From assembly GCA_025024175.1 (NCBI GenBank), contig QCXZ01000075.1:4402001-4466000 (forward strand): a stretch of DNA of 64,000 nt, in the 5' to 3' direction. The position numbers were made by a program, and so were the translations under genes. Shown here piece after piece: positions 1-64,000 of this stretch. Below the pieces are notes generated by a model, which did not search any database, had not been told where the DNA came from, and worked only from the letters and a program-made list of their open reading frames with translations. The number at the start of each line of letters is the position of its first letter. The stretch's first letter is position 1. The DNA comes from Rhyzopertha dominica. Taxonomy: Eukaryota; Arthropoda; Insecta; Coleoptera; Bostrichidae.

Positions 1-399
1 AATACGAACTTTAACAGGCAGAACAAAATATTATTAACTAAGATTTAAATATAACCCAAATTAAACAGTGTCCAAAACAGAACTTGAAATATTAGGTATA
101 AATACAAAACTACCCTTGGAGAAAGTAAAATATGAAGATACGAACACGATACATGCTATCAAAAAATACAACCAAAGATACTATTTAGATAAGGTATGAG
201 ATGCCAAACTTAATTTCATAAAAAGGGTGAATTACATTTAGATACCACAAGCGAGCTCCAGAAAGAGGTCCCTGCCATTTTAAAATCTTCAGAATACTTG
301 AAATCAAACGAAAAAAGTAAAAATTAAGAATAATGAACCCACAAGCTACAATTCTGTATGACCTACCAACAATGCCTATGAAATACCTTTGAGATCGTT

Positions 400-1700
400 T
401 TTTTATTACATTAATGTTCCATCATGTAAATTTGTACGCAAATTCGTCAAAAAATTTTAACACGGTCATTTGAACGTCAATCCAAATATAGCGTTTAAAA
501 TTTCACAAGTTTCGCAACCAGGGTAAAAAGTTATCAATACTAAATGACGCTTTTCTTGCGTTCTTTGATGTGTCTTGATCTTTTCACTTCTATATCCCTA
601 AATAATATTTTATCAATTTTAAGATAATGAATAAAATAACTAACTGGAGTACAACTGCTCTTTGCAGGAAACCGGTATACCAACACAAAAAACAACTTGA
701 CCACGTTTTACTTCACATCGGATATCACAGCCGTTATTTCTAATCTTGGTAGAAATTTTTGTATCTAATTTCGAAGAAAAATTCTCTACAAAGAAAAATG
801 AAATTAATAAGAATGTATTATTTAGACCCAGATATTATTTTTTCTGGACTTACTTAGTGCGGTAAAGAACAATAAAACTTTGACTTTGAAATTTATAGTA
901 AACCGACACAGTCAGATATTATACTCCTATCATGAACAACTGAACCACTACCAATCAGCATACCATGATATATAGTTTAATAAACAAATAAACAGACTAG
1001 TAAGTATGCCAGTTAGGAAGGAAATGTTTAACAAAGAATTCACTATCATCGGTTAGTCCTTAGCAATGGAAACGATACGAAAATTGTGGACCGAATATTT
1101 AAACAACGACATAAAACTAGAATACAAAGAATGCTGTTCAATGCTAATAAACGCATTTTCTCCGTAGTCGATTATATTATATTACTATATTAGTAGATTT
1201 AATAAATGTGATATGAGAGATATTCTAGTAAATAACAATCAAAAAATCAATACGTTAAATAAATGCGGTATTGATCAACTCAAATGCAAGCAGTTTGGTA
1301 ATGTATATATACGAAAATCCAGCAAAGCCATTAAAAGTATGATTAAAAAACACATTGTAAGTATAAACTCAAGTTTTGTTAAACCTTTCATTAAAAATAT
1401 CATTGACGAGATCAAAACGATATCAAAGCCTTACATTGCGAAATAAAAGCTTAAAAGCTTATTTTTTTTGGAACATTTGGAAATTATGGAACAAACATTT
1501 TGGCAAATACACAAAAATAAATTTCCACGTACAATACATCTTTGGAATTGCTGAAATTATAAAATCTGCTTTCAGACTCAGGTCAGGGATTTTTGAAACT
1601 ATATTTTACAGCCACTATAAAACTAAGGGAAGTGGACAAAATTCTATACTTAGCTCAGTAGAATTGCGATGCTCTTTGAAGATCACCGTTATATGGTCGA
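400..1700 (+). pseudogene. Decayed RT plus GIY-YIG retroelement relic
   Basis: I can read scattered but correctly ordered pieces of the C-terminal half of a Penelope-type polyprotein. HLN..NPNIAFK begins at 467 (compare HLNSIHPNI.F after the RT active site). LAFFDV lies near 555 (compare LPFLDV). CRKPVY is at 666 (compare VYRKP). A run beginning at 1213 contains CGIDQLKCKQFGNVYI followed by KSMIKKHI and resembles the GIY-YIG module (G.Y.L.C..C..VYIGQ...K.R.KEH). Every piece carries stops, and the pieces lie in different frames, so this is a fossil. The GIY tyrosine and the YIG glycine are both lost. The family assignment is inference; a LINE carrying a similar tail cannot be excluded. Outside these islands 1-1800 shows nothing. 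Confidence 0.45.
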
Positions 1701-1871
1701 AACGATAAGACTCACGAAATAATATGTTATCCACCAAAATAAAATCACCTGTTAAAGGAGTTTGTCTGTCATGGGAATTTTTGAGGGTAGCTAGTTTTCA
1801 TTGAAATAACCGGTACTGTCATTTCTTTCATTTAGTGCCCCATACTTGACTACAGCTAATGATCTACTAAC

Positions 1872-2273
1872 CCTTAGCGTAAGCATGTTCCGACTTCTTG
1901 AAATACGGTAATACTTCCAAGTACGACCAGCCAGGATTTCCAAGCTCAACCCAGTGGTCGAAATCTTGAGGATGTCCCCTAGAATACACCACAAAATTTA
2001 TGACCGAGGAACCTCCTAGTGTTTTTCCACGAGGACAAGAACACCTTCTATCAATCATGCCAAGGCAAGCAGTATCCTGGGGTTCGTATGTGTAGTTCCA
2101 GTTGTTGCTAGTGAACTGCAATAGACCAGCGAGGCCCGGTATAGCAGAGATTGGATCTGGATAGCTACCCGCTTCTAGAAGGAGTATGTTCCATTTGCTG
2201 ATTTCTGATAGGCGATTTGCAATAACTGCGCCTGCTGAACCCGCTCCGATGATGATGAAATCGAATTTCTCTT
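1872..2273 (-). CDS. GMC oxidoreductase exon (glucose dehydrogenase-like)
   Basis: This single exon encodes about 133 residues of the N-terminal FAD-binding part of a glucose-methanol-choline oxidoreductase, an FAD enzyme that in insects oxidises sugars or related alcohols. FDFIIIGAGSAGAVIANRLSE contains the dinucleotide-binding G-x-G-x-x-G. It is followed by LLLEAG, then RGKTLGGSSVIN (the first GMC signature), then YSRGHPQDFDHW, GNPGWSY and VLPYFKKSE. The exon starts after an acceptor TTTTCAG at 2274 and ends at G|GTTAGT. Phases at the two ends fit (2 + 133 codons + 1). No later exon is found between 1 and 1870, so the gene continues off the left edge. Upstream exons would lie to the right, beyond the LINE and the giant insertion that occupy this intron. 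Whether the gene still works is unknown. Confidence 0.8.
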
Positions 2274-2399
2274 CTGAAAACAGTACACTTTTAATTCATC
2301 AACCCTGGGATAAAGCATAAATATTGGGTGATTAGGGTTCCCAGTATCAAATGAAAGTGTCGATAGTTGCATCGCGTAATACTTTATGTCAGTTAGTTA

Positions 2400-2559
2400 G
2401 TGGTAGTTCGTTGAATTGCTATTTTAAAAGCTGGCGCTTGTGCCCTAATCCGTTGAAGACAGAAGTAACTTGCTTTCATCTCAACAATCACCAAAAGAGG
2501 AAACAGCTTCAAGTTATATCAAATAACATAATTCTTAAACATAACTTCTCGCCAAAATA
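2400..2559 (+). pseudogene. Jockey-type LINE ORF2, left piece
   Basis: The plus strand reads SLNCYFKSWRLCPNPLKTEV, then TCFHLNN, then ILKHNFSPK. This is the end of the reverse transcriptase domain of a jockey-like non-LTR element (compare WRLCPNPSKTEV.CFHLNN and KYLGVTLD). The copy is 5'-truncated at about 2400. It stops abruptly at 2559, where the giant inverted-repeat element begins. Its direct continuation is at 23460, in the matching codon phase. Confidence 0.8.
2554..2559. repeat. Target site duplication AAAATA (left copy)
   Basis: The six bases AAAATA directly before the insertion are repeated directly after it at 23454-23459. The host sequence is the lysine-tyrosine codon pair of the LINE. 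Confidence 0.85.
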
Positions 2560-2583
2560 AGTAGAGGTTTTTGGCCGGAGCTG

Positions 2584-3065
2584 AACCAATTTGCATATTA
2601 GCCTGTGTGAGCATGTGTAATTCGCTATCGCGATCAAAAAATTGGGGCAAAAATTTTTTTTCGATTTTTTTTTACATGTGAAATATGACTGGATTTGCAT
2701 GTTGATAAATAGTAACTTATTATTAAAAAAATGATTTGAATTTGTATGTTGATAAATAGTATCTTATTAGATGCATTATATTTTCCCCGGATTAATGATT
2801 CAATATTGCTGCTATATTGAAAATAATACTTTTCGAGTTGTTTATTAAATTTTAGGGTACTAGTTTGAGAGATCTGTATCACTCATTTGCATATTAGCCG
2901 GTAGGGGGCGTTTGAGGGCGCAAAATTACGCATTTGCATATTAGCCCAATCGAGCATGTGTGTAATTCGCGATCAAAAATTTTCTTTAATTTTTCGATTT
3001 TTTTTGCAGAATGTGATGGGATGAGAATATAACTGGGATTTGCATGTTCATATAGTAATTAGTGA
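2584..3065. repeat. Subterminal direct repeats, left arm
   Basis: Two diverged copies, 2584-2720 and 2930-3065, about 345 bp apart, share the order TTTGCATATTAGCC, GCATGTGTAATTCGC, GATCAAAAA, a T-tract around CGATTTTTT, and GGATTTGCATGTT. A further GCATATTAGCC is at 2888. Repeated subterminal motifs in transposons are often binding sites for the mobilising protein; that role here is inference. Confidence 0.7.
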
Positions 3066-3420
3066 ATTTATTAAGTGTCAATTATTTTTATTCGACTTTT
3101 TTGAATTTGGTATGATGGAATGAGATGTGAAACTGTGACTGACATTTTGTATTTTATAGCAGTATGTTTCTGACTGAGGCTTTTACGCCCTAGGGAGATG
3201 GGATAATATCAGCGAAGGTGGGTTTTGCTGATGTGTAATTGATATTAAATGTTTATTTACTATTATCACATATTGCTATTGTATATGTATGCATGGCGAT
3301 ATGACCAATGTACTCTCCTATATGTAAACCGTTGTTATGATGGTGGGGGTTGGTACCGCGGTCCACGCTCTATATATAGGCAACCCCCAGAACAGGGGTA
3401 GACGGCGATTTTTTTTACTA

Positions 3421-3492
3421 TGCCGAATGCTGGATTTGAACCGGGTACCTCCGGTATGACAATTCAGCACTTTACCGCTGGGCTAAACGCAA
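3421..3492 (-). repeat. tRNA-derived (SINE-like) segment, left arm
   Basis: On the minus strand there is an A box TAGCCCAGCGG and a B box GGTTCAAATCC at tRNA spacing, with GTC at the anticodon position and GCATTCGGCA at the 3' end. The acceptor stem does not pair and the anticodon and T stems are poor, so this is a tRNA relic or SINE head, not a working tRNA. A GC-rich body follows at 3340-3415. The mirror copy is at 22521-22592. Confidence 0.6.
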
Positions 3493-3725
3493 ACTTACCT
3501 GACGGCCGTTATTCTTGTCTATTTAAGAGTAGGGCCACTCATCAATTTATCATTTTTAAACTGAGATGTGATATTAGGTAAAACTTACCGCTAAGTCCGC
3601 TTAGGCAGCACATTTTGACAGTAAATGGTTAATAATTACCTATGCCCATGTTTTTCTATGGTTTTATACTATTTTTTTGTCATATTTCATACAATGGATT
3701 TTCGTTGTGGCCAGCTGGAGGGTTT

Positions 3726-4110
3726 CAATGATTATCAGTTATCTGGAATAAGAATAAACAAATTAATATTAAGAGTATTCATAGATTTGAACCGTGATTG
3801 TGTGGCAAAAACATCAAATAACGTTTACAGCACGGCTTAATTGAGCTAAATAATTGTCATTTCACAACCTAGGCTAATCCACAGCAGGTTTACGATTTCT
3901 TTAAAATGAACTAGATAAGAAATTAAAGCCACCAGCATGCAATGATTATCAGTTATCTGGAATGAGAATAAACAAAGTAATACTAAGAGTATTCCTAGAT
4001 TTGAACCGTGATTTTGTGGCAAAAACGTCAAATAACGGTTACAGCACGACTTAATTGAGCTAAATAACTGTCATTTCACAACCTAGGCTAAACCACAGCA
4101 GGTTCAGATA
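3726..4110. repeat. Tandem duplication, 214-bp period, left arm
   Basis: CAATGATTATCAGTTATCTGG begins one unit at 3726 and the next at 3940. Both units run through GATTTGAACCGTGATT to CACAACCTAGGCTAA and CCACAGCAGGTT with scattered substitutions. The mirror is at 21903-22287. Confidence 0.8.
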
Positions 4111-4136
4111 GCTAAGCAAAACGGTGAATATAAGTT

Positions 4137-5460
4137 TAAAATTACTAAACTAGCATAAATCTACGACTGTTAGTCAACTCTGTTTATATAAAAGAATGGA
4201 TTTCAAGTGATTGAAGTTATTTTAGAATAAATGAAATACTTGCTACTATGTCTATTGAGAGTCATAGAAGGAACAAGCTGAAGACCAAAACACACACGGT
4301 AAGAATGTGTTTAAGGCAGGTAAACTAATAAAAAACACTCTATACTTCGTTGTATATCGTGATTTTCCTTTTTAACTAGTTTATGCATGCTGATTGTAAT
4401 AAATAATGTTAAAATTGTCAGCTTTTTTTAACTAATTCTGTTCATCAATAAGCATATATTTCTTGTAATTGTAATAAAATTGAAATAATATAATTAATTG
4501 ACTTTTGTTTGTACTTTAATTAAATATAATTCGCATGTCAGTTATCAATCTTGTAGGTTGAGAAGTTGCTTGTTACCGTCATCTATCATAGCATACAGGA
4601 TATTTGATGTAATAAATAACAATCAGCTACATGCTACTAGACTAGCAAAAATCTATGATTTCCTAAAACCACCCTCGTACTCCATATGTCGTGAACGTAG
4701 TCAATTCTGTTTATATAAAAGAATGGATTTCAAGCGATTGAAGTAGAATTAGAATAAACGAAATTGTGTCTTCACATCATATGGAACGTTTTAAATATAT
4801 AAAAAAAATTGGCGAGTTTTTTCATTATTTTTGCACTAGATTGCTTAAATTATGCCACTACATGTTTTTTTTCTCTAAAATGAGCAATACTCGTACGCTT
4901 AACTTGGCAAAAATACTTGCTACTGTGTATGTTGATAATCATAAATGGAGCAAGCTGATGAAGCACGGTAAAAATGCGTTTAAGACAACTAGACTACTGA
5001 AAAATATACTGTGTCGTACTTCGTTGTATATCGTGAATTCCCCTTTTTATTAGTTTCTGCGTGTTAATTATATTAAATAATGTTAAAATTGCCTGCTTTT
5101 TCGTCTAAAAGCATATATTTCTTGCGATTGAAGTAATGTACTTAAATGAGTATTGTTTGGACTTTAATAAATATAACTAGCATTTATTATATGTTGAGAA
5201 GTTGCTTATTACCGTCATCTATCATAGCATTTAGGGTAATTGACAAATAGAAAAATGACGCGATTTCCTTGATTATCTTCCTAACACTTGCTTATTTAAA
5301 TTATGACGCAGCATACTTTTTGTCTAATTAGCAGTACATATGTCTCTAAATAATAACAAGAAGCAAATTGAGAGAGCAGAAGCAAACAGTCGATCAGGAA
5401 CGATGAAAATGTGTTTAAAGGAACTAAACTACTCGAAAATCTACTTCATGATGTGTTATG
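4137..5460. repeat. Diverged tandem repeat, about 640-bp period, left arm
   Basis: Ordered blocks recur: TTTATATAAAAGAATGGATTT at about 4183 and 4711; GTTGAGAAGTTGCTTRTTACC at about 4556 and 5193; and a segment with TACTTCGTTGTATATCGTGA at about 4346 and 5018. A third partial copy starts near 5400. Spacings of about 530 to 670 bp show much indel decay. The mirror is at 20553-21876. Confidence 0.7.
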
Positions 5461-5660
5461 AATAGTCTCATCAACTAGCAACCGGTATTGACATTGACTA
5501 GTGTTTGATTTTAATCAATTCTCTTTCTGTATTTTATGCTCATATAGCATATAGAGCGCTTGACATGGATAAAAATATAACGAGATTACTTTGCCATTTT
5601 CCCTTACTTATATTGTTACATGTTTCTCTCTATAATATGCTATACTTATACAGGTCTTAA

Positions 5661-6110
5661 TGATGGTGGGAAAAATACATATTGCTATCATATTCATGTG
5701 ATAATCTACAACAAACAAATTGATAACCCGAAACATTTGCTGAATGAGCATTCTAAATGGTTTCGAACAAGATTATGACCATAACCAGCTGAATCGGTTG
5801 GTTGAAAGGCCGTAATCGAAGACACGGCGAGCTGTAGGGGTGAAATGGTAGCAGATAATCGCTATAAGGCATTTGCTTTCTAAAGTAATGATTGTGGGAA
5901 AAATACATATTGCTATTACATTTATGTGATAAAAATGTTTGATAATCTACAACAAACAAATTAAAAGCAGAAACGTTTGCCGAATAAGCATACCGATTGG
6001 TTTCGAACAAGATTATGACCATAATCAGCAGAATAGGTTGGTTGAAAGCCCGTAATCGAATACACAGCCAGCTCTAGGGGTGAAATGGTAGCAGATAATC
6101 GTTATAATAC
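5661..6110. repeat. Tandem duplication, about 235-bp period, left arm
   Basis: Two units share GTGGGAAAAATACATATTGC, then AATCTACAACAAACAAATT, then TGGTTTCGAACAAGATTATG, then GGGGTGAAATGGTAGCAGAT. The units diverge moderately. The mirror is at 19903-20352. Confidence 0.8.
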
Positions 6111-9025
6111 TCCTGTTTAGTACATAGTACACCTCAAATTCCTCCTATTACAGCTGGAAAAAGGTTGAAATGGTAAAGTTGTGGAGAAGTTAAGACCACT
6201 TGCGTTTTTGTTTGTTGAACATGGACTTGCATTGCTTATTCATGTAGGTTTCCGAATGCGTTATCTGATCAAAACAGTCTTATGGAAATTATGCTAATGA
6301 TATAGATACTTAGAGGAAGTGAGTCGAACAAATTATAGGTAACGAGAAATATAAGGGATATTTGTCGAAAAGTATTCAAATCCGTTTATATATTATCATT
6401 AAACTTATATTTCCAATATCGAAAGTCTCCTAGTTAGCTCACATTCCAAGGGCGCATTAAACTTATTGTTTTAGACTGACATAAAAGCCTTAAATGTAGT
6501 ATGTTGTTTGAACACAATTTTCTGCTATTGCTATTCAAGAACTTTAATTTGGTGAATTAACCTCCGATTAGGCAAAATAATAACTGTAATATATATTTCA
6601 TAAGTATTATTCACACTTTAAAGTCGAATGAAATAAGAAATTAATATTTTATTTTCTTGAAACTACCGAACTGGCCAATATCGTGCCCGTTTAGTTTGTC
6701 ATTCATTTCTACATAGTGGTAGCGGGAGCTACGGGGAAGCTAAAGTATGTACGCACTGATATTTAAATATGCATACACACGAGCTTTACACAGGAGAAAC
6801 ATAAGACAACAAGTAGTTTTTTTGTTCTTTAGATAACTTTTCATGCATTTTCTCCCTAAAACTTGCACATTTATGCATTATTTGTAAACCCAATGTATCC
6901 GTCGCTGAACCCCATTGTAATAGTTAAAGCTAAAAAACGCTGTCAGTTACCTATTGTATGTCCAACAGCATTAATACTATTATGGTTCTAATATAGAATA
7001 AACAAAAATCAAATAACTACAATAATATATCGCAGATAATACTTTGATTTTTAGTGCAGATATTAATCAAATTATCACGTCTTTTTACCAATTAATGGAG
7101 ATCACTTTAAAAATGTCTACATATTTATTACAGAAATGAACTTCTGACAAAAAAAGGGCACCATTAGCTATTTCAAAATCGATGAGCATGTATTACATGA
7201 TCGAATGATGTTTTGTTCTTTAAAAGCCTCCAAATTTATGAAACAGTAAATACATAAATCGACAAATTAGTGTCAAATAAGAAAAGGGATCAAGTACACC
7301 TATATAAAATACCAAGAATTTGAACAAAAGACGTAATTTTGCGAAAAAAATCATTGAAAATTGACAGGTAATTTTGTAAATTTATAGAAAATCGCATATT
7401 GTATGTGAAATGCGTAAATCGACAAAATTAAACCAATAAAAAGAGTGTAAATATGAGTAAAACTTGTTATTATGGTTAGTATATCCTACAGTTATTCAAT
7501 TTCAGGATAACGTGTTTTATAAATATAAAAATGTTTACTATGGAAAGCATGCCTAAGGAAATTTTCCCCTTCACAGCCTATCGTACAGTATATCGCAGAG
7601 GAACCCATCTCACATTAGCCAAAATCAAACATAAATTACTTCTCCTTGTTACCGCCGTATACTACACATTGCCCTTAATGCACCAGAGAAGGCTGTCTTG
7701 TTATAATGTAATGATTTTAAATAAATCAAGATTAACGAAAATTCAGAAGCATAAATAAGTGAAATGTTCTTTTGACGAAGTTTATTGTCAAGATAAGTAC
7801 ACAAGAGCGTTGCCATTCTAATTACATGGACATGAAAGAGGCGATTTGTTATTACCCTTAACCCATAACAGCAGATCTTAGACAAAAACAACTTGTCTCG
7901 AGCTAAAAAGGTTAGCTTTAATATATTCCGGAAAGATCAGTACCTGCATGACTACTTACATTAGGTGTAAATGTGAACAATTCATTTAAAAATGTGGGCA
8001 AAGTCGATCTGAACCTTTATGTTCTTGCTACGCAACGGTATACTTTTTCAATGACCTAGAAGCGTTATTGACATTTTTTTTGCAAATTAAGGCATTAAGG
8101 ATTCCCATCTGAGACCTAGATTGACATAGCGACTTGCACTTTATTAACCTTTAACTGCAGGTACAGGTGCATTTCATTCACTTAGGAAACTTCAGTACTG
8201 CCTCTGATTGGTTATAATGTCAGATATCATTGGTTCCCTCAGTAGGAATGTATTAATCTTAATTAATTTTAGGTTAAATATTTATTTATTCAGTGTGTAA
8301 CATTTTAAAGCCAGTCTTGCTGATGGATATTGTGCATATTATGAAGTGTACGACGCACCTGAAAGATAAGAACAATCATGAATTAGGTAGTTAATTATCC
8401 GAAAACTCTAAAATTCTTAATAACCATGTAGTTTGTATAAGGTTATAACACTGCGTTCAGCACTTACCAGACTTTTTATTGGATAATATGGAATAGTTGC
8501 TAAAGAACTCAACTGCATCATATTATGACAATACTTTTTCTTTAAGGAATCTTAAAATAACTTAAACCATTTATTTTAAAGAGGAACTTGAGACGCTGCA
8601 AGATTAATATCACAACTCACCCCCGTTGTAGGTTTGTCCCATTTTAACTTATATCCACGACGTGAAATTTGTTATCTAAGCGTTCCCTACAGGATAATCT
8701 TGTTAACAAAATAGTTTGCTAGTAATAGCATACGCCATCCTGAAATCATGTAAGACATCTTAACATAAGTACACCAATTTATACGCTATTGTTAACTTGT
8801 AGGTAGTATTTTGCAATCATAACTTAGTATTAATACCCTGTGAAGCAAAACCGTTGCAAAAAAAATATTGATATATGTCATTATTATGCTAATTTACTGT
8901 TTCATTTTAGAATTTGTACTTATCAATGAGAAAATGTATACCAATGTTCATGCTATTGAGCACTTGTAATTATCTACATATAATCTTTTTTTGGCATTAA
9001 CTTAGGAAATTATAAAAGCACAAAT

Positions 9026-9031
9026 TTATTA

Positions 9032-9068
<37 letters not shown>

Positions 9069-9075
9069 TATTATT
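9026..9075. repeat. (ATT)n microsatellite
   Basis: A run of TTA/ATT trinucleotides with one TATA interruption. It is mirrored at about 12753-12802 and, with a different length, at about 16935-16983. Confidence 0.9.
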
Positions 9076-10867
9076 CTGCCATTGCAAATATTTAAAAATA
9101 GGTACTTACCACAAAAGAAGTGTAGTTTATATTCAACAAATTACGTGTTCCTCCAACAACTACACCAAAATAATAATACTTTACTACGGTTAAGCAGGTT
9201 AAAAAGGAATAGCTCATCGAAAATTTAGACTTAATATGAAAAATATTCATAATTGTTATGAGATTGGAGTAATTTTATAGAAAGAGAACCACAACCCTCC
9301 GATATTGGAGTTTAAATTCCACGAGGCATGGCGAATACGTGAAGAATACGTTATGTAGGCTTCTTATGACTGTCAAAGCTTTACCTACCTACTTTACCTA
9401 CAAGTATGAACATGATCACCATCGTTTATAGCCAACTAGTCAAATATATTGAGATATCTCACACTTCCCTTGATAGGTAAATTTTATTATATTACATAAT
9501 ATTCCTATTACGTCATTAAAACGATGTTAAATTATTTTAGAACTGCTTTGAGATTTGATGTTTTTCTTTCTATAAAGCATGACAGCAACACATAGAATGA
9601 TTTAATACACATAGAAAGTGAAATATTTGGAAGAATTTTTTTGTAGTAGCCATTATTCTGATACCTATCCACATCTTAACCCACACCCCCTCATGCACAG
9701 AACTGGAGCTGTACGAATCGAAAATTTTGATACGAAACCGTTTTTTTATACGTGGAACGCATTTTTTTAATAAAACCTGTTTTAGAAGATACATAGTAGG
9801 CAGCGCATACCTTTACAAAACTTCTTTTATACTTCTGGTTAGATTTAAGCAAGCCGCATTTGATGTGATCCCCAGGGAAGCAAGCATGCATCAGCAATTT
9901 GTATAAAGATGATGATCGATTTAAATATATATTTTTTATGTGAAAACACAGAGAGGAAAGTTGAATTTTACCTTGAAATAATACATAAAAGTATTGCTTA
10001 AATGTCATAGCCTGCTACATAAATATGTGGGATTTACTGAGTAAACTACTGTACAGTACTGCAGTGCGTGAATCCCAAGATCTATTTCCTCAATATTTCC
10101 AATCATCAATGCATATTTCTTTATATGATTTTTTCTGTTCTCCTTTTTTTCTGTGATGTCAGTATACGCCCTAAAAAGTATGATAATCGCACTTTTCTTG
10201 CAAATTGAATCGATTTATACACATATCGAACATTTAACTGGAATTTATACCATACTGAAATATTTTTATAATCAACAAATTGTTTATATTCGAAGGTAGT
10301 TTACATGCTCATACCATTTCTCTTTAGCTTCAAATACAGTTTTTTTAATACGTATAGCATAAGAACATAGAAGTTGCAGTGTATCATCCATCATTCATTA
10401 AACTTGTAACGAAAATCGATGCTGTAGCCGTACTAAATGAAATAAGATCAGTTTTCGAAAGAGAAAGAAACCATTCGAGATTAGTCAAAAACAGTGCCAC
10501 TTTTATTGCAGTCTTCAACTATGAGATACTCAGCGAAAATATGAAATGCACATTTGTTTAGGTATATACAACACAGCTTCTGGGTAATTAAGAATTTTCT
10601 TAATATCAAAGCAATTTGTTTGAAAAACACGGTTAATATCGTAAGGAGTTAAATTACTATCTATCACACTATTTCTTTTTTCAAATCTTGAGATACTTAT
10701 TCATTTATATAACTACATCTATAGCTAATGACAACTTTTTAAACTAAATCACTTCCAATGAACAACAACTGTGAGAAAACAAAGTAAGGCCTAGCTGGCT
10801 GCCGATTATTTTAACATTCTGTATATACACAGTGATCTAGTTAAACTCCGAGATTGAGAAAGTTTAT

Positions 10868-10960
10868 GGATTTTATATGATTTGAAAAAAAAGCCAGGTC
10901 TAAATATATGTGAAACAAATAAGGTATATGCAAGGCATAGAATTTCCTTCAACAAAATCA
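10868..10960. other. Single-copy spacer between the palindrome arms
   Basis: These 93 bases join the arms and are not self-complementary as a whole. The arm ends read GAGATTGAGAAAGTTTAT at 10850-10867 and ATAAACTTTCTCAATCTC at 10961-10978. No gene or signal is recognised. The second contig (15096) starts inside a copy of this spacer. Confidence 0.85.
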
Positions 10961-12759
10961 ATAAACTTTCTCAATCTCGGAGTTTAACTAGATCACTGTG
11001 TATATACAGAATGTTAAAATAATCGGCAGCCAGCTAGGCCTTACTTTGTTTTCTCACAGTTGTTGTTCATTGGAAGTGATTTAGTTTAAAAAGTTGTCAT
11101 TAGCTATAGATGTAGTTATATAAATGAATAAGTATCTCAAGATTTGAAAAAAGAAATAGTGTGATAGATAGTAATTTAACTCCTTACGATATTAACCGTG
11201 TTTTTCAAACAAATTGCTTTGATATTAAGAAAATTCTTAATTACCCAGAAGCTGTGTTGTATATACCTAAACAAATGTGCATTTCATATTTTCGCTGAGT
11301 ATCTCATAGTTGAAGACTGCAATAAAAGTGGCACTGTTTTTGACTAATCTCGAATGGTTTCTTTCTCTTTCGAAAACTGATCTTATTTCATTTAGTACGG
11401 CTACAGCATCGATTTTCGTTACAAGTTTAATGAATGATGGATGATACACTGCAACTTCTATGTTCTTATGCTATACGTATTAAAAAAACTGTATTTGAAG
11501 CTAAAGAGAAATGGTATGAGCATGTAAACTACCTTCGAATATAAACAATTTGTTGATTATAAAAATATTTCAGTATGGTATAAATTCCAGTTAAATGTTC
11601 GATATGTGTATAAATCGATTCAATTTGCAAGAAAAGTGCGATTATCATACTTTTTAGGGCGTATACTGACATCACAGAAAAAAAGGAGAACAGAAAAAAT
11701 CATATAAAGAAATATGCATTGATGATTGGAAATATTGAGGAAATAGATCTTGGGATTCACGCACTGCAGTACTGTACAGTAGTTTACTCAGTAAATCCCA
11801 CATATTTATGTAGCAGGCTATGACATTTAAGCAATACTTTTATGTATTATTTCAAGGTAAAATTCAACTTTCCTCTCTGTGTTTTCACATAAAAAATATA
11901 TATTTAAATCGATCATCATCTTTATACAAATTGCTGATGCATGCTTGCTTCCCTGGGGATCACATCAAATGCGGCTTGCTTAAATCTAACCAGAAGTATA
12001 AAAGAAGTTTTGTAAAGGTATGCGCTGCCTACTATGTATCTTCTAAAACAGGTTTTATTAAAAAAATGCGTTCCACGTATAAAAAAACGGTTTCGTATCA
12101 AAATTTTCGATTCGTACAGCTCCAGTTCTGTGCATGAGGGGGTGTGGGTTAAGATGTGGATAGGTATCAGAATAATGGCTACTACAAAAAAATTCTTCCA
12201 AATATTTCACTTTCTATGTGTATTAAATCATTCTATGTGTTGCTGTCATGCTTTATAGAAAGAAAAACATCAAATCTCAAAGCAGTTCTAAAATAATTTA
12301 ACATCGTTTTAATGACGTAATAGGAATATTATGTAATATAATAAAATTTACCTATCAAGGGAAGTGTGAGATATCTCAATATATTTGACTAGTTGGCTAT
12401 AAACGATGGTGATCATGTTCATACTTGTAGGTAAAGTAGGTAGGTAAAGCTTTGACAGTCATAAGAAGCCTACATAACGTATTCTTCACGTATTCGCCAT
12501 GCCTCGTGGAATTTAAACTCCAATATCGGAGGGTTGTGGTTCTCTTTCTATAAAATTACTCCAATCTCATAACAATTATGAATATTTTTCATATTAAGTC
12601 TAAATTTTCGATGAGCTATTCCTTTTTAACCTGCTTAACCGTAGTAAAGTATTATTATTTTGGTGTAGTTGTTGGAGGAACACGTAATTTGTTGAATATA
12701 AACTACACTTCTTTTGTGGTAAGTACCTATTTTTAAATATTTGCAATGGCAGAATAATA

Positions 12760-12796
<37 letters not shown>

Positions 12797-14995
12797 TAAT
12801 AAATTTGTGCTTTTATAATTTCCTAAGTTAATGCCAAAAAAAGATTATATGTAGATAATTACAAGTGCTCAATAGCATGAACATTGGTATACATTTTCTC
12901 ATTGATAAGTACAAATTCTAAAATGAAACAGTAAATTAGCATAATAATGACATATATCAATATTTTTTTTGCAACGGTTTTGCTTCACAGGGTATTAATA
13001 CTAAGTTATGATTGCAAAATACTACCTACAAGTTAACAATAGCGTATAAATTGGTGTACTTATGTTAAGATGTCTTACATGATTTCAGGATGGCGTATGC
13101 TATTACTAGCAAACTATTTTGTTAACAAGATTATCCTGTAGGGAACGCTTAGATAACAAATTTCACGTCGTGGATATAAGTTAAAATGGGACAAACCTAC
13201 AACGGGGGTGAGTTGTGATATTAATCTTGCAGCGTCTCAAGTTCCTCTTTAAAATAAATGGTTTAAGTTATTTTAAGATTCCTTAAAGAAAAAGTATTGT
13301 CATAATATGATGCAGTTGAGTTCTTTAGCAACTATTCCATATTATCCAATAAAAAGTCTGGTAAGTGCTGAACGCAGTGTTATAACCTTATACAAACTAC
13401 ATGGTTATTAAGAATTTTAGAGTTTTCGGATAATTAACTACCTAATTCATGATTGTTCTTATCTTTCAGGTGCGTCGTACACTTCATAATATGCACAATA
13501 TCCATCAGCAAGACTGGCTTTAAAATGTTACACACTGAATAAATAAATATTTAACCTAAAATTAATTAAGATTAATACATTCCTACTGAGGGAACCAATG
13601 ATATCTGACATTATAACCAATCAGAGGCAGTACTGAAGTTTCCTAAGTGAATGAAATGCACCTGTACCTGCAGTTAAAGGTTAATAAAGTGCAAGTCGCT
13701 ATGTCAATCTAGGTCTCAGATGGGAATCCTTAATGCCTTAATTTGCAAAAAAAATGTCAATAACGCTTCTAGGTCATTGAAAAAGTATACCGTTGCGTAG
13801 CAAGAACATAAAGGTTCAGATCGACTTTGCCCACATTTTTAAATGAATTGTTCACATTTACACCTAATGTAAGTAGTCATGCAGGTACTGATCTTTCCGG
13901 AATATATTAAAGCTAACCTTTTTAGCTCGAGACAAGTTGTTTTTGTCTAAGATCTGCTGTTATGGGTTAAGGGTAATAACAAATCGCCTCTTTTCATGTC
14001 CATGTAATTAGAATGGCAACGCTCTTGTGTACTTATCTTGACAATAAACTTCGTCAAAAGAACATTTCACTTATTTTATGCTTCTGATTTTCGTTAATCT
14101 TGATTTATTTAAAATCATTACATTATAACAAGACAGCCTTCTCTGGTGCATTAAGGGCAATGTGTAGTATAACGGCGGTAACAAGGAGAAGTAATTTATG
14201 TTTGATTTTGGCTAATGTGAGATGGGTTCCTCTGCGATATACTGGTACGATAGGCTGTGAAGGGGAAAAATTTCCTTAGGCATGCTTTCCATCAGTAAAC
14301 ATTTTTATATTTATAAAACACGTTATCCTGAAATTGGAATAACTGTAGGATATACTAACCATAATAACAAGTTTTACTCATATTTACACTCTTTTTATTG
14401 GTTTTAATTTTGTTCGATTTACGCATTTCACATACAATATGCGATTTTCTATAAAATTTACAAAATTACCTGTCAATTTTCAATGATTTTTTTTCGGCAA
14501 AATACTTCTTTTGTTCAAATTCTTAGTATTTTATATAGGTGTACTTGATCCCTTTTCTTATTTGACACTAATTTGTCGATTTATGTATTTACTGTTTCAT
14601 AAATTTGGAGGCTTTTAAAGAACAAAACATCATTCGATCATGTAATACATGCTCATCGATTTTGAAATAGCTAATGGTGCCCTTTTTTTGTCAGAAGTTC
14701 ATTTCTGTAATAAATATGTAGACATTTTTAAAGTGATCTCCATTAATTGGTAAAAAGACGTTGATAATTGATTAATATCTGCACTAAAAATCAAAGTATT
14801 ATCTGCGATATATTATTGTAGTTATTTGATTTTTGTTATTCTATATTAGAACCATAATAGTATTAATGCTGTTGGACATACAATAGGTAACTGACAGCGT
14901 TTTTTAGCTTTAACTATTACAATGGGGTTCAGTGACGGATACATTGGGTTTACAAATAATGCATAAATGTGCAAGTTTTAGGAGAAAATGCATGA
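10961..14995 (-). repeat. Right arm, inner copy (contig 1 end)
   Basis: Reverse complement of 6841-10867. Single-base indels accumulate only toward its end, for example around 14080-14290, where the same positions in the left arm and the outer copy agree with each other. It is probably the same genomic DNA as 15096-19172. Confidence 0.85.
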
Positions 14996-15095
14996 NNNNN
15001 NNNNNNNNNNNNNNNNNNNNNNNNNNNNNNNNNNNNNNNNNNNNNNNNNNNNNNNNNNNNNNNNNNNNNNNNNNNNNNNNNNNNNNNNNNNNNNN
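14996..15095. other. 100-N scaffold gap
   Basis: Exactly 100 n of unknown true size. The sequence on its right (from 15096) restarts at the base equivalent to 10912, so the two contigs overlap by about 4.08 kb. Confidence 0.95.
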
Positions 15096-18000
15096 GAAAC
15101 AAATAAGGTATATGCAAGGCATAGAATTTCCTTCAACAAAATCAATAAACTTTCTCAATCTCGGAGTTTAACTAGATCACTGTGTATATACAGAATGTTA
15201 AAATAATCGGCAGCCAGCAGGCCTTACTTTGTTTTCTCACAGTTGTTGTTCATTGGAAGTGATTTAGTTTAAAAAAGTTGTCATTAGCTATAGATGTAGT
15301 TATATAAATGAATAAGTATCTCAAGATTTGAAAAAAGAAATAGTGTGATAGATAGTAATTTAACTCCTTACGATATTAACCGTGTTTTTCAAACAAATTG
15401 CTTTGATATTAAGAAAATTCTTAATTACCCAGAAGCTGTGTTCGTATATACCTAAACAAATGTGCATTTCATATTTTCGCTGAGTATCTCATAGTTGAAG
15501 ACTGCAATAAAAGTGGCACTGTTTTTGACTAATCTCGAATGGTTTCTTTCTCTTTCGAAAACTGATCTTATTTCATTTAGTACGGCTACAGCATCGATTT
15601 TCGTTACAAGTTTAATGAATGATGGATGATACACTGCAACTTCTATGTTCTTATGCTATACGTATTAAAAAAACTGTATTTGAAGCTAAAGAGAAATGGT
15701 ATGAGCATGTAAACTACCTTCGAATATAAACAAATTTGTTGATTATAAAATATTTCAGTATGGTATAAATTCCAGTTAAATGTTCGATATGTGTATAAAT
15801 CGATTCAATTTGCAAGAAAAGTGCGATTATCATACTTTTTAGGGCGTATACTGACATCACAGAAAAAAAGGAGAACAGAAAAAATCATATAAAGAAATAT
15901 GCATTGATGATTGGAAATATTGAGGAAATAGATCTTGGATTCATCGCACTCACGCACTGCAGTACTGTACAGTAGTTTACTCAGTAAATCCCACATATTT
16001 ATGTAGCAGGCTATGACATTTAAGCAATACTTTTATGTATTATTTCAAGGTAAAATTCAACTTTCCTCTCTGTGTTTTCACATAAAAAATATATATTTAA
16101 ATCGATCATCATCTTTATACAAATTGCTGATGCATGCTTGCTTCCCTGGGGATCACATCAAATGCGGCTTGCTTAAATCTAACCAGAAGTATAAAAGAAG
16201 TTTTGTAAAGGTATGCGCTGCCTACTATGTATCTTCTAAAACAGGTTTTATTAAAAATGCGTTCCACGTAAAAAAAACGGTTTCGTATCAAAATTTTCGA
16301 TTCGTACAGCTCCAGTTCTGTGCATGAGGGGGTGTGGGTTAAGATGTGGATAGGTATCAGAATAATGGCTACTACAAAAAATTCTTCCAATATTTCACTT
16401 TCTATGTGTTATCATTCTATGTGTTGCTGTCATGCTTTATAGAAGAAAAACATCAAATCTCAAAGCAGTTCTAAAATAATTTAACATCGTTTTAATGACG
16501 TAATAGGAATATTATGTAATATAATAAAATTTACCTATCAAGGGAAGTGTGAGATATCTCAATATATTTGACTAGTTGGCTATAAACGATGGTGATCATG
16601 TTCATACTTGTAGGTAAAGTAGGTAGGTAAGCTTTGACAGTCATAAGAAGCCTACATAACGTATTCTTCACGTATTCGCCATGCCTCGTGGAATTTAAAC
16701 TCCAATATCGGAGGGGTTGTGGTTCTCTTTCTATAAAATTACTCCAATCTCATAACAATTATGAATATTTTTCATATTAAGTCTAAATTTTCGATGAGCT
16801 ATTCCTTTTTAACCTGCTTAACCGTAGTAAAGTATTATTATTTGGTGTAGTTGTTGGAGGAACACGTAATTTGTTGAATATAAACTACACTTCTTTTGTG
16901 GTAAGTACCTATTTTTAAATATTTGCAATGGCAGAATAATAATATATAATAATAATATAATAATAATAATAATAATATAATAAATTTGTGCTTTTATAAT
17001 TTCCTAAGTTAATGCCAAAAAAAGATTATATGTAGATAATTACAAGTGCTCAATAGCATGAACATTGGTATACATTTTCTCATTGATAAGTACAAATTCT
17101 AAAAATGAAACCAGTAAATTAGCATAATAATGACATATATCAATATTTTTTTTTGCAACGGTTTTGCTTCACAGGTATTAATACTAAGTTATGATTGCAA
17201 AATACTACCTACAAGTTAACAATAGCGTATAAATTGTGTACTTATGTTTAAGATGTCTTACATGATTTCAGGATGGCGTATGCTATTACTAGCAAACTAT
17301 TTTGATTAACAAGATTATCCTGTAGGGAACGCTTAGATAACAAATTTCACGTACGTGGATATAAGTTAAATGGGACAAACCTACAAACGGGGGTGAGTTG
17401 TGATATTAATCTTGCAGCGTCTCAAGTTCCTCTTTAAAAATAAATGGTTAAGTTATTTTAAGATTCCTTAAAGAAAAAGTATTGTCATAATATGATGCAG
17501 TTGAGTTCTTTAGCAACTATTCCATATTATCCAATAAAAAGTCTGGTAAGTGCTGAACGCAGTGTTATAACCTTATACAAACTACATGGTTATTAAGAAT
17601 TTTAGAGTTTTCGGATAATTAACTACCTAATTCATGATTGTTCTTATCTTTCAGGTGCGTCGTACACTTCATAATATGCACAATATCCATCAGCAAGACT
17701 GGCTTTAAAATGTTACACACTGAATAAATAAATATTTAACCTAAAATTAATTAAGATTAATACATTCCTACTGAGGGAACCAATGATATCTGACATTATA
17801 ACCAATCAGAGGCAGTACTGAAGTTTCCTAAGTGAATGAAATGCACCTGTACCTGCAGTTAAAGGTTAATAAAGTGCAAGTCGCTATGTCAATCTAGGTC
17901 TCAGATGGGAATCCTTAATGCCTTTAATTTGCAAAAAAAATGTCAATAACGCTTCTAGGTCATTGAAAAAGTATACCGTTGCGTAGCAAGAACATAAAGG

Positions 18001-21000
18001 TTCAGATCGACTTTGCCCACATTTTTAAATGAATTGTTCACATTTACACCTAATGTAAGTAGTCATGCAGGTACTGATCTTTCCGGAATATATTAAAGCT
18101 AACCTTTTTAGCTCGAGACAAGTTGTTTTTGTCTAAGATCTGCTGTTATGGGTTAAGGGTAATAACAAATCGCCTCTTTCATGTCCATGTAATTAGAATG
18201 GCAACGCTCTTGTGTACTTATCTTGACAATAAACTTCGTCAAAGAACATTTCACTTATTTATGCTTCTGAATTTTCGTTAATCTTGATTTATTTAAAATC
18301 ATTACATTATAACAAGACAGCCTTCTCTGGTGCATTAAGGGCAATGTGTAGTATACGGCGGTAACAAGGAGAAGTAATTTATGTTTGATTTTGGCTAATG
18401 TGAGATGGGTTCCTCTGCGATATACTGTACGATAGGCTGTGAAGGGGAAAATTTCCTTAGGCATGCTTTCCATAGTAAACATTTTTATATTTATAAAACA
18501 CGTTATCCTGAAATTGAATAACTGTAGGATATACTAACCATAATAACAAGTTTTACTCATATTTACACTCTTTTTATTGGTTTAATTTTGTCGATTTACG
18601 CATTTCACATACAATATGCGATTTTCTATAAATTTACAAAATTACCTGTCAATTTTCAATGATTTTTTTCGCAAAATTACGTCTTTTGTTCAAATTCTTG
18701 GTATTTTATATAGGTGTACTTGATCCCTTTTCTTATTTGACACTAATTTGTCGATTTATGTATTTACTGTTTCATAAATTTGGAGGCTTTTAAAGAACAA
18801 AACATCATTCGATCATGTAATACATGCTCATCGATTTTGAAATAGCTAATGGTGCCCTTTTTTTGTCAGAAGTTCATTTCTGTAATAAATATGTAGACAT
18901 TTTTAAAGTGATCTCCATTAATTGGTAAAAAGACGTGATAATTTGATTAATATCTGCACTAAAAATCAAAGTATTATCTGCGATATATTATTGTAGTTAT
19001 TTGATTTTTGTTTATTCTATATTAGAACCATAATAGTATTAATGCTGTTGGACATACAATAGGTAACTGACAGCGTTTTTTAGCTTTAACTATTACAATG
19101 GGGTTCAGCGACGGATACATTGGGTTTACAAATAATGCATAAATGTGCAAGTTTTAGGGAGAAAATGCATGAAAAGTTATCTAAAGAACAAAAAAACTAC
19201 TTGTTGTCTTATGTTTCTCCTGTGTAAAGCTCGTGTGTATGCATATTTAAATATCAGTGCGTACATACTTTAGCTTCCCCGTAGCTCCCGCTACCACTAT
19301 GTAGAAATGAATGACAAACTAAACGGGCACGATATTGGCCAGTTCGGTAGTTTCAAGAAAATAAAATATTAATTTCTTATTTCATTCGACTTTAAAGTGT
19401 GAATAATACTTATGAAATATATATTACAGTTATTATTTTGCCTAATCGGAGGTTAATTCACCAAATTAAAGTTCTTGAATAGCAATAGCAGAAAATTGTG
19501 TTCAAACAACATACTACATTTAAGGCTTTTATGTCAGTCTAAAACAATAAGTTTAATGCGCCCTTGGAATGTGAGCTAACTAGGAGACTTTCGATATTGG
19601 AAATATAAGTTTAATGATAATATATAAACGGATTTGAATACTTTTCGACAAATATCCCTTATATTTCTCGTTACCTATAATTTGTTCGACTCACTTCCTC
19701 TAAGTATCTATATCATTAGCATAATTTCCATAAGACTGTTTTGATCAGATAACGCATTCGGAAACCTACATGAATAAGCAATGCAAGTCCATGTTCAACA
19801 AACAAAAACGCAAGTGGTCTTAACTTCTCCACAACTTTACCATTTCAACCTTTTTCCAGCTGTAATAGGAGGAATTTGAGGTGTACTATGTACTAAACAG
19901 GAGTATTATAACGATTATCTGCTACCATTTCACCCCTAGAGCTGGCTGTGTATTCGATTACGGGCTTTCAACCAACCTATTCTGCTGATTATGGTCATAA
20001 TCTTGTTCGAAACCAATCGGTATGCTTATTCGGCAAACGTTTCTGCTTTTAATTTGTTTGTTGTAGATTATCAAACATTTTTATCACATAAATGTAATAG
20101 CAATATGTATTTTTCCCACAATCATTACTTTAGAAAGCAAATGCCTTATAGCGATTATCTGCTACCATTTCACCCCTACAGCTCGCCGTGTCTTCGATTA
20201 CGGCCTTTCAACCAACCGATTCAGCTGGTTATGGTCATAATCTTGTTCGAAACCATTTAGAATGCTCATTCAGCAAATGTTTCGGGTTATCAATTTGTTT
20301 GTTGTAGATTATCACATGAATATGATAGCAATATGTATTTTTCCCACCATCATTAAGACCTGTATAAGTATAGCATATTATAGAGAGAAACATGTAACAA
20401 TATAAGTAAGGGAAAATGGCAAAGTAATCTCGTTATATTTTTATCCATGTCAAGCGCTCTATATGCTATATGAGCATAAAATACAGAAAGAGAATTGATT
20501 AAAATCAAACACTAGTCAATGTCAATACCGGTTGCTAGTTGATGAGACTATTCATAACACATCATGAAGTAGATTTTCGAGTAGTTTAGTTCCTTTAAAC
20601 ACATTTTCATCGTTCCTGATCGACTGTTTGCTTCTGCTCTCTCAATTTGCTTCTTGTTATTATTTAGAGACATATGTACTGCTAATTAGACAAAAAGTAT
20701 GCTGCGTCATAATTTAAATAAGCAAGTGTTAGGAAGATAATCAAGGAAATCGCGTCATTTTTCTATTTGTCAATTACCCTAAATGCTATGATAGATGACG
20801 GTAATAAGCAACTTCTCAACATATAATAAATGCTAGTTATATTTATTAAAGTCCAAACAATACTCATTTAAGTACATTACTTCAATCGCAAGAAATATAT
20901 GCTTTTAGACGAAAAAGCAGGCAATTTTAACATTATTTAATATAATTAACACGCAGAAACTAATAAAAAGGGGAATTCACGATATACAACGAAGTACGAC

Positions 21001-22520
21001 ACAGTATATTTTTCAGTAGTCTAGTTGTCTTAAACGCATTTTTACCGTGCTTCATCAGCTTGCTCCATTTATGATTATCAACATACACAGTAGCAAGTAT
21101 TTTTGCCAAGTTAAGCGTACGAGTATTGCTCATTTTAGAGAAAAAAAACATGTAGTGGCATAATTTAAGCAATCTAGTGCAAAAATAATGAAAAAACTCG
21201 CCAATTTTTTTTATATATTTAAAACGTTCCATATGATGTGAAGACACAATTTCGTTTATTCTAATTCTACTTCAATCGCTTGAAATCCATTCTTTTATAT
21301 AAACAGAATTGACTACGTTCACGACATATGGAGTACGAGGGTGGTTTTAGGAAATCATAGATTTTTGCTAGTCTAGTAGCATGTAGCTGATTGTTATTTA
21401 TTACATCAAATATCCTGTATGCTATGATAGATGACGGTAACAAGCAACTTCTCAACCTACAAGATTGATAACTGACATGCGAATTATATTTAATTAAAGT
21501 ACAAACAAAAGTCAATTAATTATATTATTTCAATTTTATTACAATTACAAGAAATATATGCTTATTGATGAACAGAATTAGTTAAAAAAAGCTGACAATT
21601 TTAACATTATTTATTACAATCAGCATGCATAAACTAGTTAAAAAGGAAAATCACGATATACAACGAAGTATAGAGTGTTTTTTATTAGTTTACCTGCCTT
21701 AAACACATTCTTACCGTGTGTGTTTTGGTCTTCAGCTTGTTCCTTCTATGACTCTCAATAGACATAGTAGCAAGTATTTCATTTATTCTAAAATAACTTC
21801 AATCACTTGAAATCCATTCTTTTATATAAACAGAGTTGACTAACAGTCGTAGATTTATGCTAGTTTAGTAATTTTAAACTTATATTCACCGTTTTGCTTA
21901 GCTATCTGAACCTGCTGTGGTTTAGCCTAGGTTGTGAAATGACAGTTATTTAGCTCAATTAAGTCGTGCTGTAACCGTTATTTGACGTTTTTGCCACAAA
22001 ATCACGGTTCAAATCTAGGAATACTCTTAGTATTACTTTGTTTATTCTCATTCCAGATAACTGATAATCATTGCATGCTGGTGGCTTTAATTTCTTATCT
22101 AGTTCATTTTAAAGAAATCGTAAACCTGCTGTGGATTAGCCTAGGTTGTGAAATGACAATTATTTAGCTCAATTAAGCCGTGCTGTAAACGTTATTTGAT
22201 GTTTTTGCCACACAATCACGGTTCAAATCTATGAATACTCTTAATATTAATTTGTTTATTCTTATTCCAGATAACTGATAATCATTGAAACCCTCCAGCT
22301 GGCCACAACGAAAATCCATTGTATGAAATATGACAAAAAAATAGTATAAAACCATAGAAAAACATGGGCATAGGTAATTATTAACCATTTACTGTCAAAA
22401 TGTGCTGCCTAAGCGGACTTAGCGGTAAGTTTTACCTAATATCACATCTCAGTTTAAAAATGATAAATTGATGAGTGGCCCTACTCTTAAATAGACAAGA
22501 ATAACGGCCGTCAGGTAAGT

Positions 22521-22592
22521 TTGCGTTTAGCCCAGCGGTAAAGTGCTGAATTGTCATACCGGAGGTACCCGGTTCAAATCCAGCATTCGGCA
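22521..22592 (+). repeat. tRNA-derived (SINE-like) segment, right arm
   Basis: Mirror of 3421-3492. The A box is at 22528-22538 and the B box at 22571-22581. It points outward, as in the left arm. The acceptor stem is unpaired, so it is not a functional tRNA. Confidence 0.6.
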
Positions 22593-22947
22593 TAGTAAAA
22601 AAAATCGCCGTCTACCCCTGTTCTGGGGGTTGCCTATATATAGAGCGTGGACCGCGGTACCAACCCCCACCATCATAACAACGGTTTACATATAGGAGAG
22701 TACATTGGTCATATCGCCATGCATACATATACAATAGCAATATGTGATAATAGTAAATAAACATTTAATATCAATTACACATCAGCAAAACCCACCTTCG
22801 CTGATATTATCCCATCTCCCTAGGGCGTAAAAGCCTCAGTCAGAAACATACTGCTATAAAATACAAAATGTCAGTCACAGTTTCACATCTCATTCCATCA
22901 TACCAAATTCAAAAAAGTCGAATAAAAATAATTGACACTTAATAAAT

Positions 22948-23429
22948 TCACTAATTACTATATGAACATGCAAATCCCAGTTATATTCTCATCCCATCAC
23001 ATTCTGCAAAAAAAATCGAAAAATTAAAGAAAATTTTTGATCGCGAATTACACACATGCTCGATTGGGCTAATATGCAAATGCGTAATTTTGCGCCCTCA
23101 AACGCCCCCTACCGGCTAATATGCAAATGAGTGATACAGATCTCTCAAACTAGTACCCTAAAATTTAATAAACAACTCGAAAAGTATTATTTTCAATATA
23201 GCAGCAATATTGAATCATTAATCCGGGGAAAATATAATGCATCTAATAAGATACTATTTATCAACATACAAATTCAAATCATTTTTTTAATAATAAGTTA
23301 CTATTTATCAACATGCAAATCCAGTCATATTTCACATGTAAAAAAAAATCGAAAAAAAATTTTTGCCCCAATTTTTTGATCGCGATAGCGAATTACACAT
23401 GCTCACACAGGCTAATATGCAAATTGGTT
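22948..23429. repeat. Subterminal direct repeats, right arm
   Basis: Mirror of the two subterminal copies at 2584-3065. Confidence 0.7.
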
Positions 23430-23453
23430 CAGCTCCGGCCAAAAACCTCTACT

Positions 23454-23459
23454 AAAATA
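23454..23459. repeat. Target site duplication AAAATA (right copy)
   Basis: This follows the terminal ...CCTCTACT directly and matches 2554-2559. Confidence 0.85.
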
Positions 23460-24285
23460 CCATGGACTGACCCTAGATACGTCTCTAACGTACAAGAAAC
23501 ATCTAGAAAACGTCAGTAAAAAATTACAGACTAGAAATAACATTCTGCATCAGCTTGCTGGTACAAGTTGGGGTGCAAATGCAAATGTACTCCGTACTTC
23601 TGCAACTGCCTTGCTTTATAGCACTGCTGAGTACTGCTGTCATGTTTGGAAAAACAGTCATCACACAGGAAAAATTGACACTCAGTTAAATACTGCAATG
23701 CGACTAATCACTGGAACAATTAAGTCAACTCCATTACCTTGGCTTCCGATTCTTTCAAACATTGCTCCTCCGGAGATTCACAGACAGTTTGCTACATATA
23801 AAGCTTGACAAAAATATCAATCAGCTCCTAATGAGTTTCTGATTTCCCGAGATCTGAAAGAGCTACCTACAAGTCGGCTAACTTCTAGAAAACCTCTGTG
23901 GACAGAAGATTTCCTTCGTGCTCCGTATACCATTGAAGATGGATGGTGTTCTGTTTGGCAACTTAAGAAACGTGATATTTTCAATCAGCAGCTTATAGAC
24001 GATCCTACGGAAGAGGTAGCAGGAACTGACCTCCCAAGAAGGNCTTGGGTCACTCTGAATCGCCTTCGCACTGGTCATGGCAAATGCAAGTTTTTTCTTA
24101 ATAAATGGGATTCATCTATCAACCCTTCTTGTGAATGAGGAGATCCCTTCCAAACAATTGGACATATGGTCAACAGATGCCCCCGTACTGGCTTCAGCCA
24201 ATAGAGATCTGATTGGAGTTTTCTGCGGTTTTCTTCAATACTCTGTCCAGAATAAATACATACATGTATGTATCTATTATGGATA
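23460..24285 (+). pseudogene. Jockey-type LINE ORF2, right piece
   Basis: Continuation of the LINE at 2400-2559. After the split tyrosine codon it reads HGLTLD.SLTYKKHLENVSKKLQ, then TRNNILHQLAGTSWGANA, STAEYCCHVW, LNTAMRLITGTIKSTPLPWL, and near the end RLRTGHGKCKFFLNKW. This is the region after the RT palm/thumb of jockey-like elements. TGA at 23806 and TGA at 24136, plus a later TAG, break the frame, so the copy was dead or has decayed. The 3' end has a short ATACATACATGTATGTAT repeat near 24255. Confidence 0.85.
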
Positions 24286-24289
24286 AAGC

Positions 24290-27200
24290 GCAAATCACCA
24301 TGTCTAGAAAATCGTAAAAATAATTAACTTTCATATTGCTGAAAACAGGAAAGTCTGCCCAACTAATGACTAAAATTTAATAGTATANTTAGTTTATACT
24401 TGACCCTTAAACTTAACNCCTACGCTTCATTTGCAAGAACTTGAGCCACCATTAGCTTTTTCAGTTCCAAAGGTATGAAAACCAGAAAGAATGACAAAAA
24501 TGCCGTACCATTTTAAGAAATACTGACTAAATCTGAAAATCTTATCAATACGGCTGCACTGCGGGATGGGTAGGGTGTGATTATTTATTTGGTTGTTTCT
24601 CTAGGTGGTCAGCCTCTTGCATACACAGTTTGTAGCGATTATCGCTTAAAGTTTTTATGGTCCAATAGTCTAGGTGGGTAAGTGCAGCCCCAAGAAGATT
24701 TACAGATTTATTTCTTGAAAAGGTACGTGAAGTATACTTTTACGATTACATATTGTTTCGATACCACAATCAAAGTATCGATACCAGCAAGTATTGCATG
24801 ACTAGGAGTTGAAAAATGTAACCGCGATGAAATATTTATTCACAAAGTACGCATTGAAAAACAATTGCTATCTCATTGACAACTGTTAAATAGCATATAA
24901 ATTATATGAAGATACGTATGAACATTGAAGATAAGTATAGATGTGAAACAAAGTAAAACATAAAGTATACAAAAATTACACAGAATATAACAAAAAAACA
25001 AATCGAATGAAAATGGTCAATTTTTAATATATTTATATCTACGGGGTGTTGCATATTTTTAAGACGCTATAAAACTTTATTTTTCTATAGAACTGCATCA
25101 TGTTTTAGTTCTAAAATAAGAAAGTTATTTAAACTCGATAGCTACAAAAACTGATAACCGTTGGTAAAAATCCTATATAAATATAAGTGGAAACATCCAT
25201 TCTTTGGGAAGTAATTTGCAAGGTTTGATTTTATTACTACTAGAAATAACTGGAGCATAGGTAATATGTGTGTAATTTGAAGATTTATTTTAACAACATT
25301 GCGATAATATTTTAGAAATAAAATACGAAGGAAATTACTGTATTTTAAGTGATGTGTTAGGACATACTACGATAAGTACGTATATGGTCCTATTAAAAAA
25401 AAAATAATAAAGTTTTATGCCACGCTATATAACACCCAGCGTCTGTGAGCAAATTTAATAAAAGAATGCCCACATTCATAATAATATCCATTGTGTGCAA
25501 AAAGGGTAATAACGATGTATTTCGTAGCAATGAAGCCCTGAACATTGTCAAATAGCTAATAGCATGATCATATGGTGCTACCGAAAATAATAATCAAGTT
25601 ATTGTTATGCAGTGCCATGCTACAATTTTGCATTCACGTTCTTTAAATGTGAACATACCTTTTTATATTATTATTAATGATCTATTAGACTGGCCAATAA
25701 GCTTTTGACGTAGTTGAAAACTCTAAAAAAAATTATATATATTTTTTAAATCCGCTACTGTTACCTTCATCATATACAAATATTTCATGCTCATTATTAG
25801 ACAAGACAAATCATTTTATAAAAAGTCTACAGTTATGCATGTTCGCCGTCTTTTAGAAAGTGAAAAATCGCAGACTGCTTTTAAGTAAGACAATTAACTT
25901 TTATGTATTGCCGTGTCATCACATTTACTGACGCACCTACGTTTATTTGAAATTTGGCCAATGACTGCATTTTCAAAAATAAATATAGCTATCATATCCA
26001 CCCTTTGAATAATTACGTTGGCATTAGTATTAGTATTAGTGTGTATTAGTTTTTTCTTTTTTTTTAGTTATCAAAATGAATTACTAGTTGTAAATTATCA
26101 AAAAAACCGAAGGCGCCTCTTTTTTAAAAACGGTATTTTATCAACGTCGAAGTATGAAAAAATGGTTACTGGACTAACAATCGTAGAATCTATACAAAAT
26201 TGCCACAAAACACTCTACTCGCGGTTTTTGCTTTTTATTTTTCATTTTCATTTTATCTTTATGTTTCAATGCTTAATGTTAATACGACTATTTCTTTTAA
26301 ATAAAATGGAAGTCTTACTTAAAACTAAAATAGGATTACCAGTTTCATTCTAAATATGAAATATGTGCCAATTGATTCATTCGAATGATCACATTTTTAT
26401 TTATAATAATTATGACAGTTTCTGTTTCAGTTCCATTACTTAAAATATCTTGATAGAAAAACAAAGAAAAAATATGAACACATTTCAAGTGTAAGGTAAA
26501 TTCAGGCAACGTTAATATTTGGGTAACATATTTTAAGAGACGGAATATTAGGGATAGTATTTATTCGTGTATATTTAATATTAAAATTAAGTAAAAATTC
26601 CTACATATTTCAAAATAGAAACGACATTGGTTTACTTACTTTAGATTTTAATAAGAATTACGTTTTAGAGAAAGGAATATATTTGAATGATATACAGGAC
26701 TTTGTGTCGAACAAAAAGTAAAACAACGCTCCTGGTCCACAGTCATACACGATTATTATCACTTTTAAGAAATTTACATTGAAGATTGCAAACAGAAAAT
26801 TTAAAGAGGTAACCAACACTAGTTGATTTACGGCATTGAAGAATATGCGCGTTTTGGCCCCGTGCTCAATTCACAGTAGTTATTATCTTATTACAAGATT
26901 TCACTTAGCATGGAACACAAACTGTATATAATTTGACGCGGAAATACTAGCAAATTAAACGACACAATGTTCTATGGAATGTATTATTATCCTAATGCCT
27001 AAGACGGAATCAATATGGCGAGTGTATTATTTAGGACGTTTAAATTTGCGATATAATGAGACCAAATTAAAAAAATAGCGGTATTAACTTTAATGAATGG
27101 CAAGAAGTACTGATTGAAACAAACGCTGAACGTTCGGTTTTTGTATATGATACACATTACATTTTAAGGAGCAAACTTTATGCATTTATCCACGTGGGGA

Positions 27201-30200
27201 TCAGGTGCTTTGATTCTTTTGAGATAGCGTAATATTTATTTTGAAATTTCGCTAAGAATTGGCATGAAAGCGGTAGGTGCAAAGAAGAAGAAACAGAGTA
27301 ACGGTTTATTTGTGAAGAAAGAATGAAAGTTAGGTGATATAAACAGATATCTGTGTCGATAATAATCCACACGCAATTACAATAGTGATAATTTTATTAT
27401 AGTGTATAAACGCACAACGTTATTTAAACATGAAGCACATATAAAGGGTTAGTCAAAAATATTGAATTACAAGTTTATTTATGTAAATATGAACTTTATA
27501 GCAAAATGTGTGACAGAAATTTTTGTAATGTTTCCATTTAACATTTTCAAATTCCCACGTATTGTTAGATTGTCTTCTTTGCATTTTTTATCGTTTAATC
27601 ACGTCTGCATTTTCAGTGGAATACATTTTGCAACATAAATATCTCGTATTTCGATTTAGCATTCAAACATTCCCCTCATATTGCTAAAATTCTATTCATA
27701 GCATTTTCCCTTGCTAAATTGCACCTGCATTTCCAGTGGATTAGGCTTTTTGGGGACTAGTTTTTACCGCGTCCACGACAAAAAATATTTGAAACAAGTG
27801 TGTTGTGAAAATTGGGTAATCGTTTTTTTTTGAACACGTAACGTTCATTCAAAGGTTTTGGGATTATGTAACCAACAAATTGGACGCTTGAAGTTATTAT
27901 TTAGTTGCTGGTTGAGCTTCGCCCGTCGCAATTGCTTTTTGTAAGAACCCTCTTCAGAGGAGAAGTTCTTTTCCTTGATCGTGATCGATTGTTCGAATTG
28001 TGTTTGTGGACGATCGCGCTTCCCTTTACTGGTTTCTGGATTCTTTGGAGACCGTCGATCATACACGTTTTCTCGAACCAGCTCAGTTCAGAATTGATGG
28101 ATTTTTAACGTCTCCTAGAATTAAACCCACTGCTTTCGTAAGTGAACACTAGTTTCTACTTAAAATTGACGGTTTTGTCGAGATTTTATGGCTTAATTAT
28201 TCCAATGTTTAGATCATGAATGAACTTACTTCAGGTCAGTGTCATTTACTAATTATTTATTAATATATCATTTGATAAAGTACGGTGATTACAATTTTAA
28301 TTAATATTACCTATTGTTGAAGTGGAAAATACATACATATAAGACCTGCGTAAACATTTAAATTAGACTTAATTCACGAGTTATAAGTTTTACTTGTTTA
28401 CTTGTATCTGAAAGAAGGATTTGTAAAGGGAAGACCATGTAAACTTGCATGTGCACGTTAACGGGATTCCATTGCTATCCGTGAATCTCTTACCCTTAGG
28501 TAGTTCAGCTCTTTTTGTAAATAATTTCCCGCGTAACTTTCTTGGTTTGTGGTTAATATTTTGGAGGTAAGTAAACCGAGTGGCGCCCATATCTCTTCCT
28601 GAATATTTTTGGTTAATTAGTTAACCCCGACCCGACTTTACAGAGCTCGAGAGAGGCACAAATTACATCCAATTATTCAAGCTATATCTTTAAGGTTAAA
28701 TCGACAATTGTCCCTAACAAAAGTTTTATTGCAATTATTTTTAATTTCTTAGCCTGCTTTTTGCTTTTGTATAGCAGCGCATTATCTTTAAAGTGTAGAT
28801 TCCTTTAAGTGCAACCAAGATATTTTTGTGAACTTGTATTGTTCTTTTATCCTTAAAGCGACCTGGTGTTCTTTTTATATGGTTTGTTAACACCTTTTTT
28901 AAATCGTGTTTTCAAATAAACGACAAAAAGCGTGATCACAGTATGGCATGGAAAATCATTGATATACTAAAACAAAAATGTAGGCTAAGAAATAGCAAAG
29001 AAATTTTGTTATAGGCATTTTCCTGAAAAGTTCATATTCATAGAAACGAACCTGTTATTCCATAGTTTTGCCTAACGCTGTATATGTTACAAAACATTGA
29101 AAAAGATGCCCATTTAAGAATTTTTTTCACGTCTACTATCCTATTTATGCATTTTTTTGGTATTTAACCATAATTAGGTTCTCCAATCATCCACTTTTAA
29201 AAGACTCCGTATTATTATTGTTTCTTCTAACGTTAAGTTAAGTTAAGCAGGTGAAAATTAAGCTTGTTCAGTAATTACGGGAAAGGTAACGAAAACTAAA
29301 GCTGTAAGAATTGTTAAACTATTAATTGAAAGAATTACACATAACCAAAGAAAACTCAATGACTAGAACTAGAACAATAAGCGACTCGTCTGATTAGCAA
29401 CATCGTTCCTGCTTGATGACTAAATATTTCCAAAAAAGTTAAATGTTTCTAAAATTTTCTCTATTTCTTATTTAATCCACAAAAACTTGTGTGTTCTATG
29501 AGCAACAAAAGTGATTTACTTTACATTTTCTAGTCCAAAGTTTACAAGAAACAAGAAGAACTATATACATAGATATCCCCAGAACATCACCATTTTTATT
29601 TTTCAGAGTTTCTTGTTGTAAAAAGTGAGCTTATTTAAAAACAATTAAATAAGCACAAAAGTTAAAAATATTTTTTACCAGATTTACTTTATACAGACTA
29701 AGTTACCTGCCGATGTAAAAATCACTGGCACTATAAACAGCGAAAGCAAATAGGCGAAGACTAACATCATACAGTGTTTTGTCGAGCTGTGTTGACGGTC
29801 AACAATTCAATGAGGATACACAAACTGCCAAACGTAGCATATTTACCCAATGGCCGTGAGATAATGAGACACTATAAGGTTAGTTAATGTCACTGCATGG
29901 TAAATAATAGGTACACCTTATTCTTTTAATTCTTAGATAGGAATTGTTAACTGCCAATTAGGGCAAGCACAGGTGTTACTGTATTATAGCTACTAAACGG
30001 TTAAGAGAACCTATCTTTTTTTTTGTAAGAACGTAAGCTTTTGCGGTCAGAGTTAGACTGAAATCTTAGCCTTTTTGGGTTAGATCACGTCTGATTTTGG
30101 AATAAGGTCGAAGCTTTGCCCACACCTGTACGGGGCATCACCAGTAGGTACTGGAATGTAGTACAAACCGAACACGAGAAAAACGTACGGGCTGAACCAA

Positions 30201-30440
30201 ATCGTTTTACCAGTAAAAAGGAAGCTGGGTCACATTGTGCTTAACTTATCTAAAAATTACACGCTTAACATGGGGCGCAACCTATGGGCAATCCGTTAAA
30301 GCTTGTATAGTTGCAAGCAACAATCTGTGACACTCATTATACGAACAGCCGATTACCGCTCACAATGGTTTACAAGCATTACTTGAAACTGTCTTAAATA
30401 CGGGTTCGGCACGTTCCGCTGTTTTACAGCGGGGTGGACC
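24290..30440. other. Gene-poor AT-rich stretch
   Basis: I recognise no gene here. A frame at 26018-26353 is phenylalanine/isoleucine-rich low-complexity sequence beginning in an ATTAGT microsatellite. A minus-strand frame at 27845-28066 (basic and glutamine-rich) lies in a locally GC-richer patch, 27880-28110, that may be an old exon or repeat, but nothing identifies it. Confidence 0.6.
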
Positions 30441-30461
30441 GTTGTGTTGTGTTTAAACACT

Positions 30462-31154
30462 GGACAGTTAGGACACAAGGTTTACAGAAAACCAACACAC
30501 ACAGATAGATATTTACATGTCACACCTCATCACCCTCCCTCTCAAAAGAATAGTCTTATAAGGACGTTATTTGTTAGAGCACAAAGGATCTCAGGCGAAA
30601 GTTCTTTACAAAAACAAATATATATTCTTAAATCAGCGCTAGTGAGAAATGATGAAAGCAATAAGAATATTTGGTCAGTTTTTAATAAAAGTGCTCATTC
30701 AAATCAAGTACATTCTCAGCCAGGACAAATGAAATTGAAGTTGAGTTTGCCTTATGTACAAGGCCTTTTGGAAAAATTAAAGAGGATGCTTAGAAGACAC
30801 GATATTTTAGTTGTTGATAGTACATATAATAATTTAGATAAAATTTTAAGTTCTACTAAATATAAAGTACATTTAGAGAGTGAAGGTGTTTACAAAATTA
30901 CTTGTTCTTGCGGCAAGTGGTACATAGGTCAAACTAAAAGAAAAGTAGGTACGCGTTTGAAAGAACACGTACGTGCTACTAGGATGCAACATATAGTTAA
31001 ATCTTCCGTAGATGAACACTCATATTTGACTAAACACATGATTGACTTTCATAAAACAAAAACTTTACATAGAGAAAAATATTATCACAAACGTCTAATA
31101 AAAGAAGCCATAGAAATTTGTAGGAATACTAATAAGGGATTGTGGAAATTATGA
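30462..31154 (+). pseudogene. 5'-truncated Penelope-like element, GIY-YIG part
   Basis: The frame opens with LGHKVYRKPTHTDRYLH, the segment after the RT active-site region of Penelope-like elements, and the true RT core is missing upstream. It continues through LPYVQGLLEKLKRMLRRHDI and then a GIY-YIG endonuclease domain: EGVYKITCSC, WYIGQTKRKVGTRLKEHVR, and KEAIEIC near the end. About 230 residues are uninterrupted, ending at TGA 31152. In full elements this endonuclease nicks target DNA for reverse transcription. Loss of RT makes this copy non-autonomous. The break at about 30460 fits 5' truncation on insertion. It is more AT-rich than the 54-kb copy, so it belongs to a different subfamily. 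Confidence 0.85.
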
Positions 31155-31366
31155 GTTAGGTGACATTTGGAAGGCTATTCTGTAGTTATCTTTTATCAAG
31201 TAGTTCGTATATATCTAGTAGGTAGGTAGTTCCTTTTTCGTCGTTAGGTTCTTTTTTATCAGGTTGGCACGTTGTTTCTATGACGTCTCGCTTCCTTGGT
31301 GATTTGCTTATTTACTTTCAAAATTTTGTTTGAACTAGTGTCAGGCAAATTTTGAGGTTGTTCGTC

Positions 31367-31399
31367 TTTGACAAAGATTACAGGTGTAATCGAAACGTC
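31367..31399 (+). ncRNA. Hammerhead-like motif of the PLE 3' region
   Basis: TTTGACAAA, then stem GATTAC (31376-31381), loop AGGT, stem GTAATC (31386-31391), then GAAACGTC. This has the layout of a hammerhead core (CUGANGA, stem II, GAAA), but CUGANGA is degraded, so cleavage is doubtful. Hammerhead motifs are known from Penelope-like elements. The same layout recurs at 55583-55616. Confidence 0.5.
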
Positions 31400-31449
31400 A
31401 GACTAATAACTTTTTGTCAGTGTTTTCAAGAGAGTAAAGCCATTACCAA

Positions 31450-32820
31450 AAATTAAAGATGAATAGTTAAATGAATTCTCAGAAATATAGTTAATCTTTT
31501 TTGTAACCCTCTGTGCACTGAAAACTGTTACAAATGTTTGTTTTTTTAAATATAACTATTATTCCATAAATTTCTTCTCTTTTTATCAGAGATACCTGGA
31601 ATAATTAGCTTCAAAGCACGTACAATGTTGCAAATTTTTTTCCTTTTTTTCATTATGAGGACCTTTGAGACCTTACGCAGAAATCGTATTAATTGGTCTG
31701 AAAATTTGACTTATTTTTTATATAAATGCAGTATACTAAATACTTATTAGTTTTGTAAAATAAGTGTAACAAGCGTTTTAGTTGTCTTTAAAGAAAGAAA
31801 TTGATTCGTACTGAACAAAAAGTTTAAATTTGCATTAAAAAAAATCTTATTTAATGAAAACTTCAAAATTGGGTTTAATATAAATTTATTCATCTCGAGG
31901 TGCAGACGTCACATTCAGATGGACCTAACAGGACGGCTTCATATGGCGCTAATGTGAGAAAGTGTGGGTTAACTGTGTCCCTGAAAGCAAAAAAAGGAAA
32001 ATTAAACGTTCGCTGTTCGTTCGCCTAAAGGACTAACCCTGCTTGTTTCTTCGATGCTGAATTAGCTACCAGAATCGATAATGTCTCTGGTAAGTTTTGG
32101 AAGTGATCCAGGCAAACTATTTCGATCTGGCTGGCCAAATTGATTACTAGTAGGTAGGTGGGAGAAAGCCGGTATTCTCTAAAACAAGAAACAAGAACAT
32201 CTTCATTACTCATTTAAACCAGCACATCTCAAACTATTTTAAATAAGGACAAGTTTTTACTTCCACAACAGGTAAAGCTTTGTTAGTAGAGGGACAGCTT
32301 TTCAGATAAGTTTTTAACTGATAGCGCTTACAGCTTTAGCAGGGTAGTAAGAAGTTTTAAGTGGAGCGACCCAAACATTAGATTAAATGTACATACAGTG
32401 TCGCTAGATATTGTAATTAATATGCATTTTCTGGAATTTGTTCAATTCCATGCCAGCTCTCTTTTCCGAAATATAGGCGCAAGTTGTATAATTTTTAAAT
32501 GAAAGGGGGGGGGGGGTCAATTGAAAAGGACATTTCTTCCTGATTTCAAAAATGTATCACGCTTGTACAATTTGTTGCTTCTGAGTTGAGAAAAGTGTAA
32601 ATACAATAATTGATCCCGACAAAGAACGAAAAAGAATAAAAGCAATTTTCTCTATCGCTAAAATGGACAAAAAAGCCAGGTGTTCCCATTTTCCTTGACT
32701 GGTGATTATTTTCGTCTAGTTTGATCAATTTATTGCGAATGAGGTACACTAAAAGTAAAAAATAAGAACATGATTCCGTGAAAAATGCAGTATTTTTTCA
32801 GACTTACATTATAGAATATG
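31450..32820. other. No gene recognised
   Basis: AT-rich sequence with a 12-G run at 32505-32516. Short frames here have no recognisable motifs. Confidence 0.5.
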
Positions 32821-32829
32821 CTCAAATGA

Positions 32830-33645
32830 TAGTAATGCAGCCTCGAGTAAAAGTTTTCTAATGTTTTATGTAGTATATTCGGAGGTAAGTTCTGATTCTC
32901 TCTCCCCCTTCGTCCTTTTAAACCTTCTGCAATATGTNGCCGGTCAGCATAAATACGATTTTTCAGACCAATCCATCTGTCTGGAAATGTCGCATTCAAA
33001 TATGCACGAAGATTTACAGGTGCGCCATTTTGCTGAAACCATATCTGTTCAGAAGGACGCGCAGTATTTTCGAATAAGTTCTGGTATAATGTGTTCGCGC
33101 AAGGGCTGTAAATACTTGACCACATTCAAATTTCTATCGATGAAAAAAGGCCCAATAATGACGGCGTTGTGTGTGGACTTGTTCCATCCAATGTGAATTT
33201 GTGTCCGACCAATATCTGCAATTATTTCTATTCACATTATCATTGAGGCAAAAAGTCGCTTTATCAGAAAACATCATCCAATTTTATCTTCATCTATCAT
33301 GTAATAAGTGAATTTTGTATGGATGAAACTTCTCTTTTTTCAAAATTTTCTGAACAGATCTTCTGCTAATATTGTGAGCGAGAGCACGCTGTAGTACGAA
33401 ATACTTGGGATTCCTCACTTCTAGCAACCTTTGGATGTCCTGGTTTTTGACGACTTTAACACCGTCGGTTTCTTCAAAACGTTGCAATGTTTTAATAACC
33501 GTTGATCTGGCAATTGGTTCACGATCTTCATGAAAAGCATTATGGAGTGCAACTATTTCCGAATAACTTCGCCTTCTATCTCAATAACCAATCATCATCA
33601 AAATTTCGATGCGATCATGTTCAGCTAACTGATTGCGATTGTAAA
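32830..33645 (-). pseudogene. Mariner-like transposase relic
   Basis: Read on the minus strand from 33645 down: LAEHDRIEILMMIG and YSEIVALHNAFHE (N-terminal helix-turn-helix), VIKTLQRFEETDGVK, ISRRSVQKILKKEKFHPYKI, then after frame changes IGPFFIDRNLNVVKYLQPLREHI, IWFQQNGAPVNLRAYL and ATFPDRWIGLKNR. These are the ordered blocks of an insect Tc1/mariner-superfamily transposase. The second catalytic aspartate (QQDGAP) is replaced by asparagine, and several frameshifts and stops occur. ACACCCTGTAT at 33908, typical of the ends of such insect elements, may mark the 5' terminus. The relic lies just downstream of the maltase stop. Confidence 0.75.
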
Positions 33646-34008
33646 TAACAAAGTGAATGAAAATTATCACCAGTCTCGAGAAAAATGCAGTGAAACATGA
33701 AATTGACCCTCTAACTATATTCTAGTGAGTTCAAGTCACAAAACATGTAGTAAAATAAAGGCTTAATCTAAAAAATATTCCCTTTTACTATTAGTCAGTG
33801 GCGCAACGTAGTTTTTTTTCAGTTCATGATTCTACGCCACTAGCTTTTTCTATTTTGCTGGCTCTACACTGGATAATAGCCACTAATAGTTATATTTACA
33901 CATTTCAACACCCTGTATCTTCGCAACGAGAAGCGACAAGGCAAAATTTAATTTGGATACAAACTTTGTTTTGACGACAAGAACTCTTAGTAATATTTTT
34001 TGTTACAC

Positions 34009-40104
<6,096 letters not shown>

Positions 40105-40109
40105 TTCTA

Positions 40110-42100
40110 ATGAATAAGTGGTAAATCACATCGTATCCTATGTTCTTTAGGACGTTTACGCGAACACAATTCATCGGGATTAGCAGTTTGATAAACGCAT
40201 AATTTTGAGGGCATTAATGACATTCGGTGTCATCTTTTACTCGTTATCATCTAGGTTACTAGGTCGCGTGGAAAAATTCTATTCNCAATGTAACCAATAG
40301 AAACATAGGAGTATATATTTAGNCGGACTTTAATTTAGCCAGCCACCAACAACGGAGCGTTTATTTGACGATTATTAGTTTTTGTTTTGTTTTGGATATA
40401 CACTTCCATTCTTAAAGTTCTGAAGTTATTTAAGAATAAATAATAGCTGCTTACAGAGTGTGGCAGGCAGCAAATTTTTTTTATTATACTGAAATAGTGG
40501 AGATCGGTGAAAATGTTTATTTATCGACTGAAAATATTTTTAATTATACGTGGTATCTGTCAAGTGAACGTATTTGCTTCGTAACTCCATAGTCATTTTT
40601 TTGAATTTTGTCAATAATATCAGTTTTTATGCATTTGATGATAATTCTACAAAAAGGTAAATTGACCCCAAGCTCAAGTGAACGATTTAAAAAATTAAAA
40701 AATGTATTGATGTGCACAAATAAAAATTAGAAGAAATAATTACAAAAAAAGTTCATTCAATTGCAATTTTCTTGAAAAGAGTCAATTTTAGCCGCATGAA
40801 GAAAGAGTACCTTTTTTTGTTTAAAAGGCACAAAGATACAAAAACACATATTTTTGAAAAAAATACGTAACCGTTTTAATGTTAAGGAAAAAAACGTGGG
40901 GAGTTGGCCCACCCCCGGCCCCCCAAAAACATTTATTAAAAAATGTTCATATCATTTTTACGGTTTCCCAAAATTTGATGAAATTACATCAATCGTTTAA
41001 GGGAAATTCATGGAAAAGCAAGTCTTCCCCCATGTCTAAGAATCAATATCTCAGAAGGCGGGCATTATATCAATAAAAGTTTTACTGTAAAATAGTGTTT
41101 TTATCGATGCTGAGTTCCTAAACGCGTTTGCTGCCGCTTTTAGCATCACTGCGTTCCAGGCAGTCTGAATGTCAAGTGAGTCGTACGGCATTGTGCACTT
41201 TTGGAATTAATTGATCGGTCATCAAAGTTATAATTATTGTCGTTCTTGCGACATAGCCACCAGTATCGGCTTGTTATTATGGAATAATTTGCGATTCACA
41301 CATTCCCAGAAAGCGGAATCTCTTTCTCTTGAGGATTGTAAAACGTTTCCGTTAACAGGAGGTGAGTTAGATATGTTCATTTTCTCGTTTTATCCGAGTT
41401 TAGTTAAGTGTTCTTTAAATATTGTAAACAGGTCTATTTGCTCAAAGTGGATATTTAGTTATGTTAATTCCTAAAGATTTAATCTTCATCAAGTCCAGCT
41501 TTATCCACTTTATTTATTAACTAATTGCAAAGCGCTGTCAACTCCTAGTACCCATCGCCAGTGCTTCTTTATAAAACGAGTCATTCAAAAGAATGTAAAT
41601 AAAAGTGACGCCAAACAATCTTGACTTCAAACTAAAAGTACCCTGCATACCAAAAACACAAACATGAATTCAGTGGTCAAATAAAAAAAATCAGAAAAGA
41701 CACCTAAAATGGATACATGGATCATTTATAGAAACCCTGTACAAATTGTGCTTTGAGTGCCGTCGTGGATAATTTAAACTGTTTGTTACAGTGAGTTTTG
41801 ACCAAATCAGGATTGAAAAGTACATTATATTTTAAAAAATTTCGAAGGGCTCAGGGTTTCATATCTAGTCAGTATCTCATATATGGTTATGTATTAGGCG
41901 TTCAGGCGTAGTTGGCGCTGTAACCTCTCATTGTATCATTGTCAAAGAACATTCTCGCCTGTCCGATAAAGGGTTGTTCGTATTTTGCTTTTCAACTCTA
42001 CCAGGATCGTTACGTCATTTCGTGCCAAGTTCTAATCTTTTTAATCTTCCCGAAAACTCTGCTTTAGGGAGAATTATGACCGTCCCAGAGCAATCTCAAA
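40110..42100. other. Upstream of the maltase; nothing recognised
   Basis: This stretch should hold the maltase promoter. A GTATATATTT run at 40311-40320 (minus-strand AAATATATAC) sits about 210 bp before the ATG and is the only TATA-like candidate. No exon or element is identified in the rest. Confidence 0.4.
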
Positions 42101-42104
42101 TAAA

Positions 42105-42545
42105 CCGGTGTTCAAAATTATCAGGAGACCATTTAATGGGGTAGTTCGCAGTTTTCGTTTCATGCCAGTGTCTCAATCGGAGACAAATCTGGACTGCTTG
42201 ATGAGCATTTTATCACGGGAATGTGGGAATTTTCCTGAAACCATGTTGTACCAGTTTTTGCTGTGTGACAAGGAGGTGCTGCCTTGTAGAAAACAATACT
42301 CTCCTCCCGGTAACTGTATCTTTTTAATGGATGGCAATAATTCTTCCAAAACTGTTGGGCATTTACAGTTCCATCTATCATTCGAAGGTCCCTACCCCTT
42401 GTGCGGTCATACACTCCCAAACTATGATGGATGCCGGAAATTTGACTTTCATTGCTACACAACCAGAGTGATATTCTTCAGCCTGCCGACGAATAATTAT
42501 TTTTCGGAAATCTCCAACAAAAACAAGACAAAGACTTCAATCTAG
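42105..42545 (-). pseudogene. Tc1-like transposase relic
   Basis: The minus strand reads RRQAEEYHSGCVAMKVKFPA, then SIIVWE, then after a frameshift MIDGTVNAQQFW, APPCHTAKTGTTWFQENSHI and SSSPDLSPIETLA. These match the middle to C-terminal blocks of DD34E Tc1 transposases (MVWG, I.GTVNAQ.Y, QQDNAPPHTA, SPDLNPIE). The second catalytic Asp is lost (YKAAPPC), so the copy is inactive. It lies directly beside the satellite array. Confidence 0.75.
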
Positions 42546-42629
42546 ATTGATTGCGGTAGATTACAGAATCCAATTGCCTTTACACTCAGTTTTTTCGTTC
42601 GTTTTCCTATAAGCATCTAGCATCTACAT

Positions 42630-45600
42630 CGGGAAATTAATTTTTCGTAAATTGAAAGTTCTACTCTAGGTCACTTTTCAGACGAACCGTTGCAGCTAGA
42701 GAAAAACTGACACCACTCCGAAATGCAGCAGGTCCACATTAGTAAATGAACATAAAATTAGCGTAATCGGAGACCATGAAATTTCGAGGTGAAAAAACAA
42801 CAAAGGGGTTAGCCTTTGCTCTTTTGCCGTTTTCGGTGAAAATTATTTTTGGCTCAAANTCGGCATACTGATGTATTTTGAGCTGCTGATTCCAAAAATG
42901 CATTCAGAAATGAGCTAGGACGTCGGGAAATTAATTTTTCGTAAATTGAAAGTTCTACTCTAGGTCACTTTTCAGACGAACCGTTGCAGCTAGAGAAAAA
43001 CTGACACCACTCCGAAATGCAGCAGGTCCACATTAGTAAATGAACATAAAATTAGCGTAATCGGAGACCATGAAATTTCGAGGTGAAAAAACAACAAAGG
43101 GGTTAGTTAGCCTTTGCTCTTTTGCCGTTTTCGGTGAAAATTATTTTTGGCTCAAAATCGGCATACTGATGTATTTTGAGCTGCTGATTCCAAAAATGCA
43201 TGCAGAAATGAGCTAGGACGTCGGGAAATTAATTTTTCGTAAATTGAAAGTTCTACTCTAGGTCACTTTTCAGACGAACCGTTGCAGCTAGAGAAGAACT
43301 GACACCACTCCGAAATGCAGCAGGTCCACATTAGTAAATGAACATAAAATTAGCGTAATCGGAGACCATGAAATTTCGAGGTGAAAAAACAACAAAGGGG
43401 TTAGTTAGCCTTTGCTCTTTTGCCGTTTTCGGTGAAAATTATTTTTGGCTCAAAATCGGCATACTGATGTATTTTGAGCTGCTGATTCCAAAAATGCATG
43501 CAGAAATGAGCTAGGACGTCGGGAAATTAATTTTTCGTAAATTGAAAGTTCTACTCTAGGTCACTTTTCAGACGAACCGTTGCAGCTAGAGAAGAACTGA
43601 CACCACTCCGAAATGCAGCAGGTCCACATTAGTAAATGAACATAAAATTAGCGTAATCGGAGACCATGAAATTTCGAGATGAAAAAACAACAAAGGGGTT
43701 GTTAGCCTTTGCTCTTTTGCCGTTTTCGGTGAAAATTATTTTTGGCTCAAAATCGGCATACTGATGTATTTTGAGCTGCAGATTCCAAAAATGCATTCAG
43801 AAATGAGCTAGGACGTCGGCAAATTAATTTTTTCGTAAATTGAAAGTTCAACTCTAGGTCACTTTTCAGACGAACCGTTGCAGCTAGAGAAGAACTGACA
43901 CCACTCCGAAATGCAGCAGGTCCACATTAGTAAATGAACATAAAATTAGCGTAATCGGAGACCATGAAATTTCGAGGTGAAAAAACAACAAAGGGGTTAG
44001 CCTTTGCTCTTTTGCCGTTTTCGGTGAAAATTATTTTTGGCTCAAAATCGGCATACTGATGTATTTTGAGCTGCTGATTCTAAAAATGCATTCAGAAATG
44101 AGCTAGGACGTCGGGAAATTAATTTTTCGTAAATTGAAAGTTCAACTCTAGGTCACTTTTCAGACGAACCGTTGCAGCTAGAGAAGAACTGACACCACTC
44201 CGAAATGCAGCAGGTCCACATTAGTAAATGAACATAAAATTAGCGTAATCGGAGACCATGAAATTTCGAGGTGAAAAAACAACAAAGGGGTTAGCCTTTG
44301 CTCTTTTGCCGTTTTCGGTGAAAATTATTTTTGGCTCAAAATCGGCATACTGATGTATTTTGAGCTGCTGATTCCAAAAATACATTCAGAAATGAGCTAG
44401 GACGTCGGGAAATTAATTTTTCGTAAATTGAAAGTTCTACTCTAGGTCACTTTTCAGACGAACCGTTGCAGCTAGAGAAAAACTGACACCACTCCGAAAT
44501 GCAGCAGGTCCACATTAGTAAATGAACATAAAATTAGGCGTAATCGGAGACCATGAAATTTCGAGGTGAAAAAACAACAAAGGGGTTAGTTAGCCTTTGC
44601 TCTTTTGCCGTTTTCGGTGAAAATTATTTTTGGCTCAAAATCGGCATACTGATGTATTTTGAGCTGCTGATTCCAAAAATGCATGCAGAAATGAGCTAGG
44701 ACGTCGGGAAATTAATTTTTCGTAAATTGAAAGTTCTACTCTAGGTCACTTTCAGACGAACCGTTGCAGCTAGAGAAGAACTGACACCACTCCGAAATGC
44801 AGCAGGTCCACATTAGTAAATGAACATAAAATTAGCGTAATCGGAGACCATGAAATTTCGAGATGAAAAAACAACAAAGGGGTTGTTAGCCTTTGCTCTT
44901 TTGCCGTTTTCGGTGAAAATTATTTTGGCTCAAAATTGGCATACTGATGTATTTTGAGCTGCTGATTTCAAAAATGCATTCAGAAATGAGCTAGGACGTC
45001 GGGAAATTAATTTTTCGTAAACTGAAAGTTCTACTCTAGGTCACTTTTCAGACGAACCGTTGCAGCTAGAGAAGAACTGACACCACTCCGAAATGCAGCA
45101 GGTTCACATTAGTAAATGAACATAAAATTAGCGTAATCGGAGACCATGAAATTTCGAGGTGAAAAAACAACAAAGGGGTTAGCCTTTGCTCTTTTGCCGT
45201 TTTCGGTGAAAATTATTTTTGGCTCAAAATCGGCATACTGATGTATTTTGAGCTGCTGATTCCAAAAATGCATTCAGAAATGAGCTAGGACGTCGGGAAA
45301 TTAATTTTTCGTAAATTGAAAGTTCTACTCTAGGTCACTTTTCAGACGAACCGTTGCAGCTAGAGAAAAACTGACACCACTCCGAAATGCAGCAGGTCCA
45401 CATTAGTAAATGAACATAAAATTAGCGTAATCGGAGACCATGAAATTTCGAGGTGAAAAAACAACAAAGGGGTTAGCCTTTGCTCTTTTGCCGTTTTTCN
45501 NNNNNNNNNNNNNNNNNNNNNNNNNNNNNNNNNNNNNNNNNNNNNNNNNNNNNNNNNNNNNNNNNNNNNNNNNNNNNNNNNNNNNNNNNNNNNNNNNNNG

Positions 45601-48600
45601 AGCTGCTGATTCAAAAATGCATTCAGAAATGAGCTAGGACGTCGGGAAATTAATTTTTCGTAAATTGAAAGTTCTACTCTAGGTCACTTTTCAGACGAAC
45701 CGTTGCAGCTAGAGAAAAACTGACACCACTCCGAAATGCAGCAGGTCCACATTAGTAAATGAACATAAAATTAGCGTAATCGGAGACCATGAAATTTCGA
45801 GGTGAAAAAACAACAAAGGGGTTAGCCTTTGCTCTTTTGCCGTTTCGGTGAAAATTATTTTGGCTCAAAATCGGCATACTGATGTATTTTGAGCTGCTGA
45901 TTCCAAAAATGCATTCAGAAATGAGCTAGGACGTCGGGAAATTAATTTTTCGTAAATTGAAAGTTCTACTCTAGGTCACTTTTCAGACGAACCGTTGCAG
46001 CTAGAGAAAAACTGACACCACTCCGAAATGCAGCAGGTCCACATTAGTAAATGAACATAAAATTAGCGTAATCGGAGACCATGAAATTTCGAGGTGAAAA
46101 AACAACAAAGGGGTTAGCCTTTGCGTCTTTTGCCGTTTTCGGTTGAAAATTATTTTTTGGCTCAAAATCGCATACTGATGTATTTTGAGCTGCTGATTCC
46201 AAAAATACATTCAGAAATGAGCTAGGACGTCGGGAAATTAATTTTTCGTAAATTGAAAGTTCTACTCTAGGTCACTTTTCAGACGAACCGTTGCAGCTAT
46301 GAGGAAAAACTGACACCACTCCGAAATGCAGCAGGTCCACATTAGTAAATGAACATAAAATTAAGCGTAATCGGAGACCATGAAATTTCGAGGTGAAAAA
46401 ACAACAAAGGGGTTTAGCCTTTGCTCTTTTGCCGTTTTCGGTGAAAATTATTTTGGCTCAAAATCGGCATACTTGATGTATTTTGAGCTGCTGATTCCAA
46501 AAATGCATTCAGAAATGAGCTAGGACGTCGGGAAATTAAATTTTTCGTAAATTGAAAGTTCTACTCTAGGTCACTTTTCAGAACGAAACCGTTGCAGCTA
46601 GAGAAAACTGACACCACTCCGAAATGCAGCAGGTCCACATTAGTAAAATGAACATAAATTAGCGTAATCGGAGACCATGAAATTTCGAGGTGAAAAAACA
46701 ACAAAGGGGTTAGCCTTTGCTCTTTTGCCGTTTTCGGTTGAAAATTATTTTTGGCTCAAAATCGGCATACTGATGTATTTTGAGCTGCCTGATTCCAAAA
46801 ATGCATTCAGAAATGAGCTAGGACGTCGGGAAATTAAGTTTTTCGTAAATTGAAAGTTCTACTCTAGGTCACTTTTCAGACGAACCGTTGCAGCTAGAGA
46901 AAAACTGACACCACTCCGAAATGCAGCAGGTCCACATTAAGTAAATGAACATAAAATTAGCGTAATCGGAGACCATGAAATTTCGAGGTGAAAAAACAAC
47001 AAAGGGTTAGCCTTTGCTCTTTTGCCGTTTTCGGTTTGGAAAATTATTCTTGGGCTCAAAATCGGCATACTGATGTATTTTGAGCTGCTGATTTCAAAAA
47101 TGCATTCAGAAATGAGCTAGGACGTCGGGAAATTAATTTTTCGTAAACTGAAAGTTCTACTCTAGGTCACTTTTCAGACGAACCGTTGCAGCTAGAGAAG
47201 AAACTGACACCACTCCGAAATGCAGCAGGTTCACATTAGTAAAATGAACATAAAATTAGCGTAATCGGAGACCATGAAATTTCCGAGGTGAAAAAACAAC
47301 AAAGGGGTTAGCCTTTGCTCTTTTGCCGTTTTCGGTGAAAATTATTTTTTGGCTCAAAATCGGCATACTGATGTATTTTTGAGCTGCTGATTCCAAAAAT
47401 GCATTCAGAAATGAGCTAGGACGTCGGGAAATTAATTTTTCGTAAATTGAAAGTTCTACTCTAGGTCACTTTTCAGACGAACCGTTGCAGCTAGAGAAAA
47501 ACTGACACCACTCGAAATGCAGGCAGGTCCCACATTAGTAAATGAACATAAAATTAGCGTAATCGGAGACCATGAAATTTCGAGGTGAAAAAACAACAAA
47601 GGGGTTAGCCTTTGCTCTTTTGCCGTTTTCGGTGAAAATTATTTTTGGCTCAAAATCGGCATACTGATGTATTTTGAGCTGCTGATTCCAAAAATGCATT
47701 CAGAAATGAGCTAGGACGTCGGGAAATTAATTTTTCGTAAATAGAAAGCTCTACTCTAGGTCACTTTTCAGACGAACCGTTGCCAGCTAGAGAAAAACTG
47801 ACACCACTCCGAAATGCAGCAGGTCCACATTAGTAAATGAACATAAAATTAGCGTAATCGGAGACCATGAAATTTCGAGATGAAAAAACAACAAAGGGGT
47901 TAGCCTTTGCTCTTTTGCCGTTTTCGGTGAAAATTATTTTTGGCTCAAAATCGGCATACTGATGTATTTTGAGCTGCTGATTCCAAAAATGCATTCAGAA
48001 ATGAGCTAGGACGTCGGGAAATTAATTTTTCGTAAATTGAAAGTTCAACTCTAGGTCACTTTTCAGACGAACCGTTGCAGCTAGAGAAGAACTGACACCA
48101 CNCCGAAATGCAGCAGGTCCACATTAGTAAATGAACATAAAATTAGCGTAATCGGAGACCATGAAATTTCGAGGTGAAAAAACAACAAAGGGGTCAGCCT
48201 TTGCTCTTTTGCCGTTTTCGGTGAAAATTATTTTTGGCTCAAAATCGGCATACTGATGTATTTTGAGCTGCTGATTCCAAAAATACATTCAGAAATGAGC
48301 TAGGACGTCGGGAAATTAATTTTTCGTAAATTGAAAGTTCTACTCTAGGTCACTTTTCAGACGAACCGTTGCAGCTAGAGAAAAACTGACACCACTCCGA
48401 AATGCAGCAGGTCCACATTAGTAAATGAACATAAAATTAGCGTAATCGGAGACCATGAAATTTCGAGGTGAAAAAACAACAAAGGGGTTAGCCTTTGCTC
48501 TTTTGCCGTTTTCGGTGAAAATTATTTTTGGCTCAAAATCGGCATACTGATGTATTTTGAGCTGCTGATTCTAAAAATGCATTCAGAAATGAGCTAGGAC

Positions 48601-49575
48601 GTCGGGAAATTAATTTTTCGTAAATTGAAAGTTCTACTCTAGGTCACTTTTCAGACGAACCGTTGCAGCTAGAGAAAAACTGACACCACTCCGAAATGCA
48701 GCAGGTCCACATTAGTAAATGAACATAAAATTAGCGTAATCGGAGACCATGAAATTTCGAGGTGAAAAAACAACAAAGGGGTTAGCCTTTGCTCTATTGC
48801 CGTTTTCGGTGAAAATTATTTTTGGCTCAAAATCGGCATACTGATGTATTTTGAGCTGCTGATTCCAAAAATGCATTCAGAAATGAGCTAGGACGTCGGG
48901 AAATTAATTTTTCGTAAATTGAAAGTTCTACTCTAGGTCACTTTTCAGACGAACCGTTGCAGCTAGAGAAAAACTGACACCACTCCGAAATGCAGCAGGT
49001 CCACATTAGTAAATGAACATAAAATTAGCGTAATCGGAGACCATGAAATTTCGAGGTGAAAAAACAACAAAGGGGTTAGCCTTTGCTCTTTTGCCGTTTT
49101 CGGTGAAAATTATTTTTGGCTCAAATTCGGCATACTGATGTATTTTGAGCTGCTGATTCCAAAAATGCATTCAGAAATGAGCTAGGACGTCGGGAAATTA
49201 ATTTTTCGTAAATTGAAAGTTCTACTCTAGGTCACTTTTCAGACGAACCGTTGCAGCTAGAGAAAAACTGACACCACTCCGAAATGCAGCAGGTCCACAT
49301 TAGTAAATGAACATAAAATTAGCGTAATCGGAGACCATGAAATTTCGAGGTGAAAAAACAACAAAGGGGTTAGCCTTTGCTCTTTTGCCGTTTTCGGTGA
49401 AAATTATTTTTGGCTCAAAATCGGCATACTGATGTATTTTGAGCTGCTGATTCCAAAAATGCATTCAGAAATGAGCTAGGACGTCGGGAAATTAATTTTT
49501 CGTAAATTGAAAGTTCTACTCTAGGTCACTTTTCAGACGAACCGTTGCAGCTAGAGAAAAACTGACACCACTCCA
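42630..49575. repeat. Satellite array, about 294-bp monomer, about 23 copies
   Basis: Monomers begin with CGGGAAATTAATTTTTCG at 42630 and 42924, and at every following repeat to 49485. The spacing is 294 bp in the clean right part (48306 to 49482) and 297-299 bp where the unit carries GTTAGTTAGCC or GTTGTTAGCC instead of GTTAGCC. Units differ by a few per cent. Linked variants (GAGATG with GTTGTTAGCC; GCATGCAG after GTTAGTTAGCC) recur in the same order at 43.2-43.8 and 44.6-45.0 kb, which hints at multi-monomer duplication. The short frames in it are satellite, not genes. The last unit is cut after CCACTCC at 49575. Confidence 0.97.
45500..45599. other. 100-N gap inside the satellite
   Basis: Exactly 100 n of unknown size. 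Monomers from 45600 to about 47530 carry many single-base indels absent elsewhere, consistent with a poorly covered contig end, so the copy number is not reliable. Confidence 0.95.
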
Positions 49576-49624
49576 AAATTTATACCAAAATTCAACATTT
49601 TTGACGTCAATGACTTTATTACAG

Positions 49625-49741
49625 GGAGGAGCCATAGCCGAAGGAACGGAGAGAGCCACTGCCTCAATTTCCGGAAATATTCAGGAGTCTACGGAGCTAC
49701 AGCAACACAGAAAACAAACATATATAACTGTAATACTTTGA
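49625..49741 (+). other. Exon-like open segment after the satellite
   Basis: TTTATTACAG precedes an open frame starting GGAIAEGTERATASISG, then NIQESTELQQHRKQ, then stop TGA 49739. AATAAA follows at 49760. It could be a terminal exon or a 43-codon frame from ATG 49610. The protein is unrecognised and no donor partner is seen. Confidence 0.25.
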
Positions 49742-49829
49742 ATTATACATATATTCAACAATAAAACTACTTTTATTACACTGATTGTTGCTTATTCCCA
49801 CTAATTTGTGAAAATTTCTGATTTTAAAC

Positions 49830-50795
49830 GATAATTTTTATAAAATCTGTAATAAAATCGTTACAGGTTTCTGTAATATGTAGTTCAGAAAAATCTCAAT
49901 AGATGGCGCCACTTGTCGGGTGCCCAAAATCCTAGAGGGCGCCACTTGTCGGGTGCCCAAAATCCTAGAGGGCGCCACGTACCGGGACCCGAAAAAGTAC
50001 TATTTCTTAAAATTTCATGATAAATTCGTACTTAAGTGACTTAAATTGTACTTAAGTACTACTTAAAAAGTACTTAAAGTACTTAAAAAGTACTTCCTGA
50101 AAATATGATTAGTACTTAAGTACAATTTAAGTCATGTTTAAGTACTTTTTAAGCCTACTTAAATTCGAAATTAAAATTTGAATTTAAGTGACTTAAAAAG
50201 TACTTAAAACATGACTTAAATTGTACTTAAGTACTAATCAATTTTTTCGGAAGTACTTTTTAAGCACTGCTTAAGTACTTTTTAAGCTGTGCTTAAGTAC
50301 TTTTAAGCAGTGCTTGTGTACTTTTAAGCACTGCTTAAAAAGTATTTAAGCAGTGCTTAAAAAGTACTTCCGAAAAAATTGATTAGTACTTAAGTACAAT
50401 TTAAGTCATGTTTTAAGTACTTTTTAAGTCACTTAAATTCGAATATTATTAATTTCCAATTTAAGTAGGCTTAAAAAGTACTTAAACATGACTTAAATTG
50501 TACTTAAGTACTAATCATATTTTCAGGAAGTACTTTTTAAGTACTTTAAGTACTTTTTAAGTAGTACTTAAGTACAATTTAAGTCACTTAAGTACGAATT
50601 CATCATGAAATTTTAAGAAATAGTACTTTTTCGGGTCCCGGTACGTGGCGCCCTCTAGGATTTTGGGCACCCGACAAGTGGCGCCCTCTAGGATTTTGGG
50701 CACCCGACAAGTGGCGCCATCTATTGGTTTGTCGCTGAACTACGTATTACAGAAATCTGTAACGACTTTATTACCGATTTTTGAAAAGATTAACA
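49830..50795. mobile_element. Foldback element with nested ACTTAAGTAC palindromes
   Basis: The two halves mirror each other without net indels (left + right = 100623) from at least 49861 to 50762, so the arms are about 450 bp with almost no loop. Outer arms carry AGATGGCGCC and two copies of a 33-bp unit (CGCCACTTGTCGGGTGCCC, then AAAATCCTAGAGGG). Inner arms are made of ACTTAAGTAC, AAAAGTACTT and AAGCAGTGCTT palindromes. There is no coding capacity. The outermost about 30 bp match less well, so the exact ends and any target duplication are unsure. Confidence 0.85.
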
Positions 50796-51074
50796 ATTTT
50801 TACTGAAAATAATGATAAAATTATCAATTTTTACTGAAAATAAAATAACTGTGTCATTCTAAAATGTTTATTTATAAAGAAAATGCTGTTATAATAATTG
50901 TTACAGATCATTTAATGCAAAAATTAATAAAATGTACAATAAAATACTAAAACAAAGATAAAAAGACAATCTATATTGCAAATATACAGTTTGTAGTCTA
51001 TTAACATGAAAAAAAAACAGAATACAAGTGTATTAATGAATCAAAAATATGCCTGCAATGATTGGTGCAATGTT

Positions 51075-51254
51075 TTACAAAAGAAGCAGTAAAATTATCG
51101 AGCCGAACTGGCTGCAGTTTCCAAACCAACCCCTAATTACGAACGGTGGGATCTTAAAGGANACGGNAGACCCCAACAATCCTGCCTCTGCAGCTAACAA
51201 AGCACCCTCAGTATGCAATTGCGCCAGGTCAACGAGGTCACGATCTGTAGGCAT
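51075..51254 (-). CDS. Unrecognised small open frame
   Basis: The minus strand from ATG 51254 reads PTDRDLVDLAQLHTEGALL, then AAEAGLLG, two n-affected codons (51162, 51167), then KIPPFVIRGWFGNCSQFGS. Composition is protein-like, and GC content is higher than in its surroundings. It may be an old exon. The plus-strand frame over the same bases looks less natural. Confidence 0.25.
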   Translation of the reverse strand: MPTDRDLVDLAQLHTEGALLAAEAGLLGSXXSFKIPPFVIRGWFGNCSQFGSIILLLLL

Positions 51255-51394
51255 CCCGGTTTAACTAGGAACGTGGATAGGTGTGTTCGTTAATGTCGGG
51301 GTTGATCGAACCTCACGGATCCTTCTCGATAACCTTACTGCTGTGAGTGAGTGAAAAATCTGTTGCAACGACCATTAAGACAAAAAATTTTGAT

Positions 51395-53730
51395 TGAAAA
51401 CCACTAAAAATTATAAATTTGTGTGAAATATGTTACGATAAAATCCTACCTGAGTATGGTTTTTCAAAATTACCATCAGAAATCCTTTATAAAAATTAAT
51501 AAAGTTAATATTTGTGTGATTACAATCAATTATGCATTGAAACTAAAAAAATCTGTCTGAAAAACAATGGAAATATCACAGCACCCTTCATGTGAGGGAC
51601 TCTAGGCTTTATTAAAAAAACACCAATATAAAAAAGAACTAATGATGAAATCAAATCAGTATTGCACTGTTAGCAAGCTGAAAGGGGAAATACTGTGTGC
51701 AGAACGACCCCAAGAGCAAAGTTTGATTTTCAAAGCTTCAGTAGGACCTTATCCAAGGACATCCCTATCCCTCTCCCAATGGGGCGAACCCCTGACGGAG
51801 ACTCCAAAGTTCAGAAATGTCCCCCCGAAGGAGGCGTATCCCAAAAATTGTCGTGGCGTGTCGAACTTCAGCTCCTACTTTTCTCACAATGCGCGCGGGG
51901 GTATTCTGTACACTTGAAGTGTAAAGAGAGCACACAAGTACTGACTACTACGAATGAATGACTGTGGAATTGGTTAATTAATGATTTGGTTATTTTATTA
52001 TTAAAAGCTACTTGTAAGATAAGAGAGTATTCATGAAAATTAAAGAGGATTGTGCAATACAAAATTTTGAAGGGTGCTGCAAACCAAGTACTTATTAGAA
52101 TTTTTTTTTTTAGTTTATACATAACTGAAGAACAAATGTTTAAACACTTGAAAACCCCTACAATTATAAATTTGTGTGAAATATGCTACGATAAAGTGCT
52201 ATCTGAGTATGGTTTTTCAAAATTACCACCAGAAATCCTTTATAAAAATTAATAAAGTTAATATTCGTGTGATTACAATCAATTATGCATTGAAACTAAA
52301 AAAAAAGTCTGTCAGAAAATCAACAGAAATATCACAGTAATCTTCATGTGGGGACCTCTAGGCTTCATCAAAAAAAAATCCAAAACAAAAAAAGGACTGA
52401 TGATGAAATGAAATCAGTATTGCACTGTCAGCAAGCTGAAAGGGGAACTATTGTATGTAGAATGACCCCAAGAGTAAAGTTTGATTTTCAAAGCTTCAGT
52501 AGGACCTTATCCAAGGACATCCCTATCCCTCTCCCAATGGGGCGAACCCCTGACGGAGACTCCAAAGTTCAGAAATGTCCCCCCGAAGGAGGCGTATCCC
52601 AAAAATTGTCGTGGCGTGTCGAACTTCAGCTCCTACTTTTCTCACAATACGCTGGGGGGTATTCTGTATACTTGATGTGCAAAGAGAGCACAGTACTGAC
52701 TACTATGGATGACATGACAACTTATGAATGATTGTGGAATTGGTTATTTAATGATTTGNTCGAATTATTATTAAAAACTACTTGTATTCATAAAAATTAA
52801 AGAAGATTGTGCAATACAATGTTTTGAAGGGTACTGCAAACCAAGTACTTATTTGATTTTTTTTTAGTTTATACATAACTGAAGAACAAATGTTTAAACA
52901 CTTGAAAACCCCTACAATTATAAATTTGTGTGAAATATGCTATAATAGAGTTCTACCAGAACATGGTTTTTCAAAATTACCATCAGTAATCCTTTATAAA
53001 AATTAATAAAGTTAATATTCGTGTGATTGCAATCAAATATGCATTGAAACTAAAAAAAATCTGTCACAAAAACAACGGAAATATCACAGCAACCTTCATG
53101 TGGGGACTCTAGGCTTCATCAAAAAAACTCTACGACAAAAAAAGACTGATGGTGAAATGAAATCAGTATTGCACTGTCAACAAGCTGAAAGGGGAACTAT
53201 TGTGTGCAGAACGACCCCAAGAGCAAAGTTTGATTTTCAAAGCTTCAGTAGGACCTTATCCAAGGACATCCCTATCCCTCTCCCAATGGGGCGANCCCCT
53301 GACGNAGACNCCAAAGTTCAGAAATGTCCCCCCGAAGGAGGCGTATCCCAAAAATTGTCGTGGCGTGTCGAACTTCAGCTCCTACTTTTCTCACAATGCG
53401 CGCGGGGGTATTCTGTACAGTTGATGTGTAAAGAGAGCACATAGGTATGATTGCTATGAATTACATGACCACATTTGAATGACTGTAGCTAATTGTAAGA
53501 CTAGAGAAAATTCATAAAAATTTAAGAGAATTGTGCAATACGAGGTTATGAAGGGTGCTGCAAACCAAGTACTTATTGGAATTTTTTCTGATTTTTTCTG
53601 AAGCTGAAGAACAAATGCGTAAACACTTAAAAACTCCTGCAATTATAAATTTGTGTTTAAACACATATTAATATGACACGAAAAATTCCTACTTGATCAT
53701 TTCTGGTGGTATTTCAAAATTACATTATCT
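51395..53730. repeat. Tandem repeat, about 753-bp unit, three copies plus partial
   Basis: The anchor ATAAATTTGTGTGAAATATG starts at 51413, 52166 and 52920 (spacing 753 and 754), with a decayed fourth start near 53645. Each unit has an AT-rich part and a GC-rich core at about 51706-51915, 52464-52672 and 53213-53422. The AT-rich parts differ by many substitutions and indels; the cores are nearly identical. Two long overlapping frames cross each core on the plus strand, but neither resembles a known protein. Confidence 0.9.
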
Positions 53731-53809
53731 GTTAGAAACTGTTTGAAAAAGCAATAACACTAACCAAAGAAATGTTCTTAAGGATGTCTGTTTCTCCGTG
53801 TGCTATAAC

Positions 53810-53943
53810 CTGTGATGTGCGCCTTTCTAGCTGGAACAGCTGGAGTCAGCAATTTGCGTCCATCACCTTCGCCTGTCTTCGATATTTCCGAAAACGGAGA
53901 CACATGCATCGCCTCTCTGTATTCCTTCAGATATGGCTTCTTC
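53810..53943 (-). other. Candidate exon of an unrecognised gene
   Basis: On the minus strand, after a pyrimidine-rich TTGTTTCGACAG, an open frame reads KKPYLKEYREAMHVSPFS, then EISKTGEGDGRKLLTPAVPA, ending at ACAG|GTTATA (weak donor). Composition is protein-like. No homolog is recognised. It lies on the opposite strand to the PLE and just before it. Confidence 0.3.
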
Positions 53944-54071
53944 CTGTCGAAACAACCAAAATTGTTTATTTCTGAGGACATTGTCGCAATCTAGAGCCCA
54001 AAACACATACGCGAAAAAAAATTTCAACTCGGATTTGGCCAACGATTCTCTTTGAAAATGTTTAAAATAAG

Positions 54072-55553
54072 GCACAAAGTAGTAAACCAGAAGAGCTACA
54101 TCGCGGCATGTTCAAAACAGATACAAGGACGCCACAACTATATTGCCTACCTAAGATACACAAACCAGAGATACCACTGAGACCGATTGTTAGTGCAACA
54201 GGATATGCCACCCACCCTCTAGCTGGATACATCGTTCGGACCCTGAAAGGACTCGTAGGAAAGACGGAGCACCACGCCAGGAACGCCGGAGACCTTATGG
54301 AGAAAATTAAGATCAGACTGGACCCGGAGGACATCTTAGTAAGCTTTGATATCACCTCACTCTTCACGAAGATACCATTGGACGATGCCTTAAGGGAGTT
54401 GAAGAAACGGCTACAAGAAGAAGACCTGGATGAAAAACTAGTCCAACTTGCTAATATCTGCCTGAAATCTACTTTCTTCAAGTTCCAGGATGAATACTAC
54501 GAGCAGACAGAAGGTGCTCCGATGGGGTCACCGCTTTCTCCGCTGATAGCTAACATTTACTTGGAAGCCTTCGAGACAACTGCATTGACATCGGCACGGC
54601 TTAAACCTAAGTGTTGGTTTAGATACGTGGACGACACTTTTACCGTCTGGCCGCATGGACAACAGAACATGAAGGAGTTCCTGGACCATCTAAATAGCAT
54701 CCATAGCGGCATACAATTCACGATGGAGATGGAGACCAATGGCGCCCTCCCCTTCCTGGATGTGATGGTGACAAGGAAACAAGACGGCACGCTAGGACAT
54801 CGGGTCTATAGGAAGCCAGCCCACACGGATCGCTACCTGCATGCAGATTCACACCATCACCCCGCCCAAAAACAAGGAGTCATCAACACGCTGATACAGC
54901 GGGCGAAGCTAGTCAGAGAACCAGACCATCTAGAAGAGGAATTAGAACATTTACGCAGTGCACTACAGAAGAACGGATATCCTAAGGCACAGATTGAGAA
55001 GGCTATCAACAAGCAACCATGGAGGAAGGAAACAGAGGAGCACATCGCTACAGCATACCTGCCCTATGTCAATGGATGTACAGATAAGATCGGACGGCTG
55101 CTGAGAAGACATCATATAAACACCATCTTCACCGCCCCGAGAAAGATAGCTAACGCCTTTCCGAAATATCGTTCGACGACTGAGGAGCTACAAACACAAG
55201 GTTGTACAGCATCCCATGCAGCTGTAGGAAGGTTTACATCGGCCAAACCAGAAGGCACATCAGCATGAGAATCAAGGAGCACATGAGGGACACCAGAGAG
55301 CGGCAAGGTGATAGGTCGGCTGCAGCAGAACATCGAATGGAGACAGGCCACATCATCAAATTCGAGGAAGCACAAATGCTGTAGAGGGAAGCGAGATTCT
55401 GGCCGAGACAGTACAAGGAAGCCATCGAAATCCAGAAGAACCCGCACAATTACAACCGAGACCGGGGCATCGAACTACCTGGAATCTGGAAACTGGTCAT
55501 GCGTAACAACGCCCACGCGTCAGTGTCCCGGACGAGTATAAATACCAGAGCGG
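54072..55553 (+). pseudogene. Penelope-like element, RT plus GIY-YIG, nearly intact
   Basis: The frame is open from about 54066, with ATG at 54108. RT blocks in order: LYCLPKIHKPEIPLRPIVS; motif A LVSFDITSLFTKIPLD; motif B EGAPMGSPLSPLIANIYLEA; motif C FRYVDDTF with both catalytic Asp; LPFLDVMVTR; and LGHRVYRKPAHTDRYLHADS. A one-base shift near 55198 moves the frame. The GIY-YIG domain LYSIPCSC, KVYIGQTRRHISMRIKEHMR follows, then TAG at 55382 and the tail REARFWPRQYKEAIEI to TAG 55553. The N-terminal part before the LPKIHKP block is missing (5' truncation). Full elements use RT and GIY-YIG nicking for target-primed insertion. This copy has three defects but is clearly younger than the one at 30.5 kb. 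Confidence 0.92.
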
Positions 55554-55582
55554 ACTAGGACACTTCAGTTTCAGAGCTACTT

Positions 55583-55616
55583 CTGAGGAAGACACCGACA
55601 TGAGTGTCGAAACGTC
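55583..55616 (+). ncRNA. Hammerhead-like motif of the PLE 3' region
   Basis: CTGAGGA (55583-55589, matching CUGANGA), one extra A, stem GACAC (55591-55595) and GTGTC (55604-55608), then GAAACGTC. All core blocks of a hammerhead are present except for the extra A. It sits 30 bp after the tail stop, where PLE hammerheads are expected. Confidence 0.6.
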
Positions 55617-55689
55617 AAGGTCTAATAACCAACGTGGGAACCAGCCCGGAAAACAACATGTCATAGTAAACTTCCACTTTAAAAAATCA

Positions 55690-58600
55690 TTAAAGAAGTA
55701 ACGCTTAGTCCTGGCGAACTGAGATAAAAAAAAATGAATAGCATTCGACTCTACGTTGAGGTATCGATTTTCAACAACCTAAGGCCTCAGATACCGACGC
55801 AACAGGCATTTTCTTGAACCACTGCATTTAATGAACAAAAAATATGATAAAATTCCCTGAACGTGCTAGTTCATTTCTAAAGATATTTTTGGATTCTGGA
55901 GGTCAAAAACAATATAAAGGCGATTTTCACTCACCTAGAGCTTTGTCGAACCTCTTCAAGGGTCTGTGTGTTATTCACAGGACGATTCAAGGAGCTGCCT
56001 TCATCGTCCTATCCCTGTTCTGCCGGACCGACGCCAACCGTCGAAGGTTGCTTCTCCGATGTCGCTCATCTTGACCAGGAGGTCTTCAATGTTGCTGAAA
56101 GCGAGGAATTTGCCTGTTGATCAAGGACAATTCAAAATTGCAATTATAACTATCAAAATGAAACAAATACTTAAGTTTTTCCAAAAACATAAGTACAACA
56201 GTTAATGTGCTACATATTGACAACAAAAATTGCAAGGCTAAAGAAGCCGAACAAACTTTGAATACAAAATCAAAACATTAATGTATTACTGATATAAGTC
56301 TTATTAATGACGATTAATTAGTTAGTCATAAAAAGCCAATACCCTTCTTTATTGATCACATATGTATCAGTAATGTCAAATAATTATAACTGTTCAATAA
56401 ATAATTCTGAAAGCAAACGAAGAACAAATGTCTTACGGGCAACTAAAGTTGCTAATGAATACTTTTTATAAACATTGAATCACTCATTGACACTGACTCT
56501 CTCGATAAGTGGTATAATGTCCCTAGTCATTTAAGATTTTTTATTTGACTTTGTATAAAAAAATTATTGAAAAACTATAAGTCTTAAAAAAATAAAATGA
56601 TGGAAAACACAAACTTCTGTTATAGGAAAAAATCCTCAGGACAACTGATATCACAGATTTGGAAAAAATCAAAACGAAGGGTGTACTATTTTCTCAAGTG
56701 GATTCAAATTCTACAATAGGAAAAAATGGACTACAAAGCTTTATTGCCTGCACCTAACTGAGTGGAAGAATTATTTTTAGTTGATACAACTTGAAAACTA
56801 ATTTTTGGAGAAACATAAACAACAAGACCACCAATCAAAATGAAAAAAAAATGGTAAATATAATTAATAACTCTCTCCATTTGGTTCAATTTTAAACGGT
56901 TTAGTTGCGGTGTTCATTTGCAAATATTATAAAATAAATTATTCTATTCTCAATGCGTGAATATCAGGTTTCAGAATTTTGACGGCAATTTCCTTTGATA
57001 ATGATTTATCGAAGCACAAACATACATGAGTTGATAAATCATTTAAAATCTCCTTCTGCTTTGCATGTAACCTATAAATATAGTAATATTTTTGAGCGTT
57101 CAATCAAGTTTACATGAGCTTGTTTAACACCTACCGTAACGAAATACATGCTTTACTCACCTTTACAGATATACGAAGCACGAAGCAGCAACGCATTCTG
57201 AAGCTCCATTGTCAAGTTGTGCCTTATTTTTATTCTTGTCCATGGCACACTATATAAAAAGCGATAAAAATAGTAAAAAAACTATACAAATGAAAAGAAA
57301 TGTTGGCCATAAATATGTAAACTAAAACCAGGGTTTATAATGTTAGTCCGACACCAGTTAAAGTAAATACGTTTATTTTAATCCTCTACAACTGTTATGC
57401 TAACTTTAAGTGCCTATATCTCTAACATATATTTACATACATTTAACATGTTGTTAAACAACATTTACTTATGTTTACATGAAACATACAATAACGACAA
57501 AACTATGATTTCCTCTTCCACTACTTTTATATAAAATATAAATCGAAAACAGACATCTCTTTTTATATAATATGGGAAAAACATTGGCTGCACCAAAAGT
57601 GAAGCTAACACTTAACTACCATTAGTATGCACCAGGTATACCACCCAGGGAACACCGACATACAAAGGGGTGCAACGAAATACACAAAAATGCCCTGCCA
57701 GGTGCACTTCTCTGGAAATTTTCATTTAATGAAATTTTTAGAATATAATCAATCCAATAACCTCGTTTGAAGAAGACTGTCGTACTAATAGTTTCCAATT
57801 TTCACTTATTTCCAAAGAAGCGGACCCCGCTACGAAAATACGTGATATACCACCACCTTCCCTCACCAGTGTCAGTAGCTTAATAAATATACAAAGCGTA
57901 TCCCTATCTGTTGGCTAAATTTCTTCCCTTTCTGAGTCGTAACAAACTACAACAGCGTCATTATATCTTCTCTCAGCGCAATAAATTTTATAAAGGTACT
58001 TGCATGTAACGATACGTCTCAATCAGGCACTACAGTCTTATTTAATTACTAAGTGTTTTACATGTGTAGATCAAGAAAAAGCAGTTAACCTCTAATAATC
58101 CAAAAGTTTGTTTGAGAAACCAGGTTTCACTTTAGTTTTAACGTTATTAATGTAGTTATATAACAGTGTTGTAATATTCTACCAACTCAACTCGACCGAT
58201 ATTAAAGATGTTTTCTTTTGGTATTATTCGATAAAACGCACAAGATCTTAAGACAAACGATTTAATGTAACCAACATACAACTTCTTCAGAGGGTTTTTT
58301 CCTCAGCTTGAACGCACGTTTGAGTTTAAAACCAATGAAAGAAAAATAAGCTATAATAGACGATCAATGTAAATTTATTTAAAACTTTAACTACATTAAT
58401 TAAAAATTGGTTTGCTGGCTAATGAGAATTAGAGTATGCAACTTCGAAACCCTCTTTTATCTGGAGTATAGTCTATCATTCACAATAAATGTCGAATTCT
58501 TCTTTCGTATCGTTTGATTACTGCTTTTTAGCAACCTACACATGCGATCTACTAAAATTAACGGATATCTCGTTATAACGGATATGGAAATACTTTACAA

Positions 58601-58890
58601 CAGACAGTGAAAACATCAAAAAACTTATCTCACACCAAATTACAACGACGACAACTCTAGAGATGCGTAAAATCTATAATAGAAGTACACTACTAGTACA
58701 CTTATAACCGTGATTTGCGACATTTTGATAGTAACAAGTATAGCGCTGTTATTCACACACACCTTAAGTAATCCATCTAGAAAAATTTGTACAAACCCCA
58801 TTCGTTATACTTGTAGGTATATCTAAATGTATACAGAACCAGCATGGCCCTGAATCACACTTGAGTTCTGTGAAAAACCAACTGCCAATT
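55690..58890. other. AT-rich stretch with one exon-like piece
   Basis: Apart from the candidate exon at 55935-56094, I recognise no gene, RNA or repeat here. The short frames are random-looking. Confidence 0.5.
55935..56094 (-). other. Candidate exon with consensus splice sites
   Basis: The minus strand has acceptor CCTCGCTTTCAG and a consensus donor TAG|GTGAGT 160 nt later. The frame starts NIEDLLVKMSDIGEATFDG and stops. A different frame then reads DDEGSSLNRPVNNTQTLEE, VRQSS. A single indel would join the two, so this is a pseudo-exon, a sequencing error or a noncoding exon. The product is not recognised. The PLE would lie in the intron between it and 53810-53943. Confidence 0.3.
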
Positions 58891-59099
58891 TAGAATATTA
58901 AGAATTTTGAATTACATGTGCATAGCCTAACGAATCGACTTTTTTTTGCCTGAACATCGTACATTTTTAGAAGTAAACTAAAGCAACAATAAGGCAACCC
59001 AGCCATATGTTGTTGGAACAATTCCCTGATCCTATCCTGACTTGCATCTGCTACTAAATTAAAATGCACAGAAATTGAAACGTACATAACAGACTATTT

Positions 59100-59695
59100 T
59101 GCCATCGAGTTTCGGTCTTCCAACTCTTTGTTACCCGCTGGTTAACACGTGATTTTTACTATTCTACTATCTTCCACCCAGTCTATATGGCTGTACCATT
59201 TCCTTCTTCACGCTAGACTTCATTTAGAAACCAATCATTCTATTATGCAGGTTTGCCTTAACATGTATGCTTTTCTTTCTAGATCTCTCAACGTTCTGTT
59301 GATTATTTTGTGCATTTCTGACCTTCAAGCTGCTGTCGTCTTTTCTAAGGGTCTAATCACGTCCTAATATATTCGTAGCCTCAGGTATTTGTTACACCAA
59401 ATTGCGTCGTTCAGACAAACCGTTATTCCTCACTTGGTTTTTTAGTTCTTGCAGTTGGTTATTGTTGTTTTCTTGTTCCCAGATATTGAATTTGCATTAC
59501 CTGTTCTACGATCAAATCTTCAACCAATAGATAATTATTTGGGTCTACTTTATGGCCTTTTCTAAAAAGGGGTACTAAGATGCTGCTTCTCAATTCGTCT
59601 AGTATTCCTTCGTTAAGTTCTCTTACATATACTATCATGAACTTCGGTGACATTTGAGCTTGTGTGCAAAAGTTCTTTTTTATATTCATCGCCAT
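59100..59695 (-). pseudogene. LINE reverse-transcriptase relic, internally deleted
   Basis: Minus strand. ELRSSILVPLFRKGHKVDPN NY is the start of a LINE RT (compare VPIFKKGD..DPNNYR). It jumps directly to IVEQVMQIQYLG (compare the post-RT EQVM.F.YLG), then in other frames AIWCNKYLRLRIY, DVIRPLEKTTAA, SEMHKIINRTLRDLERK and RRKWYSHIDWVED. These match the C-terminal tail of insect endonuclease/RT-type LINEs. The RT core is gone and several stops are present. Confidence 0.7.
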
Positions 59696-60480
59696 TATTA
59701 ACCTACTGAAGTATTATGCCCACCCTTCTGAGCTCATGTATTAATTTGGTCACGCTCTTATAAACTTCCACATATGTTTTTGTAGTTAACAAAAAGGTTT
59801 CTTTTACGTTTGTTTGGTTTGTAACTTTCGTAATCTTGGGGTCTCTCTCGTTATTTTTTTTTTACTTTTGGCTTCAGTAGTTTACTTGGTGGATCAAGCA
59901 GCTCAGCAAACGCCGATAAATAAGAAAAAGGATCCAATACTGAGCACAGCTGGTCAAATAAAAAAAGAGCAGCTACTTACAAAACTCGTCTAAAACTTAT
60001 GTTAAGGCAGACATTTTGCAAAATTCAGAATTGTTTAATCCTCCAGGTTTCTGTTCAGGTGTCTTCAGACGGGTTGCATAATGTAAATATACTCAAACGT
60101 GTAGTTTTTGACAAAGAAGAATGAAGGACTGACGTTAAGTTATCTTTCATGATCTGNCTAGAAGNTGTGATGTTTCATTTGTTGTTCTGGCACAGAATTT
60201 TTATTAAAATATTAAATTTAAGCGATAAAAAAACAATACACCCTCTAGTGTGGCCTACCTTTATTCATTGGAAATTCTAAGCTATTTCAGTTTGAATGTA
60301 AAGTGAGGATTTATATCAAAAAATGCCACAGTTCCTGGTAACCATCACCAACAATATTTTATCTATTCGATAAAGTACATATTTATAAACTAGAAGAAAC
60401 CATTGATCTTTGAATAGCGCCATGGCAGCAGAAATTTTGCTCTTTTTTAAGTTATACTGCGTCGGTTTGGAAATATGGTC

Positions 60481-60515
60481 AACGTTTCGCTCGCTCTTTT
60501 GAGGGGCCTCATCAG
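60481..60515 (-). ncRNA. Hammerhead-like PLE motif, degenerate
   Basis: The minus strand has CTGATGA, a partly paired arm (GGCCCCTC...GAGCGAGC), then GAAACGTT. The core blocks are good, but stem II is mismatched. No PLE coding sequence is recognised next to it, so it would be an isolated end of an old copy. Confidence 0.35.
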
Positions 60516-60539
60516 GAGAAAAATACGACACAAACTAAA

Positions 60540-63500
60540 TAAGAGAAAGTGTCAGAGGACATTGGCATGAGGGATTTGGTTGAGTTTTGAGAAGGTTTGT
60601 GCCATATTCCTGATGATCGAATAAAACATCTACCTTATGTTCAAAAACAACGCGATCAGTTTAAAGCTAAAGGTGTCGTTGCTTGTAAAAATGTACGACC
60701 TGCAAAATAGCAACTTAAATTGGACCAGCTAACCACCGGCAAATGCGTTTTTCACAGAACCCGAAGCATCCTCCTGATACGCTATTTTACGTCTAACCTA
60801 TTAATATTATCAATAACACTTACAGCAATATAATTCTTAACGTTATAATGTAAGGTATCACAAAAAATACTTTATCGGTTAGAAATTTCACATATCCTCT
60901 TCAATAGAAAACACAAATACTTGATATTAAAATACCCATTTCGTAAAGTAAACGTATAAGGCGATATTTTAGCGAATCCTTGATTAGTCAAATTTGGAGC
61001 TAGGAAACCGCCGATTTTCCACAAGAAAAATCGACCGTTTCGTGTGGTTCTGTCTTTATTTGCTTTTAGTCAGTATTTTAGCTAATAGAAATGAAGACGT
61101 CCCACTAAAATTAATACTGCATGGCTTTTAGAACAGTTAAACAACCCAGGCTATGAAATTGTTTCCTGAGTACAAACATCTACTGTAATTGCTTTGTGTC
61201 TTGCCGAGAATTTAAATGAAACGGCTTTGTGCGACTTTGGTTAAGACAGTCATTGTGCAGCCCAGCCAGANTAGGTATATTTGATGTAACAGCACATTGG
61301 GCTTAGTGCCAAATTGATGAGGAGTCTCTTTACGTTTGTTTAGAAACTAACAGTTTTCACAATGCTCTTGGTTATACAAGAAATAGGAATTCCAACTCGA
61401 TTCTGGGGCACATATGGATGCACAGGGAATTGCATTCCTCTGCAGTTACTAGTTCTCCAAGTATAGTCATATTACATGTTCTGTTATGTGCTTGCCACCA
61501 GAAAATCTACACTTCTATGAGTTTCGAATTTTTTGATATAATTGACTGCTAAGTAAAAGGACGCTTTCCATTGAAGTAAATTCTGCTTTCTTAAGTGGTA
61601 CCACTTGTGCTGGACTTTTTCAATCAAGACCAGAATTTGGTCTTGCAATTGCCTTTCTCGCTGATGTAGATGAGCTCTGTTCTAAATGTAAAATAGTCTG
61701 CTATCAAAGGGAGATATGCATTATTTTTTATTTTGTTCAAATTTTATGTGGCCCTATAGTCGTTTACAAAGGTATAAAAGTGTTCATGCTTTGTGTCGTT
61801 TCTTGATTTGCGAACACATAAATCCCTTAATTAATGAGTACTGAAAGTTTAATGGTAAAAAAGTTTTCCAACACCAAAGAATACAATTATTTACATATTA
61901 TTTTGAAAACTTCATTACTTTGGGAGATGGGTTTTATTTGATTGTAGGAAAGGCCGAATTCGAATTACTGCGAAATCTAAAAATTGCAAGACTTGAAGAA
62001 AAGGACCTTCAGTGCTATGAAGCCAAATTTATCTACACTTAAACTTCTATCTTCAGCCGTCAGGATTTATTAGAAAAAAAACTGCAACCAATACTTTTAT
62101 TACTGGTGACAATTGTGATAAATACTATAATAAGGTACATGAATATGGGATTTTATAGACTTAAACCATTTATTTTTTGCTCTACCGTCACTAGCTTTGG
62201 CTGTTGCTAGTACGCTGTAGAAGAGGACAGCGTTGGTAACATATTCTCATATTATTATAAAAAGTGAAAAGTACAGCATGAATCCAGAAGAAGTTTTGCT
62301 TCGGAAGGATACCAACAAGTTAACGACACCATAGAAAACTAAGAAAACCTCTTTGAAGAAGGTTCTAATATAGAACAAAAAAAAAGGAAATTTTCTAAAC
62401 CTGCCTATATTTGGAAGTACTTAAAAACTGTACATTTTAAAACTTTTACTTAATGGCGAAAAAAATTTCGGCAACGAAACAATATGGCTTTTGAAACTCT
62501 TTGTGTTGTTCAGCCAATGTTGACATCGACAGTGTGGTGAAGGATACTGCACGTGATACTGAAGGATGATTCCCCAAATGATGTGCGAAATGCTGAAGAC
62601 ACGACCATTTAAATTTGCCCTAATATGGAAGGTGATAAAAAAGGCGGTAATAGGAAAGAGCAAAAACTCTCGGTACCCCAATGGAACCCATATAAACGAA
62701 GTGCTTCTGGAATATGTGTCAAATAAAAAATGCAAATGTTGTGTTATTTTTTGATAAAGCCTCATTAAAACGCTATTATTATAATCCTCCAAAAACAACC
62801 TCTCACTATCAGATCAGATCAGGATATTATTTGGAATTTCAAGGTAATACATAGAAAATGTCTGATAGGTAAACTACTGACCTTTAATAGCAACAAAAAA
62901 TTCTCTGGATTACTAAACATTATAAATGGATATCAATAAATACCATACATTCATTGAGCGAAAGCCTCGGTTTCGGTGTTCAGGAAATCATAGATGAATT
63001 ATGCACTGAAGAAGATGAGATAGTAAAAACGATAACTTAAGAACTTGAAATGCACAAGTCGACAATTTAAAGACATGAATAAAGTTTGTGGACAGTTCAT
63101 TTCTTTTGTTGAGTACAATAAAAATTACCTTGCGGTAGCAGGTCTTCAGTCTTTGCTTGACGTAAATACTTTAAACAAACCTTTACTGAGAGACTTCAAT
63201 TATTGTAGCATAATCTATAATATGTAAATAAATTTGTATGTACTAAATGGTCCAGTTGTATTTGTTTATTGTACTCGTATATCCATCAAACAAGTGGATT
63301 TTCATGGTATTGTATGAATTTCATTTTATTGAGATGGAGTTTTATATACCCACACCAACTATTAAACTTTTAACTCTCTTCATACGAAACACCTCTGCAT
63401 AGGGATAACTTTTAGAGTACATAGTCAAAAACGCTATATTGGTTATAAGTATTCTTAAATTTAACCTAGATCAATAAAGATCACACAAAAAATAGTTATA

Positions 63501-64000
63501 CTGGGTTGCAAAGTTGAAATATTGTCATCAGCTATCTAGAAAATAGATACAGGGAATGCTGACACCTACTGATTACCAAAAAACACACTGAGCCAGTGGC
63601 ATACCCTGGTTAAGTAATGAACCATTAAAAATTAGGTTTCCTAGATTTTATAACATCACAGTGAGAAATAAGTACCTACCTAGATTTGCACCCGCTATGA
63701 ACAACCTAGTAAAAGTTTGTGTCTTTTTCTAACGGAATTGCTTATGTTTGTTTATAAAAGAATCCCCTATTTGCAATCAATCTCCACCCTTGACAAAAAA
63801 ATGCCCAGCAAGGCAATAAACAGGTAAGCAAACGACTTAGTTGTCTAACAAGTATAAGGGTTAAATGAGCTTATTTTATTCAACAACAAATATATAAAAT
63901 GGAAAATTTTCTCGAAGCTTAGAGGGTTGTACTATTTTTCAGAGTAGTTGCGTATCAGAGTACAAGCAAAGAAAGTACAGTTTATACTCGTAAGTATGAA
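60540..64000. other. Nothing recognised
   Basis: AT-rich sequence. Frames at 62421-62798 (minus) and 62566-62754 (plus) overlap on opposite strands and show no known motif. A plus-strand frame near 62620-62690 (EGDKKGGNRKEQKLSV) is basic but unidentified. Confidence 0.5.

Follow-up and report, generated by a model that had tools for sequence, protein, structure and literature searches.

The window analyzed here is a 64,000-nt stretch of the Rhyzopertha dominica genome (GCA_025024175.1, contig QCXZ01000075.1, positions 4,402,001 to 4,466,000, forward strand). It contains a long palindromic element with AGTAG...CTACT termini inserted into a LINE-like repeat. Its features are listed below by window position.

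2410-2553, + strand: invaded LINE-like repeat, left piece
2554-2559, no strand: left target-site duplication AAAATA, which occurs once in L015, a relative that lacks the insertion
2560-10874, + strand: left arm, 8,315 bp, no recognizable gene
2560-2602, + strand: 43-nt terminal sequence AGTAG...ATTTGCATATTAGC, an end type common to pPolB-bearing elements
2560-2714, + strand: terminal ~155 nt of type A, sharing 94.9% identity with the pPolB-bearing element on C64 at its left end
2589-3045, + strand: five ATTTGCAT octamers (2589, 2693, 2885, 2932, and 3038)
10875-10953, no strand: central spacer (loop), 79 nt
10954-14995, - strand: read as a duplicated contig end that gives the inner right arm a second time, outside the true arrangement
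14996-15095, no strand: assembly gap, 100 N
15096-15137, no strand: partial central spacer again, oriented as in 10875-10953, opening the right-hand contig
15138-23453, - strand: right arm, repeating the left arm in inverted orientation at 99.46% identity
23454-23459, no strand: right target-site duplication AAAATA
23460-23859, + strand: invaded LINE-like repeat, right piece

The initial annotation assigned the element a span of 20.9 kb. As one continuous palindrome this span cannot be retained, given the 100-N gap and the segment at 10954-14995, which is 99.4% identical to the left arm and 98.4% identical to the right arm. This segment copies the inner right arm, the pattern expected of overlapping contig ends; judged from its sequence, it is an assembly fault, a duplicated contig end beside the gap. 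The corrected element measures about 16.7 kb (8,315 + 79 + ~8,315), the size to which the initial annotation had itself corrected it. The near-identical 8.3-kb arms described at the outset stand: their alignment covers 8,336 columns, of which 4 are substitutions and 41 are gaps, and the outermost 5.2 kb show no differences. When the arm was shuffled 300 times (Markov model), one shuffle had as many ATTTGCAT octamers, and it is possible that these are factor sites of a putative replication origin.

A family of transposed palindromes

The genome holds at least 24 inverted-pair loci of this family. All 19 palindromes read at both ends carry AGTAG...CTACT termini and a perfect 6-bp target duplication (11/11 and 8/8), and the duplicated sequence differs from copy to copy; a search for further copies, proposed as a check, thus returned none without it among those read at both ends. 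A different copy of the LINE-like repeat, L015, has the target uninterrupted, with AAAATA once. The palindrome is therefore a transposed unit ending at its AAAATA duplications, as had been claimed.

An inverted chimera or a fold-back read could have duplicated one arm during assembly, and the gap and duplicated contig end in the window are in line with such an artefact, as is the 100-N gap found in 8 of 10 other copies (in the pieces read). Yet the 19 palindromes are anchored at both ends in different host sequence with matching duplications, and L015 shows the target without interruption. Moreover, the sister copy C136:81921093-81937932 spans 16,840 bp between its ends, contains no N run, and is palindromic through its center. 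We thus regard an artefact as extremely improbable. Because of N gaps, the assembled spacings of copies C3a (6.7 kb) and C137a (67 kb) were excluded as lengths. The center of copy C136a is rearranged, and a further element, either palindromic or gene-bearing, is located at C53:24580415-24596061; another element lies at C137:34041692.

Gene-bearing elements with the same ends

Two elements, C64:43056366-43074462 and C136:38130709-38147425, have a 43-nt end of the palindrome type and enclose matches to PF03175, which are partial and weak (35.1 and 42.2 bits, respectively, with a cut-off of 25.8 bits). They are flanked by the 6-bp duplications ATTATA and GAGGCA, and the window arm matches them at ~95% over 140-157 alignment columns (140-156 nt) of terminal sequence. 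A relative with a protein-primed DNA polymerase B (pPolB) between the same ends, which the initial annotation had proposed to look for, was therefore found, with PF03175 matched in part. The assembled lengths of these elements are 18.1 kb (C64) and 16.7 kb (C136), compared with 16.8 kb for the gap-free palindrome. The C64 element has two unlike ends, A and B; the C136 element, with an intermediate left end and an A-type right end, is not a clean A/B case. Beyond ~155-235 nt, the comparisons made revealed no resemblance between the arm and the gene-bearing elements, and probes from deeper in the arm shared no locus with the pPolB-bearing elements. The protease model PF00770 was uninformative, since it was silent in these elements and in the controls alike. 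The gene side of locus L065 has the appearance of short exons.

A second pPolB family has the AGTAG end in 11/11 copies. Beyond AGTAG, its resemblance to the palindrome end is weak: for five copies, 162, 5, 11, 19, and 374 of 500 shuffles reached the score, so that three of the five fall below 5% before correction. We rejected AGTAGAGGG in the pPolB locus L041 as an element end, its position being internal to the element. The AGTAGTTATACC family is known from one end.

In PMC8097293, vertebrate Mavericks are described as having 6-bp target duplications and ends of the form (AGT)2...(ACT)2 or (AG)3...(CT)3. The palindromes resemble Polintons/Mavericks in their 6-bp duplications, AGT-type AGTAG ends, and size range (PMC8097293); in addition, the same genome has pPolB-bearing relatives with palindrome-type ends. 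They differ in lacking a recognizable gene and in having an arm of 8 kb on either side where Polintons have short terminal repeats. Furthermore, the two ends of a palindrome are of one type, whereas those of the gene-bearing C64 element are unlike. The AGTAG ends and ~155 terminal nt common to the pPolB-enclosing elements, together with the 6-bp duplications, point to derivation from Polintons, and the 6-bp duplication and AG/CT ends, from which the type was initially proposed, are borne out in 19/19 copies. On these sequence grounds, the family is very likely a Polinton-derived non-autonomous element, probably moved by the gene-bearing Polintons of the same genome.

The new foldback superfamily offered as another option at the outset becomes superfluous. 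The palindromes could also be a foldback element of a known cut-and-paste superfamily (P/Galileo or Mutator type) unrelated to Polintons. Target duplications are 7-8 bp in P/Galileo and 9-10 bp in Mutator elements. As in FB, Galileo, and Tetris, most of the element consists of long inverted repeats that are internally repetitive and enclose little else. However, the duplications are of 6 bp in all 19 copies rather than 7-10 bp, the ends and terminal ~155 nt are those of pPolB-enclosing elements, and the arms reach ~8 kb; both duplication size and terminal sequence indicate Polintons, which makes a cut-and-paste origin very unlikely. Teratorn, too, is giant and virus-like and carries long inverted repeats, but it is a fusion of piggyBac and a herpesvirus, has a unique region rich in genes, and targets TTAA (PMC6431247, PMC10175614).

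Coding content of the arms

The arm contains 18 stop-to-stop frames of at least 60 codons, compared with a shuffled mean of 14, and its longest frame is 107 aa, whereas the longest frames of the shuffles average 100 (95th percentile, 133). Substitutions exceeded the chi-square value of 5.99 for 3-periodicity in 2 of 182 overlapping windows of the arm. A coding arm was rejected; we treat the arm as non-coding, and small exons may exist within it. An Rfam search of the arm gave no match up to an E value of 0.5, and the genome's own pPolB frames did not match it (best E value, 1.9). None of 64 PF03175 matches lay inside a known palindrome (91 of 106 candidates scored); the palindromes thus lack a pPolB gene of their own such as autonomous Polintons/Mavericks carry. 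Hence, the statement that the element encodes nothing recognizable agrees with the frame, Rfam, and pPolB-frame comparisons. The terminal 19-mer of the element had no exact match in viral contigs. A TATA-like stretch is located in the arm at 3368.

A gene-less element might be kept for the RNA that it yields: the arms could give rise to long double-stranded RNA, or to small RNAs, silencing Polintons or the host. An 8.3-kb inverted repeat, if read through, would give a perfect hairpin RNA, and the TATA-like stretch fits such transcription. Nevertheless, with ~155 nt in common with the presumed helper, the palindrome offers little to silence it with, and we consider this role very improbable.

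Symmetry within and between copies

Arms inside one copy are 98.4-99.8% identical, whereas copies diverge from each other by up to ~11% (identity down to 89.3%) and family lineages are ~10% apart. The window copy, with 4 substitutions between its arms, may have inserted very recently, as initially read, but this does not extend to a family of such depth. In a tree of the 22 arms of 11 copies, the two arms are sisters in 7 copies, and the remaining 4 form two unresolved quartets; no fork divides left from right arms. Copies that are mosaic are so on both arms. The 19 palindromes comprise 8 with A/A ends, 9 with B/B ends, and 2 unclassed, and the first 24 nt of both ends agree in 11/11 and 7/8 copies, the exception (C136g) differing by one substitution.

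Two processes may explain this symmetry. First, the palindrome could have arisen once, with chromosomal gene conversion keeping its arms alike and replication adding nothing to the symmetry. Long inverted repeats convert each other, and conversion would account for the identical arms, the two-arm mosaics, and the matching ends. However, every copy would need to have been converted completely across 8 kb, down to its terminal nucleotides, given that the first 24 nt agree nearly throughout. Moreover, the nine copies other than the window copy that were compared over long stretches had no half-converted arms, within the limits that gaps and sequencing errors set. We therefore view this explanation as credible but the less probable of the two. 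Alternatively, fold-back replication may renew the arm symmetry, for which we see roughly even chances. Fold-back would give each palindrome two copies of one origin rather than one A and one B end; thus, fold-back of a protein-primed linear genome would be expected to leave palindromes of the A/A and B/B kinds alongside an A/B helper. The snap-back, hairpin-type derivative proposed initially is the favored origin, gene conversion between the arms being the main alternative for the renewal of symmetry only.

A probable palindromic satellite of Polintons

Overall, the palindromes are probably a non-autonomous palindromic satellite of a Polinton/Maverick in the same genome, with fold-back or arm conversion renewing their symmetry. 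Under the fold-back model, a gene-bearing Polinton would supply the terminal protein and pPolB, and copying would start at the AGTAG ends. A displaced single strand with one end would snap back near the central loop and be copied into a hairpin, which, once opened and copied, would yield an inverted dimer whose two sides bear the same end. This route would both create the palindrome and renew it at replication. The helper integrase would then insert this linear DNA, duplicating 6 bp of the target. More tentatively, the family might be a satellite replicon: an 8-kb hairpin with one origin that doubles to a perfect palindrome of about helper length, travels with the helper, and integrates in that form. 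Packaging might demand the match in length.

Palindromic derivatives of protein-primed linear DNA are found among yeast pGKL-derived plasmids and in incomplete adenovirus particles. In these, as we infer here, one end of a protein-primed linear genome is symmetrically duplicated; yet they are defective episome or virus molecules, whereas the R. dominica palindrome is an integrated, evolving family with lineages of its own. Polinton replication in animals is inferred from the Polinton polymerase. A gene-less family kept symmetrical by copying one end would, if the fold-back model is true, record a replication intermediate. If the satellite replicon is also true, it would be a genomic record of Polintons replicating as free, protein-primed linear DNA and a lineage, both stable and evolving, founded on fold-back replication. 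The open-access papers searched contained no mention of a non-autonomous or palindromic Polinton/Maverick; our results suggest that non-autonomous satellites close to Polintons in length exist. The palindrome family also explains a class of assembly gaps.

The window palindrome is a single inserted unit

The palindrome described at 2560..23453 by the initial annotation is real: its arms, 2560-10874 on the left and 15138-23453 on the right, are 99.46% identical over 8,336 aligned columns, with 4 substitutions, 41 gap columns, and no difference in the outer 5.2 kb, and AAAATA borders the element on both sides. Its ends and corrected size hold, but the raw span includes a 100-N gap (14996-15095) and a duplicate (10954-14995). 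The latter repeats the inner right arm in a second version (99.4% identical to the left arm and 98.4% to the right); overlapping contig ends are the best reading. The right-hand contig begins within the spacer, which has the same orientation there as in the left-hand contig, just as expected of a single palindrome with a 79-nt loop. Once the overlap is removed, the element measures about 16.7 kb.

Fusing the flanks with a single AAAATA yields an open frame of 99 codons, which, judging by its motifs, resembles the terminal part of a LINE reverse transcriptase. Another copy has in its flank a relative of these joined flanks (L015:498-981; 81% over 518 columns, indels present), which is continuous across the insertion point and carries AAAATA once. 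This uninterrupted target and the flanking AAAATA copies agree with the earlier view of a transposed unit, which was inserted as a whole. The palindromes at window 2560 and C75:6901770 (the window's own contig) both occupy copies of one LINE-like repeat, though not at the same position in it.

The palindrome belongs to a family with conserved ends

We searched the genome (479 Mb in 138 contigs, designated C plus a number; the window spans C75:4402001-4466000) with the first 601 nt of the arm and found at least 52 matches, among them at least 19 inverted pairs (lower bounds, 40 of 139 candidates being scored). An inner-arm probe (8000-8700), also giving lower bounds with 40 of 83 candidates scored, returned at least 43 matches and five further inverted pairs (C53:22.14, C136:64.39, C136:65.38, C1:10.16, and C136:16.55 Mb), for a total of at least 24 inverted-pair loci. 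All 19 pairs from the 601-nt probe (11/11 and 8/8, both ends read) start with AGTAG and, as the initial annotation expected of further copies, carry a perfect 6-bp duplication, every one a different sequence. The family has several versions of its first 24 nt, yet both ends are alike in 11/11 and 7/8 copies; the lone exception, C136g (sister palindromes are named by contig and letter), differs by one substitution.

Within copies, the arms are 98.4-99.8% identical over long stretches (nine copies besides the window), with 2 to 36 substitutions in a main block of 4.4-9.0 kb; for the remaining 9 of the 19, reading was confined to the ends, in some cases with short pieces added. The copy at C136:81921093-81937932 (16,840 bp) is palindromic across its centre without an N run. 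Of 10 other copies, 8 contain a 100-N gap in those pieces that were read. The centre of C136a is built differently from that of the window copy.

Gene-bearing elements share the palindrome ends

The genome contains at least 64 matches to protein-primed DNA polymerase B (pPolB; PF03175, DNA_pol_B_2; cut-off, 25.8 bits), scoring having covered 91 of 106 candidates; the 14 controls contain none. Several of the matches lie in open frames spanning 1,144-1,301 codons. In one pPolB family of 11 loci, at least 99.4% alike and read at one end, 11/11 end at AGTAGTTATACC... with differing host DNA beyond. The pattern AGTAG-N15-26-ATTTGCATATTAGC has 56 hits (29 and 27), against 0 for the reversed control, and two of its pairs enclose PF03175 matches. 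These supply the pPolB-bearing relative that had been envisaged between the same ends, albeit with partial matches.

Table. pPolB-bearing elements
C64:43056366-43074462; 18.1 kb; partial PF03175 match, 35.1 bits; duplication ATTATA
C136:38130709-38147425; 16.7 kb; partial PF03175 match, 42.2 bits; duplication GAGGCA

An unpaired end at C137:34041692 has a partial PF03175 match 18.5 kb downstream (34.3 bits, one stop). Compared with the window arm, the C64 element's left end is 94.9% identical over 157 columns and the C136 element's right end 95.0% over 140, the other two ends reaching 79% and 84%. A 43-nt end of the C64 element exactly matches palindrome ends at C64:3897002 and C136:65372227. 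The C64 element's own ends diverge past nt 44 (left, type A; right, type B; 80% alike over 87 columns), and palindrome ends were classed by identity to them.

Table. End types of palindromes
A/A (n=8): win (the window copy), C75b, C136a, C136b, C75c, C41a, C137a, C3a
B/B (n=9): C64a, C3b, C137b, C137d, C136d, C136e, C136f, C137e, C137f

C41b (labelled B/B, 25-57 columns) and C136g (B/A, 11 and 6 columns) were set aside as having different, shorter ends; those of C136g are one substitution apart in 110 nt. The C136 element departs from a clean A/B pattern: its left end is intermediate (86% A, 80% B) and its right end is A.

A probe from inside the A end of the C64 element (L065:230-900) gave at least 56 matches, with 40 scored out of 54 candidates. 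Among the matches listed, it occurs on one side only at four end pairs (C64:43.06, C43:8.33-8.35, C136:38.13, and C64:58.92 Mb), and all 56 fall outside the known palindromes; likewise, none of the 43 listed inner-arm matches lies in these four pairs. The gene-bearing elements thus look asymmetric, and the palindromes, as far as tested, share with them only the terminal stretch. L065 (C64:43056340-43057240), on the gene side, contains short GC-rich stretches with splice-like borders; the genes of this element may thus contain introns.

The arm has no recognisable gene

The arm holds 18 frames of at least 60 codons (mean in Markov shuffles, 14), the longest of 107 codons (mean maximum, 100), and frame length shows no excess over the shuffles. 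Substitution periodicity passed the 5% line in 2/182 windows, none of seven arm frames had a Pfam match above the cut-off, an Rfam scan gave no match, and the genome's own pPolB frames reached no better than E 1.9 in the arm. By these analyses the arm appears to encode nothing recognisable, as first annotated, although short exons are possible. An autonomous Polinton is ruled out for the palindrome, which lacks pPolB.

Within 490 nt of its end, the window arm carries five ATTTGCAT octamers, all on one strand; 1/300 shuffles reached this count across a whole arm. The octamers resemble the Oct-1 site of adenovirus origins, which serves as a lead only. An end-like motif including the octamer recurs inside the arm (window 2853-2980 and L056:690-801, a stretch from the same genome), and the outer end of C136g resembles this inner motif, as if ends were gained or lost by about 300 nt. 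A TATA-like stretch, CTCTATATATAGGC, lies at window 3368, about 0.8 kb inside each arm.

Symmetry is renewed while copies diverge

Between copies, arm identity falls to 89.3% of aligned columns, and some blocks are less than 80% identical. A tree built from the 22 arms of 11 copies places the two arms as sisters in seven copies (the C3b fork at only 94/89). The other four copies, near-identical within each group, fall into two unresolved quartets, and no fork parts left from right arms. Compared with the window in 250-nt blocks, C136b is 98-100% identical from 7560 to 10560 and 87-91% from 5810 to 6560, yet its own arms are 99.6% identical. In the outer 1.8 kb, unlike the inner part, likeness between the two deep lineages is about that within one; C137a and C3a have A ends on both arms yet group with B/B copies. 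The copies are mosaics, exchange happens with both arms carrying its result afterwards, and the symmetry is renewed.

As the favoured source of this symmetry, a gene-bearing Polinton may act as helper: its pPolB would start protein-primed copying at the AGTAG ends, the displaced strand would fold back near the loop, and the product would become an inverted dimer that the helper integrates. Gene conversion between the two arms is a possible alternative. As precedents, palindromic derivatives of protein-primed linear DNA occur among yeast pGKL plasmids and in incomplete adenovirus particles. For Mavericks, jumping back on end repeats has been discussed (PMC8097293). In the features tested, from ends and duplications to pPolB-bearing elements with shared ends, the palindromes are consistent with a non-autonomous Polinton derivative. 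In the open-access literature searched, no phrase for a non-autonomous or palindromic Polinton or Maverick element occurs; the novelty here lies in a palindromic architecture that forms a stable, evolving family.

Other features of the window

One window frame matches alpha-amylase (PF00128). Among its 81 relatives, those few that come from named insects are maltases, found in the beetles Agrilus, Gonioctena, and Acanthoscelides and in Blattella. Further features are as follows:

42629-49579: satellite-like array of about 23 tandem copies with a 294-bp period, broken by a 100-N gap at 45500-45599
49832-50792: another, smaller palindrome (about 960 bp, 94%), perhaps a foldback-type element; 33-bp tandem repeats lie close to its ends, and its centre is AAGTACTT-rich
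51394-53656: about three direct repeats of about 750 bp, 86-87% alike
54108-55268 and 30444-31154: a frame matching reverse transcriptase (PF00078) and a C-terminal frame related to it, presumably Penelope-like by their motifs
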